NCBI GenBank assembly: GCA_948956705.1
Contig: CARCZS010000001.1
Location: 180,094 to 244,093, forward strand
Source: an uncultured Phocaeicola sp.
GTDB lineage: Bacteria > Bacteroidota > Bacteroidia > Bacteroidales > Bacteroidaceae
Direction of reading: 5' to 3'
Length of the DNA: 64,000 nucleotides
Positions 1 through 64,000 of the stretch are shown piece by piece. The notes below the pieces were generated by a model, which was not told where the DNA came from, did no database searches, and saw only the letters and a list, made by a program, of their open reading frames with translations. The translations under genes were made by a program, and so were the position numbers. The number at the start of each line of letters is the position of its first letter. The first letter of the stretch is position 1.

Positions 1-1
1 C

Positions 2-157
2 GTTAATAAACTGAACCTTATGGCTGAATATGACGCCCGTACAATGAATATAGGTGCTGAATACAGCTTTTGGAAAGATTATATCAATGTCGTGATAGAG
101 TTCAACCGCTGCCGTTACTTTTCCGGCGGAGTGTTTTTTAAAGTCTACCTGAAATAA
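2..157 (+). CDS. C-terminal end of an outer-membrane-like protein (partial)
   Basis: The reading frame is open from the window edge to TAA at 155-157 and gives about 51 residues. It ends in alternating hydrophobic/aromatic residues (YSFWKDYINVVIEF, YFSGGVFFKVYLK), typical of the closing strands of an outer-membrane beta-barrel. The phrase LMAEYDARTMNIGAEY resembles the tail of YjbH-type exopolysaccharide-associated barrel proteins, but that family call is from memory and weak. Start and most of the gene lie outside the window. It converges on the next gene with only 15 bp between stop codons. Confidence 0.55.
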   Translation, partial: VNKLNLMAEYDARTMNIGAEYSFWKDYINVVIEFNRCRYFSGGVFFKVYLK

Positions 158-172
158 TAAAAGGAGTGGCTG

Positions 173-1552
173 TCAGTCTTTGATTTTCTTTTTATACACT
201 TCCCCTCTGCTCATTACTTCCTTAACGAAATTGTAGGTTTCCACCCCTCGGAAGTATCCATTCTTACAAACCGGATCATTGAAATATTCTTCATTACTTT
301 TAAGCAGAATATAGTTATCTACGCTGTTGTCCCATACATATTTATTCTTGCCGTATTTTTCAGCCAGTGCTATGGCATCCAGTACGTGTCCTATTCCGGC
401 GTTATAAGCCGCCAAGACAAATTTCATCCGTTCGTTTTCATCTTTTATTGCGTTGAAAGAACGGGAAGTGGCAGCAATATATTTCACGGCGGCCTTTATA
501 CTCTCTTCCGGATTCTGTTCTTTACCGGGAGGAACTCCCATAGCACGCGCCGTCCGGGGCATGAGCTGCATTAATCCTTTCGCGCCTGCCCATGATACGG
601 CTGTTGTATCAAAGTTTGATTCCGTATAGGCCAGGGAAGCTAAAATACGCCAATCCCAATCTATATCTTTGGCATATTTCTTGAATAGAGTGTCGAAGTG
701 TGAAATCTTTCCGTCTTTGATGGACAAGATGGAACCGTGAGGTGTCCGTTTGCTTATTTCAAAATAACGCTTGCTACTGGCCTGATAGGCAGGAGAAGTC
801 ATATTTTCCTGATGCCATTTAGTAGCAGCTTCACCTAGTAGCGGTGAGGTCTTACGTACGGCCCATGAGGCACGTTGGTCAAAACTGACAGCCAGGTCAA
901 TATTCAGATTGGGGTAATAAGTCTTGTTTAATTTGGCAAGGTCGTTATCACAGATGGCATAATCTATCTCACCATTGGAAACCTGCATGATTAAATCCTC
1001 GGTGGTGATGCTGTCATTATCGACTTCGTGTATCAATATACCGCCACCCAGTTCTTTATCCAGATTGATGAGACGTTCCAGATACTTTCCTGGTTTTACA
1101 TAGACCTCTTTCCCGATTAATTCTGTCACATTATTCAGTGCTTTCTTCTTTTTTTGAGTATTACGTTGTACCAATACCTGATGGGTGATGATATCTTCCC
1201 CGCAAAACTCTACACTGTCTTTGAACTCTTTGGTGACAGGCAGATTATAGGCTATCAGGTCTCCTTCTCCTTGTAATAGTTTATGAACCAGGTCACGTGC
1301 ATTCTGTGCTACTTTTATTTTCAGTTTTACGTCCAATGAACGGGCAAACTGATCGGCCAGCTCATACTGGAATCCCATAGGCTCGCCCCGATAGTCGAAA
1401 TAAGAAGTGGAACTGTTCAGTGTCAGGACTACTAATTCTCCGCTGTCTTTTATTTGCGGCAAATCATAATTTGTCACTTCGGCAGATTGTTGCCGGTTAC
1501 GGCACGCTGTCATGCATATACAGGCAAGAACTAATAGCCAGACATTTTTCAT
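173..1552 (-). CDS. MltF-type membrane-bound lytic transglycosylase
   Basis: This 459-residue lipoprotein is predicted to cleave peptidoglycan glycan strands at the inner face of the outer membrane. Residues 1-17 form a lipoprotein signal ending in a lipobox with Cys17 (CMTAC). Residues about 35-260 are a periplasmic solute-binding (SBP_bac_3) domain. Residues about 290-410 are an SLT lysozyme-like domain with the ES motif (YTESNF, catalytic Glu311) and the GLMQLMP motif. This order is the MltF architecture. The start ATG overlaps the last four bases of the upstream uridine kinase gene, so the two are probably translationally coupled. The link to nucleotide salvage is not functional as far as the sequence shows. 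Confidence 0.9.
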   Translation of the reverse strand: MKNVWLLVLACICMTACRNRQQSAEVTNYDLPQIKDSGELVVLTLNSSTSYFDYRGEPMGFQYELADQFARSLDVKLKIKVAQNARDLVHKLLQGEGDLIAYNLPVTKEFKDSVEFCGEDIITHQVLVQRNTQKKKKALNNVTELIGKEVYVKPGKYLERLINLDKELGGGILIHEVDNDSITTEDLIMQVSNGEIDYAICDNDLAKLNKTYYPNLNIDLAVSFDQRASWAVRKTSPLLGEAATKWHQENMTSPAYQASSKRYFEISKRTPHGSILSIKDGKISHFDTLFKKYAKDIDWDWRILASLAYTESNFDTTAVSWAGAKGLMQLMPRTARAMGVPPGKEQNPEESIKAAVKYIAATSRSFNAIKDENERMKFVLAAYNAGIGHVLDAIALAEKYGKNKYVWDNSVDNYILLKSNEEYFNDPVCKNGYFRGVETYNFVKEVMSRGEVYKKKIKD

Positions 1553-2160
1553 CTTCCTAAAATCTTTTCAATATATAGTTTAAGGATTTCAATGGCCTTT
1601 TGGTTGTTGCCTCCATTGGGGATAATAATATCGGCATATTGCTTGGTAGGCTCTATGAATTCGTCATGCATCGGTTTCAGAATGTTCCGGTATTTGTCTA
1701 TCAGCATTTCCAAGGGATGGCCGCGTTCCACCATGTCGCGGGTAATCACACGCAGCAAACGTTCGTCGGGTTCGGCATCCACAAAAATCTTTAAGTCCAT
1801 CAAGTCTCGTAACTCTTTATCATAGAGACTCATGATACCTTCCACAATGATGACTTCCTTTGGCTCTACACGAACTGTTTCGGGCAGGCGTGTACATACT
1901 AGATAAGAATAGGTGGGCTGCTCAATGGGATGCCCTTGGCGCAGGTCGGCAATCTGTTGTTCAAAGAGCGGCCAGTCAAAAGCATCGGGATGGTCGAAAT
2001 TGGTTTGTTTACGTATTTCCAAGGGAATGGATGACTGATCGTTATAATATGAATCTTGTGGAATGACTGCAACGGAACCTGGGGGCAGGCTCTCTATGAT
2101 TTTTCTAACTACAGTGGTCTTTCCTGAACCGGTTCCGCCGGCTATACCAATAATTATCAT
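1549..2160 (-). CDS. udk: Uridine kinase
   Basis: The 203-residue protein phosphorylates uridine and cytidine in pyrimidine salvage in the cytoplasm. A P-loop, GGTGSGKT, lies at residues 8-15, followed by the family phrases IPQDSYYND and FDHPDAFDW and the lid-region arginines near RVITRDMVERGHP. The length matches bacterial Udk. It overlaps the downstream transglycosylase gene by 4 bp. A possible -7 element (TACTTTTG on the minus strand, 2234-2241) lies about 75 bp upstream. The alternative, a phosphoribulokinase-like relative, is unlikely given the length. Confidence 0.93.
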   Translation of the reverse strand: MIIIGIAGGTGSGKTTVVRKIIESLPPGSVAVIPQDSYYNDQSSIPLEIRKQTNFDHPDAFDWPLFEQQIADLRQGHPIEQPTYSYLVCTRLPETVRVEPKEVIIVEGIMSLYDKELRDLMDLKIFVDAEPDERLLRVITRDMVERGHPLEMLIDKYRNILKPMHDEFIEPTKQYADIIIPNGGNNQKAIEILKLYIEKILGR

Positions 2161-2191
2161 AATAATAGAATGTATTTTAAAACAAAACTGT

Positions 2192-2241
2192 TACTTTTGC
2201 ATCAGGTTAAATACTTTAGCCCTGTGTCGATTACAAAAGTA
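2192..2241. promoter_or_regulatory. Facing -7 elements between udk and the Dabb gene
   Basis: TACTTTTG at 2192-2199 (plus strand) and its inverted copy at 2234-2241 (TACTTTTG on the minus strand) both match the Bacteroides -7 consensus TAnnTTTG. They would start transcripts toward the Dabb gene and toward udk respectively. No convincing TTTG -33 box is seen at 19-21 bp for either. Confidence 0.4.
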
Positions 2242-2265
2242 GGATAATTAATTAAAATATCAAGT

Positions 2266-2565
2266 ATGGTTAAGCACATTGTTTTATTTAAATTGAAAGA
2301 AACTCTTTCACAGGAAGAAAAATTGAAAGTGATGAATGATTTTAAAGCGGCTATTGAAGCTTTGCCGGCCAAGATAGGTTTTATCCGTCATATATTTGTG
2401 GGACTGAATGCCAATTCTGCTGAAAAATGGGATATTTGTCTGGATAGTGAATTCGATACGCTGGCAGATGTCAATGCCTATGCCGTTCATCCGGATCATG
2501 TAGCTGCAGCCGGCCTTTTGAAGGAGGTTAAGGCTGATCGTGCTTGTGTGGATTATGAATTCTAA
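2266..2565 (+). CDS. Dabb (stress-responsive A/B barrel) domain protein
   Basis: The 99-residue protein matches the small dimeric ferredoxin-like Dabb fold: it opens VKHIVLFKLKE, has the central phrase FIRHIFVGLNAN, and the late motif YAVHPDHVAAA where the conserved HPxH lies. The biochemical role in bacteria is unknown; plant relatives are stress proteins or polyketide cyclases. It sits 10 bp upstream of a thioesterase gene and is probably co-transcribed with it. No signal peptide, so cytoplasmic. Confidence 0.85.
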   Translation: MVKHIVLFKLKETLSQEEKLKVMNDFKAAIEALPAKIGFIRHIFVGLNANSAEKWDICLDSEFDTLADVNAYAVHPDHVAAAGLLKEVKADRACVDYEF

Positions 2566-2575
2566 AAGATAGCCT

Positions 2576-3067
2576 ATGAAAAAGATAATCAATCCCTGGA
2601 AAGGGATGGAAGGATATAATTGCTTTGGCTGTGCTCCCAACAATGAAGCCGGAGTGAAGATGGAATTTTATGAGGATGGGGATGAGGTAATTAGTATATG
2701 GAAACCTCAGCCACAGTTTCAGGGATGGATTGATACGTTGCATGGCGGTATTCAGGCGGTGCTGCTGGATGAGATTTGTGCATGGGTGGTTTTGCGTAAA
2801 CTACAGACTACCGGTGTTACGTCCAAAATGGAAACCCGCTATATGAAACCTGTTAATACCAACGATTCGCATATCGTATTGAAGGCTTCCATAAAGGAGA
2901 GGAAGCGCAATATCGTATTTGTAGAAGCGGCTATTTATAATAATAAGGAGGAACTTTGCACCAAGGCGCTGTGCACTTATTTCACTTTTTCTCAAGAGAA
3001 GGCAAAGGAAGAAATGCATTTCTTGAACTGCGAGGTGGAGCAAGATGAGATAATACCTTTAATTTGA
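2576..3067 (+). CDS. PaaI/hotdog-fold thioesterase
   Basis: The 163-residue protein has the hotdog-fold signature HGGIQAVLLDEICAW, in which the conserved HGG and Asp/Glu lie on the central helix. Members hydrolyse acyl-CoA or acyl-ACP thioesters. The N-terminus contains NCFGCAPNN, typical of the subgroup with an N-terminal FGCG-like motif. The substrate cannot be predicted. It follows the Dabb gene by 10 bp, probably as a two-gene unit. Confidence 0.85.
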   Translation: MKKIINPWKGMEGYNCFGCAPNNEAGVKMEFYEDGDEVISIWKPQPQFQGWIDTLHGGIQAVLLDEICAWVVLRKLQTTGVTSKMETRYMKPVNTNDSHIVLKASIKERKRNIVFVEAAIYNNKEELCTKALCTYFTFSQEKAKEEMHFLNCEVEQDEIIPLI

Positions 3068-3096
3068 AAGAAAAAATAAAGTTTTTGCGATAATTA

Positions 3097-3128
3097 TTTG
3101 CTGATATTAAATATAAACTTTATTTTTG
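3097..3128 (+). promoter_or_regulatory. his operon promoter
   Basis: TTTG at 3097-3100 and TATTTTTG at 3121-3128, with a 20-bp spacer, form a full Bacteroides-type -33/-7 promoter. The start point would fall near 3135, just before the leader peptide. Confidence 0.75.
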
Positions 3129-3150
3129 TCGCAAGTAAAAAGAAAAGACT

Positions 3151-3195
3151 ATGGTTAGAACTGCTACACATCATCATCATTTTCCTAACGAATAA
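3151..3195 (+). CDS. hisL: Histidine operon leader peptide
   Basis: A 14-codon ORF reads MVRTATHHHHFPNE and stops with TAA at 3193-3195. Four consecutive CAT codons lie at 3169-3180. It starts about 16 nt after the predicted transcription start and is followed by an intrinsic terminator ahead of hisG. This is the classic layout of a ribosome-stalling attenuator: scarce charged tRNA-His would stall the ribosome on the His run and prevent terminator formation. The symbol is by analogy with enterobacterial hisL; the peptide sequence is different. Confidence 0.85.
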   Translation: MVRTATHHHHFPNE

Positions 3196-3262
3196 TTCGG
3201 TGGGCTAAGGTGATATTGTAGTATAATGATATAGGGCTTGCCGAAAACGGTAAGCCCTTTTT
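3184..3262 (+). terminator. his attenuator (pause hairpin and terminator)
   Basis: The terminator stem is GGGCTTGCCG (3234-3243) with CGGTAAGCCC (3248-3257), an AAAA loop and a run of five T at 3258-3262. An upstream hairpin can form between 3184-3192 and 3196-3204 with one mismatch, overlapping the leader stop codon. GGGCT at 3202-3206 can instead pair with AGCCC at 3253-3257, giving a possible antiterminator. The pairings are read by eye; no folding energy was computed. Confidence 0.75.
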
Positions 3263-3295
3263 ATTGCCGGTTAATAATTAAAAACAGATAGAATC

Positions 3296-4147
3296 ATGCT
3301 TAGAATTGCAGTACAGTCAAAAGGCCGTTTGTTTGAAGAGACAATGGCATTATTACAAGAGGCAGATATTAAAATCTCCACTTCTAAAAGAATTCTTTTA
3401 GTACAGTCGTCTAATTTTCCGATCGAAGTTCTTTTTCTTCGCGATGATGATATTCCTCAGTCGGTGGCTGGTGGAGTGGCTGATTTAGGGATCGTAGGCG
3501 AGAATGAGTTTGTAGAGAGAAAAGAGGACGCTGAGGTGATTAAACGTTTGGGGTTCAGCAAGTGCCGTTTGTCATTGGCTATACCTAAAGATGTGGACTA
3601 TCCGGGTTTGTCTTGGTTTGAAGGACGTAAGATTGCGACTTCTTATCCCGGCATTTTGAAAGATTTCATGGATCGGAATGGCATTCATTCTGATATTCAT
3701 GTCATTACCGGTTCGGTAGAGATTGCTCCGGGAATCAGTTTGGCTGATGCTATTTTTGATATTGTCAGTTCGGGATCTACTTTGGTAAGCAATAGCTTGA
3801 AGGAAGTGGAAGTGGTTATGAAAAGTGAGGCGTTGCTGATAGGCAATAAGAATATGTCTGAGGAGAAGAAAGAGATTCTGAACGAACTCTTGTTCCGTAT
3901 TGAAGCGGTGAAAGCTGCCGAAGACAAGAAATATGTCTTGATGAATGCTCCGACAGAGCGTTTGAAAGAAATTATCGAAGTGCTGCCGGGTATGAAGAGT
4001 CCTACTGTGATGCCATTGGCACAAGAAGGATGGAGTTCGGTACATACAGTGCTTGACGAGAAACGTTTTTGGGAGATCATCGGAAAACTGAAAGCATTGG
4101 GCGCGGAAGGTATTTTGGTATTGCCCATTGAGAAAATGATATTATAG
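3296..4147 (+). CDS. hisG: ATP phosphoribosyltransferase (long form)
   Basis: HisG catalyses the first step of histidine synthesis, condensing ATP and PRPP. The 283 residues match the long form, with a C-terminal ACT-like regulatory domain (about 210-283) that binds histidine, so no HisZ is needed. The N-terminus MLRIAVQSKGRL is the family signature, and the PRPP-binding loop is in the phrase ADAIFDIVSSGSTLVSN (about 155-171). It is the first gene of the operon and is expected to be controlled both by the upstream attenuator and by feedback. Confidence 0.95.
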   Translation: MLRIAVQSKGRLFEETMALLQEADIKISTSKRILLVQSSNFPIEVLFLRDDDIPQSVAGGVADLGIVGENEFVERKEDAEVIKRLGFSKCRLSLAIPKDVDYPGLSWFEGRKIATSYPGILKDFMDRNGIHSDIHVITGSVEIAPGISLADAIFDIVSSGSTLVSNSLKEVEVVMKSEALLIGNKNMSEEKKEILNELLFRIEAVKAAEDKKYVLMNAPTERLKEIIEVLPGMKSPTVMPLAQEGWSSVHTVLDEKRFWEIIGKLKALGAEGILVLPIEKMIL

Positions 4148-4196
4148 CCGGTCCATACGTCAGGCGAGATTTGTAAACTTATAAAAGAATACATGT

Positions 4197-5477
4197 ATGA
4201 AGAAAATAATATATCCTGAAAAGAAAGACTGGATGGAAATTCTCCGTCGTCCGGCATTGAATACAGACACGCTGCGCAATACGGTTAAAGAAGTGCTGGA
4301 TAAAGTGAAGACGGAAGGAGATAAAGCGGTGAGGGAATATGAAGAACGTTTTGATAAGGTGAAACTGGACTCACTGGGGGTTACTGAAACGGAAATTGCT
4401 GAAGCGGAAAAGGAGGTACCCATTGAATTGAAGGCAGCTATCATGCTGGCACAGAAAAATATTCATACTTTTCATAGTTCTCAGCGGTTTGAAGGGAAAA
4501 AGGTGCAGACCGTACCCGGGGTAACTTGTTGGCAGAAGGCGGTTGCTATTGAAAAGGTGGGCTTGTATATTCCCGGAGGCACGGCGCCTTTATTTTCTAC
4601 CGTATTGATGTTGGCTACTCCGGCACAGATTGCAGGTTGCAAGGAAATCGTACTTTGTACTCCTCCTGATAAAGAAGGAAAGGTTCATCCTGCTATCTTG
4701 TATGCGGCAAAATTGGCCGGGGTAAATAAAATATTCAAAGCAGGAGGGGTGCAGGCCATCGCTGCTATGGCATACGGAACGGAAAGTGTGCCTAAGGTTT
4801 ATAAAATTTTCGGTCCGGGTAACCAATATGTAACGGCTGCCAAGCAGCAGGTTTCTTTGCGGGATGTTGCGATAGATATGCCTGCCGGTCCTTCTGAAGT
4901 CGAAGTGTTGGCCGACGAGACGGCTAATCCTGTATTTGTGGCAGCCGATTTGCTTTCACAGGCGGAACATGGAGTTGATAGTCAGGCCATGCTGATAACT
5001 ACTTCTGAGAAATTAATGAAGGAGGTGGAGTATGAGGTACAACGCCAGTTGGCTTTGCTTCCCAGATGGGAAATAGCCGAAAAGTCGTTGGCAAGCAGCA
5101 AATTGATTTTGGTGAGGGATATGGATGAGGCAATTGCTCTGACGAATGAATATGCTCCCGAGCATTTGATTATCGAGACCAGGGATTATATGGAACAGGC
5201 AGAGCGTATTGTCAATGCCGGATCTGTATTTCTAGGTTCACTTACTCCGGAGAGTGCCGGTGATTATGCATCCGGAACCAATCATACTTTACCTACCAAT
5301 GGTTATGCCAAAGCGTATAGTGGGGTGAGTCTGGATAGTTTTATCCGTAAAATCACTTTTCAGGAGATTAATGGCGAGGGTATTCAGAATATCGGTCCTG
5401 CTATTGAGGTGATGGCGGCTAATGAACAACTGGGTGCGCATAAGAATGCAGTAACCGTAAGATTAAAAACAGTATAA
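4197..5477 (+). CDS. hisD: Histidinol dehydrogenase
   Basis: The 426-residue protein oxidises L-histidinol to histidine in two NAD-dependent steps with zinc. Signatures visible are [29 protein letters not shown] and LLSQAEHG, and the C-terminal region [17 protein letters not shown]. The length is standard. It lies 49 bp after hisG and 2 bp before hisC, within one operon. Confidence 0.95.
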
Positions 5478-5479
5478 AG

Positions 5480-6520
5480 ATGAAAGATTTGAAAGAATTG
5501 ACGCGCCCGAATATTTGGGCTTTGAAACCCTATTCATCGGCACGTGACGAATATAATGGAGCGGAGGCATCTGTTTTTCTGGATGCCAATGAGAACCCGT
5601 ACAATACACCTAATAACCGTTATCCTGATCCTATGCAGCGGGAATTGAAGAATATGATAGCTCCTATTAAAAAGGTAGACCCCGATACGATCTTTCTGGG
5701 AAACGGCAGTGATGAGGCTATTGACTTGGTGTATCGCGCGTTCTGTATTCCGGGGGTGGATAATGTAGTGGCTATTGACCCTACTTATGGTATGTATCAG
5801 GTGTGTGCTGATGTCAACGATGTAGAATATCGCAAGGTGTTATTGGATGAAAACTATCAGTTCAGTGCCGATAAACTATTGGCGGCAACAGACGATCACA
5901 CCAAACTGGTTTTTCTTTGCTCGCCCAATAATCCTACCGGTAATAACCTGGATCGTAGGGAAATGGAAAAATTACTGGATACTTTTCAGGGATTGGTGAT
6001 TATAGACGAGGCCTATTCCGATTTTTCTGATGCGCCGTCTTTCCTTGCCGATTTAGATAAATATCCTAATTTGATTGTCTTTCAGACTTTTTCTAAGGCA
6101 TGGGGATGTGCTGCCATTCGTTTGGGCATGGCCTTTGCGTCTAAAGAAATCATCTCTATTTTCAGTAAGATTAAATATCCGTATAATGTGAATCTGCTGA
6201 CACAGAAAGAGGCTGTTATGATGTTGCACCGGCATTATGAGGTAGAACGTTGGGTAAAGTCGTTATTGGAAGAACGGACGCGTTTGGTCAATGAATTTGT
6301 AGAACTGCCTTGTTGTGAGAAAATCTATCCTACGGATGCCAATTTCTTTCTAGCTAAAGTGACAGATGCCAAGAAAATATATAATTATTTGGTAGGTAAA
6401 GGTATCATAGTGCGTAACCGTACCAGTATTTCTTTATGTCGTGATTGTTTGCGTGTGACCATTGGTACACGTCCGGAGAATGATATGTTGTTGGAAGCAT
6501 TGAAGAATTATGAATGTTGA
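5480..6520 (+). CDS. hisC: Histidinol-phosphate aminotransferase
   Basis: This 346-residue PLP-dependent class I/II aminotransferase makes histidinol phosphate. The PLP lysine is Lys206 in FQTFSKAWG. Other family phrases are LDANENPYN near the N-terminus, [11 protein letters not shown] and IIDEAYSDF. It starts 2 bp after hisD and ends 3 bp before hisB, which argues for strong co-translation. Confidence 0.94.
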
Positions 6521-6523
6521 AGT

Positions 6524-7642
6524 ATGAAGAAAGCGTTGTTTATAGATCGTGACGGTACGTTGGTTATAGAGCCACCGATTGACTACCAATTGGATTCTTT
6601 CCATAAATTGGAGTTTTATCCTAAGGTTTTTCGTAATTTGGGATTTATCCGCAGCAAACTCGACTTTGAATTTGTGATGGTTACCAATCAAGACGGCCTC
6701 GGTACTTCTTCTTTTCCTGAGGATACCTTTTGGCCGGTGCACAACCTGGTGTTGAAGACATTGGAGGGGGAAGGCATCATTTTTGATGATATCTTGATAG
6801 ACCGCAGTTTTCCGGAAGACCATGTGTCTACCCGTAAGCCTGGAACAGGAATGATGGGAAAATATCTTACCGGTGATTATGATTTGGCTAACAGTTTTGT
6901 TATTGGTGATCGTGCTACAGATGTGGAACTGGCTAGAAATATGGGCTGTAAGGCTATTTTGTTGCAAGAAAATATGGATATTCTGAAGGAAAAGAATTTG
7001 GAATCCTACTGTGTATTGGCGACTACGGATTGGGATAAGGTCGCTGAATTCCTTTTTGCCGGAGAACGTATAGCGGAGGTCCGTCGTACTACGAAGGAAA
7101 CGGATATTTATATCAGCTTAAATTTAGATGGCAGCGGAAAATGTGATATTTCCACAGGTATTGGTTTTTTTGATCACATGTTGGAACAGATTGGAAAGCA
7201 TGGTGGTATTGACCTGACCATTAAAGTAAAAGGTGATTTGGAAGTGGATGAACATCATACTATTGAAGATACCGCCATTGCTTTGGGTGAATGTATTTAT
7301 CGGGCATTGGGCAGCAAGCGTGGCATTGAGCGTTACGGATATTGCTTGCCCATGGATGATTGTCTTTGTCGGGTAGCTTTGGATTTTGGCGGTAGAGCAT
7401 GGTTGGTATGGGATGCTGAGTTTCATCGGGAGAAAATAGGGGAGATGCCTACCGAGATGTTTCTTCATTTTTTTAAATCATTGAGTGATGCAGCTCGTAT
7501 GAATTTAAATATCAAAGCCGAGGGGCAGAATGAGCATCATAAAATAGAAGGTATTTTCAAAGCTTTGGCTCGTGCCATAAAGATGGCTGTGCGAAGAGAT
7601 ATTTACCATTTTGAAGTACCCTCAAGCAAGGGATGTATTTAA
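6524..7642 (+). CDS. hisB: Bifunctional histidinol-phosphatase / imidazoleglycerol-phosphate dehydratase
   Basis: The 372-residue fusion carries two histidine-pathway activities. The N-terminal half (about 1-170) is a HAD phosphatase with the nucleophile motif DRDGT (Asp8/Asp10) and [11 protein letters not shown]. The C-terminal half (about 180-372) is IGP dehydratase with the metal-binding motifs [15 protein letters not shown] and [15 protein letters not shown]. The fused order is that of the E. coli HisB type. It is the last gene of the operon; hisH, hisA, hisF and hisI are not in the window. The stop codon already lies inside a long terminator-like inverted repeat. Confidence 0.95.
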
Positions 7643-7724
7643 GTCGGCTTCAAAGACAAAGTAACTTAACTTAGTTGGGCGAGTAAGTTAAGTTACTTTG
7701 TCTTTGAAGCCGACTTACTTTTTT
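7641..7724 (+). terminator. 33-bp perfect inverted repeat after hisB
   Basis: Bases 7641-7673 and 7684-7716 are exact reverse complements with a 10-nt loop, followed by ACTTTTTT. It starts in the hisB stop codon and ends 15 bp before the convergent nadE stop. The T-run supports a role as terminator for the his operon; the minus-strand side has no clear T-run. Confidence 0.85.
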
Positions 7725-7731
7725 ATGTGGT

Positions 7732-9657
7732 TTATAGCTCTTCGCATTCTTTCAGCCATGAAGCTGCACTGGCATCGCTCGGCATACGCCAGTCTCCTCG
7801 GGGACTGAGTGATACAGATCCCACTTTGGGACCATCGGGCAGGCAAGAGCGTTTGAATTGTTGTTGAAAGAAACGGCGGCAGAATATAGTAAGCCATTTT
7901 TTGATTGTTTCCTCATCGTATGTATCACGAAAAGCGATACTTGCCAGGAAGAATATCTTGGCGGGACGAAAACCGAAACGTAGGAATTGATAAAGGAAGA
8001 AATCATGCAGTTCGTATGGTCCTACCAAATCTTCTGTCTTTTGTTTTATATTGCCGTTTTCATCAGCAGGAATCAGTTCGGGACTGATAGGAGTGTCTAC
8101 AATATCGAGCAGGGTAATACGTGATTCATTATCCATGCCATTCAAAGCCACCCAATTTACCAGGTATTTGACCAGTGTTTTGGGAATGCTTCCATTGACT
8201 CCGTACATAGACATATGGTCGCCATTGTAGGTGGCCCAGCCTAGGGCAAGTTCTGAAAGGTCTCCCGTACCAATGACAAGACCGCCCAATTGGTTGGCAA
8301 CATCCATCAGAATTTGAGTCCGTTCGCGTGCCTGGCTGTTTTCGTAGGTTACATCGTGTACGGTCATGTCGTGGTTTATATCGTTAAAGTGTTGGATGCA
8401 GGATTCCTTTATGCTGATTTCTTTAATGGTAACACCTAGTGAAGCCATCAGATGGAGAGCATTGTTATAAGTACGGTCGGTAGTACCGAAACCAGGCATG
8501 GTGATGCCGATGATACCTTTTCGTGGCAGATCCAATTTATCGAAAGTCTTGGCACAGACCAAAAGTGCCAAGGTGGAATCCAGACCACCGGAAATACCGA
8601 CTACTACAGTCTTGCAGTGAGTGTGTACCAGACGTTTGGCTAGTCCTGCTATTTGGATAGCGAAGATTTCTTCACAGCGTTCATCCAATTCTTTGCCTTG
8701 AGGAACAAAAGGATGAGCTTCTATACTGCGCGTCAGACTAAGATCGCGTGTGTTGACAAATTCTGTACTGATGTGGATGGCGGGACGTCCCGGGCAGTTG
8801 CCGATATTGGCGGCAAAAGTGGTATTGGTCAACCGTTCACCACGAAGACGCTCCACGTCTATTTCACTGATGACCAATTGTTCCTTGAATGAGAAACGTT
8901 CAGACTCGGCAAGTAACGTGCCGTTTTCATATATCAGTCCGTTGCCTGCAAAAACAACGTCTGTGGTTGATTCGCCGAAACCGGATGAACTGAATACATA
9001 TCCTGCCAGACAGCGTGCTGATTGTTGACTGACTAATGAACGGACATAATTATGCTTGCTTATTCCTTCATTGTCGGCAGACATGTTGAAAATGATTTCC
9101 GCTCCTTTCAGTGCTAATGCGGAACTGGGCGGAATGGGGGCCCACATGTCTTCGCAGATTTCAATGCCAAAGCAAGTTTCCGGAGTGTCGAAAAGCAGGT
9201 TGGCGCTGACCGGTACATTTTGTCCGCAGAGGCGTACATTGGCATCCGGGTGGTTCAGAGCAGAGGTAAACCAGCGTTGTTCATAGAACTCTTTATAATT
9301 AGGTAAATATGTTTTAGGAACAATACCCAGTATTTTCCCTTTTTGGAAAACAACAGCACTGTTCAGCAGCGTGGAATTCATAACCACAGGCATCCCTATA
9401 ATAGAGATGATATCCATTTGTCGGGTATTATTCATAATTTGCATTAAAGCCATTTCTGCTTCTTCCAACAGTAAAGACTGACCGAACAAGTCGGCGCAAG
9501 TATACCCTGTAATACTTAGTTCGGGGAAAATGATAATTTGTACTCCTTTCCCGTCTGCTATGGCAATTTGAGTTTCAATCTGTTGTGCATTAAATTTGCA
9601 GTCAGCCACTTTCACTATCGGAATGGCAGCCGCCACTCTTACAAAACCGTATTTCAT
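7732..9657 (-). CDS. nadE: Glutamine-dependent NAD+ synthetase
   Basis: The 641-residue protein makes NAD from deamido-NAD using glutamine. The N-terminal nitrilase-like amidohydrolase has a Glu-Lys-Cys triad placed by motif: Glu46 in FPELS, Lys in PNYKEFYEQRWF and Cys in GIEICEDMW. The C-terminal ATP pyrophosphatase domain has the PP-loop GISGGLDST. I chose the ATG at 9657 over an in-frame ATG at 9696, because a -7 promoter element (9684-9691) lies between them and the family begins MKYGFVRVAA. It converges on the his operon. Confidence 0.93.
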   Translation of the reverse strand: MKYGFVRVAAAIPIVKVADCKFNAQQIETQIAIADGKGVQIIIFPELSITGYTCADLFGQSLLLEEAEMALMQIMNNTRQMDIISIIGMPVVMNSTLLNSAVVFQKGKILGIVPKTYLPNYKEFYEQRWFTSALNHPDANVRLCGQNVPVSANLLFDTPETCFGIEICEDMWAPIPPSSALALKGAEIIFNMSADNEGISKHNYVRSLVSQQSARCLAGYVFSSSGFGESTTDVVFAGNGLIYENGTLLAESERFSFKEQLVISEIDVERLRGERLTNTTFAANIGNCPGRPAIHISTEFVNTRDLSLTRSIEAHPFVPQGKELDERCEEIFAIQIAGLAKRLVHTHCKTVVVGISGGLDSTLALLVCAKTFDKLDLPRKGIIGITMPGFGTTDRTYNNALHLMASLGVTIKEISIKESCIQHFNDINHDMTVHDVTYENSQARERTQILMDVANQLGGLVIGTGDLSELALGWATYNGDHMSMYGVNGSIPKTLVKYLVNWVALNGMDNESRITLLDIVDTPISPELIPADENGNIKQKTEDLVGPYELHDFFLYQFLRFGFRPAKIFFLASIAFRDTYDEETIKKWLTIFCRRFFQQQFKRSCLPDGPKVGSVSLSPRGDWRMPSDASAASWLKECEEL

Positions 9658-9683
9658 ATTATACCTATTATTATATATACCTG

Positions 9684-9691
9684 CAAAATTA
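9684..9691 (-). promoter_or_regulatory. nadE -7 element
   Basis: TAATTTTG on the minus strand matches TAnnTTTG. It lies 27 bp before the chosen nadE start and inside the alternative longer ORF, which decides the start in favour of 9657. No good -33 box is visible. Confidence 0.55.
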
Positions 9692-9750
9692 ATCATTCTT
9701 TCCCGATTTATACCTCTAAATAAAAAAAATAAAAAAAAGTGCGTGATTTA

Positions 9751-9781
9751 TTTGTTTGTTGCGAATAACTATCTATCTTTG
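9751..9781 (+). promoter_or_regulatory. Promoter of the Fur/PerR-type gene
   Basis: TTTG at 9751-9754 and TATCTTTG at 9774-9781, spacer 19 bp, match the Bacteroides promoter. The start point would be near 9788, leaving a leader of about 34 nt. Confidence 0.65.
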
Positions 9782-9821
9782 CATATGAAATAAAATTGTA
9801 ATAGTTACAAAAAGGGAATAT

Positions 9822-10232
9822 ATGAAGAGTTACGATTATCTTATCAGTTATAACATTAAGCCGTCCGTACAGCGCATAGCTATTATGGATTATTTGTTGG
9901 CTCATAAAACTCATCCTTCTATCGATGAGATTTATTTGGCGCTATGTAAGGATATTCCAACCTTGTCCAAGACTACAGTGTATAATACACTGAAACTCTT
10001 TGTCGAGCATGGAGCAGCTTTAATGCTTACAATTGATGAAAAGAATGCGTGTTTTGACGGCGATACTTCCCTGCATGCTCATTTCCTTTGCAAGAAATGT
10101 GGTAAAATATTCGATTTACCCTATAGTAATGAAGTGAAAAAAGTAGAGCAAATTGATATGAATGGATTCAAAGTGGATGAAATTCACCAATATTATAAAG
10201 GTATATGCCCTGCTTGTTCTAAAGAAGATTAA
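9822..10232 (+). CDS. Fur family metalloregulator, probably PerR-like
   Basis: The 136-residue protein has the Fur fold: a winged-helix DNA-binding half (YNIKPSVQRIAIMDYL and the recognition helix TLSKTTVYNTLKLF) and a dimerisation half with two CxxC pairs, Cys90/Cys93 and Cys129/Cys132, that bind structural zinc. The next gene downstream is a rubrerythrin, a peroxide-reducing protein. This favours a PerR-type peroxide sensor over an iron-uptake Fur, but the assignment rests on context. Repeats between the two genes could be regulatory. Confidence 0.85.
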   Translation: MKSYDYLISYNIKPSVQRIAIMDYLLAHKTHPSIDEIYLALCKDIPTLSKTTVYNTLKLFVEHGAALMLTIDEKNACFDGDTSLHAHFLCKKCGKIFDLPYSNEVKKVEQIDMNGFKVDEIHQYYKGICPACSKED

Positions 10233-10261
10233 GAAAGAAGTTAAAAAGGATAGAGAGTAAA

Positions 10262-10299
10262 TGACTAACTAATAAATAAAATATTGACTAACTAATAAA
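10262..10299 (+). repeat. Direct repeat between the Fur-like gene and rubrerythrin
   Basis: TGACTAACTAATAAA occurs twice, at 10262-10276 and 10285-10299, a 23-bp period, ending 10 bp before the rubrerythrin ATG. A regulator-binding or leader role is possible but unproven. Confidence 0.5.
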
Positions 10300-10309
10300 A
10301 AAAGAAATT

Positions 10310-10861
10310 ATGAAAAAGTTTATTTGTACAGTTTGTGGTTATATTCATGAAGGTGATGCAGCTCCTGAAAAATGTCCGTTGTGTAAAGCGCCTGCTTCTA
10401 AGTTTAACGAAATGGTAGAAACAGAAGGTGGATTGGAATTTGCAGACCAACACGTTATCGGCGTAGCAAAAGGTTGTGATGAAGAAATGATTAAGGATTT
10501 GAACAACCATTTCATGGGTGAATGTACAGAAGTTGGTATGTATTTGGCAATGAGCCGTCAGGCAGACCGCGAAGGTTATCCTGAAGTTGCTGAAGCTTTC
10601 AAACGTTATGCTTGGGAAGAAGCAGAACATGCTGCTAAGTTTGCTGAGTTGCTGGGTGACTGTGTATGGGATACAAAGACTAACTTGGAAAAGAGAATGA
10701 ATGCTGAGTCAGGTGCTTGTGCTGACAAGAAACGCATTGCTACTCGTGCAAAAGCTTTGAACTTGGATGCTATTCACGATACAGTTCACGAAATGGCTAA
10801 GGACGAAGCTCGTCACGGCAAAGGTTTTGAAGGTTTGTACAACAGATATTTCAAGAAATAA
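10310..10861 (+). CDS. Rubrerythrin with N-terminal rubredoxin-like domain
   Basis: The 183-residue protein is a cytoplasmic non-haem iron peroxidase protecting anaerobes from hydrogen peroxide. A rubredoxin-like FeS4 site is formed by Cys6, Cys9, Cys22 and Cys25 at the N-terminus, so this is a 'reverse' rubrerythrin with the domain first. The ferritin-like diiron domain follows, with helices carrying [22 protein letters not shown] and [13 protein letters not shown]. It is downstream of a Fur/PerR-like gene and followed by a terminator. Confidence 0.93.
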
Positions 10862-10887
10862 TATACAATTTGCTATAGTATAAATGG

Positions 10888-10924
10888 AGAGAGGGGGAGC
10901 AATTATTATTGCCCCCTCTCTTTT
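10888..10924 (+). terminator. Rubrerythrin terminator
   Basis: GAGAGGGG pairs with CCCCTCTC and an inner GCAA pairs with TTGC around a short loop, followed by TTTTA. It lies about 27 bp after the rubrerythrin stop. Confidence 0.75.
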
Positions 10925-10964
10925 ATTGGTTATATTTAGATTAGAGATATATAGGGCTTGTTTC

Positions 10965-11423
10965 TCATTCTTTCAGTAACACTTCTTCAATGGCTTTCCT
11001 GAAAGTAGCTTTATTGGCTGCTCCTATAATGATTTGTGGCTGTCCCGTTTTGGGAATAAAGATGATGGTGGGCAGTGACTGTATTCCCATAACGGCAGAT
11101 AATTCTTTTTGTTTGTCTGTATCTACTTTGTAAACTGCAATTCGATCTTTGTATTCTTTGGCCAGACTTTTTAGCAGAGGGGCAACCATACGGCAGGGAC
11201 CACACCATGTGGCGTAAAAATCAATAACTGCCGGTTTCTCTCCTTTGTATTTCCAGTTAGTGGAACCGGAAGTGTAGTCAAATATATTATCCAAGAACAT
11301 TTGTTTGTCCATACGTATGACTTTTCCTGAATTTTTATCTGACTTATCCTGGACAGGAGTTTGGGCACTGAGATATCCCGTTAATCCGGCAGTTAATAGA
11401 ATACATGTGATTGTTTTCTTCAT
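10965..11423 (-). CDS. Exported thioredoxin-family protein
   Basis: The 152-residue protein has a signal peptide (residues 1-20, cleavage after YLSA) and a thioredoxin fold with the active site WCGPC (Cys74, Cys77), plus the cis-proline segment SLPTIIFIP. It should act as a disulfide reductase or exchanger in the periplasm. It follows the cytoplasmic thioredoxin gene by 3 bp, so the pair forms an operon that may serve both sides of the inner membrane. The electron donor for the exported form is not evident here. Confidence 0.88.
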   Translation of the reverse strand: MKKTITCILLTAGLTGYLSAQTPVQDKSDKNSGKVIRMDKQMFLDNIFDYTSGSTNWKYKGEKPAVIDFYATWCGPCRMVAPLLKSLAKEYKDRIAVYKVDTDKQKELSAVMGIQSLPTIIFIPKTGQPQIIIGAANKATFRKAIEEVLLKE

Positions 11424-11426
11424 ATT

Positions 11427-11723
11427 TTACTCATATTGGGCTAGAATAGTGTTTAAATCATTGGCACGCATTACACCACTTTGTCGCCACAATTGCTTAC
11501 CGTCTTTAAAAATCATCAGTGTGGGAACTGACTGAATCTGATAGTATGCAGCAATTTCTTTATGTTTGTCTACATCTACCTTGACAATTCTTACTTTTTC
11601 CCCTTTTATTCCTTTTAATTCTTCTAAAATAGGTTTCATGGCTTTGCAAGGTCCGCACCATTCAGCAAAAAAATCAACTAATACAGGGATGTTTGAGGTG
11701 ATTAAATCTTCAAATCTTTCCAT
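11427..11723 (-). CDS. trxA: Thioredoxin
   Basis: The 98-residue cytoplasmic thioredoxin has WCGPCK (Cys23, Cys26) and the cis-proline segment SVPTLMIFKDGKQ. It reduces protein disulfides and is recycled by thioredoxin reductase. A purine-rich GGAG lies a few bases before the ATG, an unusually good Shine-Dalgarno sequence for a Bacteroides gene. It is the first gene of a two-gene unit with an exported thioredoxin. Confidence 0.92.
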   Translation of the reverse strand: MERFEDLITSNIPVLVDFFAEWCGPCKAMKPILEELKGIKGEKVRIVKVDVDKHKEIAAYYQIQSVPTLMIFKDGKQLWRQSGVMRANDLNTILAQYE

Positions 11724-11786
11724 AATGTTCTCCTTTCGTTATTTTTATTATAATAAAAACGTTTATAGGGTGCTTTTTGTTTAAAA

Positions 11787-11820
11787 GTAAAGCCGGAACA
11801 GTAGACTGTTCCGGCTTTAC
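11787..11820 (-). terminator. Terminator of the OmpH-like gene
   Basis: The 15-bp arms 11787-11801 and 11806-11820 are perfect complements around the loop TAGA. On the minus strand the stem is followed by TTTTAAAC. It closes the transcript that runs leftward from 12706. Confidence 0.85.
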
Positions 11821-11841
11821 ATATATAAGGTTGATGAACTA

Positions 11842-12456
11842 TTATTTTTTTACAGAAGAGGGAGTATAACGTGCATTCAGTCCGTCAATGATTTCTTGTG
11901 TGATGTTGTATGCCGGATTAGCGTATAGCAAGTTGTCAAATCCTGTATTGCTGATAATCAGATCATATCCTTTGTTCTGATTATAAATTTTCAAGAATGA
12001 ATTGATAGAATCACGTAACTGCAAGCTGTTCTTTTGGTTTTCAGAAGCTAGCTCGTCGCTTAGTTTCTGTTGGAGTGCCTGCAGTTCTTGTTGTTGCTTC
12101 ATCAGTCTCATCTGTTCTTGTTCAGCACGTTCACGTGTAGCAAAGCCATTATTTTCCAGTTTGCGTTGGAATTCTTTAGCATCAGCATCCAGTTTCTTTG
12201 CTTTTTCATTTAAAGTAGTGCGGATATTTTCTTCTTTCTGTATCATCACTTCATTTAAGTCATTCCAGAAATTGTACTTAGTCAACAGTGAATCGATTTC
12301 CACATAAGCTATTTTCATGTTTGAGGAACCTGCAACGCCGGCAGCCGGAGCAGCGGAAGAAGTTGCAGCGTTGTTGTTTTTGTCGCTACATTGTGCGAAC
12401 ACTAACACGATGGCTAGCGCTAGAAATCCATTCAGGATGAAATTTGTTCTTTTCAT
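11842..12456 (-). CDS. OmpH/Skp family lipoprotein
   Basis: The chosen start at 12456 gives 204 residues opening MKRTNFILNGFLALAIVLVF with a lipobox ending at Cys23 (FAQC). The upstream in-frame ATG at 12510 would add residues before the signal and is rejected. The middle is a long charged coiled coil (about 60-140) as in Skp/OmpH, the periplasmic chaperone of outer-membrane proteins. Unlike E. coli Skp, this member looks lipid-anchored. It lies 22 bp downstream of a small membrane protein gene that shares its promoter. Confidence 0.85.
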   Translation of the reverse strand: MKRTNFILNGFLALAIVLVFAQCSDKNNNAATSSAAPAAGVAGSSNMKIAYVEIDSLLTKYNFWNDLNEVMIQKEENIRTTLNEKAKKLDADAKEFQRKLENNGFATRERAEQEQMRLMKQQQELQALQQKLSDELASENQKNSLQLRDSINSFLKIYNQNKGYDLIISNTGFDNLLYANPAYNITQEIIDGLNARYTPSSVKK

Positions 12457-12478
12457 AATCTTTTTCACGTATTGTTTA

Positions 12479-12706
12479 TTAATTATTATCCGTTTTGCTT
12501 TGCTTTTCAATTTCGGCTATGGCATTTTTATTAGGTTTGCGTGCTTCACGATCTTGTGATTGCACACAGCCTATTCCTTTTTTACGGAGTGCCTTATTAC
12601 CGCTTACATGCGTGTTTGGAAACTTTCCTTTTAGAAAGATTCCGATAGACAATAATGCTATACAGATAGCAACTATTAACACAGTTATAAGGATAGTATC
12701 AAGCAT
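12479..12706 (-). CDS. Small single-pass membrane protein, NqrM-like
   Basis: The 75-residue protein has one N-terminal membrane segment (about 4-26) and a basic tail with the phrase FPNTHVSGNKALRKKGIGC. The layout recalls NqrM (DUF539), which helps insert the iron centre of Na+-translocating NADH:quinone reductase, but only one conserved Cys is present and no nqr genes are nearby, so this is a weak suggestion. It has its own full promoter upstream and is co-oriented with the OmpH-like gene. Confidence 0.7.
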   Translation of the reverse strand: MLDTILITVLIVAICIALLSIGIFLKGKFPNTHVSGNKALRKKGIGCVQSQDREARKPNKNAIAEIEKQSKTDNN

Positions 12707-12725
12707 TTCTATTATTTTTGTGGTG

Positions 12726-12757
12726 CAAAGTTAGTGTAAGGCAAGGGAAATGCCAAA
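12726..12757 (-). promoter_or_regulatory. Promoter of the small membrane protein / OmpH-like unit
   Basis: On the minus strand TTTG (12754-12757) and TAACTTTG (12726-12733) are separated by exactly 20 bp. The leader before the ATG at 12706 would be only about 12 nt. Confidence 0.7.
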
Positions 12758-12921
12758 TTTATTGAAGCATTTCGTGTCTGCGGACTAAATTTGCATAGCA
12801 AATATAGAATTTTGCAATGATTTAGCTTTCTCTTTTTTCATTAAAAAAGAGGAAGTGTCCTATTTAAGAGAGTTATTTAACTATTTTTTGCAAATTTGGA
12901 AACTGAATTTTCCTAAACGAC

Positions 12922-14385
12922 ATGATTATGAATGAAAAGAATTTAAAGCCTGCATCTGTCTTTTATTATTTTGAAGAGATATGTCAGGTACCCCGTCCCT
13001 CTAAAAGAGAGGAGAAAATAATTGCTTATTTGAAAGCCTTCGGTAGAGAACATGGTTTGGAAACCAAGACAGATGAAGTAGGCAATGTATTAATTAAAAA
13101 GCCTGCCACTCCGGGTAAGGAGAATTTGAAAACTGTGATTTTGCAGTCTCATATAGATATGGTTTGTGAAAAAAACAGTGATGTGGAGCATGATTTTCTA
13201 ATTGATCCTATTGAAACAGTGGTGGACGGTGAATGGTTGAAAGCCAAAGGTACTACATTGGGGGCGGATAATGGTATCGGTGTGGCGACAGAATTAGCTA
13301 TATTGGCTGCTACTGATATAGAGCATGGTCCGCTGGAGTGTCTTTTCACGGTGGATGAAGAAACTGGATTGACAGGTGCTTTTGCATTGAAGCCAGGGTT
13401 TATGACTGGTGATATTCTGATTAATTTGGACTCGGAAGATGAAGGAGAATTATTTATCGGCTGTGCCGGTGGGGCAAATACTACAGCGGAATTTACTTAT
13501 CAGCCTGTTTCTGCCCCACAGGATTATTTCTATTTCCGTGTGGCGGTCAAGGGATTGACTGGTGGGCACTCCGGTGATGATATTAATAAAGGTAGAGCGA
13601 ATGCCAATAAGCTGCTGAATCGTTTTCTGACCCAGTTGGCTTCTAAATATATTTTATATTTATGTGAGATTGATGGCGGAAACCTGCATAATGCCATACC
13701 TCGTGAGGCACAGGCATTATGTGCGGTACCTATGAAGGATAAGGAATCGGTTCGTGTAGATTTGAATATCTATACCGCAGAACTGGAGAATGAATATGCT
13801 GCGACAGAACCGAACTTGAGAACCGAACTCTCTTCTGAATCCCCTTGTAAGGAAGCGATAGATATGACTACTGCCGGACACCTTCTGAGAGCTGTTTACG
13901 CTGTGCACAATGGAGTGTATGCCATGAGTCAGGATATTCCGGGATTAGTAGAAACTTCGTCTAATCTTGCTTCCATCAAACAGGTAGAGGGAAACAAGAT
14001 TAAAATAGTGACTAGCCAGCGCAGCTCCATTCTTTCATCACGCAAGGATATGTCCGAGATGATCCGTTCTGCTTTTCTTTTGGGAGGTGCTGAAGTAACA
14101 ACTGGTGAAGGCTATCCAGGGTGGAAACCGAATACGGATTCTCCAGTTTTGAAAGTTGCGGTAGATAGCTATAAAAAACTTTTTGGTGTGGAACCTAAAG
14201 TAAAGGCAATTCATGCCGGATTGGAGTGTGGTTTGTTCCTTGAGAAATATCCGTCACTGGATATGGTTTCTTTTGGACCTACTCTGCGTGGTGTTCATTC
14301 ACCTGATGAGCGTATGCTGATACCTACTGTAGATAAATTCTGGCGTCATTTGCTGGATGTATTGGTTAATATACCGACAAAATAA
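12922..14385 (+). CDS. pepD: Aminoacyl-histidine dipeptidase (peptidase D)
   Basis: This 487-residue M20/M28-clan metallopeptidase cleaves Xaa-His and other dipeptides. Metal and catalytic motifs are in order: SHIDMVCE (His), LGADNGIG (bridging Asp), VDEETGLTGA (general base and ligand Glu), INLDSEDEGE (Asp) and GVHSPDERM (His). The ORF starts MIMNEK; the second Met at 12928 is an equally good start. The next gene begins 5 bp after the stop, so the two are likely co-transcribed. Confidence 0.93.
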   Translation: MIMNEKNLKPASVFYYFEEICQVPRPSKREEKIIAYLKAFGREHGLETKTDEVGNVLIKKPATPGKENLKTVILQSHIDMVCEKNSDVEHDFLIDPIETVVDGEWLKAKGTTLGADNGIGVATELAILAATDIEHGPLECLFTVDEETGLTGAFALKPGFMTGDILINLDSEDEGELFIGCAGGANTTAEFTYQPVSAPQDYFYFRVAVKGLTGGHSGDDINKGRANANKLLNRFLTQLASKYILYLCEIDGGNLHNAIPREAQALCAVPMKDKESVRVDLNIYTAELENEYAATEPNLRTELSSESPCKEAIDMTTAGHLLRAVYAVHNGVYAMSQDIPGLVETSSNLASIKQVEGNKIKIVTSQRSSILSSRKDMSEMIRSAFLLGGAEVTTGEGYPGWKPNTDSPVLKVAVDSYKKLFGVEPKVKAIHAGLECGLFLEKYPSLDMVSFGPTLRGVHSPDERMLIPTVDKFWRHLLDVLVNIPTK

Positions 14386-14390
14386 TTTAT

Positions 14391-15401
14391 ATGAAGAAAA
14401 CAATTTTATTTCTTTGTTTGTGCTACCTGGTAGGGGTGACGTATGCACAGGAACCGTTTCGGGTAATGTTCTATAATGTAGAGAATTTGTTCGATTGTCA
14501 GCACGACACGTTGAAAAATGATTATGAATTTTTGCCAGATGCTCCGAAAGGATGGACACAAGCGCGCTATCATGATAAATTGGCTAAGATAGCTAAGGTT
14601 ATTATTGCCACCGGTGAGGAAAATGTTCCCGATTTGGTGGGGCTTTGTGAAGTGGAAAATGATCATTGCTTGAAAGATCTGACAGAAAACTCGCCATTAC
14701 GCGAGGCAGGTTATCGTTATGTCATGACTGATTCTCCTGATGAGCGTGGTATTGACGTGGCGTTGCTTTATCAGCGAGGAAGTTTTAAGTTGCTGGGCAA
14801 AAACAGCCTTTCTGTTCCTTATAAGGAGATGGAACGCCGCCCTACACGTGATATCCTTCATGTGATGGGGCAGGTAGCATCAGGTGATACTTTGGACGTG
14901 TTTGTGTGCCATATGCCGTCTCGTGCCGGTGGTGAGGAAAAAAGTGAGCCTTATCGTCTTTTCACTGCACAGATATTGAACATAGCGGCAGATTCCATCA
15001 TGAACCTTCGCCAGCATCCCAATGTGATGATAATGGGTGATTTTAATGATTATCCCACTAATAATTCGATAGCTAAAGTATTGGGTGCCGTGGCTCCGAA
15101 AGGTGAAGTACAGGCTAAGAAACTGTATAATCTGATGGACGGGCGTAAGGAGGGAACCTATCGTTATCGAGGTGAGTGGGGCGTACTTGATCAGCTGATT
15201 GTTTCCGGTTTTTTGTTACAAGGGCATGATAGTATGCGCACTTCATATGATAAGGCACAGATTTTAAAATATCCGTTCCTATTGGAAGAGGATGAAAAAT
15301 ATGGTGGTGATATCCCATCACGTACCTACTGGGGAAAGAAATATCATGGTGGCTATAGCGACCATTTACCAGTGTGTGTGGACTTTGAAATTGGAAAATA
15401 G
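14391..15401 (+). CDS. Exported endonuclease/exonuclease/phosphatase family protein
   Basis: The 336-residue protein has a signal peptide (about 1-19, VTYA) and the EEP fold: MFYNVENLFD, LCEVENDHCL (metal-binding Glu), MGDFNDYPTNNS and GGYSDHLPV (catalytic His). The family includes nucleases, phosphatases and lipid phosphodiesterases; the substrate cannot be assigned. Export suggests use of extracellular phosphoesters or nucleic acid. It sits 5 bp after pepD. Confidence 0.88.
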   Translation: MKKTILFLCLCYLVGVTYAQEPFRVMFYNVENLFDCQHDTLKNDYEFLPDAPKGWTQARYHDKLAKIAKVIIATGEENVPDLVGLCEVENDHCLKDLTENSPLREAGYRYVMTDSPDERGIDVALLYQRGSFKLLGKNSLSVPYKEMERRPTRDILHVMGQVASGDTLDVFVCHMPSRAGGEEKSEPYRLFTAQILNIAADSIMNLRQHPNVMIMGDFNDYPTNNSIAKVLGAVAPKGEVQAKKLYNLMDGRKEGTYRYRGEWGVLDQLIVSGFLLQGHDSMRTSYDKAQILKYPFLLEEDEKYGGDIPSRTYWGKKYHGGYSDHLPVCVDFEIGK

Positions 15402-15410
15402 GGAGAGAAT

Positions 15411-15470
15411 TAGTGGTTAGTGATGAATGGACTGCGCTATTATGCCGCAGGTGTTAATCACTAACCGCTA
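15411..15470. repeat. Intergenic hairpin, copy 1
   Basis: TAGTGGTTAGTGAT at 15411-15424 pairs with ATCACTAACCGCTA at 15457-15470 (one G-U pair). It separates two convergent genes and may terminate both. A related hairpin with the same outer motif lies at 27200-27260. Confidence 0.6.
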
Positions 15471-15477
15471 TATATTT

Positions 15478-15951
15478 CTATTCATGATGATAAGGACCGT
15501 TATTCAATATAGTCATCGCCCGGTATAGCTGTTCTACGAAAATAAGGCGTATCATTTGATGTGAGAAGGTCATCTTGGATAATGAGATCTTTTCTTGGGC
15601 TGCATCATATATTTTGGGTGCAAATCCGTATGGTCCCCCAATGATGAATACTAACCGTTTGTTTACAGTGTGCATTTTGCGTTCTATCCAGTTGGCAAAT
15701 TCTACGGAACGGAATTCTTTTCCATGTTCATCCAATAAAACCACTACATCGCCCGGCAACAAAGCTTTCAGAATTAGTTCTCCTTCCTTCTCTTTTTGTT
15801 GCTCCATACTCAGGTTTTTGGTGTTCTTGAGTTCGGGGATGACTTCCATATCGAAAGAAATGAAGTGCTTGGTACGTTCCACATAATCATTGATAGCGGT
15901 GATATAATGTTTTTCGACAGTGCGTCCTACTACTAATAATGTAAATTTCAT
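15478..15951 (-). CDS. rlmH: 23S rRNA (pseudouridine-1915-N3)-methyltransferase
   Basis: This 157-residue SPOUT-class methyltransferase modifies helix 69 of 23S rRNA. The SAM-binding trefoil knot shows in FIIGGPYGFAP and the C-terminal LIFVEQLYRAMTILNNGPYHHE, the RlmH signature. Length and ends match the family. It is transcribed divergently from nadC; its -7 element (TATTTTTG, minus strand, 15975-15982) directly abuts the nadC -33 box. Confidence 0.95.
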   Translation of the reverse strand: MKFTLLVVGRTVEKHYITAINDYVERTKHFISFDMEVIPELKNTKNLSMEQQKEKEGELILKALLPGDVVVLLDEHGKEFRSVEFANWIERKMHTVNKRLVFIIGGPYGFAPKIYDAAQEKISLSKMTFSHQMIRLIFVEQLYRAMTILNNGPYHHE

Positions 15952-15970
15952 ACGTTCTTTTCTGGTTTAC

Positions 15971-16001
15971 TTTGCAAAAATACGGAAAATCTCTACCTTT
16001 G
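15971..16001. promoter_or_regulatory. Overlapping divergent promoters of nadC and rlmH
   Basis: nadC: TTTG 15971-15974 and TACCTTTG 15994-16001, spacer 19 bp. rlmH: TATTTTTG on the minus strand at 15975-15982. The two polymerase sites overlap and could not be occupied together. Confidence 0.65.
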
Positions 16002-16031
16002 CCTATCAATTCATAAAAAAACGATAACATT

Positions 16032-16883
16032 ATGGACGAATTAGTAGTAAAAGACTTAATAGACAGACTGATAGACCTGTCTTTTGCTGAAGATATAGGT
16101 GATGGGGATCATACTACCTTGTCATGTATTCCCGCAGATGCAATGGGAAAATCAAAGTTGTTGATTAAGGAAGAAGGTATTTTAGCAGGCATTGAAGTGG
16201 CTAAAGAAGTATTTCGCCGTTTTGATCCCACAATGAAGGTGGAGGTGTTCATTCAAGATGGAACTCACGTGAAACCGGGTGATGTGGCTATGGTGGTGGA
16301 AGGTAAAGTTCAGTCACTTCTTCAGACAGAACGCTTGATGCTGAATATCATGCAACGCATGAGTGGCATTGCTACTATGACCAATAAATATGTGAAGAAA
16401 CTGGAAGGTACGAAAACTCGTGTACTTGATACCCGTAAGACAACTCCGGGTATGCGTATCATGGAGAAGATGGCTGTAAAGATAGGAGGAGGATGTAATC
16501 ACCGTATCGGTTTGTTTGATATGATCCTGCTGAAAGACAATCATGTAGACTTTGCAGGCGGCATACACAATGCAGTATCTCGCGCAAAAGAGTATTGCAA
16601 GGCGAAAGGTAAGGATCTGAAAATTGAATTGGAAGTACGCAACTTTGATGAATTGAATCAGGCATTGGCAGAAGGGGTAGACCGTATCATGTTCGATAAC
16701 TTTACACCCGAAGATACTCGTAAGGCTGTAGAAATAGTAGGTGGACGTTGCGAAACCGAATCTTCCGGAGGTATTACTTACGATACCATGTTACCTTATG
16801 CGCAGGCAGGAGTGGATTTCATTTCTTTCGGTGCGCTGACTCACTCCGTGAAGGGGCTGGATATGAGTTTCAAGGCTTGTTAA
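16032..16883 (+). CDS. nadC: Nicotinate-nucleotide pyrophosphorylase (carboxylating)
   Basis: The 283-residue enzyme converts quinolinate and PRPP to nicotinate mononucleotide in de novo NAD synthesis. Signatures are DTRKTTPGMR, KIGGGCNHRIGLFD and ILLKDNH, and the C-terminal glycine-rich SSGGITYDTM. The length is standard. nadE, a later step of the same pathway, is in the window but not linked in an operon. It is followed by a strong inverted repeat. Confidence 0.95.
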   Translation: MDELVVKDLIDRLIDLSFAEDIGDGDHTTLSCIPADAMGKSKLLIKEEGILAGIEVAKEVFRRFDPTMKVEVFIQDGTHVKPGDVAMVVEGKVQSLLQTERLMLNIMQRMSGIATMTNKYVKKLEGTKTRVLDTRKTTPGMRIMEKMAVKIGGGCNHRIGLFDMILLKDNHVDFAGGIHNAVSRAKEYCKAKGKDLKIELEVRNFDELNQALAEGVDRIMFDNFTPEDTRKAVEIVGGRCETESSGGITYDTMLPYAQAGVDFISFGALTHSVKGLDMSFKAC

Positions 16884-16906
16884 TATTGGTATCATTTTAT
16901 GACCTG

Positions 16907-16952
16907 TTGGACGAAGTAAAGAATCTGAATGTCAGTTCTTTATTTCGTCCAA
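16907..16952. terminator. Inverted repeat between nadC and the regulator gene
   Basis: The 17-bp arms 16907-16923 and 16936-16952 pair with a single G-U. It lies between convergent genes; T-runs are short on both sides, so a two-way terminator is inferred. Confidence 0.6.
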
Positions 16953-16987
16953 AATAATAAATGGCAGGCCTTATTTGCTCTAACAGT

Positions 16988-19807
16988 TTATATGTGTCCG
17001 CTATTTTTGTTTTTCTCCTTGAATTGTGAAGGTGTAACCCCTTTCATCTGTTTAAATGAAGTACTGAAATAGCGCGGATAAGAAAAACCTACTTCATAGG
17101 AAATCTCGCTAATGCTCAGATTGGTATTTGCTAAAAGGTATACAGAGCGTTCTATGCGTAGTCTGTTGATATATTCATTGACCCCTAATCCGGTAATTTG
17201 CTTTACTTTATTATATAAAGATGCACGGCTCATGGCCATGGTATCTGTCAGGTACTTGATAGATAGTTTTTCACTTGATAGATTCTCATTGATAATTTGA
17301 TCCAGTTTTTTTATGAAATCTGCGTCAGCACTGCTGAGCGGAGTTGCTTCCATTGCTTGAGGATATGAAGTATCTGTTATTTCTTCCAAGTCTTTCTCTT
17401 TTGTATTTTCTTCTTTATTTCCCAGTACATTATAGAGGACGGTTTGGACAAAATCGCCCATTTCATCTCTCATTTCCTTCTTTTTCTTATGAAATACCCA
17501 AAGAGCTATTTTAATGGAAAGAAGAATAAATAAAAGAGTACATATCGAGAAAAACCAACTACTTTTATACCAGGGTGGAGTGATGACAATGTTGATTATG
17601 GGTACAGGAGTAGTGTATTCACCATCTTTGGTGCTGCTTGATACCCAGATTTTATATTTACCTGGTGACAGGGAAGATAAAGAGAGTTCGGAGTCGAAAC
17701 TTTCGACCGTTTGTTTTCCTCTGCCTGATATGGTATATCTGAGCAAGTTCTTTTGGAAGATATCTTCATTTTTTACACATATATGAATGGTCAATGAATT
17801 GTAGTTCCATGGAATATGAAGTGTCTGATTCTTCATTTGTTTCAGATAAGAACATCCGTTAAATTTAATATCTGCCAGACTTATCTGAGGTATTTGCGTT
17901 TCAGACTGAGGAATATTGGTATTGATTTTCACCAGCCCTTCCGCACCTCCCAAATAAACAAAATTGGGATTGGATAGTGTGTAGTGGGCAGCTAGTATGT
18001 CGTTAGGCAGAAATCCGTCAGAACTGTTCCACAATGTGAATTTCTTTTCTTTAATCAGATAAGAAAATAGTTTGTTGTGTGCACAAATCCATAATCTTCC
18101 TTTTTTGTCGCCAATGAGGAAAGATATTTTTTCAAAATAGTTGGTATGTATATGGTGGAATTTTTTGTGTATCATATCATAACATCCCAGACCTCGGTCC
18201 GTACCTATCCAAATAGTACTATCCTGATAGGCAAGAGCTGTAATTGTCTCCTCTGGGTCTATTTCACATAAAAGGCTGATACTGTCGTTTTCTTGAGGTA
18301 CATAAAATATTTGATTGACACGTTTTAATAATGAGAAATGCTCATTGGAATAGACGAGACGCAATGCATCCGTATTTTTCAGATTGTTGGTGGGCATTAA
18401 AGAGAATTTTCCACTTAATGGATGGTATACCCATGGACGGTAACTGATAATGTAAATTTTATCATTGGCTACTTGATGGGCCAATGGAAGATAGCCATAG
18501 AAGCATTCTTTGTAATTTGTACCTTCATCAACAATGGTAAAGGGGCGGTAAGTGCCGGTTATTTTATTGAAAATAAATATACCCTTTGTGTAAAGAGATA
18601 CCATCAACTCCTTTTCAGATATTTTGGCGATAGAGGCCACTTTGTCTCCGTAGGTCGAAGGAAAATGGGTAAACTGATCGGTGTGTGGATCATATAGATT
18701 AATACCTCCTCCATCTGTACCAATCCATAATTTGTCATCGTCATCTTCATATAAGGAAATGATAGACTTATCGCTTAAACCGTTGGAGTTGTTCAGGGCT
18801 ACATCTTTATAAGTTCTTATATAGGTTTTCTTAATGTTAAAGATACCCCCTCGGACACTACCTGCCCATAAGTTCCCGTTTCTGTCCTCGTATAATAAGA
18901 CAATAGAATTGACAGGCAAAGAGAAGTTGTCTCCAGCCACATGACACATTACTTTGATTTGGTCGGAGTTCATGTCAAGTATATTGATACCTCCTCCGTC
19001 TGTAGCAATCCATAATTGTCCTTTATGTTCGATGATGTCTAGCACATAGTTGTTGTTTAAAGAAGAAGTCTTTGATGTATAAGACTTTACTATCTTGCCA
19101 TCTTGGTTGTAGCAATAAATCCCATTGCCGTAAAAAGAGGCATATACATACTTGTCTGATACTACATAGAGCGAAATCAGTAGATGATGGATATCTGATG
19201 TGAAACGGGTGAGCTGTTGCGTGCAACAATCATAGAGATAGATACCTTGTTCTTTGGTTCCTATCAGTATTTTATTTTTTTTCAACTGAACCATTTTTTG
19301 TATCCGGTATTCGGATATATCCAAATTCTTCTTCTGGCAAATATAGATGCTGTCCATGGTCCGGCTTTTATAATTATAGCGGAAAATGATATTCTCACTT
19401 CCAAACAATATACCTCCTTCAATGCAGAGGGAAGAATAAATACAATTGTATCCAGTAGGCGTGAAATTATGATTATCGCTGTTATATAAAACCATCTCTT
19501 TGGAGGTGGCCACCCAGATGGTACCTAATGAATCTTCTACTATGTGATTGATGTAATTGTTAGGTAAGGATAGGGAATCACTTTCATGGTGAATGAAGGT
19601 TTTTAGTTGCTGCTGGAAATAATAGTTCAAGCCGCTCTGAGTACCTATCCATAGTCTTCCTTTCTGATCCATTGTAACGGAGGTAACAGAAGCTTGTGAT
19701 AATCCTTGATTAGTGGAAAGTTGGGTGAAAGAGTAATTAAAGTCTTGTCCACTTGCAATTGACACCCCTCCCCATATAATATATAGTATAAGTAGAATTC
19801 GGTACAT
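16988..19807 (-). CDS. Membrane-spanning propeller sensor with AraC-type output, no kinase
   Basis: The 939-residue protein begins with a signal (about 1-20) and then many two-component-regulator propeller repeats (GRLWIGTQSG, GQLWIATDGG, DKLWIGTDGG, STIWIGTDRG). A Y_Y_Y-like domain follows (about 640-720), one membrane segment (about 725-748, WFFSICTLLFILLSIKIALW), a charged linker and an AraC-type helix-turn-helix (about 835-935). The histidine kinase, receiver and phosphotransfer sites usual in Bacteroides hybrid two-component regulators are absent. It would sense a periplasmic ligand and act on DNA from the inner membrane. It is divergent from the adjacent susC/susD pair, its likely target. 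Confidence 0.88.
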   Translation of the reverse strand: MYRILLILYIIWGGVSIASGQDFNYSFTQLSTNQGLSQASVTSVTMDQKGRLWIGTQSGLNYYFQQQLKTFIHHESDSLSLPNNYINHIVEDSLGTIWVATSKEMVLYNSDNHNFTPTGYNCIYSSLCIEGGILFGSENIIFRYNYKSRTMDSIYICQKKNLDISEYRIQKMVQLKKNKILIGTKEQGIYLYDCCTQQLTRFTSDIHHLLISLYVVSDKYVYASFYGNGIYCYNQDGKIVKSYTSKTSSLNNNYVLDIIEHKGQLWIATDGGGINILDMNSDQIKVMCHVAGDNFSLPVNSIVLLYEDRNGNLWAGSVRGGIFNIKKTYIRTYKDVALNNSNGLSDKSIISLYEDDDDKLWIGTDGGGINLYDPHTDQFTHFPSTYGDKVASIAKISEKELMVSLYTKGIFIFNKITGTYRPFTIVDEGTNYKECFYGYLPLAHQVANDKIYIISYRPWVYHPLSGKFSLMPTNNLKNTDALRLVYSNEHFSLLKRVNQIFYVPQENDSISLLCEIDPEETITALAYQDSTIWIGTDRGLGCYDMIHKKFHHIHTNYFEKISFLIGDKKGRLWICAHNKLFSYLIKEKKFTLWNSSDGFLPNDILAAHYTLSNPNFVYLGGAEGLVKINTNIPQSETQIPQISLADIKFNGCSYLKQMKNQTLHIPWNYNSLTIHICVKNEDIFQKNLLRYTISGRGKQTVESFDSELSLSSLSPGKYKIWVSSSTKDGEYTTPVPIINIVITPPWYKSSWFFSICTLLFILLSIKIALWVFHKKKKEMRDEMGDFVQTVLYNVLGNKEENTKEKDLEEITDTSYPQAMEATPLSSADADFIKKLDQIINENLSSEKLSIKYLTDTMAMSRASLYNKVKQITGLGVNEYINRLRIERSVYLLANTNLSISEISYEVGFSYPRYFSTSFKQMKGVTPSQFKEKNKNSGHI

Positions 19808-19825
19808 CTCTTTATGATTTTAGAA

Positions 19826-19833
19826 CAAAATTA
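19826..19833 (-). promoter_or_regulatory. -7 element of the propeller regulator
   Basis: TAATTTTG on the minus strand lies 19 bp before the regulator ATG. No -33 box at the usual distance. Confidence 0.45.
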
Positions 19834-19971
19834 AACTTTTTTCCTGATAGAGAAAAGCTTCACAAATCTTTTTTTTAGATAAATAAGGAACTAATTTATA
19901 TGATTTTTGATTTTTATCGTATTACTTTTTAAAATTTAGACGATAGTTGATTTGTTTTATACGCACACGGA

Positions 19972-20002
19972 CCCCTCTTGAGGGGGGATATAGTTAATTT
20001 TG
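19972..20002 (+). promoter_or_regulatory. susC promoter with palindromic operator candidate
   Basis: TAATTTTG at 19995-20002 fits the -7 consensus. In place of a -33 TTTG there is a perfect 6-bp inverted repeat, CCCCTC-TT-GAGGGG (19972-19985), centred about 17 bp upstream of the -7 box. Its GC content stands out in very AT-rich flanks. A missing -33 box suggests activator dependence. Confidence 0.55.
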
Positions 20003-20049
20003 CTGCAAATCATCAAACTTAGTTTAACCTTAAATGATTTAAGAATTTT

Positions 20050-23000
20050 ATGAGGAAAAAATTATTGCCGTTAGGTAGGCTGTTCGAGTCTGCGTGGTAC
20101 AATCCAATTTTGAAAGCTGTACCAATGAGTATGGGTATATTGATGTCGGGTAATGCCGGGTATGCAATTGCCGGAAATATGAGTGACAACGTAGTAATAG
20201 TACAGCAACAGACAATTAGTGTAACTGGTACAGTTATTGATGCGAGTGGAGAACCATTAGTCGGTGTAAACATTGTAGAGGCAGGAACCGTAAATGGGGT
20301 TATCTCCGATTTTGAAGGTAAGTTTACATTGAATGTGAAGCCCAATGCTACGTTGAAGATCTCTTATATCGGATATATTGCTCAAAATATATTGGTAAAA
20401 GGGCAAAAGAATTTGACTATAACCTTACAGGAAGATACTGAGACTTTGGATGAAGTGGTTGTGGTGGGTTATGGTACAGTACGTAAGGCTGACTTGGCAG
20501 GTTCGGTTTCCGTTTTGGATAGCAGGAATTTTAAGGACCAGCCCATTACTCAAGTAAGTGATGCGCTTCAAGGGCGTGTTGCAGGTGTGAATGTGGTCAG
20601 TGATGGTGTTCCGGGTGGTTCGGTAAAGATTCGCATTCGTGGTACCAATTCCATTAATAAAAGTAATGATCCCCTTTATGTCGTAGATGGTATGGTTCGT
20701 GAGTCGGGTCTTGAAGGTATAAATCCGGAAGATATTCAAAGTATGCAAATTCTGAAGGACGCTTCCTCCACTGCTATCTATGGTTCACGTGGCGCCAACG
20801 GTGTTGTTATCATTACAACCAAGAGTGGTGTGAAAGGGCAGACTAACATCACTTTTGACGCCTCGGTAGGAATCTCTCAGGCTACCAATCTTCCCAAGAT
20901 GATGGATACCAAAACTTATGCCCAAGCACTTGTTGATTATGCGGGTATTAGTGCGAGTGAGGTTTCTGATTATTTGGATGGCAGTAATCCCGGTATTGAT
21001 TGGACGGATCAGATGTTCCGTACAGGTGTGACTCAAAACTACAAGCTTGTCTTTTCAAAAGGCTCTGAAGAAACTCAAACGTATGTTTCCGCTAACTATA
21101 TGGGTGATGAAGGTGTCATTGACAAAAATAGTTATGAACGTTATTCGGCTAAAGCCAACATTAAGATCTCTATGGCTAAATGGCTGGATGTTACTGTCGA
21201 TTTAAACGCATCTCATGGTGTTGGTAAGGGTATTGGGGGATTGGAGATGTCAGGTTATAATCCCTTGTGGATAGCCTTTAATTCCTCTCCGACCATGACT
21301 ATGACAGATAAAAATGGTTACTATAATTGGGACCCTTATGGTACGATTCAGGCTAATGCTTATGGTATAATCGCAGCCAGCGAAAGTGAGCGCCGTCGCG
21401 ATGTGTTCAGCGGACATATTGATCTTAAATTCAATATTATCAAAGGCTTGACTTTTACAAGCAGCAATGGGGTTGATTATTATAATAATACTTCCTATAG
21501 CTTCACACCACAATCTGTAAACGGTGCAGGAAAGAATAGCATGGGTAATAGTAATTTACAGCGGATGTTGCTTCAGTCCTCAAATAACATCACCTATAAT
21601 CATACCTGGAATGACAAACATTATTTGACCGTAACAGGGGTTTGGGAAGCAACAAAAAGTACGATTCGTAATATGGGGATTTCCGGTTCTTCACTTCAAG
21701 CTGAATCAGTAGGCTGGTGGGATGTGAAGAATGCTGTCACACGTGATGCAACCAACGGCTATTCGGATTGGGCATTGCTTTCAGGGGTAGGACGTGTTAT
21801 CTATAATTACGATAATCGCTATATGCTGACTGGTACGTTTCGAGCCGATGGTTCCAGCCGTTTCACCAATGATAAGTGGGGGTATTTCCCTTCTGTAGCT
21901 GTTGCATGGACTGCTTCCAATGAATCGTTTATGGAAAGTACCCGTGACCTTATCAGTAATTTGAAGATACGTGCCAGTTATGGTGTTATAGGTAATCAGG
22001 ATATTGATCCTTATTCAACTCTTGCAATCCTTAATACGACTACCACTTATTTCGGTAATTCTTCAGGAGTAACCGGTTATTGGGCCAATACGCTTGCAAC
22101 TCCAGATATAAAATGGGAAAAGACAAAGCAGTTTGATGTGGGTTTCGACTTGGGCCTTTTTGATAATCGTATTGACTTGAGTGTGGATTATTTCAATAAA
22201 AAGACATCTGATGCACTTCTTTCAACCAAGTTGGCTGATTATTTGGGTGGAACTTCTTATTTGATTAATGCCGGTGAGGTTTCCAACCAAGGTTTTGATA
22301 TTGCTCTTACTGCAAATATCGTTCAAAGCAAGGATTGGAGTTGGTCAACCACACTTAATGGTACTTACTTGAAAAATAAGGTAACAAAACTGACTGCTCA
22401 GGAACCCATTATTTATGGTGGTTCTTTCCAGTCCATTATCACTGATTGTACTATTATTAAGGAAGGTGAAGCGATCGGTACTTTCTTTGGTTATCGTTGG
22501 GCAGGAATAGACAATGAAGGATATGACACTTTTTATACTGCCAATGATGAAATAACACGTAATCCGTCTACAGATGATCGTGTTGTGCTCGGTAAAGCAA
22601 GTCCCGACTTTACACTGGGATGGAACAATTCGCTGCGTTATAAAAACTGGAGCTTGAATGCATTTTTCAATTCATCTTTCGGTGCCAAACGTTTGAACGC
22701 CCTCCGTTTTGCCATGAACTCTATGATTGGTAATTCACGAATGTTTACTGATGCGGATTTTTTGAAGGAAATAGGTAAGACGATGCCCGATCCCCGTGTT
22801 GAAAACAATCAATATCTGGGCAATTCGACCAAATGGGTGGAGAATGCAGATTATTTCCGTTGCGAGAATGTGACTTTAGCTTACGATTTTCCGAAAAGCA
22901 TGACCAAAATAGCCGACCTGCGGCTCAGTTTCAGTATTCAGAATCTCTTCACTATTTCCAGTTACAAGGGATCCAATCCTGCTGGTTACTCTTTTTCAAG

Positions 23001-23088
23001 TGACTATGGTGATCGTGCAAATGGTATTGATACGGGTACTTATCCTACTCCTAGAACTTTTACTTTTGGTGTACGTATGAACTTCTAA
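20050..23088 (+). CDS. SusC/RagA family TonB-linked outer-membrane transporter
   Basis: The 1012-residue protein imports a glycan or similar nutrient across the outer membrane with energy from TonB. Residues about 55-130 form the N-terminal carboxypeptidase-regulatory-like domain, and DEVVVVGYG (134-142) is the TonB-box-like motif. The plug follows (GRVAGVNVVSDG, DASSTAIYGSRGANGVVII), then a 22-strand barrel ending in aromatic FGVRMNF. The N-terminus before the first domain is about 45 residues, longer than a simple signal peptide, and a later start at Met26 or Met28 is possible. The susD partner starts 13 bp downstream. No hydrolase is linked, so the substrate is unknown. Confidence 0.93.
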   Translation: MRKKLLPLGRLFESAWYNPILKAVPMSMGILMSGNAGYAIAGNMSDNVVIVQQQTISVTGTVIDASGEPLVGVNIVEAGTVNGVISDFEGKFTLNVKPNATLKISYIGYIAQNILVKGQKNLTITLQEDTETLDEVVVVGYGTVRKADLAGSVSVLDSRNFKDQPITQVSDALQGRVAGVNVVSDGVPGGSVKIRIRGTNSINKSNDPLYVVDGMVRESGLEGINPEDIQSMQILKDASSTAIYGSRGANGVVIITTKSGVKGQTNITFDASVGISQATNLPKMMDTKTYAQALVDYAGISASEVSDYLDGSNPGIDWTDQMFRTGVTQNYKLVFSKGSEETQTYVSANYMGDEGVIDKNSYERYSAKANIKISMAKWLDVTVDLNASHGVGKGIGGLEMSGYNPLWIAFNSSPTMTMTDKNGYYNWDPYGTIQANAYGIIAASESERRRDVFSGHIDLKFNIIKGLTFTSSNGVDYYNNTSYSFTPQSVNGAGKNSMGNSNLQRMLLQSSNNITYNHTWNDKHYLTVTGVWEATKSTIRNMGISGSSLQAESVGWWDVKNAVTRDATNGYSDWALLSGVGRVIYNYDNRYMLTGTFRADGSSRFTNDKWGYFPSVAVAWTASNESFMESTRDLISNLKIRASYGVIGNQDIDPYSTLAILNTTTTYFGNSSGVTGYWANTLATPDIKWEKTKQFDVGFDLGLFDNRIDLSVDYFNKKTSDALLSTKLADYLGGTSYLINAGEVSNQGFDIALTANIVQSKDWSWSTTLNGTYLKNKVTKLTAQEPIIYGGSFQSIITDCTIIKEGEAIGTFFGYRWAGIDNEGYDTFYTANDEITRNPSTDDRVVLGKASPDFTLGWNNSLRYKNWSLNAFFNSSFGAKRLNALRFAMNSMIGNSRMFTDADFLKEIGKTMPDPRVENNQYLGNSTKWVENADYFRCENVTLAYDFPKSMTKIADLRLSFSIQNLFTISSYKGSNPAGYSFSSDYGDRANGIDTGTYPTPRTFTFGVRMNF

Positions 23089-23101
23089 ATGATTGACAAT
23101 T

Positions 23102-24817
23102 ATGAAAAATAAAATAGTATTAGGCTGCTTTATTGCAGCATCTATGTTGGCAATGCCTTCTTGCAGTGATTTTCTGACTGAAAACCCGAAAGGAAAATTA
23201 ACCCCTGAAAATTTCTTTTCCAATCAAAACGAACTGGATATGAGTGTTTATGCCCTATATGCCAAAGTACAGGCATCCCAATGTAACTCTAATCCGATGA
23301 TTGTGCAATGCCAGGGAGATGACGTAACCTCAACTACGGGATCAAACAAGGGTGCTTATCTTTCTGCAGATGCCTTTGAATCTCCTTCTGACACAAAAGG
23401 TCTTGAAGGAACTTGGAGTCGTTTTTATACGATCATCAAGGCAGCAAATTTAATTATTGATAATGCTGGAAAGGCTGTGACTTCTCAAGAGGAAATCAAT
23501 ATTGCTCTTGGTCAGGGTTACTACTGGCGTGCATTCGCTTATTTTAATTTGGTGCGTGTTTTTGGTCCGTTGCCTATGAATCTTCATAATTTGCCAGACA
23601 ACAATTTGACACCTCTATCGACGGTTGCAGAAGTATATGAGCAAATCGTGTCAGACTTGAACGCTGCCGAAGCCTGTAACCTGCCGGCTAAATATACGGA
23701 AGCTAACCGTTCCATTGAAGGACAGAATATTTACGTTTCAGATCAGACAGTAAAGGCGACTTTGGCAGCTGTTTATATGGCGATGGCAGGTTACCCTTTG
23801 AATAAGACCGAGTATTATGCAAATGCGGCTGACAAGGCTAAGGAAGTAATGGATGGCGTGAATAAGGGTACCTATGACCACTCTTTGCTTTCTGAATGGA
23901 AGGATGTTTTCTCTTATGGTAAAAACCATCATAATGAGACGCTCCTTGGAATAGATTACAATTCTAATTTTGGCGGTTGGCAGGAATGGGATTCACAACT
24001 TTCATCTTGTCATCAATCAGGAAAACTTTGGAGTGGCTGGGGGGATTTTTTGGCAGAGCGCCGTTATTGGAAAAACTTTCCTGATGGTCCTCGTAAAGAT
24101 GCTGTTTATTCAAAACAAATTCTATTAAACAATGGAGTGTTGGTTGACTGGTGGGCAACTACGGATGGAAAGCCCTATAATGGTACGAATGCAGTATTTG
24201 CCGATTATCGCCCGATGTTTGTGGCGTTTACCGTCAATAAAGACCCTGTGACAGGACTTCCTGCATCGGCTGCTTTCGATTACACCAAACCTATTTGGGG
24301 AGGTATGTGTATTAACAAACGACATCAACTAATCCGCTATTCAGAAGTTCTTCTTTGGTATGCCGAATCTGCGGCACGCGCAGGAAAGGATCTCAGCTTG
24401 GCTAAATCTGCTCTAAAGCAGGTACGTGCACGTGCTTGTTCCGATGAATCATTTGTAGCTGCTGTGGATGCTATGAGTGCTGAACAACTGGCAGAAGCAG
24501 CATATGAAGAACACGGTTATGAAGTGGCTGGTTATGTATTGGCTATGGTAACCCGTCGTTCTGATGAGTTCCGCATGAACCGTCTCAAAGAAAGTTATGA
24601 CTACCGTAGTGGTTCTCAGGATGAAGTATTGGTTCCTGCCGGTACATTGACTTATAGCTACGACGAAGAAACTAAGACGACTTTTACCTATGCTCTTCAG
24701 GAAGATTTGAAAATGGAAGAGAATATGTCTGTAACTGTTCCTTGGAATGGTGAGGCTTCCATTTATCATAATTATCCTCCGAAGGAAGTTGAGAAGAATC
24801 CGAATCTGAAACGTTGA
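23102..24817 (+). CDS. SusD/RagB family surface lipoprotein
   Basis: The 571-residue lipoprotein forms the lid of the SusC transporter and binds substrate at the cell surface. The ATG at 23102 is preferred; the frame extends upstream only to a TTG. The signal ends in a lipobox AMPSC, then SDFLTENP, typical of SusD. The fold phrases ALGQGYYWRAFAYFNLVRVFGPLP and LIRYSEVLLWYAESAARAG are the TPR-like segments of the family. It is followed by a terminator at 24897-24931. Confidence 0.93.
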   Translation: MKNKIVLGCFIAASMLAMPSCSDFLTENPKGKLTPENFFSNQNELDMSVYALYAKVQASQCNSNPMIVQCQGDDVTSTTGSNKGAYLSADAFESPSDTKGLEGTWSRFYTIIKAANLIIDNAGKAVTSQEEINIALGQGYYWRAFAYFNLVRVFGPLPMNLHNLPDNNLTPLSTVAEVYEQIVSDLNAAEACNLPAKYTEANRSIEGQNIYVSDQTVKATLAAVYMAMAGYPLNKTEYYANAADKAKEVMDGVNKGTYDHSLLSEWKDVFSYGKNHHNETLLGIDYNSNFGGWQEWDSQLSSCHQSGKLWSGWGDFLAERRYWKNFPDGPRKDAVYSKQILLNNGVLVDWWATTDGKPYNGTNAVFADYRPMFVAFTVNKDPVTGLPASAAFDYTKPIWGGMCINKRHQLIRYSEVLLWYAESAARAGKDLSLAKSALKQVRARACSDESFVAAVDAMSAEQLAEAAYEEHGYEVAGYVLAMVTRRSDEFRMNRLKESYDYRSGSQDEVLVPAGTLTYSYDEETKTTFTYALQEDLKMEENMSVTVPWNGEASIYHNYPPKEVEKNPNLKR

Positions 24818-24896
24818 TATAACGATTAGCTGTTGATTTTAAATTATACTTGAAAAGTTGGAATAAGTATTTGTTATACCTTGGTAAAGATTGTTT

Positions 24897-24931
24897 GAGG
24901 CGTACTGGAAAACTTTCGGTACGTCTCTTTT
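24897..24931 (+). terminator. susD terminator
   Basis: GAGGCGTAC (24897-24905) pairs with GTACGTCTC (24919-24927) with one G-T, followed by TTTTA. It closes the susC/susD unit. Confidence 0.65.
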
Positions 24932-24969
24932 ATTAGAAGGTAAAATAAGCCAATTGGTCGATTATTTGC

Positions 24970-24999
24970 TTTGGTTGTAATGTTTATTGTTTATCTTTG
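24970..24999 (+). promoter_or_regulatory. Promoter of the DUF4923-like gene
   Basis: TTTG 24970-24973 and TATCTTTG 24992-24999, spacer 18 bp, one shorter than usual. It lies 23 bp before the ATG. Confidence 0.55.
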
Positions 25000-25022
25000 C
25001 AAACAATTAAAATCAATAAAAC

Positions 25023-25619
25023 ATGAATAGTAAAACTTTGTTGAAATGTTTATGTATGTGTTTGGCTATGTTTGCCATTTTGGTTAATGCCAATGCTCAA
25101 GATTTGAAATCTATATTGACCGGCGTAGCAAAAGCGGTAGTAGGTGATAAAGCAACAACTTCATCTTCTATTATAGGTACTTGGAAATATGTAGGTCCGC
25201 AATGCCAGTTCGAAAGTGAAAATTTACTGGCTAAAGCCGGTGGAGAAGTAGCTGCGAAAGAAGTGGAGGAGAAGATGCAGACTGTCTATGACAGAATAGG
25301 GATGAGTGGCTGTGAGTATACTTTTAATGAAGATGGAACTTATTCATACACATTGAAAAAACGTACAATGAGTGGCACTTACACGTTCAATGATAAGGAA
25401 AAGACCATTACTATGAAGGGAAAATTGGGAGTAAAAACTGTTGCTCATGTCACTGTGACCGGAAATGATATGAGTCTGGTCTTTAATGCGGATAAATTAA
25501 TGTCAGTATTGAAAACGATTACAGGTACTGTTTCTAAAGTGAATTCTACTGCTGCCACCATTAATAGTGTAGCCGGATCTTATGACGGTTTGATGTTGGG
25601 ATTCGATTTGAAGAAGTAA
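25023..25619 (+). CDS. Exported lipocalin-like protein (DUF4923 type)
   Basis: The 198-residue protein has a signal peptide (about 1-22, ending NANA) and a beta-rich core with IIGTWKYVGPQCQFES, FNEDGTYSYTLKKRTMSGTYTFNDKEKTITM and the C-terminal phrase YDGLMLGFDLKK. This is the pattern of the Bacteroidales DUF4923 family, whose role is unknown. The GTW motif and alternating strands resemble lipocalins, which bind small hydrophobic ligands. It stands alone, with its own promoter and a shared terminator with recA. Confidence 0.75.
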   Translation: MNSKTLLKCLCMCLAMFAILVNANAQDLKSILTGVAKAVVGDKATTSSSIIGTWKYVGPQCQFESENLLAKAGGEVAAKEVEEKMQTVYDRIGMSGCEYTFNEDGTYSYTLKKRTMSGTYTFNDKEKTITMKGKLGVKTVAHVTVTGNDMSLVFNADKLMSVLKTITGTVSKVNSTAATINSVAGSYDGLMLGFDLKK

Positions 25620-25645
25620 TTATAGAATAGGAGCTAGGTTATAAT

Positions 25646-25678
25646 AAAAGGAAGTCATTAAGATGGCTTCCTTTTTTA
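25646..25678. terminator. Bidirectional terminator between DUF4923-like gene and recA
   Basis: GGAAGTCAT pairs with ATGGCTTCC, flanked by A-run on the left and TTTTTT on the right, which suits termination in both directions. Confidence 0.75.
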
Positions 25679-25692
25679 TAGTAAAAATCAAA

Positions 25693-26736
25693 TTATTCTT
25701 GTTCTTTCAGTGCTGCGAAAATCAGACCTTCCAGTTCTTCCGCCAGTTCGGGGTTGTCCTGAATCACTTGTTTGGAGGCGTCACGTCCTTGTCCCAGTTT
25801 GGTTTCGTTGTAGCTGTACCATGAACCGCTTTTCTTGATAATGCCTAAATCAGCACCTAAATCAATGATTTCACCAGCTCTTGAGATCCCTTCACCAAAC
25901 ATGATATCGAATTCGGCTTTACGGAAAGGAGGTGCCACTTTGTTTTTCACCACTTTTACTTTAGTCTGGTTGCCGATTACTTCTTCACCATCTTTCAGTT
26001 GAGTGGAGCGACGGATATCCAAACGTACGGAAGCGTAGAATTTCAGAGCATTACCACCGGTAGTTGTTTCAGGGTTACCAAACATGATACCGATTTTTTC
26101 ACGCAACTGGTTGATAAAAATACAAGTTGTATTGGTCTTGCTGATGGCTGACGTAAGCTTGCGCAAAGCCTGAGACATCAAACGTGCCTGTAAACCTACT
26201 TTGTTATCACCCATATCTCCTTCAATTTCAGCTTTCGGAGTCAATGCCGCGACAGAGTCGATAACAATGATATCAATGGCGGATGAGCGTATCAATTGCT
26301 CAGCAATTTCAAGTGCCTGTTCACCGTTATCGGGTTGTGATATCCATAAGTTATCTACATCCACTCCCAGTTTGGCCGCATAGAAACGATCGAAAGCATG
26401 CTCGGCATCAATGAAAGCGGCAATGCCGCCTGCCTTCTGAGCTTCAGCAATGGCATGGATAGCCAATGTAGTCTTACCGGATGATTCGGGACCATAAATT
26501 TCTATGATTCTACCTTTGGGATAGCCGCCTACCCCTAATGCGGCGTTCAAGGCGATAGACCCGGTAGGAATCACTTCCACTTCCTGTACGTTGTCATCAC
26601 CCATTTTCATGATAGAGCCTTTACCAAAAGTTTTCTCTATCTTATCCATTGCAGCTTGCAGCGCTTTCAGTTTTTCACTATTTCCGGCACTCGGACTTGC
26701 TGAGAATGGAATTTCTTCGTTATCTTTTTTTGCCAT
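25693..26736 (-). CDS. recA: Recombinase A
   Basis: The 347-residue protein is the homologous-recombination filament ATPase. Walker A is [10 protein letters not shown], Walker B lies in [12 protein letters not shown], and the L1/L2 region has [20 protein letters not shown]. The C-terminal tail is short and acidic. It is 12 bp downstream of the bcp peroxiredoxin gene, in one transcript. No LexA-type box was recognised by eye upstream. Confidence 0.97.
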
Positions 26737-26748
26737 AAATCTGTTGGT

Positions 26749-27195
26749 TTATAAAATTTGTTGTGCGTGCTCTTTTGTTTTCACCTCTTTGGGAGAGATG
26801 ATACGTTCAATCACGCCTTCTTCGTTAATGATGAAAGTTGTACGGAATGTACCCATATATTTACGTCCGTACATACTTTTTTCTCCCCATACTCCGAATT
26901 GTTCTACCAACTTCTTGTCGGTATCGGCAATAAGAGTAAAGGGTAGCTCATTCTTTTCAATAAATTTCTGATGCGATTTGGCATCATTCACACTGACACC
27001 GATTACTTCATAACCATGGGCGCGCAGTTCCGCATAATTATCACGCAAATTACATGCCTGGGCAGTACAACCCGATGTCATATCCTTAGGATAAAAATAG
27101 AGTACTATCTTTTTTCCTTTATAATTACTTAAACGAATTTCTTCTCCTTTTTCGTTTAAGCCTAATATTTCCGGGGCTTTATCTCCTATGTTCAT
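26749..27195 (-). CDS. bcp: Thiol peroxidase, Bcp/PrxQ type
   Basis: This 148-residue peroxiredoxin reduces peroxides with thioredoxin as donor. The peroxidatic Cys43 lies in MTSGCTAQAC and the resolving Cys48 five residues on, as in E. coli Bcp. It precedes recA by 12 bp, an operon that couples peroxide defence with DNA repair. Thioredoxins that could reduce it are encoded at 10965-11723. Confidence 0.93.
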   Translation of the reverse strand: MNIGDKAPEILGLNEKGEEIRLSNYKGKKIVLYFYPKDMTSGCTAQACNLRDNYAELRAHGYEVIGVSVNDAKSHQKFIEKNELPFTLIADTDKKLVEQFGVWGEKSMYGRKYMGTFRTTFIINEEGVIERIISPKEVKTKEHAQQIL

Positions 27196-27199
27196 TTTT

Positions 27200-27260
27200 T
27201 AGTGGTTAATGATTAATGGGTAGTGTGGCCCAAGTATGAATTATGGGCCATTAATCACTA
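27200..27260. repeat. Intergenic hairpin, copy 2
   Basis: GATTAATGG (27211-27219) pairs with CCATTAATC (27249-27257) and an inner GGCCC with GGGCC; the outer TAGTG/CACTA also pairs. The outer motif matches the hairpin at 15411-15470. It lies between two co-oriented minus-strand genes and probably ends the upstream transcript. Confidence 0.6.
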
Positions 27261-27262
27261 TT

Positions 27263-28456
27263 TTAAAGTTCTAGATCACCATCGAATACTTCATGCCAAG
27301 GCAAACCTTGTTTGTTCAGTTGTTCCATAAATGGATCGGGATCAAACTCTTCCACATTCCATACTCCCGGACGTTTCCACAATCCTTGCAGGAACATCAT
27401 GGCTCCAATCATGGCTGGAACTCCAGTTGTATAGCTTACTCCCTGCATTCCAGTTTCTTTGTAAGCTTCTTGATGGCTACAGTTGTTGTAAACATAGTAA
27501 GTACGTTCTTTGCCATCCTTTACGCCTCGGATGCGGCATCCGATAGAAGTTTCGCCTTCATAATTTTCTCCTAGATCCTGTGGATTGGGGAGTACGGCTT
27601 TTAGGAATTGTAACGGAACAATTTTCACTCCGTTATAATCTATTTCGTCAATGCGGGCCATACCGATATTCTGGATGACACGCAGATGAGTCAGGTATTC
27701 CTGACCGAAAGTCATCCAAAAGCGAGCACGTTTGATGGTCGGGAAATTCTTAACTAATGATTCCAGCTCTTCATGATACAGCAAGTAGGAATCACGAGGA
27801 CCGATATTGGGATAAGTCAGATCCTTGTGGTATTCCAATGGCTTGGTGGTCACCCATTTGCCTTCTTCATAATAACGTCCGTTCTGAGTAATTTCGCGGA
27901 TATTGATTTCAGGATTAAAATTGGTAGCGAACGCTTTGTGATGGTTGCCGGCATTACAGTCCACAATATCCAAGTAGTGCATCTCGTCAAAATGATGTTT
28001 TGCTGCGTAGGCTGTATAAATGCCACTTACTCCCGGGTCGAACCCACAACCCAGTATCGCTGTCAGTCCTGCGTCTTCAAAACGTTTTTTATAAGCCCAT
28101 TGCCAGCTGTATTCGAAATGAGCTTCATCCTTTGGTTCATAGTTTGCTGTATCCAGATAATTCACCCCGGCTTTCAGACAAGCTTCCATGATGGTCAGAT
28201 CTTGATAAGGCAGAGCTACATTGATGACGATTTCGGGTTTGAAACTATTAAACAGGGCTACCAGTTCGTCTACATTGTCCGCATCTACCTGTGCAGTCTT
28301 AATAGCTGGATTGCCGATAGCTTTTACGATTGCATCACATTTTGATTTTGTACGGCTGGCGATCATGATGTCAGTGAATACATCCGGATTCTGAGCCACT
28401 TTGTGTGCTACGACAGTACCTACACCGCCTGCACCGATAATTAATACTTTACCCAT
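27263..28456 (-). CDS. Carboxynorspermidine dehydrogenase-like (saccharopine dehydrogenase family)
   Basis: The 397-residue protein has an N-terminal Rossmann motif, GKVLIIGAGGVGTVVAHK, and family phrases YLDTANYEPKDEAHFEYSW, ILGCGFDPGVSG and TTGVPAMIGAMMFLQG. These match the saccharopine-dehydrogenase group that includes carboxynorspermidine synthase, which reductively condenses aspartate semialdehyde with a diamine in polyamine synthesis. The start at 28456 is chosen over an ATG at 28510 because a -7 promoter element (28515-28522) would place the transcription start near 28508. A saccharopine reductase is the alternative. Confidence 0.87.
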   Translation of the reverse strand: MGKVLIIGAGGVGTVVAHKVAQNPDVFTDIMIASRTKSKCDAIVKAIGNPAIKTAQVDADNVDELVALFNSFKPEIVINVALPYQDLTIMEACLKAGVNYLDTANYEPKDEAHFEYSWQWAYKKRFEDAGLTAILGCGFDPGVSGIYTAYAAKHHFDEMHYLDIVDCNAGNHHKAFATNFNPEINIREITQNGRYYEEGKWVTTKPLEYHKDLTYPNIGPRDSYLLYHEELESLVKNFPTIKRARFWMTFGQEYLTHLRVIQNIGMARIDEIDYNGVKIVPLQFLKAVLPNPQDLGENYEGETSIGCRIRGVKDGKERTYYVYNNCSHQEAYKETGMQGVSYTTGVPAMIGAMMFLQGLWKRPGVWNVEEFDPDPFMEQLNKQGLPWHEVFDGDLEL

Positions 28457-28514
28457 TTGCTGTTTTTTATTCTTGTTAAAATAAAATGCCCGGCAGACAT
28501 TACCGTTCACAGGG

Positions 28515-28522
28515 CAAAGATA
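28515..28522 (-). promoter_or_regulatory. -7 element of the carboxynorspermidine dehydrogenase-like gene
   Basis: TATCTTTG on the minus strand. It rules out the ATG at 28510 as start and leaves a leader of about 52 nt. Confidence 0.55.
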
Positions 28523-28539
28523 ACAAAATATTTTGGGTA

Positions 28540-29793
28540 TTAGTGGATACGGTCTAGTTTCTTATTGGTGAAATCTAAGGTTTTTCTTTCGTAGGACCAT
28601 GTTTCATAGCCCCCCGTGACTATATGAATGCGCATGGGATTACCCAATGCCAGACGACATTCGTCGGTTGTCATTCCTTTTCGTACCTTACCGCGGCTTA
28701 TCATGTTCCAAACTTCTTCTGTGATATTCGGATACTTGGTTCGTAAGTTGCCTATGCCGAATAGATCCGTAAAATAATTGTCTGATTGTAAAATCACATC
28801 AACTACACTCGTATGGGTGAATGCAGCTTTTATCTTATAATTCTTTCCATCTATGTCTTCCAGTTCTAAAAAGACGTAAGGAGAGTTGTTTTGTGAGATT
28901 ATATTTTTGATGGTGAATTGTGTATATCGGGGAAGTCTCACCGGAGTGTCTGTTTCATCTAGACATTCCGTTTCCGCTTTCAGATAGACAGGTTTTTTCC
29001 CATATTTACTCATCAGATTCTTTGATTTTTTTGTATTTGCATTACTGAAGCTAAATGAATTTGGAAAATATTTATTTTTATTTTCCATAATAAAATCACT
29101 GTCTGCCATGCCACAATTAGTCTTTGATATAGCTACTGGCTGATAGTAGGTGTTTCCTTTCTTGTCTTGGAATACGATTTTTACAGGGTATGCGCGGCTG
29201 CCCACTCCGACAGCTGTTACTGTTACTTCTTCATTTATACCAATCGGGACCTCTTTATAGCCCGATATGCTGTTGGGATCATCTATACGTACTTTATTGG
29301 TACGCATATATAGGGTTTGTCCTTCCAGCAGTTCTTTGGCTATGTCCACATCACCCAGGTAGGCAAGGGTAGGAATACCGGCTTTGGGCTTCAGGCAATA
29401 TTGTTCCAGGGTGGTGTTTTTAAGTTCGTGATAATATTGTTGCCCTTCACATTCAAAGTTAAAATGTACAAAGCCCCGTTCGGTAATTTCCGAACCCAGA
29501 TATTCAAAAATCTTATGTTTTAACTCTCCTGTATCCACCTCCTTGTTGGTTTCCGCCGATTTAAAAGGAGGAATAATGATGTCTTTACGTTCCGGCATCA
29601 CCATGAATTTCATGCCTGGTGTCCAGTCACACAGGTTGTAATACTTGAAATGATCGTTTATAAACTGTTTTTCCAAAGATTCTACGGAAATACTTGTTTG
29701 TTGTGAAGTAGTCGTGACTATATATCCGTTTTGTGCATAAGTGCATAGGCTACAGCTTGTTGCCCCAATTAAAATGGCTAAAAACCTTTTCAT
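28540..29793 (-). CDS. Exported protein with C-terminal SmpA/OmlA-like domain
   Basis: The 417-residue protein has a signal peptide (about 1-20, CTYA). The central part is beta-rich and contains repeats of an EITVxAVGVGSRAYPVKIVFQDK-like pattern without a family I can name. The C-terminus (about 360-417) has VWNMISRGKVRKGMTTDECRLALGNP and then WSYERKTLDF, the pattern of BamE/SmpA-OmlA domains. It is exported, probably periplasmic or envelope-associated. No partner gene is adjacent. Confidence 0.7.
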   Translation of the reverse strand: MKRFLAILIGATSCSLCTYAQNGYIVTTTSQQTSISVESLEKQFINDHFKYYNLCDWTPGMKFMVMPERKDIIIPPFKSAETNKEVDTGELKHKIFEYLGSEITERGFVHFNFECEGQQYYHELKNTTLEQYCLKPKAGIPTLAYLGDVDIAKELLEGQTLYMRTNKVRIDDPNSISGYKEVPIGINEEVTVTAVGVGSRAYPVKIVFQDKKGNTYYQPVAISKTNCGMADSDFIMENKNKYFPNSFSFSNANTKKSKNLMSKYGKKPVYLKAETECLDETDTPVRLPRYTQFTIKNIISQNNSPYVFLELEDIDGKNYKIKAAFTHTSVVDVILQSDNYFTDLFGIGNLRTKYPNITEEVWNMISRGKVRKGMTTDECRLALGNPMRIHIVTGGYETWSYERKTLDFTNKKLDRIH

Positions 29794-29824
29794 TGCTTTA
29801 AGTGTTAGTATATATAAATTGATA

Positions 29825-29832
29825 CAAAGGTA
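29825..29832 (-). promoter_or_regulatory. -7 element of the SmpA-like gene
   Basis: TACCTTTG on the minus strand, 31 bp before the ATG; no clear -33 box. Confidence 0.45.
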
Positions 29833-29875
29833 TAAAATTTTTGTGTATAATTGCTATAGTGAAAAATAAAATGGT

Positions 29876-29883
29876 TAGTTTTG
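29876..29883 (+). promoter_or_regulatory. -7 element of the META gene
   Basis: TAGTTTTG, 34 bp before the ATG of the META-domain lipoprotein; no TTTG at the usual distance. Confidence 0.45.
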
Positions 29884-29917
29884 CACACTAAACTAACAGA
29901 TTTAACAAAAAAATAAT

Positions 29918-30709
29918 ATGAAAAAACTAGTATTGAAAATGATGGCTGTTTGTGCCGGAGCATTGATCGTATCTTGTGGTAGTGGAAAGAATATGTTGTC
30001 TGTTTCTTCTCTGGATGGGGAATGGAATATTACAGAGGTGGATGGACAGAAGATATCTACAGAGAGAATGCCTTTCATTGGTTTTGATGTAGCTCAGAAA
30101 CGTATTTATGGCAATAGCGGATGTAACCATATGATGGGAAGTTTTGAAGCCGACTCTCTGAAGCCAGGTACATTGAAGTTTGGACAGATAGGAAGTACCC
30201 GCATGATGTGCCCTGATATGAAGACTGAGCAGATGGTATTGGGTGCATTGGATAAAGTGACTTCTTTCCAGACGGTTTCTGACAAGCCCGACGTGATAAC
30301 TCTATGTAATCAAGATGGTCAGCCGTTGATGACTTTGGAAAAGAAGGCGGCTCCGGAAGTGTCACTGTCTGATCTTTCAGGAGAATGGGTTATTGAATTG
30401 GTGAATGGAAAGAAGATTGTAGGTACGGCTGAGGTGACCCCTTTTATCGGTTTTAATTTGGATGAAAGCCGCATTTACGGTAATGTGGGCTGTAATACCA
30501 TAAATGGTGCGTTAATGCAGGAAGATGGAAAACCCAATTCTTTGAGATTTGACAATGTTGCTACTACCATGATGATGTGTCCTGATATGGAAACTGAAAC
30601 TATCGTGCTGAATGCTTTGAATGAAACAAAAAGTTTCAGCATGAAAGATGATAAAGTATATTTGTTAGGTGAAAATGGAAATGAATTGTTGGTGTTGAAG
30701 AAACAATAA
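29918..30709 (+). CDS. Tandem META (HslJ-like) domain lipoprotein
   Basis: The 263-residue lipoprotein has a signal ending in a lipobox (IVSC, Cys20) and two META domains, about 30-135 and 148-263. Each shows the same marks: GEWNITEVDG / GEWVIELVNG, then YGNSGCNHMMG / YGNVGCNTING, then RMMCPDMKTEQ / MMMCPDMETET. The domains arose by internal duplication. HslJ in E. coli is a heat-inducible lipoprotein linked to novobiocin tolerance; the molecular role is unknown. dnaK lies downstream but has its own promoter. Confidence 0.87.
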   Translation: MKKLVLKMMAVCAGALIVSCGSGKNMLSVSSLDGEWNITEVDGQKISTERMPFIGFDVAQKRIYGNSGCNHMMGSFEADSLKPGTLKFGQIGSTRMMCPDMKTEQMVLGALDKVTSFQTVSDKPDVITLCNQDGQPLMTLEKKAAPEVSLSDLSGEWVIELVNGKKIVGTAEVTPFIGFNLDESRIYGNVGCNTINGALMQEDGKPNSLRFDNVATTMMMCPDMETETIVLNALNETKSFSMKDDKVYLLGENGNELLVLKKQ

Positions 30710-30735
30710 TCCATCTACATTCGAATTGATATGGG

Positions 30736-30771
30736 TCGGCCTGTTTTCTCATAAACGAGAAAACAGGCCGA
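30736..30771 (+). terminator. Terminator after the META gene
   Basis: Perfect 15-bp arms 30736-30750 and 30757-30771 around the loop ATAAAC. The T-rich tail is modest (TTGCATTTA). Confidence 0.7.
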
Positions 30772-30795
30772 TTGCATTTATGGCATTATGCTAGG

Positions 30796-31007
30796 ATGCT
30801 GACAGGTATTGTATTTGGTGGAGTTCTGACATTCTTGCCTTATATGAATCCATTTAAAAGTATCATATAGCAAATAAATCAGTCATTTTGTCAGCCTTTG
30901 TCACATTCTTATTTTTGGCATACCGTTTGTTTTATGAAGGGCGTGCGGTTGGTGCACCAAAGAAAAAAGAAGTCCTTCGTGAACCATTCGCCAAGAAATC
31001 AGTTTAA
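30796..31007 (+). pseudogene. Possible broken or frameshifted small membrane protein ahead of dnaK
   Basis: An ORF from ATG 30796 codes for 24 residues (MLTGIVFGGVLTFLPYMNPF...) and stops at 30868-30870. In the -1 frame an open stretch continues as ANKSVILSAFVTFLFLAYRL and ends FAKKSV at the TAA at 31005-31007. Joined at the TTTAAAAG run near 30855 they would make a two-helix membrane protein of about 70 residues with a basic tail. The predicted dnaK promoter lies inside it, so it may be a decayed gene or chance. Confidence 0.3.
30887..30917 (+). promoter_or_regulatory. dnaK promoter
   Basis: TTTG 30887-30890 and TATTTTTG 30910-30917, spacer 19 bp. The transcript would have a leader of about 114 nt. 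No CIRCE-type inverted repeat was recognised. Confidence 0.6.
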
Positions 31008-31037
31008 TTGAAAACAAATAAATAAAGATATATAATT

Positions 31038-32954
31038 ATGGGAAAGATTATTGGTATTGACTTAGGAACCACAAATTCATGTGTTTCAGTATTTGAAGGT
31101 AATGAACCGGTAGTAATCGCAAACAGCGAAGGTAAACGTACCACTCCGTCTATCGTTGCATTTGTTGACGGTGGTGAACGTAAAGTAGGTGATCCTGCAA
31201 AACGTCAGGCAATCACTAATCCGCAACGTACTATTTTCTCTATCAAGCGTTTCATGGGTGAAACTTGGGATCAGGTACAGAAGGAAACTGCTCGTGTTCC
31301 TTATAAAGTAGTGAAAGGTGACAATAATACTCCGCGTGTAGATATTGACGGACGTCTTTATACTCCGCAGGAAATTTCAGCTATGATTCTGCAGAAGATG
31401 AAGAAAACTGCTGAGGATTATCTGGGACAAGAAGTTACAGAAGCCGTTATCACCGTTCCGGCATACTTCTCGGACTCACAACGCCAGGCTACTAAAGAAG
31501 CTGGTCAGATTGCAGGTCTGGAAGTGAAACGTATTGTGAACGAACCGACAGCTGCTGCTTTGGCTTATGGTTTGGATAAGGCTCACAAAGATATGAAGAT
31601 TGCTGTATTCGACCTTGGTGGTGGTACATTCGATATCTCTATCCTTGAGTTTGGTGGTGGTGTATTCGAAGTACTTTCTACTAACGGTGATACTCACTTG
31701 GGCGGTGATGACTTCGATCAGGTAATCATTGACTGGTTGGTACAGGAATTCAAGAATGACGAAGGTGCGGATTTGACAAAAGATCCGATGGCTATGCAAC
31801 GTCTGAAAGAAGCTGCTGAAAAAGCTAAGATTGAATTGTCTTCTTCTACTTCAACTGAAATCAACCTGCCATACATCATGCCCGTAGACGGTATGCCTAA
31901 GCACTTGGTTAAGACTTTGACACGTGCTAAATTTGAAGCTTTAGCTCACAATTTGATTCAGGCTTGTCTTGAACCTTGCAAGAAGGCTATGAGCGATGCA
32001 GGCTTGAGCAACTCTGATATCGATGAGGTAATCCTTGTTGGTGGTTCTTCACGTATTCCGGCTGTTCAGGAATTGGTAGAAAAATTCTTCGGTAAGACTC
32101 CTTCCAAGGGTGTTAATCCTGACGAAGTGGTTGCTGTAGGTGCTGCCGTTCAGGGTGCTGTTTTGACAGATGAAATCAAAGGTGTGGTATTGCTGGATGT
32201 TACTCCGTTGTCAATGGGTATCGAAACATTGGGTGGTGTAATGACTAAGTTGATTGATGCAAACACTACTATCCCGGCCCGCAAGAGTGAGACCTTCTCT
32301 ACAGCTGCCGATAACCAGACTGAAGTGACTATCCACGTACTTCAAGGTGAACGTCCGATGGCTGCACAAAACAAGTCAATCGGTCAGTTCAATTTGACTG
32401 GTATTGCTCCGGCTCGTCGTGGTGTTCCTCAGATTGAGGTGACATTCGATATCGATGCCAACGGTATCTTGAAAGTATCTGCCAAGGATAAAGCTACCGG
32501 CAAGGAACAAGCTATCCGTATCGAAGCCTCCTCTGGTTTGAGCAAGGAAGAAATCGAAAAGATGAAAGCCGAAGCTGAAGCTAATGCAGAAGCAGACAAG
32601 AAGGAACGTGAAAAGATTGACAAATTGAATCAAGCTGACTCCATGATTTTCTCTACTGAAAATCAGTTGAAGGAATTAGGTGACAAGTTGCCGGCTGATA
32701 AGAAAGCTCCGATTGAAGCTGCTCTTCAGAAACTGAAAGATGCTCATAAAGCACAGGATTTGGCTGCTATTGATACTGCCATGGCTGAACTGAATACAGC
32801 ATTCCAGGCTGCCAGCGCTGAAATGTATGCTCAGAGTGGTGCACAAGGTGGCGCTCAGGCCGGTCCGGGTGCAGGTGCAGGACAACAGGCTAATCAGGGT
32901 TCTTCTAATAATAAAGAAGATATTCAAGATGCTGACTTCGAGGAAGTGAAGTAA
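31038..32954 (+). CDS. dnaK: Chaperone protein DnaK (Hsp70)
   Basis: This 638-residue Hsp70 has the N-terminal signature [16 protein letters not shown], phosphate-2 motif [28 protein letters not shown], the hydrophobic linker [11 protein letters not shown], the substrate-binding domain and a C-terminal helical lid ending in the acidic tail DADFEEVK. It folds nascent and stressed proteins with DnaJ and GrpE, neither of which is adjacent. A terminator follows; the mobile element starts about 120 bp further on. Confidence 0.98.
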
Positions 32955-32988
32955 GTATCGGTAAACAACGATAATTATAAATAAGAAT

Positions 32989-33025
32989 ATAGGGTGTAAC
33001 TCAATGAGTTATGCCCTATTTCTTT
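32989..33025 (+). terminator. dnaK terminator
   Basis: ATAGGG...TAACTCA pairs with TGAGTTA...CCCTAT and is followed by TTTCTTTTT. Confidence 0.75.
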
Positions 33026-33071
33026 TTATATCACTTTTCTTTGATTTTGCTTATTATTCGGATTTTTATTG

Positions 33072-33094
33072 TATATTTGTACCATAATTGTACC
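33072..33094. other. Left attachment site of element A (attL)
   Basis: The repeat ATATTTGTACCA (33073-33084) is followed by a second TTGTACC (33088-33094), 11 bp after the first (33077-33083). Only the first is found again at the right end. The TATATTTG here (33072-33079) also matches a -7 promoter element, so the junction may itself drive the integrase operon. Confidence 0.65.
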
Positions 33095-33171
33095 GACGCT
33101 TAAAAGTAGATAATATGACACTTATAAAAATGTTGGTATTGAGAATGAGAAATATAAGTAAAAAGTGAATT

Positions 33172-33732
33172 ATGCCAGCAGCAAAATTTGAAATAACACG
33201 TCAATGCAAGGTTTGTGGAGAGACCTTTGTGGCTAAAACCATTGAATCGTGGTATTGCTCTCCTAAATGTTCCAAAATTGCATGGAAACGACGCAAGGAT
33301 GAAGAATTGAGATTGCAAAGGTTGGACGATGTGGTCAAGAAAATACCAAAGTCCAAAGAGTACATCACTGTTCCTGAAGCATACGCTTTGTTTGGCATAA
33401 GCAAAGAAACTCTTTACCGCTTGATTCGTAAGGGAACAATTCCAAGTGTGAATGCCGGAGAAAGGCAAACATTATTATCAAAAGAAGAACTGATGAAACT
33501 CTATCCTCTCCGAAAGAAAGCTCTCACAAAGCCGAAGCCTATCGCTAAACTGTATAGTCTGGAGCCAAAAGACTGTTATACCATTGGAGAAATCACAGAG
33601 AAATTTCTTGTGAATGAAAGTACCGTTTATCTCCATATACGCAAATACTCTATCCCTACCCGGCAGATAGGGAATTTTGTATATGTCCCCAAGAAAGAAA
33701 TTGATAACTTATATAAAGGTATGAAACGATGA
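33172..33732 (+). CDS. Zinc-finger/double helix-turn-helix regulator of the integrase operon
   Basis: The 186-residue protein starts with a small Cys cluster (CKVCGETF...YCSPKC) that could bind zinc. It continues with two MerR/excisionase-like helix-turn-helix units: VPEAYALFGISKETLYRLIRKG (about 65-105) and IGEITEKFLVNESTVYLHIRKY (about 137-180). The gene overlaps the integrase start by 4 bp (ATGA). A 17-codon ORF (33115-33168) ends 3 bp before its ATG and may be a leader. A close relative lies at 56057-56620 in element B at the same place, so it is backbone. Likely a recombination directionality or transcription factor. Confidence 0.8.
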   Translation: MPAAKFEITRQCKVCGETFVAKTIESWYCSPKCSKIAWKRRKDEELRLQRLDDVVKKIPKSKEYITVPEAYALFGISKETLYRLIRKGTIPSVNAGERQTLLSKEELMKLYPLRKKALTKPKPIAKLYSLEPKDCYTIGEITEKFLVNESTVYLHIRKYSIPTRQIGNFVYVPKKEIDNLYKGMKR

Positions 33733-34985
33733 AGAAAGCATTAGTCAATACACGAGTGTCGGTAAAACTCCGCAAGTCTGAATATCGTGATGAATGGTAT
33801 CTTTATGTGGAATCTTATCCTGTGTTCCAATCCGGTAAAGATACTCCGCAAAGAGTACGTGAATATCTCAATCGTACTATTACGACACCTGTTTGGGATA
33901 AGTCACGTAATGCACGGACTAATACCGAAGGTAAAACCACTTATAAGCCAAAGCGAGATCTGAATGGTATTATACAATGTAAGTCTCAATTGGATCAAGA
34001 ATCATGTATCTATGCCGATAAAGTCAGAAGCCTACGGCAAAAGGAATATGATAATGCGGCTCTTTATGCTGATACCGATGCTGAACAGGCAGAGCAGTTG
34101 GAACGCTCCAGAAGTAATTTCATTGAATACTTCGACCATGTGCAGCGAACAAGGCACGCCCATAGTTCTGATTCTATCATTGTCAATTGGAGGCGAGTTC
34201 ATGAGTTGTTGAAGATATTTGCAAAAAGCGATACCATTCTCTTTTCACAAATAGACTTAAAGATGGTGGAATCGTTTCGTCAATTCATAATGAACGCTCC
34301 ACAAGGAGGAACTAAACGAGGTACAATATCTCAAAATACAGCTGCAACATATTTTTCAATCTTCAAAGCCGGATTGAAACAAGCATTTATAGATGGCTAC
34401 CTAACTATTGATATTTCTGCGAAAGTCAAAGGTATTCAGGAAAGAGAAAGCCGGAGAGAATATCTTACGGTAGAGGAATTGAATCGACTGGCACAAACAC
34501 CTTGTGACCCATTACTGAAACGTGCAGCCCTGTTTTCTGCTCTAACAGGAATCCGTCATTGCGATATTCAAAAATTGAAATGGTCGGAAGTGGAGAATTT
34601 CAATGGAGGTTATCGCTTGAACTTTACTCAACAAAAGACAAAAGGTGTTGAATATATGCCAATTTCGGAACAAGCATTCAATCTTTGTGGTGAGCAGCAG
34701 GAGGGAGAGCTTCTTGTGTTTGCCGGACTGCCAGACCCTTCATGGATAAATCGTCCTGTCAAGAAATGGGTTGAAGCAGCCGGAATATCCAAACACATAA
34801 CATTTCATTGCTTCCGTCATTCCTATGCGACCCTGCAACTGGCTGGAGGTACTGATATTTATACAGTTAGCAAAATGTTGGGACATACAAACGTAAGGAC
34901 AACCCAAGTGTATGCAAAGGTGGTAGATTCTAAAAAGGAAGGGGCAACCAAGACAATTAAACTGAATATGCCAAATAATATATAG
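33729..34985 (+). CDS. Tyrosine integrase of element A
   Basis: The 418-residue site-specific recombinase has an N-terminal arm-binding region, a SAM-like core-binding domain (about 120-230) and a catalytic domain with Arg276 (TGIRHCD), His360 and Arg363 (HCFRHSY) and the nucleophile Tyr395 (TTQVYAK). It integrates and excises element A at the attL/attR repeats. It is translationally coupled to the upstream regulator. The element B integrase is clearly homologous along its whole length. Confidence 0.95.
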   Translation: MKKALVNTRVSVKLRKSEYRDEWYLYVESYPVFQSGKDTPQRVREYLNRTITTPVWDKSRNARTNTEGKTTYKPKRDLNGIIQCKSQLDQESCIYADKVRSLRQKEYDNAALYADTDAEQAEQLERSRSNFIEYFDHVQRTRHAHSSDSIIVNWRRVHELLKIFAKSDTILFSQIDLKMVESFRQFIMNAPQGGTKRGTISQNTAATYFSIFKAGLKQAFIDGYLTIDISAKVKGIQERESRREYLTVEELNRLAQTPCDPLLKRAALFSALTGIRHCDIQKLKWSEVENFNGGYRLNFTQQKTKGVEYMPISEQAFNLCGEQQEGELLVFAGLPDPSWINRPVKKWVEAAGISKHITFHCFRHSYATLQLAGGTDIYTVSKMLGHTNVRTTQVYAKVVDSKKEGATKTIKLNMPNNI

Positions 34986-35550
34986 AGAAGAAACTCTTTA
35001 TTGAATGCTTTAATATGAATAGAAATTCATCTATTTGCAGATAGAAGTTACAAAAAGAGTGCATTTTATGGAAATGAGCGTATGTTAATTGCTCATGATA
35101 GTAATAGGTTACGAGTTGGTTATCTGCTGCATTATTCTTCTGCACATTGCAACCTTCAAAGAATTCTTCGTATGCAAAAGCAACAATAAAACTGGAGATT
35201 TTGAAATGAATCTCCCTGTTTTTTTCTTTCTCATACAGGCTTTTCCGTAAAAGCGGTTTTATTCGTCGGCACACCATCGCCCAAAAGGATTTTGAACGAA
35301 CGTGTGCTGACTATCGCATAAGTGTAGAAAGGGGGCTTTTACGGCTTTTCAGATGATTTATCATTTTTCGCTGTCCCTTTGAGCCGGAAGTGGAAAGCCG
35401 TGCGCGACTACCTAGATCATAAGTCGTCTCTCGTAGCAGACAAATAAGGTTGTGTGTCTTATAATCACTAAAACAGGTTCAATCAAACGAACTTCAATAA
35501 CAACACCTTTTTATTATACATATCTGATAATTGAGATTCTACATCGAACC
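34986..35550. other. Non-coding stretch after the integrase
   Basis: No convincing gene is seen in these 565 bp. An open frame without a start (about 35205-35354, phrase RRHTIAQKDFERTCADYR) may be a decayed remnant. An imperfect inverted repeat joins ACGGCTTTTC (35341-35350) and GGAAAGCCGT (35392-35401). In element B the matching interval after the integrase is only about 310 bp, with no cargo. Confidence 0.5.
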
Positions 35551-36540
35551 TTATTGTTTTTCCTTTAATGGAATTGCGGGGGTAGTAATAGGATAAGATG
35601 TATGAATTAGAGTTCCACTCTTATGAGTCGAATAGACATTGCAATGATTGCTGAGGCAATGAACAATTCCTCTGCTGGGATGTTTACGAGAGCCTTTTGC
35701 GGAAATAATCGCACAGCATGGAGCCAATTTATCAATCAATACCGAGGTCAGATTATGTTTACTTCCATGATGTGGAACTTTTATTCTACAGCCTGACAAG
35801 TTCGTATTATTAGAAATTGCATCAGTGATAGCAGCTCGATTTGCATCACCGAGCAATAAAAATTTACAACTCGTGATCGGTTCAAATAAAAGAATTATGC
35901 TACCAGCATTAGTTGGCGAACAATCATCAGGCTCGTCATCAATAGACGATTTAGCTTGAACGGATGAAAAATAACCTATATCATTGTATATTGTATTATC
36001 CTCATCTTTTCTCCTTTTATTGTTCTTGAGTATTTCTATCGCAAGAGGATGATAGAAATCCAAACTTGGACCAACAACTGAGATCGGAATGTGTGAATGT
36101 ATTTTGCCACAATATGCACCATATACATTGCATTTGTTAGATACAGCTAAATCTATGAGGTTAAGTGAATCCGTATCTGTTGGATGATCATAGCATTCAC
36201 GACAATGAGACAACCTATTTCGTTTAGGATATAATCTATTATATTCATCTTCTTTAATTACATCCTCTGGCGTATTAAGCCAAAATTCATTAATGATTAC
36301 ATCTCTATCATTCAATAATCCAAAAAAACCTCCTTTATGGTCAGAGTCAGGGTGAGTACATATTGCTAAATCAATAGTATAAGTTTTCCAGTGATTCCAA
36401 ATATAGTTTTTGATTTTGTCTGAATCGCTGACATTTCCAGCGTCAATTAATACAACATATTGGTCTCCGCTGTTTTCATATCGTATTATGATTGCATCAG
36501 CGTCTGAAACGCTAAGATAATGAACTTCGTAATTCGGCAT
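35551..36540 (-). CDS. ComEC/Rec2-like metallo-beta-lactamase-fold hydrolase (soluble)
   Basis: The 329-residue protein has no signal or membrane segment. Its N-terminal half holds the metal motif HxDxDH as THPDSDHKGG (His63, Asp65, Asp67, His68), and later LLLGDANRAA and VPHHGSKHN, the pattern of the ComEC C-terminal nuclease domain. It should bind two metals and cleave a phosphodiester, in nucleic acid or nucleotide. It is encoded 7 bp downstream of a small membrane protein in a two-gene unit. Similar hydrolases occur as parts of phage-defence modules, so a defence role is inferred; an unrelated regulatory hydrolase is possible. Confidence 0.82.
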   Translation of the reverse strand: MPNYEVHYLSVSDADAIIIRYENSGDQYVVLIDAGNVSDSDKIKNYIWNHWKTYTIDLAICTHPDSDHKGGFFGLLNDRDVIINEFWLNTPEDVIKEDEYNRLYPKRNRLSHCRECYDHPTDTDSLNLIDLAVSNKCNVYGAYCGKIHSHIPISVVGPSLDFYHPLAIEILKNNKRRKDEDNTIYNDIGYFSSVQAKSSIDDEPDDCSPTNAGSIILLFEPITSCKFLLLGDANRAAITDAISNNTNLSGCRIKVPHHGSKHNLTSVLIDKLAPCCAIISAKGSRKHPSRGIVHCLSNHCNVYSTHKSGTLIHTSYPITTPAIPLKEKQ

Positions 36541-36547
36541 ATATATA

Positions 36548-37054
36548 TTATTGGTTGTTTAATCGAGATATACGTGATGTAATATAAGATACTTGCTTCC
36601 TATAGGCACAAAGGAATAGCAGTACACCTAAACACAATATAATCCAACAGATATTATCTGTTATAAAATTCTTAATATTTGAGAAAAGGAAAATTAGCTT
36701 GATAATAAGGACTATAGAGAATACAGATATATAGCTCCTGTATTCATTGTTCATTCGACTTAACTGTGTAAGTTTTCCAGATGTATCTTTCAACTCGGCA
36801 TCAGTAAAATCTTTATGTGGCACAAACTTCACAATTTTAAGCATTTTAATTAGAGGCTCAAAAACTAAAGAACTTATCCGAGAGTTTATTATACCAAGAA
36901 AATAGAGGATAACGGCAAGTATCCATATATTATTTGTAAGAGAGAATATATCGCAACCTTCCACGCAAAATTTTAGTAAGGCAGCCAACACTGTGCCCGG
37001 AATTAAATTTGTCAACAAATTGTAGACAGGGATTGATGATATTATTTTTTCCAT
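36548..37054 (-). CDS. Four-helix membrane protein paired with the MBL-fold hydrolase
   Basis: The 168-residue protein has four predicted membrane segments as two hairpins (about 12-31, 42-62, 108-127 and 131-150), with a charged cytoplasmic loop of about 45 residues between them (PHKDFTDAELKDTSGKLTQL). I do not recognise the family. The size and layout resemble small membrane effectors of abortive systems, which permeabilise the inner membrane, but no sequence motif proves it. It is the first gene of a two-gene unit with a hairpin-bearing leader. Confidence 0.65.
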   Translation of the reverse strand: MEKIISSIPVYNLLTNLIPGTVLAALLKFCVEGCDIFSLTNNIWILAVILYFLGIINSRISSLVFEPLIKMLKIVKFVPHKDFTDAELKDTSGKLTQLSRMNNEYRSYISVFSIVLIIKLIFLFSNIKNFITDNICWIILCLGVLLFLCAYRKQVSYITSRISRLNNQ

Positions 37055-37092
37055 TTATTGCATATATTTAATTATAGTGTTTCATTGAACGT

Positions 37093-37144
37093 GTCTGAAG
37101 AGGAATGCTCAATCCTCTATAATTCAGACAACAATGCAAAATTA
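37093..37144 (-). promoter_or_regulatory. -7 element and leader hairpin of the membrane/MBL unit
   Basis: TAATTTTG on the minus strand (37137-37144) fits the -7 consensus; transcription would start near 37130. The RNA would begin with a hairpin: GTCTGAA (37093-37099) pairs with TTCAGAC (37123-37129), and inside it GAGGA (37100-37104) pairs with TCCTC (37113-37117). Confidence 0.5.
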
Positions 37145-37587
37145 CAAAATTCTTTTCATTATTTCATCATTCAACATAGATAAGATACAAAAGGCTGAAG
37201 AAATTGCAGCGAATTTGGGTGATAATAAAAAAGGAAATCACATGAAATACTTATTTTAAAATTATTTCAAAATTTTATGATTGTTTTTTTTGATAGAAAT
37301 ATATATTATGTCCATTAAATATTATAAGTCATCTGCGTATTTTCTACGTAAGTGGCTTTTATTTATGGTCATTTCTTGTGACTGTCTTATGATTCCTTTA
37401 TGATAAGAAGCACTATAATAGAAATCTACTACTGATATTCTCCATTACTAGTATTGATAATCAGCATATAATACTTATGACGATGATGTTTCGTTGCTGT
37501 ATTTTTATGTGATGTATTACACCACAAAATCAGTATTTGAAATCGCTGTTACTTTGCCGAAAAATCAAACAGTAAACAAGTAATTAT
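37145..37587. other. Non-coding stretch between cargo unit and excisionase-like gene
   Basis: No gene is seen in 443 AT-rich bases. A weak promoter-like TTACTTTG lies at 37549-37556, 32 bp before the next ATG, but lacks one base of the -7 consensus. Confidence 0.45.
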
Positions 37588-37947
37588 ATGAGCGAGAAGA
37601 ACATTACATTTGAAGATTTGCCCAAAGCAATGTCGTGGATGATGGATAAGTTAAATGAATTGGATTCCAAGATTGACAGTCTGAACAATCCAAGTCCCAA
37701 TGTTCCAACCGAGCAATGGATGAACCTTAAAGAACTGTGTGATTATATTCCCAGTCACCCGGCAGAACAAACTGTGTATGGTTGGACGAGTTGCCATCTA
37801 ATTCCATTTCACAAAAGAGGAAAGCGTATCATGTTCCTTAAATCTGAAATAGATGAGTGGCTTCATGCTGGCAAAATAAAATCTGAGAAAGATTTGGAAG
37901 ATGAAGCTGCCCAATTCATAAAGTCAAAAAGAAATACCAGGTTCTAA
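37588..37947 (+). CDS. Excisionase-like helix-turn-helix protein (element A)
   Basis: The 119-residue protein has an N-terminal coiled coil (about 10-33) and a MerR/excisionase-like HTH: WMNLKELCDYIPSHPAEQTVYGW, then KRGKRIMFLKSEIDEWL. Proteins of this type bind element ends or the replication region in Bacteroides mobilizable elements. The stop codon overlaps the start of the next gene (TAATG). Its counterpart in element B is at 58192-58545 with the same layout. Confidence 0.8.
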   Translation: MSEKNITFEDLPKAMSWMMDKLNELDSKIDSLNNPSPNVPTEQWMNLKELCDYIPSHPAEQTVYGWTSCHLIPFHKRGKRIMFLKSEIDEWLHAGKIKSEKDLEDEAAQFIKSKRNTRF

Positions 37948-39320
37948 TGGATGCAACCAATTTATGCAATGCACTCAGAATGGAATTTGAAGGGGTCTTT
38001 GAAAGCAAGATTCCTTTGGATGCTTTTCCTGCCAAAATTCAAGATATGATATTGGCTTTAGCACGGCAAGAAAATTATTCCATTGAGTACATGATGGCTT
38101 CTCTTTTGGTGGCAGTATCAACCGCTATTGGCAACGCTGTCAATATCCGTATTCGTGGTGGATGGATTAGTAATTCTGCCCTTTATATGATATTGGTAGG
38201 TCGTCCCGGAATGGGTAAAACTCCACCTCTGGATTTCGCATTCCGTCCCATCCGAAAGCATGATGCTAAAATCATCAAACAATTCAAATTGGATATGGAG
38301 CATTATAATAGCTTGGTTGAAAACGGCAAAGCTAAAAAAGACAACTCCTCTCCACTACCAGACAAACCTATTTTACGAAGAACTATCATATCCGATTTTA
38401 CTCCGGAGGCTTTAATGCGTGCGCTTGATGATAATCAACGAGGTATCGTGGTATATGTAGATGAAATCATGGGAATGTTTAATGCCGTGAATCAATATAG
38501 TAAAGGGCAACTTATTGAGCAACTATTGACCGCCTTCAGCGGAAAACCGCTGGATATTTCAAGGTGTAGTATGCCTATACCGATTCATATAGAACACCCC
38601 TTTATAAATATAGTCGGTACAATGCAAACAACTCGTATGCACGAACTAATAGAGAAAGGTTATAAAGACAATGGGTTGATAGATAGGATAATTTTTGTAT
38701 ATCCATCCTCACAAGAAATTTCTGATTGGCAATTGGATGAAGATTCATCCTCCGCATCTTTTGATAAATACTCTGCTATGTGGGAATCTATCATTAACAA
38801 AGTAATTAGCTTACCTTTTACAGAGACAGAGGATAATGGATTAACACAAAAAATATTGGACTTTTCTTCGGAAGCCAAAGCCTTTTTTACAAACTGGCGT
38901 AACGAGGCGATTCGAGCTGTCAATCAAATCCAAGATGATGGACTCGTGGATAGCAGAGTGATTAAGGCTCCTATGATTACTGCTCGTTTGGCTTTAGTCT
39001 TGCAAATTCTTCGTTGGGCTTGTGATGAAGTCCACAAGGATTTTGTAGATATAGACTCAGCCAAATCAGCTATTGCATTGAGTGAATACTTTGAGAACTG
39101 TTACGTCAACATCCAGAAATATATGTTGAGAGAGAGCGTTGAACCACAAAAGAGAGAATTGCTTGATTGCCTTTCCGCAAATTTTACTACTGCCGATGCT
39201 CTTCAAGCCGGGAAAGAAGTGGGGCTGTCTGAACGGTCAGTAATGTATTCGTTGGTCAATCTTGCTACGAATAAGATTATCAAGAAGGTAAAGCGAGGTG
39301 AATATGAGAAACTGCAATAA
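37947..39320 (+). CDS. DUF3987 P-loop ATPase, replication protein of element A
   Basis: The 457-residue protein has a Walker A motif in LVGRPGMGKTPP (about 88-100) and a Walker B-like VVYVDEIMGMF (about 170). This is the DUF3987 helicase/primase-associated fold common in Bacteroides mobilizable elements. The C-terminus is a winged-helix-like domain. It overlaps the excisionase-like gene by one base and ends within a field of short repeats, followed by a TOPRIM primase gene. The set likely unwinds and primes the excised circle. Confidence 0.83.
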   Translation: MDATNLCNALRMEFEGVFESKIPLDAFPAKIQDMILALARQENYSIEYMMASLLVAVSTAIGNAVNIRIRGGWISNSALYMILVGRPGMGKTPPLDFAFRPIRKHDAKIIKQFKLDMEHYNSLVENGKAKKDNSSPLPDKPILRRTIISDFTPEALMRALDDNQRGIVVYVDEIMGMFNAVNQYSKGQLIEQLLTAFSGKPLDISRCSMPIPIHIEHPFINIVGTMQTTRMHELIEKGYKDNGLIDRIIFVYPSSQEISDWQLDEDSSSASFDKYSAMWESIINKVISLPFTETEDNGLTQKILDFSSEAKAFFTNWRNEAIRAVNQIQDDGLVDSRVIKAPMITARLALVLQILRWACDEVHKDFVDIDSAKSAIALSEYFENCYVNIQKYMLRESVEPQKRELLDCLSANFTTADALQAGKEVGLSERSVMYSLVNLATNKIIKKVKRGEYEKLQ

Positions 39321-39419
39321 ACGATACCTTTTGCACTTTGCAGTTGTTGCAGTTTGCATATTGTCCCATATAACTTTCTGCAAAACTGCAATAAGTGCAA
39401 ACTGCACGGACTGCAATAA
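39311..39419. repeat. Iteron-like repeats ahead of the primase gene
   Basis: ACTGCAATAA occurs three times (39311-39320, 39385-39394, 39410-39419), and the inverted core TTGCAGT twice (39338-39344, 39347-39353). The field sits between the DUF3987 and TOPRIM primase genes and could be an origin or a repressor site. The primase ATG is 15 bp past the last copy. Confidence 0.55.
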
Positions 39420-39433
39420 CAAAACGATGAAGT

Positions 39434-40453
39434 ATGACTGAATATAGATTTTCTCTTCAAAAATATAAACGAGGTACAAAGCTATCATGTCCGAAGTGTG
39501 GAAAGAAGCAATGCTTTGTCAGGTATATAGATAGTCAAGGAGAAATAACCTTTCCTGATTATGTGGGTAGATGTGACCATGAACAATCTTGTCAATACCA
39601 TTACACTCCATCAGATTATTTCCATGATAATCCAATGTTGGCGGACAGCAATAAGAATAGTTTTGTTGAAGTTCGCAAATCCCAACCATATTTGCCACCT
39701 CCCATTTCTTTTATTGACAAAGAACTAATGGAACGAACTCTTACTAACTACGGTATGAATCCATTGTACATTTACCTGTCAGGGATATTGGGCAAAGACG
39801 AGACTTCTCGGATATTCCAACTATATCATATTGGCACATCAAAGAAGTGGGGCGGTTCTACTGTCTATTGGCAAATTGATTGGCAGGGTAATGTACGAAC
39901 AGGGAAGATAATGTTGTACGATGCAGAAACAGGACATCGGACAAAAGAGCCAAGAAGTTATGTTAGTTGGGTACATACAGAGCTGAATCTCCCAAACTAC
40001 AATTTGAAGCAATGTTTGTTTGGCGAACATCTGTTGTCTGAGATTCCGACTAAACCAGTAGCTATTGTGGAAAGTGAAAAATCTGCTTTGGTAGCTACCC
40101 ATTATATGCCGGAGTTTATATGGTTGGCAACAGGTGGAATACACGGATGCTTCAATTCTGACGTGGTAAGTGTGTTGAAAGGTCGGTCAGTTATGCTATG
40201 CCCGGATTTGGGTGCAAGAGAGGTTTGGCAAACCAAGATGGCTTTACTCATTTCCGTATGTTCTAAAGTTGTATTGAGTGATAGTTTGGAACAATGCGCC
40301 ACAGACGAACAGCGCAAGAACGGACTTGATATTGCGGATTTCTTATTGATGACTGAAACACCTGCGATGATACTTCAAAAGATGATAAAGCGAAATCCAA
40401 ACCTACAAACTTTGATTGACTACTTGCATTTGGAACTGGTAGATTCCGGTTAG
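39434..40453 (+). CDS. TOPRIM primase-like protein (DUF6371 type)
   Basis: The 339-residue protein has an N-terminal zinc-finger-like CPKCGKKQC...CDHEQSCQYH (about 19-53) and a central DUF6371-like region. A TOPRIM fold follows, with AIVESEKSALVATH (catalytic Glu) and SVMLCPDLGA (Asp). It would lay down primers for replication of the excised element. Element B lacks a homologue and has a VirE-N/PriCT pair in its place. Confidence 0.82.
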   Translation: MTEYRFSLQKYKRGTKLSCPKCGKKQCFVRYIDSQGEITFPDYVGRCDHEQSCQYHYTPSDYFHDNPMLADSNKNSFVEVRKSQPYLPPPISFIDKELMERTLTNYGMNPLYIYLSGILGKDETSRIFQLYHIGTSKKWGGSTVYWQIDWQGNVRTGKIMLYDAETGHRTKEPRSYVSWVHTELNLPNYNLKQCLFGEHLLSEIPTKPVAIVESEKSALVATHYMPEFIWLATGGIHGCFNSDVVSVLKGRSVMLCPDLGAREVWQTKMALLISVCSKVVLSDSLEQCATDEQRKNGLDIADFLLMTETPAMILQKMIKRNPNLQTLIDYLHLELVDSG

Positions 40454-40543
40454 TGATGTGTTTTTGGAGAAGCCAAACTAAGGGGAAAGTAAAACTATTG
40501 ATTATCCAAATAGATATAGGTGACAATAGCCACTCTTAAAGTT

Positions 40544-40690
40544 GACAGACAAATGGCATAGTTCGGACAAAGACAATGCTTGCATTTAAGATATGTAATG
40601 CCCCATTTTTAATGGGTATTCTATGCAAGAAGTACCACCGTCCGACAAAATAGTTTCACTCATTTGTCGTCTTGGAGGCTTCTTGCATTA
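40544..40690. other. Candidate origin of transfer (oriT) of element A
   Basis: Gene-free interval 40454-40748, directly upstream of the mobilization genes, rich in inverted repeats: GACAAATG (40548-40555) with CATTTGTC (40661-40668), CCCATT (40602-40607) with AATGGG (40611-40616), and ATGCAAGAAG (40623-40632) with CTTCTTGCAT (40679-40688). Position and structure suit an oriT; the nick site is not identified. Confidence 0.45.
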
Positions 40691-40748
40691 CTCGCAGGCT
40701 CGCAATGGATAGAACACTTTTAGAAATAAATTCCAGTTATAAACGCTT

Positions 40749-41123
40749 ATGAATATACAACAAGACAATAGCAAACAGAATGCTCGTACTCGTCATATAG
40801 ACATTCGTTTGACTCAAAAAGAGTATGAAGCGATAGTAGAAAAAGCAGCCGAATGTGGACTGACACTTAGCAACTACGGACGAAGATTATTGCAAAATCA
40901 CCATCCAAACAAACGACTTTCAGACAAGGAAGTACAAGGATTGAACTCTTTATCGGATGCACGAGCCGACCTTATCCGCATTCAGAATGTACTCAAAAGT
41001 AAACCTGATGAGATTAAAAAACGATACTTCCGAGATGAAGATTATATGCGTGCTTGGATAGAAGCAGTAAATAGGCTTATTGTCCGATGGGGACAAATAC
41101 GAGATAGTATAAATCAAATTTGA
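40749..41123 (+). CDS. Relaxosome accessory protein, MobB/MobC type (element A)
   Basis: The 124-residue protein has an N-terminal ribbon-helix-helix (TRHIDIRLTQKEYEAIVEKA) and the mobilization family phrase GLTLSNYGRRLLQNHHP. The C-terminal helix region resembles the MobC-type relaxosome family. Such proteins bind oriT and help the relaxase nick. The relaxase gene starts 4 bp downstream. Element B has a matching gene at 60996-61364. Confidence 0.85.
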   Translation: MNIQQDNSKQNARTRHIDIRLTQKEYEAIVEKAAECGLTLSNYGRRLLQNHHPNKRLSDKEVQGLNSLSDARADLIRIQNVLKSKPDEIKKRYFRDEDYMRAWIEAVNRLIVRWGQIRDSINQI

Positions 41124-41127
41124 AATT

Positions 41128-42327
41128 ATGATAGCACAAGGAAACGCAATTTCTCATGGAGCACGAGCTATTGAGTATTCCATAGATAAAGACAAAGCCC
41201 GGCTCGTTAAGGTGAATGACTTGCCGGAAAATATAGAACCTTTGGCTATGTGGTCACGAATGATGCAACACCAGCATCAATGTATGAAGGACAGATATAA
41301 TCCGAAACCCATAACGCTGAACGCACTGCGCTTTGAGATTTCTCCAGCCAAAGAAGAATCGGCAGGGTGGACAATGACGGATTGGCAGAATTTGGCGGAT
41401 GAGTTTATCGCCGTGCTTGATAGCATTGACAGAAGATGTGGCAAACCAGATAGTCATCTTAAACCGACCAATATCAAAAATAGCCAGTATGTTGTTTCAC
41501 TACACACTGACAGCAAAAGTGGCATCCCTCACTTGCACATTGTGGCTAACCGTATAGACAATATGGGCAAAACAAACGATGCGCACTATATTGGTGAACG
41601 TGCCGTTCATGCTGCCAACATCATCAATGAGAGACGTGGCTGGGTGCAATCCGTGCAACGTCGTGATGAGAATATTCAGCAAATCAGTGAAGACTGCATC
41701 GCCATTTTGAAAGCTATGCCAGAATTTGATTGGGAAACTTATTGCCAGATGTTAAACGCCAAAGGGTATGATATTAAGTTGACAAAAGACGATGAGGGAG
41801 TGGTTAAAGGCTATGCTATACGAAAAGGAAATTCCATTTATAAATCTTCAATATTGGGTAAAAGTCGAAAATTAATGCCATCAAAAATTGAAGCGACTTG
41901 GGCTGGATTACATGCTTCTAAGGAACAAATTCCCATTCAACCAACAGAAACAGAAGCACAAACAAAGGCACATAATAATAAAGAAGTGGTTATTCTGTCA
42001 AATCCTATAACTCATCACTATTCCATGTCTGTAGATGGAGAGCAATTTGAGGTTGATATACCAGATATGGTTAAGTCTGTCTTTGACGAAGAGTTTGGAA
42101 GCCTTGATGAAGAAGTCAAACAGACCAATTTATTCAAAGTTGCCGCCTTACTATTTGCCGGATATTTGGATGCTGCCACTTCTATGGCGGCTTCAAGCGG
42201 AGGTGGTGGCAGTCCCGGTGATGGATGGGGCAAAGATAAGGACGATGATGAGCGTAACTGGGCTATTCGTTGTGCAAAAATGGCAAAATGGCTCTGTAAG
42301 CCGATTAAGCGTAGCAGGGGTAGATAG
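41128..42327 (+). CDS. MobA-type relaxase (element A)
   Basis: The 399-residue relaxase nicks oriT and leads DNA transfer. The metal-binding motif is PHLHIVANRID (His135, His137), and an N-terminal motif with the likely Tyr is in GARAIEYSIDK. The C-terminus is glycine-rich (SSGGGGSPGDGWGKDKDDD) and basic, as in Bacteroides MobA-like proteins. It forms a unit with the upstream accessory gene and the downstream coiled-coil protein. Confidence 0.88.
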   Translation: MIAQGNAISHGARAIEYSIDKDKARLVKVNDLPENIEPLAMWSRMMQHQHQCMKDRYNPKPITLNALRFEISPAKEESAGWTMTDWQNLADEFIAVLDSIDRRCGKPDSHLKPTNIKNSQYVVSLHTDSKSGIPHLHIVANRIDNMGKTNDAHYIGERAVHAANIINERRGWVQSVQRRDENIQQISEDCIAILKAMPEFDWETYCQMLNAKGYDIKLTKDDEGVVKGYAIRKGNSIYKSSILGKSRKLMPSKIEATWAGLHASKEQIPIQPTETEAQTKAHNNKEVVILSNPITHHYSMSVDGEQFEVDIPDMVKSVFDEEFGSLDEEVKQTNLFKVAALLFAGYLDAATSMAASSGGGGSPGDGWGKDKDDDERNWAIRCAKMAKWLCKPIKRSRGR

Positions 42328-42353
42328 TATTTCATTTATAATCACATAGAACC

Positions 42354-42932
42354 ATGCGTAAAAGTAAATATGACCAATCTCCTTTACCAGTGCAGGGTAG
42401 TAAGTGCATAGATAAAGATGATAACATTAGCAAAATTGAAAATCGTGTTGATTTTGAAACCGAGCTTGTAAATCTCACGAATCAGATTAAGGACATCAAA
42501 GATGTTATCCAAGAATTGAGACAGATAAAAGCATTTGTAGATGCTTCAGTGTTAACTTTTGAAGAATCGGCACAGGTTCTCAATGCTGCTGTAAAAACAT
42601 TTGACAATATCTCTGATACTATTTGCCATGCAATTATTCAGACGGAGAATACTGTTATAAATGTCAAACTTAGCGATGAGGATAAGGCTGTTCTTGCTGA
42701 ATATCGCCATAGATTGATTGAGGCAGAAAAATCTTTATTTGAGAAGCAGATAACAGAATTGAAGGCACTTCATACTAATCACTGGAAAGAAGTCTATAAA
42801 TATGTAAAATCTGACACTTCGTTTTCTCTTAATGGCAGGATAGCCAAATGTGCCATTGTCGGATTCTGGATATTGTATGCGTATTTTTGTTTGACACTGG
42901 GAGGATTGATAATTTATATGAAGTTCTTTTAG
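42354..42932 (+). CDS. Coiled-coil membrane protein of the mobilization unit (element A)
   Basis: The 192-residue protein is mostly helical, with a long coiled coil (about 25-85 and 105-140) and one C-terminal membrane segment (about 166-187, AIVGFWILYAYFCLTLGGLI). I recognise no family. A similarly built protein lies at the same place in element B (62247-62885). It may tether the relaxosome to the membrane or to a helper coupling protein; that is inference from position. Confidence 0.7.
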   Translation: MRKSKYDQSPLPVQGSKCIDKDDNISKIENRVDFETELVNLTNQIKDIKDVIQELRQIKAFVDASVLTFEESAQVLNAAVKTFDNISDTICHAIIQTENTVINVKLSDEDKAVLAEYRHRLIEAEKSLFEKQITELKALHTNHWKEVYKYVKSDTSFSLNGRIAKCAIVGFWILYAYFCLTLGGLIIYMKFF

Positions 42933-42972
42933 AGGAATTTGGAAGGATGGGCTGACCAACCTTCCAAATACA

Positions 42973-43779
42973 TCACCATGTTATGACCTTATCAACAATC
43001 TCTTGTTGTTCGGCACTGCTACGCCTCAAATAAATGCGAGTGGTCTCAATGCTTTCATGTCCCATCAGGTCAGCAAGCAAAGAAATATCGTTGAACTTCT
43101 CCAAAAAATTCTTGGCAAAGCGATGGCGAAACGAATGAGGATAAACCACCTTCTCATTCAAACCATATTTTGTGGCATAGTTTTTTAACTGCTGCGCAAT
43201 ACCTCTGGTGGTGATACGCTCGCCAAAGCGATTGAGGAATAGATAACCGCTTGTACGATTGGTACTATTGAGCCACTCCGTAGCTTCCTTGCGGAGTGAT
43301 TTAGGAATATAGATACGGCGTATCTTGCCACCTTTGGTATAGATGTCAAAATAACCTATCTGCACGTGTTCCACCTTCATTTGTATAAGTTCACTGACTC
43401 TTGCACCTGTGGCTGCGAGAAAACGAACAACGAAATACCATTCTTGGTTTTCTTCTTTTTTTAGTTTGTTTTTCAGAAAAGCGTAGTCGGCATTGCTGAT
43501 TACATTTTCTAGATAACTACGCTGTTGTACCTTGACAGATTTTAATCTCAAACGAGATTTATTCATATAGTCAAGATACTTGTTCATTGCCTGAATACGT
43601 AGATTTACAGTTTTAGGCTTGAACTTCTCAATGAGATAAGTTTTATACACAAGCAAATTACGCTTGTTCAGTTCCTTGTGACGAGAATAATACTCTTTTA
43701 CGGCATAGTGGTAAGCTGCAATCGTATTCTCCGCCATATTCCCTTGACGAAGATACGTTTCAAAATTTTCAATGTTCAT
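42973..43779 (-). CDS. Tyrosine recombinase, candidate hsdS invertase
   Basis: The start at 43779 (MNIENFETYL) gives 268 residues; an in-frame ATG at 43809 adds ten unlikely residues. The catalytic residues are placed by motif: Arg in ATGARVSEL, HSFRHRF (His, Arg), LMGHESIET (His) and the nucleophile Tyr in TTRIYLRR. It is much shorter than the element integrase and faces away from the adjacent hsdS cassettes. This is the layout of DNA-inversion recombinases that shuffle type I specificity genes in Bacteroides. It most likely acts at the inverted repeats at 43848/47122 and 45227/46296. Confidence 0.87.
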   Translation of the reverse strand: MNIENFETYLRQGNMAENTIAAYHYAVKEYYSRHKELNKRNLLVYKTYLIEKFKPKTVNLRIQAMNKYLDYMNKSRLRLKSVKVQQRSYLENVISNADYAFLKNKLKKEENQEWYFVVRFLAATGARVSELIQMKVEHVQIGYFDIYTKGGKIRRIYIPKSLRKEATEWLNSTNRTSGYLFLNRFGERITTRGIAQQLKNYATKYGLNEKVVYPHSFRHRFAKNFLEKFNDISLLADLMGHESIETTRIYLRRSSAEQQEIVDKVITW

Positions 43780-43784
43780 GTCTA

Positions 43785-43826
43785 ATACATTATTGGTTAA
43801 ACAATTCATTATCGTTAATAATGTAT
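43785..43826. repeat. Inverted repeat between recombinase and hsdS cassette
   Basis: ATACATTATT (43785-43794) and AATAATGTAT (43817-43826) are exact complements. They flank the recombinase start region and could be an operator or accessory recombinase site. Confidence 0.5.
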
Positions 43827-45246
43827 GGTATTTACAAATTCATTGAGTTCCTATTATGAGAAGTTTCTCGCTACTGGGGAGGTGAAGTGCATTGACGAGG
43901 AGATTCCGTTTGAAATACCTGCTACTTGGGAATGGTGTAGATTAGGATATATTTTCTCACATTGCACAGGAAAGGCTTTGAACGGCACTAATAGAAAAGG
44001 AAATTTATACACATATATTACTACATCGAATCTCTATTGGGATAGATTTGAATTATCTTCCTTAAAAGAAATGTATTTTACTGAAGAGGAATTGGGAAAA
44101 TGTACAGCTACTAAAGGCGACTTATTGGTATGCGAGGGTGGAGATATTGGAAGAAGTGCAATATGGAATTATGACTATAACATTAGGATTCAAAATCATA
44201 TTCATAAACTGCGGTCTTACATCCCATTGTGTACACGATTTTTCTACTATGTAATGTATTTATACAAGGGCATAGGTTATATCGGTGGCAAAGGAATTGG
44301 AATCCAAGGATTATCATCTGGGGCATTGCACAATATTCTTATCCCTACTCCTTCAATTAACGAGCAAAAGCGTATTATTTCTCAAATAGAAGCAATTATG
44401 CCAATCGCTGTCAAATACGAAAAATCTCAAGAAGAATTAAATCAACTAAACGATAGCATTCATAATAGGCTTAGAAAATCCATTCTTCAAGAAGCAATCC
44501 AAGGCAAACTCGTCCCTCAGATTCCGGAAGAAAGAACTGCACAAGAATTACTTGAGCAGATACGGCAGGAGAAACAAAAGCTCGTAAAAGAGGGCAAGCT
44601 AAAGAAGTTTGCACTGTCTGATTCTGTTATCTATAAAGGTGACGATAACAAGTACTTCGAGAAGAATGGAAATACGGAAATGAATATTACTGACGAGATT
44701 CCATTTGAAATACCTGATAGCTGGAGTTGGGTAAGACTTAACGATATATGTTCTTATATCCAAAGAGGGAAGTCACCTAAATACTCTCTGATAAAGAAAT
44801 ACCCTGTTGTAGCGCAAAAGTGTAATCAATGGAGTGGTTTCTCAATAGATAAAGCCCAATTCATAGATCCAGATACTTTATCATCGTATGGTGAAGAACG
44901 TATTTTACAGGACGGAGATTTAATGTGGAACTCTACAGGATTGGGAACATTAGGACGAATGGCAATTTATTGTAGTACCTTAAACCCGTATGAATTGGCT
45001 GTGGCAGATAGTCATGTTACTGTTATAAGAGCAATGAAAAAGTTTGTTCTGCCACAATACCTTTATTACTATTTCACAAGCAATACGGTACAATCTGTAA
45101 TAGAAGATAAATCGGATGGTAGCACAAAACAAAAGGAGCTTGCAACTGCTACAGTAAAAACTTATCTAGTTCCGATTCCACCTCTGATGGAGCAAAGCCG
45201 AATTATCTCAAAGATTGAGCAATTAGCAAGTATTATGAGAGGATAA
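43825..45246 (+). CDS. Silent hsdS cassette with two target-recognition domains
   Basis: The 473-residue frame is a type I specificity protein without its conserved N-terminus. It begins near YYEKFLATGEVKCIDEEIPF and holds TRD1 (about 33-210), a central conserved helix region (KSILQEAIQGKLVPQIPEE, about 217-290) and TRD2 (about 295-470). Homology to the complete hsdS on the other strand starts abruptly at 43848, at the inverted repeat. The first codons (43825-43847) are non-homologous, so it is probably not expressed until inverted onto the expressed 5' end. The end IISKIEQLASIMRG is a natural HsdS C-terminus. Confidence 0.85.
   Translation: MVFTNSLSSYYEKFLATGEVKCIDEEIPFEIPATWEWCRLGYIFSHCTGKALNGTNRKGNLYTYITTSNLYWDRFELSSLKEMYFTEEELGKCTATKGDLLVCEGGDIGRSAIWNYDYNIRIQNHIHKLRSYIPLCTRFFYYVMYLYKGIGYIGGKGIGIQGLSSGALHNILIPTPSINEQKRIISQIEAIMPIAVKYEKSQEELNQLNDSIHNRLRKSILQEAIQGKLVPQIPEERTAQELLEQIRQEKQKLVKEGKLKKFALSDSVIYKGDDNKYFEKNGNTEMNITDEIPFEIPDSWSWVRLNDICSYIQRGKSPKYSLIKKYPVVAQKCNQWSGFSIDKAQFIDPDTLSSYGEERILQDGDLMWNSTGLGTLGRMAIYCSTLNPYELAVADSHVTVIRAMKKFVLPQYLYYYFTSNTVQSVIEDKSDGSTKQKELATATVKTYLVPIPPLMEQSRIISKIEQLASIMRG
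43848..43871 (+). repeat. Inversion site IR1, cassette copy
   Basis: 24 bases identical in inverted orientation to 47122-47145. It starts TTCCTATTATGAG and ends TTTCTCGC, and partial identity continues for about 50 bp. The bases just before it differ completely between the two copies. Confidence 0.8.
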
Positions 45247-45731
45247 ATGGGCAAATTATTGAAATAGAGCTTCCTTTTGAATATCCTAACAATTGGTCTG
45301 TGCTACGTTTGAAAGATATTTGCCAACTAATAGACGGTGAAAAGAGAAACGGGAAGGACATTTGTCTGGATGCAAAATACCTACGTGGAAAATCATCTGC
45401 TACCATTGTAGAGAAAGGAAAATTTGTCTATGCTGGAGACAATATCATTCTTGTGGATGGAGAAAATTCAGGTGAGGTTTTTACTGTTCCACAAGATGGA
45501 TATGTGGGAAGCACATTCAAACAGCTATGGCTTTCTTCGGCTATGTGGAAACCATATATCTTGGCTTTCATCTTGTTCTATAAAGAGGAATTAAGAAATT
45601 CAAAAAGAGGTGCAGCAATTCCGCACCTCAATAAAGAGTTATTCTACAACCTGCTTATTGGTATTCCACCTTTAGCTGAACAGCAACGTATAGCAGAACG
45701 GGTAAATGAATTATCGCAGTTGCTCAAATAG
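45219..45731 (+). pseudogene. Silent hsdS half-cassette with one target-recognition domain
   Basis: An open frame from 45219 to the TAG at 45729-45731 codes for about 170 residues: SKYYERINGQIIEIELPFEY, then a single TRD and the C-terminal LAEQQRIAERVNELSQLLK. There is no ATG; the first usable start is GTG at 45300, after the conserved entry segment. The entry segment matches the start of TRD2 in the expressed hsdS (CAAGTATTATGAG core), so this looks like a spare TRD2 cassette. It runs into the 3' end of the opposite hsdS, overlapping by 21 bp. Confidence 0.75.
45227..45239 (+). repeat. Inversion site IR2, half-cassette copy
   Basis: CAAGTATTATGAG, present inverted at 46296-46308 at the start of TRD2 in the expressed hsdS. 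TATTATGAG is shared with IR1. Confidence 0.6.
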
Positions 45732-47336
45732 TTTTTCTATTTGGGCAACAATGCGATGTTGCTCTGCCAAGGATGGAATTGGCAATAATGCCGTTGATAA
45801 ACGTTCTTTGCCAATGTTATAAAATGCCTGCCCTGATTTATTCGTTATAGATTTCATAAAATCAATCATAAAAGGAGAACTTAAAAGATAGAGAATATAC
45901 TTTGAGAGCCATTGATTTTTCAGATACAAGCGAATGATAAATACGAACCCACCGACAGTTGTGTTTGGCATATCACTATTTACTCTTACCATTTTACCAA
46001 TATTTTCCAAACTTGTAACCGCAGGTGTTAATATGTCATTCTCTTTCAATATAATATCCTCTTTAACTTTATCTTTTGTAAGAAATATATCATCATCTTT
46101 GATTCTCAATTCAAAAGGAGATATATTACCTCCACGCAGAATGCGGACACCCTCTTTTGTTGTAACGGTTTCTTCTTTTTTGAATGTTGCTCCTGTAAAG
46201 ATTGAGCATATATCTTTTAGCCTACACCAACTCCATCCATTAGGCAAATCAAAGGCTATTTCCTCAGTAATTTCTTTGTCACTCTTTCCTACCTGCTCAT
46301 AATACTTGTTATCGTCACCTTTAAAGATAACTGAATCTGTTAAAGCTGACTTTTTTAATTTGCCATCTTTGACAAGTTTTTCTTTCTCGGTTTTAATCTG
46401 TTCAAGCAATTCTTGGGCTGTACCTTCCTCTGCAATCTGTGGAACCAACTTGCCTTGAATAGCCTCCTGCAATATGGATTTTTTTAATAAGTATTGGATT
46501 TCGACATTTAATTGATTTTGTTCTTCTTGTACTTTTGAATACTTTTCTACCAATGGTAAGGCTTCGGACAACTTTAACGAAATACATTTTTGTTCCTTTA
46601 AAGGTGGAATAGGTATCAACAATTTTCTAATAGTCTCCATTGATAGGCTCGGTTGAGCTGTGGATTTCTTGATTGCATTTACTCCTCTTTGTCCACAAGG
46701 ACTCATTAGCGCAAAAACTGCATAATCTAAAGAAATGCTATCATCAAGTGGTTCTATTTTTGCAACATTAGGAGCTAAGTGGTTTTTTCTTTCAGCAGGA
46801 AAAATGCAAGTGTCACCTATACCTGCACCAATAAATGTCATTAACAAACATTTTTTGTTCAAAGCACTTCTTTCTAACTGATTTGACAACATTTCAGAAA
46901 TAGCTTCATTTTTGTTTTCTTCAAAAAATCCCATACGAACATTTTGAGCACGTACTATTGGAATTGGATTAGATGCTGATAGTGCTTCTTTGGTAAAAAA
47001 CTTAGTGTATTCAAATCCAGCTAACTTTGTAACGAAAAAAACATTGCCTATTCGTTCCCATTCCCAGCCCTGCGGTATCTCAAACGGAATCTCTTCATCA
47101 ATACACTTCACCTCACCAGTCGCGAGAAACTTCTCATAATAGGAATTGTCCTCACCACGGTAAATGATTGATTCGTTTTTGTCTTTCTTGATTTTCTTTT
47201 CCTTAATTAGTTTTTCTTTTTCTACTCTGATGCGTTCAAGAAGCATAGATGCAGGTTCGTCATTAGGATCTTGCGGTACAAGTTTCCCCTGTATCGCCCA
47301 CTGAAGTATGCTGTTTTTTAATTGCTTTCCGTTCAT
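45711..47336 (-). CDS. hsdS: Type I restriction specificity subunit, expressed copy
   Basis: The 541-residue protein determines the DNA sequence recognised by the HsdR/HsdM complex. The N-terminal conserved region has SILQWAIQGKLVPQDPND (about 9-26). TRD1 runs about 90-250, a central repeat (SILQEAIQGKLVPQIAEEGT, about 292-311) is followed by TRD2 (about 365-530), and the C-terminal helix ends IEKLFEQLR. Two inversion sites, IR1 (47122-47145) and IR2 (46296-46308), lie exactly at the entries to TRD1 and TRD2. It is the last gene of the six-gene hsd operon, 3 bp after the AIPR gene. Confidence 0.93.
   Translation of the reverse strand: MNGKQLKNSILQWAIQGKLVPQDPNDEPASMLLERIRVEKEKLIKEKKIKKDKNESIIYRGEDNSYYEKFLATGEVKCIDEEIPFEIPQGWEWERIGNVFFVTKLAGFEYTKFFTKEALSASNPIPIVRAQNVRMGFFEENKNEAISEMLSNQLERSALNKKCLLMTFIGAGIGDTCIFPAERKNHLAPNVAKIEPLDDSISLDYAVFALMSPCGQRGVNAIKKSTAQPSLSMETIRKLLIPIPPLKEQKCISLKLSEALPLVEKYSKVQEEQNQLNVEIQYLLKKSILQEAIQGKLVPQIAEEGTAQELLEQIKTEKEKLVKDGKLKKSALTDSVIFKGDDNKYYEQVGKSDKEITEEIAFDLPNGWSWCRLKDICSIFTGATFKKEETVTTKEGVRILRGGNISPFELRIKDDDIFLTKDKVKEDIILKENDILTPAVTSLENIGKMVRVNSDMPNTTVGGFVFIIRLYLKNQWLSKYILYLLSSPFMIDFMKSITNKSGQAFYNIGKERLSTALLPIPSLAEQHRIVAQIEKLFEQLR
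45720..45748. terminator. Hairpin at the convergent hsdS ends
   Basis: TTGCTCAAATAG (45720-45731) pairs with CTATTTGGGCAA (45737-45748), one G-U, loop TTTTT. It covers both stop regions and probably stops transcripts from the hsd operon. Confidence 0.6.
46296..46308 (-). repeat. Inversion site IR2, expressed copy
   Basis: Reverse complement of 45227-45239, placed at the TRD2 entry of the expressed hsdS. Confidence 0.6.
47122..47145 (-). repeat. Inversion site IR1, expressed copy
   Basis: Exact reverse complement of 43848-43871, placed at the TRD1 entry of the expressed hsdS, about 190 bp after its start codon. Inversion between the two would exchange everything downstream of the common N-terminus. 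Confidence 0.8.
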
Positions 47337-47339
47337 TTT

Positions 47340-49124
47340 TTAATCCTCTGCTTGTACTCTATATGAGAAATACTTTGAGTCTATTTTTACTCCATTTTTA
47401 AGTTTGGAATCCATCTCCTTATTCATTGTTGGGAGGAAAGAAAAATAATTCTGAATAGCAGACATAATACCTGCATTGCAACTCTTGTTTTTTACCCAAT
47501 TTTGAGGAATGAAACTTTTATTATTCTGCTCGCAATTGTTTTTTTCTGCCGAAATAGCACTGTTTAAACAGTTTGCCGCAATATTAATTATGCTGTCAAC
47601 AAGATTGTTTTCAGAAGCAACTTTTAAGCACTCACTCGGTGATGGTACATTTGTTTGATTGTTACATTTAGCAAAAACCATTGATATGGCAAAAAGAAGA
47701 TGGTATGGAGCATAAGCCTTCATTGTTAGTAGTTCCTCTTCCAGTCCTAATGGGTTTTCCTGAGTCCATGCATCCATTATTTTTCTCATCCAAAACGATA
47801 GAGCATAAGCATCTTCAGGCAAATAGTCGTTCTTGAACAATGTATTGAAATACTTGTCAAAAATCTTAGTTTCACCATAAGATAAATTAGGTCTTTGCAT
47901 GTACCAAGCTGTAAGATTCTTTCCTAAATATGATAACTCTATGCAGTACTGTTTGTCCTTGTCGGCTGGAATAATTTCACCTCTTTTGGTTGCAAAGAAT
48001 CCATTAGAATATTTTGCTTCGTATGCCTTTTTGAGTTTTAATATCTGCTTACTGTTACTGCGTAAATCTCTTGCCTTTACAGCACTTTGCGTGTTTGTGT
48101 TAATGCTAATAGAATCAGCCCTGTCTCTTTGTGGAATTTCATAAAATCTGAATAGAACATAAGCATCATCACGCTTTCGTACATTCTCACTACAACTTAA
48201 AATAGTATTCAATGATTGACATCCATTTACAACATTCAATCCATAAAGTTTAAACTCACCATTGCCACATTCTTCAATTTTGTTACAAATGGCAGTGATT
48301 CCATTATGAAAAAAGAAGAAGTCACCACATTTATTCGGATCGTTTATGGTTTTCTTGATCTTTTTATTTACGGTATTGTTAATGCCTAAACTCTGTCGTA
48401 CATTTTTCTGGAACAAAGACCCATCTTTAATGCCAGGGAGTTTTATACATTCTTTCAGAGGCATGGCTGCAACTATTACGCTTGTCGCCCCTAATTCTGT
48501 CGTCATATATTTACCAGCTTCAAGCTTGATAGTATGGTTTAAAGTTGGATTCGTTTGTTCAATAACACAACTATAAGCATCTTCCAAACCTTGTTTATCA
48601 ACTACGGAGAATTGTGTACTATAATTCAATTCAGCATCATCTTCCTCTGATAATTTGGTTTGGAATGAATGTATATCATCCATAGCCGCATCCGTAAAGA
48701 TAGATGTTGTTATTAATTCAAAACATACGCAGTAAGAGTCATCTTCTAATGCTGTTGCTATTTCTGATATTTTAGTCTTTAATTTAGAATTAGCATTTTC
48801 CTGTAATTGAGCTAAGTTACTAAACTGGCTCCAAGCAGATATAACTTCTCTCACAGGAGTTGCATCAACAGATTCACCAAGGTAGTATTTCCCTTGTACA
48901 ATATATATTTTTTGCTCGTCTTCATCAATATATACGGCATCAATTTGTTTATCATTGGCTCCGTCTGTGATGGCATCTTTAGCTTGTCTTTGATCCAGAA
49001 GATGTATATTCCGCATATACCACGCAATGAAACGTTGACCATCATTTGGAAAATTATTTTTATAATAATCTTGCGTAATTTCGTTTTTTATGATTTCAAG
49101 TACATTCGCCATAATTATATTCAT
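47340..49124 (-). CDS. AIPR (abortive phage infection) family protein
   Basis: The 594-residue protein matches the AIPR family by the central phrase LYGLNVVNGCQSLNTILSC and the surrounding KKTINDPNKCGDFFFFHNGITAICNK. The N-terminal region holds QIDAVYIDEDEQKIYIVQGKY, a D-x(n)-Q-x-K pattern (Asp62, Gln77, Lys79) as in restriction-like nuclease folds, so a DNA- or RNA-cleaving N-terminus is likely (inference). Family members block phage growth by abortive infection. It follows the Fic gene directly and precedes hsdS by 3 bp. A second start, Met5 at 49112, is equally plausible. Confidence 0.83.
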   Translation of the reverse strand: MNIIMANVLEIIKNEITQDYYKNNFPNDGQRFIAWYMRNIHLLDQRQAKDAITDGANDKQIDAVYIDEDEQKIYIVQGKYYLGESVDATPVREVISAWSQFSNLAQLQENANSKLKTKISEIATALEDDSYCVCFELITTSIFTDAAMDDIHSFQTKLSEEDDAELNYSTQFSVVDKQGLEDAYSCVIEQTNPTLNHTIKLEAGKYMTTELGATSVIVAAMPLKECIKLPGIKDGSLFQKNVRQSLGINNTVNKKIKKTINDPNKCGDFFFFHNGITAICNKIEECGNGEFKLYGLNVVNGCQSLNTILSCSENVRKRDDAYVLFRFYEIPQRDRADSISINTNTQSAVKARDLRSNSKQILKLKKAYEAKYSNGFFATKRGEIIPADKDKQYCIELSYLGKNLTAWYMQRPNLSYGETKIFDKYFNTLFKNDYLPEDAYALSFWMRKIMDAWTQENPLGLEEELLTMKAYAPYHLLFAISMVFAKCNNQTNVPSPSECLKVASENNLVDSIINIAANCLNSAISAEKNNCEQNNKSFIPQNWVKNKSCNAGIMSAIQNYFSFLPTMNKEMDSKLKNGVKIDSKYFSYRVQAED

Positions 49125-49598
49125 TTATTCGTAATCTTCGCTTTGTATTCCTAACTCACCTTTGCTCATGGCATTGGCAATATCTATTTTCAGTTCTTCG
49201 TCATAATCTTTACTGGTCAAAAAGCTATTGACGATGCGTAGCAGCAAATCTTGGTCGATGTTCGATGCTGCCACGTGATAAATGATAGATTCCAATGTAC
49301 GCATACAGATACAAGCGTGCCAATAGTAATTATTTTTGTGTAAGAAGTACGCACCCAAAGTCAGTGCAATACGCTTGTTCCCATCATTGAAGAAGTGCCC
49401 GGAACAAAATCTATACATCAAATAGGTCAGTTTGTCGGCAAAGGTAGGATAGTATAAATCGTTTTGCACAAAATCCAATGTAGCACGAATACCGCCTTCA
49501 TCACGCACTCCTTCAAAGCCACCATCACTGGCATCAATCATTTTGCCATAGATGTTTAGGGCTTCATCGTAATCTATGTAAATAATTTCCTTACTCAT
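49125..49598 (-). CDS. Fic/Doc family protein
   Basis: The 157-residue protein has the Fic-fold active site HFFNDGNKR (68-76), nearest to the Doc version (HxFxDANKR), whose members phosphorylate EF-Tu, rather than the AMPylating HPFxxGNGR type. It overlaps the RhuM-type gene by 8 bp, so the two are made together; the RhuM protein could be its antitoxin or partner. No inhibitory (S/T)xxxE(G/N) helix was spotted. It lies inside a type I restriction operon. Confidence 0.87.
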   Translation of the reverse strand: MSKEIIYIDYDEALNIYGKMIDASDGGFEGVRDEGGIRATLDFVQNDLYYPTFADKLTYLMYRFCSGHFFNDGNKRIALTLGAYFLHKNNYYWHACICMRTLESIIYHVAASNIDQDLLLRIVNSFLTSKDYDEELKIDIANAMSKGELGIQSEDYE

Positions 49599-50607
49599 CC
49601 TCTGCCTGTTTTAAGCGTTTCAGTACATCTTTATTGTCCGCTAAAATACGGTCAAAATCAATAGACTGGTCACCGATGAATCGTTCAAACTCTTCAGGAG
49701 TAACAGCTTGCAGATAGTCTGCAATGTTACCATGATACGCATCCCGGAAACTGAAGTCCCTTGAAGCCATTTTTGTTCTGGCATCATTCAGATAAGGTTT
49801 CTGCATGGGATGTTCGGCAAGTTCGTTTACAATACGCTCCACTTCGTCAATGGTAAGTTTTCTACCACCGTTTTCCTTGAATCGTTCATTGATAGCTGCA
49901 CCCACACCGTTTTCAAAAGAAGAAATAACCAATAAAACCTCTGAATACAGCGTGTGTCGAACATTGTCTTTGGAATCCAACTTCAACACTTCCCGGTATT
50001 CCTTAGCATTCTCCTTGAATACAGCCTTGTATATGAAATCTGTAATTTGAGAATATTTGTATGTGGGATGTCCGTCCACATATTGATTGATGGCAGAAGT
50101 GAGATTTTTACGATAGTTTTCCTCTGTTATTGCGGCAGGAAGGTAATGCACATCCCTGCGGTTGATATATTTTGTTCCTCCACCTGTCTTTTCATTGATG
50201 GTAGTAATCACAAAATCCAAGATAAGGCTACGGACTTTCTTGGCTTTTTCACTCTCTGTAAGTAGCATACCCATATTCAAGAAAGAGCGGAAATTAAACA
50301 GTCCAAGTTGTGTTGTTTTGCTCGCCTCATTAATAAGGTGAGCAAATTCTAACTTAAACTCTTTCAGCTGTTTACCCTTACATAAAATATATCCGTTATG
50401 CTTCAATTCATCAGAATTTGATTGCAGGTAACGATCTATTGTAGATGTGTCAACTTGATAAAAGTCGGCAACCATTTTTTTTGTAAAGCGGTATTCTCCC
50501 TCAAAGAGCATTCCTTCTATATCAAGATGTTCTTGTACTTTACTGACCGCAAAACGATTGTTAAGTACATTCTGCCGTTCTATGTTTGAGATGGTCAAAT
50601 CTTTCAT
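49591..50607 (-). CDS. RhuM-family protein
   Basis: The 338-residue protein has an N-terminal helix-turn-helix-like region (KKMVADFYQVDTSTIDRYL), the RhuM core (FNFRSFLNMGMLLTESEKAKKVRSLILDF, ending near residue 135) and a helical C-terminal half. RhuM proteins are named from a Salmonella pathogenicity island but occur widely next to type I restriction and Fic genes. The biochemical role is unknown. It sits 15 bp after hsdM and overlaps fic, which suggests it controls Fic. Confidence 0.82.
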   Translation of the reverse strand: MKDLTISNIERQNVLNNRFAVSKVQEHLDIEGMLFEGEYRFTKKMVADFYQVDTSTIDRYLQSNSDELKHNGYILCKGKQLKEFKLEFAHLINEASKTTQLGLFNFRSFLNMGMLLTESEKAKKVRSLILDFVITTINEKTGGGTKYINRRDVHYLPAAITEENYRKNLTSAINQYVDGHPTYKYSQITDFIYKAVFKENAKEYREVLKLDSKDNVRHTLYSEVLLVISSFENGVGAAINERFKENGGRKLTIDEVERIVNELAEHPMQKPYLNDARTKMASRDFSFRDAYHGNIADYLQAVTPEEFERFIGDQSIDFDRILADNKDVLKRLKQAEDE

Positions 50608-50622
50608 ATCACTTCACTATTA

Positions 50623-52131
50623 TCAGTTACACGATTTTATGTCTATGCCGAGAATTTTTTGAATCTCAGAAAGGGTTTTGTCTATTTCATGGTCGAGTGC
50701 AGCACGTTTCTCAAAATACTGTTTGAGCAGTTCTGCCGGAGGGAGTATTTCTTCTTCCTCTTTCGGGAACTTGCACTGGTCGAAGTTGCAATCCAAATCA
50801 ATCAACTGTTGGGCAGTGAACACACGGCTCTTTTCTCCCACTTCATCACTGATAATTTCTTTCCTGTCTTTCCACCATTCCTGAATAGGTAGGGTATGCT
50901 CCACCTTCATTGGTTTGGTCTTTGAGAAGTGCTTGTAGTCTTCCGGCATATCCAAGCGATAGAACCATATCTCTTTAGTCTTGAATCCTTCTTCGCAGCC
51001 CTCTGCTTCTTCATTATTAAAGAAAAGAATGTTGGTTGCAATAGAGGTATATGGGGAGAATATCGAGCCCGGTAAACGGATGATGGTATGCAGATTGAAC
51101 TTGCGGAGTAAATTTTCTTTAAGTGCAAGTTTTGCTCCATCCGTACCAAACAAGAAACCATCTGGGATAATCACACCGCATCTACCACCAACTTTGAGGC
51201 GGTACATGATAAGGGCTATGAACAAATCCGCTGTTTCACTTGAACGGTACTGCACCGGGAAATTGCTTTTTACACTATCTTCTGTGCTACCACCATACGG
51301 AGGATTCATACCGATAACATCCACTTTATCGCTTTCCTTGAAATCAGTGATATTTGTTCCAAGCGAATCACAGTTAGCTATATTGGGAGCTTCAATATCA
51401 TGGAGTAACAGATTTGTTATACTCAAAAGATAAGGTAGCGGTTTCCATTCTTGTCCCACGACTGCATTTTGCAGTTTTTCTCCATCTTCGGCAGAACTGA
51501 CGCTCTTACTCATATAATTGAGAGCAGAGGTAAGGAAGCCGCCTGTACCACTGGTGAAGTCACCAAAGGTCTCGCCCAATTTCGGGTCAAGCATCATCAC
51601 GATAAAGTCTGTCAAAGCACGTGGAGTATAGAACTCACCTGCATTGCCTGCTGATTGCAAGTCTTTCAAGATTCCCTCATAAATATCTCCAAATGTGTGG
51701 CGGTCATCAGCATCGTCAAATTCGATTTCATTTACGATGTTGACCACTTGACGCAAAAGCGTTCCATTCTTCATATACTGGTTTAAGTCAGCAAATGTTT
51801 CTAGAACAATGCTTTTGGCTCTTGGTGTATTGGCGTCTATCGGAAGATTCTTTAAAGTAGGGAACAGTTTTTCATTGACAAAAGAGAGCAATGCTTCTCC
51901 TGTTAATGCTTCACCGTCTTTTTCATCTACTGCCCATTTACGCCAACGCAAATCTTCGGGGATGATAGACTTGTAGTTTTCATCTTTGTATTCCCAAGTT
52001 TCTTCCTGAGTGTCATAGACTTTCAAGAAAAACATCCAAGTCATTTGTTCAATTCTCTGTGCGTCACCATTGATACCAGCGTCTTGGCGCATTATATTTT
52101 GGATTCGCTTTATGATGTTGTTTACTGCCAT
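50623..52131 (-). CDS. hsdM: Type I restriction-modification methyltransferase subunit
   Basis: This 502-residue N6-adenine methyltransferase has an N-terminal helical HsdM domain (about 5-130), SAM-binding motif I as DFTSGTGGFL (191-200) and the catalytic NPPY (276-279, MNPPYGG). It methylates the target chosen by HsdS and is needed for restriction too. It starts 2 bp after the hsdR stop in the same transcript. Confidence 0.95.
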   Translation of the reverse strand: MAVNNIIKRIQNIMRQDAGINGDAQRIEQMTWMFFLKVYDTQEETWEYKDENYKSIIPEDLRWRKWAVDEKDGEALTGEALLSFVNEKLFPTLKNLPIDANTPRAKSIVLETFADLNQYMKNGTLLRQVVNIVNEIEFDDADDRHTFGDIYEGILKDLQSAGNAGEFYTPRALTDFIVMMLDPKLGETFGDFTSGTGGFLTSALNYMSKSVSSAEDGEKLQNAVVGQEWKPLPYLLSITNLLLHDIEAPNIANCDSLGTNITDFKESDKVDVIGMNPPYGGSTEDSVKSNFPVQYRSSETADLFIALIMYRLKVGGRCGVIIPDGFLFGTDGAKLALKENLLRKFNLHTIIRLPGSIFSPYTSIATNILFFNNEEAEGCEEGFKTKEIWFYRLDMPEDYKHFSKTKPMKVEHTLPIQEWWKDRKEIISDEVGEKSRVFTAQQLIDLDCNFDQCKFPKEEEEILPPAELLKQYFEKRAALDHEIDKTLSEIQKILGIDIKSCN

Positions 52132-52133
52132 TT

Positions 52134-54458
52134 TTAAGCTGATTTATAAATTTGATATTCTAGTTCTCTGATGGCTTGCTCAAAAGCAACCTTACCGCCA
52201 AATAACTTTATGATTTTTGTTGGTTTTCCTATGCTGTTGAACGGCGGTATCTCCAAAATATTTGCCTTTTCAAAGTCGAGAATACCATTCTCTGCATATT
52301 TGTCAAGAAGAGCCTCCAATACTTCACGGGCTTTACCTTCGTACTTCCCGAAGTAATTACGCTTCTTTACATTGTTTGCTCTCTCTTTCCTTGTTAATGG
52401 CGGTTGGTCAAACGCAACGTGGCATATCACATCAAAGATGTCGGCATCCTTCAATGCCGGATTAGCTTCACGTACAGCATCTATCAGAATAGCATATTCT
52501 TTCAATTCATCCATAATGGCTTGTTTGCGTTCTGCCTCCGTCCACGTTTGGATAAAATCATCCAAAGTTTGGTAATGGCGTAATAATTGCTTTTTAGCAA
52601 ACGACTGAACACTTTCCGTTCTCATCGTCTTGCCATCTTCTCCTAACACTGAAACGATTTCATGGGCAATGCGAATATTCTTACCGCTGATAAGATATTT
52701 CTCACGAGGCTCAGATACTATTGGAATTTCTGGAGCATCTATGATTTTGTAAGGCTTGGGCTTTTTCCCTCCTCCTTTTGGTGGTTCCGGGTCGCCATCA
52801 AATGCTGGATCTTTGAATTTTGCGGTAGCATTGCGGAAATCAAGGATTTCCAAATGCCATTTGCCCTTGTCTTTTCTAAGTCGTGTACCTCGTCCAATGA
52901 TTTGCTTAAATTCAGTCATAGAACCAATTTCTTTGTCTATGACGATTAAACCACAAGTTTTGCAGTCCACTCCTGTAGATAAAAGTTCAGATGTGGTAAC
53001 AATTACAGGATAAGGCTCATCTACACTAATGAAATTGTCCAGTTGTTTCTTACCTTCTTTATCCTCGCCAACAATACGTGTAACATAGTAAGGCGACTTT
53101 TTACATAAATCGCTATTCATATTGATAAGCAGCGTCCGCATTTCGGCAGCTTCCTCAATATCAGAACAGAATACGATTGTCTTTGTCATACGACCAATGT
53201 CATGTAACATTTGGGTTATCCTATGTGCTACTACTTTACGCCTTAACTTGATGGCAAGATCACGACCTATATTCTGTCTTTGATATAGTTTCTGTTCAAT
53301 CTCCTTGCCTAATAAATCTATTTCACCTTCTTCTGGAGTCCATCCTTGTAAATCAATATTAATAAAGTCTGCTGTAACTCTGTATGGAGCTAAGAAACCA
53401 TCTTGAATGCCTTGAAGAAGTGAATAGGTATATACTGGTTCACCGAAATAATCCAAGTTGTTTGCTCCTTCGTCAGCTTTCGGTGTGGCTGTCATACCAA
53501 TTTGGGTAGCCGCACTAAAATATTCCAATACCTTGCGCCATGCGGAATCGTCTTTTGCACTTCCTCTATGACACTCATCGACAATAATTAAATCAAAGAA
53601 ATTTGGCTGCACCTCCAAGAATGGGTCTGGTTTACCCTCTTTCCCGACTAATTGGTGGTATAAAGCCATATACACCTCAAACGCAGAATTAATCTTAGCT
53701 TCTCCTTCTTTAGGTGAGATTATTTTAGTTATTATACCCTGCTTCTTGAAAGGTTTGAAGTCCTGAACCATTGTTTGGTCTATAAGAACATTGCGGTCTG
53801 CAAGATAAAGTATCTTTTTCTTTGCTTTACTCTTATGAAGTTTATGGATAATCTGGAATGCAGTAAAAGTCTTACCAGTACCAGTTGCCATTACTACAAG
53901 GACACGTTGTAGTCCTCTTGCGATAGCTTCTACTGTACGGTCAACTGCTATACGTTGATAATATCTTGGTTCATGGCTATGAGCATCATAGTAGAAAGGT
54001 GTTTCTATTATATTGAGCTCCTCCGATGTGTAGCTTTTGGATTCAAGATAACGGTTATATAGTTCTTCCTCTGTCGGAAAGTCCTCTAACTTAATTTCTG
54101 TTTCTTTCCCCGTGATAAAGTCATGTTCCAAGAACGCATCGCCATTACTGGAGTAGGCAAATTTAAGGTCAAGGATTTGGGCATAATCCATAGCTTGTTG
54201 AATGCCCCCCCCAACCGCATGTTTATTATCTTTAGCTTCAACTACCGCAATGGGCTTACCTTTATGATATAATAGGTAATCCGCTTTTTTGCCCTCCGCT
54301 ACTGAATGTTGATTGCCAATAACAAGTACTCGACCATCTGTAAAATAGTACTCTTCACGCATATTTACACTTACAGCCCAACCTTTTCGTTGGAGCGCAG
54401 GAGTAATGAACAGAGTGCGTATCTCTTGTTCTTTGAGTTCTTTCTTGTTTACTTCCAT
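52134..54458 (-). CDS. hsdR: Type I restriction endonuclease/translocase subunit
   Basis: The 774-residue protein pumps and cleaves unmodified DNA. The PD-(D/E)xK nuclease is at the N-terminus (Asp60; VVEAKD with Glu74 and Lys76). Helicase motifs follow: ATGTGKT (191-197), VDECHRG, GMTATP and QIIGRGTRLR. A helical C-terminal region binds HsdM. It is shorter than the roughly 1000-residue EcoKI-type HsdR but all motifs are present. It is the first gene of the operon hsdR-hsdM-rhuM-fic-AIPR-hsdS. Confidence 0.95.
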   Translation of the reverse strand: MEVNKKELKEQEIRTLFITPALQRKGWAVSVNMREEYYFTDGRVLVIGNQHSVAEGKKADYLLYHKGKPIAVVEAKDNKHAVGGGIQQAMDYAQILDLKFAYSSNGDAFLEHDFITGKETEIKLEDFPTEEELYNRYLESKSYTSEELNIIETPFYYDAHSHEPRYYQRIAVDRTVEAIARGLQRVLVVMATGTGKTFTAFQIIHKLHKSKAKKKILYLADRNVLIDQTMVQDFKPFKKQGIITKIISPKEGEAKINSAFEVYMALYHQLVGKEGKPDPFLEVQPNFFDLIIVDECHRGSAKDDSAWRKVLEYFSAATQIGMTATPKADEGANNLDYFGEPVYTYSLLQGIQDGFLAPYRVTADFINIDLQGWTPEEGEIDLLGKEIEQKLYQRQNIGRDLAIKLRRKVVAHRITQMLHDIGRMTKTIVFCSDIEEAAEMRTLLINMNSDLCKKSPYYVTRIVGEDKEGKKQLDNFISVDEPYPVIVTTSELLSTGVDCKTCGLIVIDKEIGSMTEFKQIIGRGTRLRKDKGKWHLEILDFRNATAKFKDPAFDGDPEPPKGGGKKPKPYKIIDAPEIPIVSEPREKYLISGKNIRIAHEIVSVLGEDGKTMRTESVQSFAKKQLLRHYQTLDDFIQTWTEAERKQAIMDELKEYAILIDAVREANPALKDADIFDVICHVAFDQPPLTRKERANNVKKRNYFGKYEGKAREVLEALLDKYAENGILDFEKANILEIPPFNSIGKPTKIIKLFGGKVAFEQAIRELEYQIYKSA

Positions 54459-54467
54459 GACAATAAA

Positions 54468-54674
54468 TCAGTTATGATTACTGCTGACAATTAGGTCTTT
54501 CACGTCAATATTAAGAACATTGGCTATATCATTAAGCGTTTTAAGGTCTGGCTGAACCGAATTGCTGCACCATTTACTTACAGTACAGTTGGACTTCCCA
54601 ATTTGCTCTGCAAGCCATTTTCCTGTTTTCTGTTGCTCTGCAAGTACCACTTTTAATCTGTTTAAATTAGCCAT
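54468..54674 (-). CDS. Small XRE-family helix-turn-helix regulator
   Basis: From the start at 54674 (MANLNRLKVV) the protein is 68 residues and consists almost only of an XRE HTH (LAEQIGKSNCTVSKWCSNSVQPDLKTLNDIANVL). An ATG at 54695 would add seven residues. It ends 10 bp before hsdR and probably controls the restriction operon, as C-proteins do in other restriction systems; that role is inferred from position. Confidence 0.82.
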   Translation of the reverse strand: MANLNRLKVVLAEQQKTGKWLAEQIGKSNCTVSKWCSNSVQPDLKTLNDIANVLNIDVKDLIVSSNHN

Positions 54675-54771
54675 GAGGTAAAATGTTTTAATCACAGAGC
54701 AAAATTATATAATTTATCCGACATCAGCACTACTTCCTATAATAATTATTATCAGGAAGTGGAAAAGAGGC

Positions 54772-55518
54772 TCAAACAATGTATTTTGATAAGATATTCT
54801 CATCAATTTCAATCTTGTGCCGTCCTGTGGTTGTACGCAGATTCTTCCTAATAGTATCAAATGTTGAATTAGTAAACCACTCTGCGAATGTCACCATTAC
54901 GAATGATGTAGTCATATCTCCACCTATATTATATTGAAAAGCGATATTCCAAGCAAAGTTCTTCAACGAGATTTGAGTGAGGGAGGTACGCTTCTTGATA
55001 TGAATTTCGGTTGCAGAAAGCACTTGACGGTTAGCTGCAAAATAGCGGACAGATTCGCATATTTGGTAAATCTCTGTTTCCTCCAAATCAAAACGCTTAA
55101 ATATATCTCGTGTGTATCTTAGGATAGCATTCAACTTTTCATCTTCTTCTCGTTCTTTTTGCCATTGGTATTGTTGCTGCTCACGTTGGTATTCATAATG
55201 AAATAGCTCCATTCGCTTCTTCTGGACTTCTTTACAGTTTGAGGTAGGTGAATATGCTAAAGGCTGTATCTTTTTACTCACACACTTTTTGATAGATATT
55301 AGAAGTGATGGAGGAATTGCATCAACAATATACCTTGCTGAGATACAGCAAAGATGGTATAGTAGTTTTTGTATGACATATCCGATGACCATAACTAATG
55401 GAATCAAACTCATTCGTATTCCAAGCATATTGCATACTTGAAACGCTACCATCGAAGCTAATAGCACCATAGTAACCTCGATTATCAGAGAGTGAAGTAT
55501 ATATTGTTTTTGCTTCAT
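54772..55518 (-). CDS. Two-helix membrane protein with coiled coil, unknown
   Basis: The 248-residue protein has two N-terminal membrane segments (about 9-30 and 36-58), a charged coiled coil rich in Gln and Glu (about 98-130, YEYQREQQQYQWQKEREEDE) and a C-terminal soluble domain with FAANRQVLSATEIHIKK and NFAWNIAFQYNIG. I do not recognise it. It lies at the right end of element A, upstream of the HTH and restriction genes in the same direction, so it may belong to the cargo. Confidence 0.65.
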   Translation of the reverse strand: MKQKQYILHSLIIEVTMVLLASMVAFQVCNMLGIRMSLIPLVMVIGYVIQKLLYHLCCISARYIVDAIPPSLLISIKKCVSKKIQPLAYSPTSNCKEVQKKRMELFHYEYQREQQQYQWQKEREEDEKLNAILRYTRDIFKRFDLEETEIYQICESVRYFAANRQVLSATEIHIKKRTSLTQISLKNFAWNIAFQYNIGGDMTTSFVMVTFAEWFTNSTFDTIRKNLRTTTGRHKIEIDENILSKYIV

Positions 55519-55543
55519 ACCTATTGTTGTTTATTTCGCAATG

Positions 55544-55551
55544 CAAAGATA
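55544..55551 (-). promoter_or_regulatory. -7 element of the two-helix membrane protein gene
   Basis: TATCTTTG on the minus strand, 25 bp before the ATG. Confidence 0.5.
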
Positions 55552-55765
55552 CAACACATTTTCATAGAAAACGAAAGATAAAAATAGGTACAATTTTGCA
55601 AATCAATGGTTTATGAAAAGAAAATCCAAACAAATGCAAATATCCAAGGCGAAATGAAAGCATCTGCAAACAAAAGAAAATACTTAAATAAAGTTAAAGT
55701 TATATTATGCGTTTATTGAGCATACAAAACACCCCATAAGATTATGCTTTGGTTATAAAATAGCC

Positions 55766-55777
55766 ATATTTGTACCA
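55766..55777. other. Right attachment site of element A (attR)
   Basis: ATATTTGTACCA, identical to 33073-33084. Flanks on either side differ from the left end beyond this core. Confidence 0.65.
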
Positions 55778-55955
55778 AGCATAATGTAATAAACTGATAT
55801 ACAATTGTGATTATATTTGAGGAAGTCAAATGATTCCGATAAGGAAACAGATAATAAACAATAAGCAAAAGCGTGCAGCTCAATGAGTTGCACGCTTTTT
55901 GCGTTTATGGGGTTCATGGTTGCTATGTGTTTTCTATGGGCTTTTTTATCTCTTA
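55778..55955. other. Chromosomal spacer between elements A and B
   Basis: No gene is seen. A strong hairpin lies at 55865-55903 (GCGTGCAGCTCA pairs with TGAGTTGCACGC, flanked by A- and T-runs), probably a bidirectional terminator. Its CTCAATGAG loop resembles that of the dnaK terminator. Confidence 0.5.
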
Positions 55956-55975
55956 TTTGCGACATGTTTGCGACA
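55956..55975. other. Left attachment site candidate of element B
   Basis: TTTGCGACA occurs twice, 11 bp apart (55956-55964, 55967-55975). The spacing matches the TTGTACC pair at the left end of element A, and both are followed by AAAAGTAGATAA. The right partner should lie beyond the window. Confidence 0.5.
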
Positions 55976-55981
55976 AGACAA

Positions 55982-56055
55982 AAAAGTAGATAATGTGGTA
56001 CTTAATCACACTTATACATACTAATACATACTAATACATACTTAAAAGTAGATAA
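55982..56055 (+). repeat. Repeat cluster before the element B regulator
   Basis: AAAAGTAGATAA at 55982-55993 and 56044-56055 brackets three tandem decamers of CTAATACATA type (56011-56040; the first unit has one change). The same 12-mer occurs once at the left end of element A (33102-33113). These could be arm-type integrase or regulator sites. Confidence 0.6.
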
Positions 56056-56056
56056 C

Positions 56057-56620
56057 ATGCCAACAATCGGATTTGAAATCAAACGGAAGTGCAAGGTCTG
56101 CGGCAAAGTGTTTGTCGCAAAAACACTTGACAGTCACTATTGTTCCCCTAAATGTGGTAAAGTGGCTTGGAAACGCAAAAAGGATGCAAAGGATAGAAAC
56201 GCGAAGTTAGAAGCCATTGCCCAACAAGTATCAGACATCAGAGAGTACATTTCTGTAAAGGAAGCCGTCGCTATGTTCGGGGTGGAACGTAGCACTCTGT
56301 ATCGCCTGATTAAATTGGGACGTATTCCAACTATCAATATGGGTACAAGGCTCACACGTATCAAACGCTCTGAAATGGAACGGCTTTTTCTAAACAGATC
56401 GGAAAGTATTGCGGAGAAAGAAAAGCCTGCTCCTAAAATATACAGCTTAGAGCCGGAGGATTGCTATACCATTACTGAGATTTGTGAGAAGTACCATATT
56501 AATGACAGTTCAGTATGGGCACATGTTAGAAAATACTCTATTCCCTCAAGACAAATAGGAAATTATGTGTATGTACCCAAGCAAGAAATTGATAATCTAT
56601 ATAAGTCAGAAGTAGAATGA
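56057..56620 (+). CDS. Zinc-finger/double helix-turn-helix regulator (element B)
   Basis: The 187-residue protein is a clear homologue of the element A protein at 33172-33732. It has the N-terminal Cys pairs CKVCGKVF...YCSPKC, a first HTH SVKEAVAMFGVERSTLYRLIK and a second ITEICEKYHINDSSVWAHVRKY. It overlaps the integrase gene by 4 bp (ATGA). As in A, it may set the direction of recombination or control the integrase. Confidence 0.8.
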   Translation: MPTIGFEIKRKCKVCGKVFVAKTLDSHYCSPKCGKVAWKRKKDAKDRNAKLEAIAQQVSDIREYISVKEAVAMFGVERSTLYRLIKLGRIPTINMGTRLTRIKRSEMERLFLNRSESIAEKEKPAPKIYSLEPEDCYTITEICEKYHINDSSVWAHVRKYSIPSRQIGNYVYVPKQEIDNLYKSEVE

Positions 56621-57879
56621 AGAAAGCATTACCAAATACCAAAGTGACCGTCAAACTCAGAAGGTCGAATTATAAAGAAGAGTGGTATCTGATTATAGAA
56701 TCATACCCAGTTTATAAGCGAGGTTCTAAACGGGCAAGCCGTGTGGTGGAATCCATTAACCGGACTATATCCACGCCTGTTTGGGACAAATCGTCCATTG
56801 CACGTATTTTGCCAGATGGAACATTCAACTATAAGCCTAAGCGTGATTTGAATGGGATTATCCAATGCCGTTCAACGATAGACCAAGAGGCTTGTATCTA
56901 TGCTGACAATGTCCGTAAGTTACGCCAACACGAATACGATAGTGCCATCCTTTACACTGATAAGGAAAACGAAATCGCTGCACAGAATGAGCGGAGCGAA
57001 CAGGATTTTATCAAGTATTTCAATGGTATTATAAGCACACGTCATCCCAATAGTTCCGATTCGATTATAGTCAACTGGAGGCGTGTAGGCGAATTATTGA
57101 AAATGTATTCACAAGGGCAGCCAATTCCATTCAAGGCGATTTCCGTTAAACTGCTTGAAGATATAAAGATGTTCCTTCTCCGTGCCCCAATGGGAGGGAA
57201 TAAGAAAGGTACTATCTCACAAAACACGGCATCGACTTATTTCTCTATACTCAAAGCCGGATTAAAACAGGCATTCATTGATGAATATCTGACCGTTGAT
57301 ATAAGTGCGAAAGTAAAGGGAATAACAAACATAGAGAAACCTCGTGTTGCGCTTACCATGAATGAAGTGCAGATGTTGGTTGATACTCCTTGCAAGGATG
57401 ATGTTTTGAAACGTGCGTTCTTGTTCTCTATTCTCACTGGATTGCGGCATAGTGATATTCAAACTTTGAAATGGAAACAAATTCAGCAAACAAGCAAGGG
57501 CACATGGCAGGCAGTCGTAATTCAGCAAAAGACAAAAAGGCCCGATTACAAGCCTGTCATTCAACAAGCACTTCAACTATGCGGCATACGTCCAGACGAT
57601 GATGAAGCACTTGTTTTTGAAGGATTGACTGATGCCTCTTGGATTTCTCGCCCGTTGAAAGTCTGGATAGAAGTTTCCGGTATCAAGAAGCACATCACCT
57701 TCCATTGTGGCCGCCATAGCTACGCTTCGCTGTTGTTGGAAAATGGAGTTGACATATACACCATCAAGTCTTTGATGGGACATACTAACGTCAAAACCAC
57801 GCAGATTTATACGCATATCGTAAACGAACAAAAAGAGAAAGCCGCCAATACGCTGCATATAGAAAATTTGGATTTATAG
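56617..57879 (+). CDS. Tyrosine integrase of element B
   Basis: The 420-residue integrase has catalytic motifs LTGLRHSD (Arg), HCGRHSY (His/Arg), LMGHTNVKT (His) and TTQIYTH (Tyr). It is closely related over its length to the element A enzyme (MKKALxNTxVxVKLR at the N-terminus of both), yet the two proposed attachment cores differ (TTTGCGACA versus TTTGTACC). It is coupled to the upstream regulator. Confidence 0.95.
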   Translation: MKKALPNTKVTVKLRRSNYKEEWYLIIESYPVYKRGSKRASRVVESINRTISTPVWDKSSIARILPDGTFNYKPKRDLNGIIQCRSTIDQEACIYADNVRKLRQHEYDSAILYTDKENEIAAQNERSEQDFIKYFNGIISTRHPNSSDSIIVNWRRVGELLKMYSQGQPIPFKAISVKLLEDIKMFLLRAPMGGNKKGTISQNTASTYFSILKAGLKQAFIDEYLTVDISAKVKGITNIEKPRVALTMNEVQMLVDTPCKDDVLKRAFLFSILTGLRHSDIQTLKWKQIQQTSKGTWQAVVIQQKTKRPDYKPVIQQALQLCGIRPDDDEALVFEGLTDASWISRPLKVWIEVSGIKKHITFHCGRHSYASLLLENGVDIYTIKSLMGHTNVKTTQIYTHIVNEQKEKAANTLHIENLDL

Positions 57880-58191
57880 GTTGTGGTGGTTGTATCCACC
57901 ATTGAGCACCAATGACTTATGTAATACCAATCATATACTTACCACCGTTTACCCCTCATGAAGCATCGGCTTTTTGAGGGGTATTTTGTTGCATAGAGGC
58001 TTTCGATAAGGAATGTGTTAGTCTAAACAGTCGTTTATTCCCCTTTTATTATGTCTTCCAATAAATTCTCGTATTAATGAAACTTAAATCTGTTAGTGGT
58101 AAATGAACGGTTGATTGGTGGCGGTCAAGCACCTATTTAGCACCTATAAGCATCCCTATACTTTTGCGGTATCAACTTAAATACGAAGAAA
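57880..58191. other. Non-coding stretch with terminator and promoter
   Basis: A terminator hairpin pairs ACCCCTCA (57951-57958) with TGAGGGGT (57975-57982), followed by ATTTTGTT. A -7 element TACTTTTG lies at 58159-58166 for the excisionase-like gene. In element A the same interval holds the MBL/membrane cargo. Confidence 0.6.
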
Positions 58192-58545
58192 ATGGCTTAT
58201 AAAGTAAATTCGTTGGAGGAGATGCCGAATGCGTTGTCCTACTTGATTGAGTCCGTAGAAGTACTACAAACCAAAGTAAATGCCTTGCAGCATAAGCAGG
58301 CAAGTAATTCACCCAAGTGGATGGATATAGACGAGCTTTGCGCTTATCTACCATCGCATCCAGCCAAGCAAACGGTTTATGGATGGGTATCAACCAAACA
58401 GATTCCCGTACATAAAATAAATAAAGCGTTGGCTTTTCTGCAATCTGAGATTGACGATTGGTTGAAGAACAAATCGCATAAGACACAGGATGACTTAATG
58501 GAAGAAGCCAAACGATTTGTCGAATCTAAAAAGATTATCAGATGA
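58192..58545 (+). CDS. Excisionase-like helix-turn-helix protein (element B)
   Basis: The 117-residue counterpart of 37588-37947 has a coiled coil (about 15-38) and then the HTH WMDIDELCAYLPSHPAKQTVYGW and ALAFLQSEIDDWL. The shared SHPAxQTVYGW block marks the family. It overlaps the next gene by 4 bp and probably works in replication or excision of the element. Confidence 0.8.
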   Translation: MAYKVNSLEEMPNALSYLIESVEVLQTKVNALQHKQASNSPKWMDIDELCAYLPSHPAKQTVYGWVSTKQIPVHKINKALAFLQSEIDDWLKNKSHKTQDDLMEEAKRFVESKKIIR

Positions 58546-59141
58546 TGGAAATGACAGACTATTGTTTTTCATTCTTTCGCAAGCCCATTCAAAACATCGA
58601 ACCGATGAGGGCTATAGGTATTGTGGATGCGTATCGTTATATCATCGGACATTATGCCCAACCACAAACCGAGAACCTTCGGCAGATGCAGTCCTCTCCC
58701 GAAGCCAAAAGGTACAAAGCCACCCATTTTGACTATTGTACTTTTTCGGGATTATTCCGAAAACGGAATGAAAAGGAACTGATTATGCACTCAGGATTGA
58801 TGTGTTTGGATTTCGATCATGTGAAGAACATTGGGGAGTTAAAACAACAATTACTCAACCATGAGTATTTTGATACGGAACTGTTATTTGTCAGTCCATC
58901 CGGTAATGGATTGAAGTGGATAATACCTGTTGACTTGAAAGGCTGGAAACATTCCCGGTACTTCAAGGCTGTTGCCAACTGCATCAAAGCGACAGGTTTG
59001 CCATTAGTGGATATGTCCGGCAGTGATGTGGCTCGTTCATGCTTCTTACCCTACGACCCACAAGCATATATTAACCATAAATACAAAAATGATGTCGAAG
59101 AAAATCTTTTCCGCCCAAGATTGGGAGAATGTCCCTTCTGA
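58542..59141 (+). CDS. VirE-N/BT4734-type primase-associated protein
   Basis: The 199-residue protein matches the VirE N-terminal/BT4734-like domain: CTFSGLFRKRNEKELIMHSGLMCLDFDHV, FVSPSGNGLKWIIPVDL and MSGSDVARSCFLPYDP. These are archaeo-eukaryotic-primase-like modules placed before helicases in Bacteroides elements; LDFDH is the likely metal site. Its 3' end overlaps the start of the DUF3987 gene by 50 bp in another frame, so the two may be a split form of a single primase-helicase. Confidence 0.82.
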   Translation: MMEMTDYCFSFFRKPIQNIEPMRAIGIVDAYRYIIGHYAQPQTENLRQMQSSPEAKRYKATHFDYCTFSGLFRKRNEKELIMHSGLMCLDFDHVKNIGELKQQLLNHEYFDTELLFVSPSGNGLKWIIPVDLKGWKHSRYFKAVANCIKATGLPLVDMSGSDVARSCFLPYDPQAYINHKYKNDVEENLFRPRLGECPF

Positions 59142-60894
59142 AATACAACAGGCACATACACCAAGTATTACCCTTATATATAATAAGGTAAAGGAAGATG
59201 TGGAATGTGTTGTTCGGGAGATAGAGCAGCGTGCCATTGATATAGCATCCAGTTATAAAGATTGGGTGGAGTTGGGCTTTGCGCTTGTGGATGGATTGGG
59301 AGAAAACGGACGGGAGTATTATCACCGCATCAGCAGGTTTTACCCTGCCTATAAAAGGGAAAAAACGGACAAACAATATACGTATTGTCTGCACTCCAAA
59401 GGACAAGGCATTACTATCCGCTCTTTCTTCCATTTGGCAAATCAAGCCGGAATCTCATTGGCTCCGTTCAGTAAAGAGCATTTATCCATTTTACCAAATA
59501 TCCAAAATGGAAAAACGGGTAAATGGATAAAATCAGAAGAAGAACTTCCTGTATTTCCTGAATGTGTGTTTGAGCATCTTCCTCCTTTTCTAAATGAGGT
59601 TGTCAATAATTCCATTTCAGTAGATGACCGTGATACGATATTAATCGGGGCTATTGTGTGTTTGTCGGTATGCTTTCATAATGTTTGTGGCGTGTACGAT
59701 GAACGCATTGTTTATCCGAATCTATATCTGTTCGTGGTGGCAGATGCCGGTATGGGAAAAGGAGCATTGACCTTATGCCGAGAATTGGTAGCTCCCATTA
59801 ACCGTAATTTGCATGAACTTTCAAAGCGGATGGAACAGGAATACAAAGAAGCGATGAGCGCTTATATCAAAGGTAAGAAAACTGATGAAATGACTATGCC
59901 AACAGAACCGCCCATGCGTATGCTCGTCATTCCTGCCAATAGTAGCGCAAGTTCTTTCTTGAAGATATTGGGGGATAATGACGGAATCGGGCTGTTGTTT
60001 GAATCGGAAGGTGACACGTTAAGCCAGACTTTAAAGTCGGATTACGGCAATTATTCCGATGTGTTGCGAAAGGCATTTCATCATGAGCTGGTAAGTTTAA
60101 GTCGCCGTAAGGACAGGGAGTATTGCGAAGTAGCTAATCCGAGAGTTTCGGTAGCTTTGGCTGGAACTCCAGAACAGGTAAGAAGATTAATTCCTGATGC
60201 GGAGAACGGATTGATGAGTCGCTTTTGTTTCTATATTATCCGCTTCAAACGAGGTATAAGAAATGTGTTTGCCACAAGCGACATTTCTCAATCCAAGAAT
60301 GCCATGTTCAAACTGTTGGGAGATAAATTCTGCCATTTGCATGAGAATTTTGTACGGCAGGGTAATTATTCCTTTTCTCTTCCCTCTGATTTGCAGGAAC
60401 ACTTTATTGAATATCTCAGTCGGGTGAATGAGGAATGTTGTGACGAAGTGGATAACAAGATGCAAGGAGTAGTCAGACGGATGGGACTGATTGCTTATCG
60501 TATAATGATGGTGTTGACTGCTGTCCGACATTTGGATAATGTGATTCACAAATCTTCTTCTGACGAGACTGTACAATTGGTTTGCCATGAGTTTGACTAT
60601 TCCATAGCCATGAGTATTTGCGACACCCTGCTTTATCATGCCGTATTCATTTATCAGAATTTGTCAGGAAATCAGTCTAAGCGATTCAATGCCGCTTCGC
60701 AAGAGACGGGCGTTTATGCACGAAGGAACACCCTTTATAATATGTTGCCTGACACTTTCACAAAGAAAGATTATGATGCGGCGGTTTTAACTTTGGGCGA
60801 GAATGGAAGTACGGCAAACAAGTGGATAGAGGCCTTTATCAAAGATGGCAAACTAAGCCGAATAGAACAAGGTAAATATAGGAAGATTTTTTGA
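59092..60894 (+). CDS. PriCT/DUF3987 primase-helicase of element B
   Basis: The chosen start is the second of two ATGs at 59089-59094 (MSKKIFSAQDW), giving about 600 residues; an earlier in-frame ATG at 59023 lies deep inside the previous gene. The N-terminal part (about 30-120) is a PriCT-2-like domain (YKDWVELGFALVDGLGENGREY). The DUF3987 ATPase follows, with Walker A VVADAGMGKGAL and AGTPEQVRRLIPDAENGL. It would open the origin and prime replication of the excised circle. Confidence 0.85.
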   Translation: MSKKIFSAQDWENVPSEIQQAHTPSITLIYNKVKEDVECVVREIEQRAIDIASSYKDWVELGFALVDGLGENGREYYHRISRFYPAYKREKTDKQYTYCLHSKGQGITIRSFFHLANQAGISLAPFSKEHLSILPNIQNGKTGKWIKSEEELPVFPECVFEHLPPFLNEVVNNSISVDDRDTILIGAIVCLSVCFHNVCGVYDERIVYPNLYLFVVADAGMGKGALTLCRELVAPINRNLHELSKRMEQEYKEAMSAYIKGKKTDEMTMPTEPPMRMLVIPANSSASSFLKILGDNDGIGLLFESEGDTLSQTLKSDYGNYSDVLRKAFHHELVSLSRRKDREYCEVANPRVSVALAGTPEQVRRLIPDAENGLMSRFCFYIIRFKRGIRNVFATSDISQSKNAMFKLLGDKFCHLHENFVRQGNYSFSLPSDLQEHFIEYLSRVNEECCDEVDNKMQGVVRRMGLIAYRIMMVLTAVRHLDNVIHKSSSDETVQLVCHEFDYSIAMSICDTLLYHAVFIYQNLSGNQSKRFNAASQETGVYARRNTLYNMLPDTFTKKDYDAAVLTLGENGSTANKWIEAFIKDGKLSRIEQGKYRKIF

Positions 60895-60955
60895 GTGGCA
60901 AGTTTGTGTTTTAGTGTCACTAAAACCTAGGCGGCAAGCGGATAGAACTGCCACT
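60894..60955. other. Candidate oriT of element B
   Basis: AGTGGCA (60894-60900) and TGCCACT (60949-60955) form an outer inverted repeat. Inside, GTTTTAGTG (60908-60916) and CACTAAAAC (60918-60926) form a perfect 9-bp palindrome. It lies 41 bp before the relaxosome gene. Confidence 0.5.
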
Positions 60956-60995
60956 CTCAAAAAATCAATTTATGCACATCAAAGTTTAGATAAGT

Positions 60996-61364
60996 ATGAA
61001 GAAAAAGAAACTTGGTGGTCGCCCAAAGTTAGCGAATTACCAGAAACGCACGAAATGTTTCCGGGTAATGTTTACCGAGAACGACTATATCTATATCCAA
61101 TCCAAAGCCCAACAGGCTGGACTGTCTGTCAATGAATTTTGCCATCAGGCTGCAATGGGCTGTGAAATTGGTCAGCGTATCAGTCCGGAAATGGTATCGG
61201 CAATCCGTGACCTTTCCGGTATAGCCAATAATGTCAACCAGATTGCCCATCAGATGCACATCTATGGTTTGGAAGCAGTGAAACAACAATGTTTTTCTAT
61301 TATATCAGAAGTCAGTAGAATTATCACCCAAGTAAAGAATAACAATCATGATAGCGAAGATTAA
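60996..61364 (+). CDS. Relaxosome accessory protein, MobC type (element B)
   Basis: The 122-residue protein has a basic start (MKKKKLGGRPK), a ribbon-helix-helix (CFRVMFTENDYIYIQSKAQQAGL) and the MobC-family phrase DLSGIANNVNQIAHQMHIYG. It would bind oriT beside the relaxase. Its end overlaps the relaxase start by 17 bp. It is only distantly similar to the element A protein, although the position is the same. Confidence 0.88.
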   Translation: MKKKKLGGRPKLANYQKRTKCFRVMFTENDYIYIQSKAQQAGLSVNEFCHQAAMGCEIGQRISPEMVSAIRDLSGIANNVNQIAHQMHIYGLEAVKQQCFSIISEVSRIITQVKNNNHDSED

Positions 61365-62247
61365 AACAAGAGCCGATTTTGGAGGGATAGTAAATTACGC
61401 CAATGATCAAAAGAACAAGAAAAAGAGTGCCATACTTTTAGCATACGAAGGTGTCTGTGCCATCAGCAATAAGACCATAGCCGATTCTTTTCAGATACAA
61501 GCTTCTATGCGTCCGAAAGTAAAAAGTTCGGTGAAACACGTATCACTTGCTTTCTCTCCGCAAGATACCATCCGTTTTTCCGATGATGAAAAAGGAGATA
61601 CACTTATGGTGGAGATTGCCAAGAAATGGATGGAGCAGATGGGGATTAGCAATACCCAATATATCATAGCCAGGCATCATGATACGGAACATCCACATTG
61701 CCATATAGTGTTCAATCGGATAGATAATGACGGTAATCTCATTTCTGATAGCAACGAACGGATACGAAATGCAAAAGTTTGTCGAGCTTTAACCAAAGAA
61801 TATAAACTTTACTTTGCCCTTAAAAACAGCAAAGCCAGAAATAAGAGCCGTTTACGTCCTCATCAATTACGGAAGTATAATCTACGTTCTGCAGCTCTTG
61901 ATGCACTGGCTGTATCTCGCTCATGGAATGATTTTCTTGGCATTCTCAAAGGTCAGGGCATAGATATGCGTTTTAATCATGCTGAGAACTCTGATAAAAT
62001 TCGTGGTATATCCTTTTGTATGGATGAATTTAGCATTGCAGGTTCTAAACTTGACTGTGATTTGAGTTTTAACAGCCTTTGCGTTACGTTGGGCAATGTA
62101 ACTACAGAATTGATTATTCAACCCCATCAGGCCATAACTTCCAGTGGAGGTGGAGGAACAAGCAATGAACAAGGATGGCGAGACGATAAAAACAAGGATA
62201 GCCAAAGAAACGAACCTTTCTATAAACCCTCAAAACGTAGAAGATAA
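61348..62247 (+). CDS. MobA-type relaxase (element B)
   Basis: The 299-residue relaxase has the three-His metal motif HPHCHIVFNRID (His115, His117, His119) and an N-terminal IVNYANDQK with the likely catalytic Tyr. The C-terminus has the glycine-rich SSGGGGTSNEQGWRDDKN seen also in the element A relaxase, then a basic end. It is 100 residues shorter than the A enzyme. It overlaps the next gene by one base. Confidence 0.9.
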   Translation: MIAKIKTRADFGGIVNYANDQKNKKKSAILLAYEGVCAISNKTIADSFQIQASMRPKVKSSVKHVSLAFSPQDTIRFSDDEKGDTLMVEIAKKWMEQMGISNTQYIIARHHDTEHPHCHIVFNRIDNDGNLISDSNERIRNAKVCRALTKEYKLYFALKNSKARNKSRLRPHQLRKYNLRSAALDALAVSRSWNDFLGILKGQGIDMRFNHAENSDKIRGISFCMDEFSIAGSKLDCDLSFNSLCVTLGNVTTELIIQPHQAITSSGGGGTSNEQGWRDDKNKDSQRNEPFYKPSKRRR

Positions 62248-62885
62248 TGAAAGAAGATGTAGTAGCTGCGAATCTTGCAAATTTGCGTCAAAGTATCAGT
62301 GAGCTAAAAGAATGTATTGAAAAACAGAATGCCACTGTTTCTAAATCGGAACAATCTGTAAAAGTGGACTTTGACGAAAAGATCATTTATAATGGAGTCG
62401 CTAAAGGTTTCTGCACTTGTTGGAATGAAGCCTTGTCTGTGGTAAAGAAACATATTTGGAAACAACAGCCGAACACTTTACCATTTTCACTATGGTTCCC
62501 GAAACTCATTGAATTATTCAAGCAGAAGTCCAAACTTCTTGAATATCTTTATCGGCACGTTTGCGATTACAATCTCAATCGTATGACTATTGAAGCAAAT
62601 ACGGATTGCATATTAAAACGGCAGGATGAGATACTTGCAAAAATCAATGAATTGAAAAATCCAGTAACCATTATTCCACCCAATATTAATGGGATGTTTA
62701 TACGTGGGCATCATATAAAACTCCAGTATGTTGTGGTCTTTATTGTCGCTATTGTTACATGGGCTATTACTGCTTCTGTTAGCAGTATGAAGTATAAGGA
62801 AGAAAGCTTTGCGTATTATTCGATGTATCGGGCTGTAAAGGAACAATCTGAACTTATATTAAAAAAATGGAGAAACTCAAAATAA
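62247..62885 (+). CDS. Coiled-coil membrane protein of the mobilization unit (element B)
   Basis: The 212-residue protein has an N-terminal coiled coil (about 5-40), a central helical part and one membrane segment near the C-terminus (about 156-174, LQYVVVFIVAIVTWAITASV). I recognise no family. It occupies the same place as 42354-42932 in element A, which argues for a shared role in mobilization. Confidence 0.7.
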   Translation: MKEDVVAANLANLRQSISELKECIEKQNATVSKSEQSVKVDFDEKIIYNGVAKGFCTCWNEALSVVKKHIWKQQPNTLPFSLWFPKLIELFKQKSKLLEYLYRHVCDYNLNRMTIEANTDCILKRQDEILAKINELKNPVTIIPPNINGMFIRGHHIKLQYVVVFIVAIVTWAITASVSSMKYKEESFAYYSMYRAVKEQSELILKKWRNSK

Positions 62886-62946
62886 AGAAATAGCATTTGT
62901 TGCATATAAAAAATACTGCTTATTAAGGATTTATTCTTTTATATTC

Positions 62947-62998
62947 TTATAGAATATGGCTAAAAGGATTTTTCTTGTTATTATGGGATATTCTATAA
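62947..62998. repeat. 11-bp inverted repeat before the serine invertase gene
   Basis: TTATAGAATAT (62947-62957) and ATATTCTATAA (62988-62998) are perfect complements 30 bp apart. ATATTC at 62941-62946 gives a further half-site. The pair ends 25 bp before the invertase ATG. Confidence 0.6.
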
Positions 62999-63023
62999 AG
63001 TATAAATAATAAAAAATAAAATT

Positions 63024-63629
63024 ATGATTTACGGATACATTAGAGTAAGCAGCGATAAGCAGACAGTAGAGAATCAGCGTTTTGAAATTAATAATTTCTG
63101 TGAACGTTATAAACTTGTAATTGATGGTTGGATTGAGGAAACCATTAGTGGTATGAAATCATACAATAAACGTGAATTGGGTAGGCTTTTACTACAGATT
63201 CAGAAAGATGATCTCATTATCTGTGCAGAATTATCACGATTGGGAAGAAATCTATTCATGATTATGGAGATATTAAATATTTGTATGACCAAAGAATGTC
63301 GTGTGTGGACTATAAAAGACAACTATCGTCTTGGTGATGATATCCAAAGTAAGGTTCTTGCCTTTGCTTTTGGACTATCTGCTGAGATTGAACGTAATCT
63401 TATTAGCCAGCGCACGAAGGAGGCTTTGGCAAGAAAAAAAGCTGAAGGTGTGACATTGGGACGACCAAAGGGAAGAAAAAGTTCTGTAGAAAAATATAAA
63501 CTTCATGGAAAAGAAAATCTTATTCATGAACTTTTAAAGGCAAAAGTTTCTAAGCGTAAAATTTCTAAATTATGTAAAGTTGATAGAAATACGCTTGACC
63601 GTTTTATAAAACAGTTTTTGACGGAATGA
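63024..63629 (+). CDS. Mpi-type serine DNA invertase
   Basis: This 201-residue serine recombinase has the catalytic serine in YIRVSSDKQT (Ser9), ELSRLGRN, FGLSAEIERNLISQRTKEAL and the hinge GVTLGRPKGRKSS, then a C-terminal HTH (SKRKISKLCKVDRNTLDRF). The core is very like the Mpi multiple-promoter invertase of Bacteroides fragilis (from memory). Resolvases are an alternative, but the core favours inversion. Its stop codon overlaps the ATG of an orphan restriction-specificity fragment by 4 bp. Confidence 0.9.
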   Translation: MIYGYIRVSSDKQTVENQRFEINNFCERYKLVIDGWIEETISGMKSYNKRELGRLLLQIQKDDLIICAELSRLGRNLFMIMEILNICMTKECRVWTIKDNYRLGDDIQSKVLAFAFGLSAEIERNLISQRTKEALARKKAEGVTLGRPKGRKSSVEKYKLHGKENLIHELLKAKVSKRKISKLCKVDRNTLDRFIKQFLTE

Positions 63630-64000
63630 AACAGAGCGTTTTCGTGCAGCAACAAGGCGTGGAGTGCGACTTTACAGGCTCTACCCCGTGGGTGATATTG
63701 TCTCCCATTGAACAGAGTATCAAACAGAAGATTGAAGCGGTTGGAACTCCACTTAAAGATTGGGATATAAATATCTATCGAGGTGTGCTTACTGGTTATA
63801 ATGATGCTTTTATCATTGATACGGAAAAACGTGAAGCGATATTGGCGAATTGCCAGACGGAAGAAGAACGCAAAAGAACGGCTGAACTTATACGACCGAT
63901 TTTGCGTGGCAGAGATATTAGGAGGTATGAATATGAGTGGGCTGACAAGTACCTCATAGCCACATTTCCATCACGTCACTACGACATAGAGCTGTACCCT
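63626..64000 (+). CDS. Type IIG-like restriction/modification fragment, TaqI-type specificity region (partial)
   Basis: The frame is open to the window end (125 residues seen). TPWVILSPIEQSIKQKIE, WDINIYRGVLTGYNDAFIID and ELIRPILRGRDIRRYEYEWA are typical of the region just after the N6-methyltransferase domain of Eco57I/PglX-like enzymes, where the TaqI-like target-recognition domain begins. The methyltransferase part is missing: the sequence upstream is the invertase. The frame starts with ATG at 63626, coupled to the invertase stop. It looks like a silent specificity cassette or a truncated gene. Confidence 0.75.
   Translation, partial: MKQSVFVQQQGVECDFTGSTPWVILSPIEQSIKQKIEAVGTPLKDWDINIYRGVLTGYNDAFIIDTEKREAILANCQTEEERKRTAELIRPILRGRDIRRYEYEWADKYLIATFPSRHYDIELYP

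What the first reader, a model, noticed from the sequence alone, without database searches (positions are those of the whole stretch)
43848..47145. Type I specificity gene inversion locus with precise 24-bp sites
Identity between the silent cassette and the expressed hsdS begins abruptly at a 24-bp inverted repeat placed at the TRD1 entry, and a dedicated tyrosine recombinase sits beside it. Inversion would move the cassette's two TRDs behind the common N-terminus and change the methylation pattern of the cell.
Basis: partly seen in the sequence, partly recalled or inferred. Interest (0 to 1): 0.72.

Follow-up and report, generated by a model that had tools for sequence, protein, structure and literature searches.

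The report
Switchable DNA-methylation specificity gene
A mobile DNA element in a gut bacterium carries a restriction-modification system whose target-recognition gene looks built to be cut and flipped by its own recombinase, so that cells of one strain could mark their DNA in different ways; such systems are known, but this one shows a second pair of flip sites and one apparently switched-off site copy.

Summary
The expressed hsdS (45711-47336, -) and an opposite-strand cassette share an exact 24-bp inverted repeat (43848-43871 / 47122-47145; 66 of 72 over the longer match), 38 bp from a tyrosine recombinase that is 63% identical to a protein annotated as DNA invertase PsrA.

Three corrections. 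(1) The cassette holds three recognition domains: TRD1B, TRD2b, TRD2c. (2) A second inverted pair lies before the second TRD (cores 45231-45239 / 46296-46304). Both pairs share the core TATTATGAG. An HsdS of Bacteroides caecigallinarum is 90% identical, end to end, to the predicted product of this second inversion. (3) The TRD2b copy has another core (TACTTCGAG). In hand-picked related loci the first TRD2 of a tandem has the canonical core in 0 of 18 runs, other copies in 46 of 53.

Predicted: four arrangements, three specificities (A-a, A-c, B-b). The system is cargo of a mobilizable element at the 3' end of dnaK, probably in Phocaeicola vulgatus (name recalled). Inversion itself was not observed; no reads were available. 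New member of a known kind.

The parts
42973..43809 (-). tyrosine recombinase (278 aa), PsrA-like; motifs consistent with R137, K162, H225, R228, H251, Y260 (residue roles recalled from the family)
   Evidence: Pfam Phage_integrase 1e-28; 63.2% identical to a protein annotated PsrA DNA invertase; motif positions
43848..43871 (+). site 1, cassette copy; core 43852-43860 TATTATGAG
   Evidence: 24-bp exact inverted repeat; core
43825..45246 (+). cassette ORF (473 aa) with TRD1B (43897-44400) and TRD2b (44692-45228), presumably silent
   Evidence: Methylase_S 1e-23, two stretches; half-domains
44653..44661 (+). altered core TACTTCGAG before TRD2b, predicted inactive
45231..45239 (+). site 2 core TATTATGAG before TRD2c (16-nt repeat 45224-45239)
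45210..45731 (+). TRD2c, third stored half-domain, in another frame
   Evidence: Methylase_S 3.5e-13 for 45300-45731; frame
45711..47336 (-). expressed hsdS (541 aa): N-terminus, TRD1A (46557-47096), TRD2a (45723-46265)
   Evidence: PADLOC Specificity_I 1.7e-109
46296..46304 (-). site 2 core TATTATGAG in expressed hsdS (16-nt repeat 46296-46311)
47122..47145 (-). site 1 in expressed hsdS; core 47133-47141
47340..49124 (-). AIPR / AbiU-like gene in the operon
   Evidence: Pfam AIPR 8.9e-30; PADLOC AbiU 1.3e-36
49125..49598 (-). Fic/Doc-family gene
   Evidence: Pfam Fic 1.2e-10; PADLOC PDC-M59B
49591..50607 (-). gene matching PADLOC PDC-M59A (weak ORF6N match below Pfam's cut-off)
50623..52131 (-). 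hsdM
   Evidence: N6_Mtase 1.2e-56, HsdM_N
52134..54458 (-). hsdR
   Evidence: NCBIfam EcoAI/FtnUII-family R subunit, above cut-off; ResIII
32955..55833 (.). approximate extent of the integrated mobilizable element that carries the locus
   Evidence: same-species genome G001 matches up to 32954 and not beyond; imperfect second copy of the dnaK end from about 55816; integrase, NikA-like and relaxase genes

Best explanation
[quoted passage not shown] A PsrA-like tyrosine recombinase inverts DNA between two independent pairs of head-on sites that share the core TATTATGAG. Site 1 (43852-43860 / 47133-47141) exchanges the expressed TRD pair A-a for the cassette pair B-b. Site 2 (45231-45239 / 46296-46304) exchanges only the second TRD, a for c. 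A third copy of site 2, before TRD2b, has another core and is predicted not to recombine, which would avoid excision between direct repeats and keep TRD2b attached to TRD1B. Predicted: four arrangements and three HsdS specificities (A-a 541 aa, the present one; A-c 510 aa; B-b 529 aa), read from one start codon behind hsdR and hsdM. Shown: the anatomy, open frames of the products, co-occurrence of core and recombinase across bacteria, and a natural homologue of the A-c product. Inferred: that inversion occurs in this strain, that this recombinase does it, that the methylated motif changes, and that the altered core is inactive.
For: Exact 24-bp pair and second pair with one core. One search kept the best 80 of 112 recombinase relatives; HsdS half-domains are on both strands near it in 46 of 80, and in 38 of the 46 with at least 6 kb upstream. 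Core within 150 bp upstream of the recombinase in 47 of 72 loci against 3 of 1400 control windows. YYE cores read TATTATGAG in 119 of 127, 20.5 expected from codon usage. First-half cores of the two strands identical in 31 of 36 loci, 11 of these with a non-canonical core. Predicted products all full length. The HsdS of L029 is 89.6% identical over 510 of 510 positions to predicted A-c, 68.4% to A-a. Recombinase 63.2% identical to annotated PsrA. Altered core: 0 of 18 tandem-first copies canonical, 46 of 53 others.
Against: No inverted molecule was seen. The core motif is missing upstream of the recombinase in 25 of 72 loci, many of them distant ones, and 7 of the 46 loci with long upstream DNA have no HsdS domain at all. 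The site picker favours the canonical core and the loci are related, so the counts are not probabilities. The three bases after the core also differ by class (AAG in 18 of 18 tandem-first, CAG in 22 of 31 sole copies), so the altered core may mark a lineage. L124 has two canonical direct copies after its tandem-first one. L157 (G683) shows a canonical core at a contig end in a genome where no recombinase was found. One paper title in the listing (PMC6620402) says that recombination at a pneumococcal hsdS locus is independent of all known site-specific recombinases.
Confidence: 0.82

Rival explanations
1. Two-state switch: only the 24-bp pair is used and the second pair is merely conserved HsdS protein sequence.
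For: The second repeat is short (16 nt) and lies in conserved codons.
Against: The copy before TRD2c overlaps the end of TRD2b in another frame yet keeps the core; in tandem-last copies the bases further upstream vary while the last few and the core are kept; the HsdS of L029 matches the second-inversion product over its whole length.
Confidence: 0.07
2. All three copies of site 2 recombine, so that TRD1 and TRD2 mix freely and up to six specificities arise, with occasional excision of TRD2b.
For: The TRD2b copy keeps the flanking CAAG and the reading frame; L124 tolerates two canonical direct copies.
Against: Its core differs in three of nine bases, and tandem-first copies are never canonical in 18 of 18 hand-picked runs.
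Confidence: 0.12
3. Rearrangement is by general homologous recombination between long similar stretches, the recombinase being unrelated to it.
For: Expressed and cassette genes share 72 bp at 92% and a 331-bp alignment at 72%; PMC6620402 (title in listing) reports recombinase-independent change at a pneumococcal locus.
Against: The recombinase co-occurs with inverted hsdS over several phyla and with the core; the second pair is only 16 nt.
Confidence: 0.05
4. The recombinase is only a mobility gene of the element and the cassette is a dead relic.
For: It lies beside mobilization genes of an integrated element.
Against: The element has its own arm-binding integrase at 33729-34985; the recombinase stands beside two-strand hsdS in Treponema, Fibrobacter and Clostridia records too; the frames are open.
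Confidence: 0.03

Closest known systems
Streptococcus pneumoniae cod / Spn556II hsdS locus with PsrA (PMC4948785, passages; PMC7096588, parts 1 and 2 of 7 and passages)
   Same: hsdR, hsdM, several hsdS on both strands and a PsrA-type tyrosine recombinase in one locus; short inverted repeats (15-bp IR1) in hsdS; only one hsdS expressed with hsdR and hsdM.
   Different: Pneumococcal IRs are 15, 298 and 85 bp; in S. dysgalactiae (L123) the comparable stretches read CCTTAT rather than TATTATGAG. The present locus sits on a mobilizable element in a Bacteroidales host and has three TRD2s in two orientations.
Four-way inverting Type I loci such as Streptococcus suis (PMC7394358, passages)
   Same: One repeat before the 5' TRD and one between the TRDs, the two-pair design found here.
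   Different: There two TRDs of each kind give four alleles; here three TRD2s with one apparently locked would give three.
Bacteroides fragilis phase-variable Type I RM (Ben-Assa et al. 2020, NAR; not held, seen only as a reference in PMC12632263, content recalled)
   Same: Bacteroidales, hsdS shuffled by inversion; recalled to make eight specificity proteins.
   Different: Not compared by sequence here; no altered-core copy recalled.
Gut inverton group 145 (PMC11892184, passages)
   Same: Inverted repeats in restriction subunit S genes with a tyrosine recombinase, relaxase and MobC genes nearby, in Bacteroidota and Firmicutes_A; the closest match in setting.
   Different: Its repeat sequences were not seen, so identity with the present sites was not tested.

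Membership tests
Inverting (phase-variable) Type I RM locus | complete hsdR, hsdM and hsdS | tested here: met
Inverting (phase-variable) Type I RM locus | second hsdS with different TRDs in inverted orientation | tested here: met
Inverting (phase-variable) Type I RM locus | inverted repeats placed so that inversion gives an open chimaeric hsdS | tested here: met
Inverting (phase-variable) Type I RM locus | more than one arrangement in a population | not testable with these tools
   no reads; L029 shows a natural homologue of one product
Inverting (phase-variable) Type I RM locus | methylation motif changes with arrangement | not testable with these tools
   no methylome
PsrA-type tyrosine DNA invertase | sequence similarity to PsrA | tested here: met
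   63.2% identity over 97% of the query to a protein annotated PsrA; no NCBIfam model reached its cut-off
PsrA-type tyrosine DNA invertase | gene lies in a Type I RM locus with several hsdS | tested here: met
PsrA-type tyrosine DNA invertase | acts on short repeats in hsdS | tested here: inconclusive
   core and recombinase co-occur in 47 of 72 loci; activity not tested
PsrA-type tyrosine DNA invertase | same site sequence as streptococcal PsrA | tested here: inconclusive
   L123 stretches share TTAT only in part; the pneumococcal IR1 sequence was not seen

The most novel reading that the evidence does not exclude
Loci of this family are kept stable by position-dependent absence of a recombination site: where two TRD2 units lie in tandem, the first has other codons in place of the site core (KYFE, KYWE, or synonymous KYYE), which prevents excision between direct repeats and locks that TRD2 to its TRD1. 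Such a locus holds a freely shuffled part and a protected pair. The same recombinase family, with nearly the same core (TATTATAAG), also serves Type IIG-like RM genes.
Probability: 0.5. Interest if true: 0.55.

Novelty: new member of a known kind. Interest (0 to 1): 0.42.

Why it matters
If it works as predicted, one gut strain can switch among three DNA-methylation patterns, and so three restriction barriers, by means of a system that a mobilizable element can carry between species. The shared 9-bp core gives a simple way to predict which hsdS loci, and perhaps some Type IIG loci, are invertible in Bacteroidales. The altered-core copies make a clean test of how multi-cassette shufflons escape self-deletion, since a natural variant site can be compared with its neighbours in the same locus.

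Tried and rejected
L001 (Phocaeicola massiliensis) first looked like an inversion exactly at site 2. Its TRD1 stretch proved to be a scaffold gap of N, so either site pair could explain it and I do not use it as proof. An automatic count of the tandem rule (tandem-first canonical in 1 of 25, tandem-last in 17 of 18, sole in 28 of 43) was spoiled by split domains (L053, L009) and by Treponema-type loci; I replaced it by a hand-picked list of Bacteroidetes-type copies (18 tandem runs, 35 sole copies). Left out of that list: L048 (other flanking bases; tandem-first TATTATGAA, last TATTATGAG), L124 (fetched from another source; tandem-first TATTGGGAG, then two canonical copies) and the more distant loci. 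Kept although their contigs end there: L016 and L042. One search used 31 of the 35 sole copies (L016, L042 and both of L032 dropped). Of three genomes with a spacer relative and no recombinase match, G728 and G653 lack the canonical core, at 38-43% identity where alignment is uncertain, while G683 shows it at a contig end; so whether tandem-first copies lost the core or never had it stays open. No full Bacteroides-type promoter was found before the recombinase or the cassette. Viral contigs gave three relatives. Contigs end within 150 bp upstream of the recombinase in 11 of 80 loci against 2 of 80 downstream: suggestive of unresolved arrangements, but repeats alone can do this.

Literature: the searches listed no title or abstract start about altered site copies in tandem TRDs; only the listed papers were looked at, and the two closest NAR 2020 papers are not held, so I do not claim that it is not in print.

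Full report
What is there. The window holds a Type I restriction-modification operon on the - strand: hsdR 52134-54458 (EcoAI/FtnUII-type model), hsdM 50623-52131, a gene matching PADLOC PDC-M59A, a Fic/Doc gene, an AIPR/AbiU-like gene, and hsdS 45711-47336. Neighbouring genes overlap or lie at most 15 bases apart, which suggests one transcript (inference). Facing hsdS on the + strand is a cassette with HsdS domains, and next to it a 278-aa tyrosine recombinase at 42973-43809.

Observation check. The 24-bp repeat is exact: 43848-43871 (+) and 47122-47145 (-), within 72 bp at 91.7% identity; the 60 bp before it match at 17 of 60. It lies in codons for SYYEKFLA just before TRD1. In 200 single-base shuffles of 42900-47500 the longest exact inverted repeat was 20, against 24 in the real sequence.

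The cassette contains three TRD units. After TRD1B and TRD2b (one ORF, 43825-45246) comes TRD2c, read in another frame (45210-45731; Methylase_S 3.5e-13 for 45300-45731). A second inverted pair, 45224-45239 / 46296-46311, 15 of 16 bases, lies before TRD2c and before the expressed TRD2a. Sites 1 and 2 share the core TATTATGAG. The copy before TRD2c overlaps the last codons of TRD2b in a different frame (LASIMRG and stop against KYYE), so there the DNA rather than one protein sequence is kept.

Relatives. A scan of genome contigs with the recombinase found 112 relatives and kept 80 loci, in Bacteroidales, Treponema, Fibrobacter, Clostridia and others. HsdS half-domains lie on both strands in 46 of 80, on one strand in 14, on none in 20; of the 46 loci with at least 6 kb upstream of the recombinase the figures are 38, 1 and 7. 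The core, written CTYATAATA, is within 150 bp upstream of the recombinase in 47 of 72 loci with at least 100 bp there, and in 3 of 1400 control windows downstream; the 25 misses include many distant loci. Among cores read as YYE, 119 of 127 are TATTATGAG, where codon usage in the TRDs predicts 20.5. The picker favours that core and the loci are related, so the excess is indicative, not a probability. The first-half cores of the two strands are identical in 31 of 36 loci, 11 of them with CATTATGAG, CACTATGAG or CATTATGGG: partners change together, as a crossover site requires.

A natural homologue of the second product. In silico the two pairs give four arrangements and full-length HsdS proteins of 541 (A-a, present), 510 (A-c), 529 and 529 aa (B-b, differing only in the last residues). 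The HsdS of B. caecigallinarum (L029) is 89.6% identical to the predicted A-c protein over 510 of 510 positions and 68.4% to A-a. TRD2c relatives stand directly behind an expressed TRD1 in L003 and L029, and on the other strand in L002, L004, L006, L009 and the window.

The altered copy. The TRD2b site reads TACTTCGAG. Among hand-picked Bacteroidetes-type copies the first TRD2 of a tandem has the canonical core in 0 of 18 runs, the last in 17 of 18, and sole TRD2s in 29 of 35 (Fisher p 1.5e-11, not corrected for relatedness). Replacements are TACTTCGAG (8), TATTGGGAG (8) and TACTACGAG (2); the last is synonymous, and different replacements occur within one group of similar TRD2s. The 15 bases before the core are nearly invariant in tandem-first and sole copies alike, but the three bases after it differ too: AAG in 18 of 18 against CAG in 22 of 31. 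A Segatella plasmid locus (L124) again has TATTGGGAG first, then two canonical direct copies, an exception to a strict one-pair rule. Of three genomes with a spacer relative but no recombinase match, two lack the canonical core and one (G683) has it at a contig end. Pneumococcal hsdS DNA was seen deleted between imperfect direct repeats ending in CTTATG, the enzyme unidentified (PMC4948785, passages); such loss is the hazard that an altered core would avoid (inference).

Recombinase. It is 63.2% identical to a protein annotated PsrA in S. dysgalactiae plasmid NZ_CP044103.1. PsrA of S. pneumoniae is needed for inversion at the 15-bp IR1 (PMC4948785, passages) and inverts repeat-bearing supercoiled DNA in vitro (PMC7096588, parts 1-2). 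The comparable streptococcal stretches in L123 read CCTTAT, so the sites are alike only in part. Against a sole role of such enzymes, a title (PMC6620402) reports recombination at a pneumococcal hsdS locus independent of all known site-specific recombinases. The closest solved structure by sequence is a XerC-like recombinase, 4a8e, 2.3e-26.

Setting. G001, 99% identical over 25693-32954, matches the window up to the last base of dnaK, 32954, and not beyond in the 15 kb fetched. An imperfect second copy of the dnaK end starts at about 55816, and integrase, NikA-like and relaxase genes lie between. The system is therefore probably cargo of a mobilizable element of about 22.9 kb. G001's contig of 5,163,189 bp is, from memory, the length of the Phocaeicola vulgatus ATCC 8482 chromosome; the species name is thus recalled. 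The genus is supported by G020, of the same genus as G001, whose recombinase coordinates equal those of the named P. massiliensis record L001.

Verdict. By the features that could be tested the locus is an inverting Type I RM locus with a PsrA-like recombinase. Such loci are known, and inversion at hsdS was reported in 13 species in one survey (PMC5903667, passage); gut inverton group 145 (PMC11892184, passages) is probably the same kind. What is added is detail: two site pairs with one core, a third stored TRD2, a predicted three-specificity repertoire, and the positional absence of the core in tandem TRD2s. Inversion in this strain remains to be observed.

Noticed in passing
L043:3817-9917 (also L045, L120): The same recombinase family stands beside a Type IIG-like restriction-methylase (ResIII + Eco57I; PADLOC REase_MTase_IIG) with methylase C-terminal pieces in inverted orientation and one inverted pair of core TATTATAAG (6661+/9917- in L043). 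L041 is similar but has no exact pair.
   Followed up: partly
L047:3453-8725: The same recombinase family beside several glycine-rich (ALK_LTK_GRD) genes on both strands, with inverted repeats but no TATTATRAG pair.
   Followed up: partly
window 47340-50607: Three extra genes inside the RM operon: AbiU/AIPR-like, Fic (PDC-M59B) and PDC-M59A, candidate defence genes.
   Followed up: no
window 35551-37054: Pair matching PADLOC PDC-M48B (metallo-beta-lactamase fold, also LmuA-like) and PDC-M48A on the same element.
   Followed up: no
window 55816-63629: A second element of the same layout (HTH, integrase, primase-like, relaxase genes, then a resolvase-like gene) follows directly, behind an imperfect copy of the dnaK end.
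   Followed up: partly
window 54459-54778: A small helix-turn-helix-like reading frame lies just upstream of hsdR; a TAnnTTTG box is at about 54707; read by eye.
   Followed up: no
L004:6773-7548 and 8557-9332: A 776-bp inverted repeat at 94.6% spans spacer and TRD2b on both strands, each with the altered core TATTGGGAG.
   Followed up: no
L142 (G001:C1:5126658-5135500): The same-species genome G001 has its own, 63% identical recombinase beside HsdS half-domains, so the species may hold a second such system.
   Followed up: no
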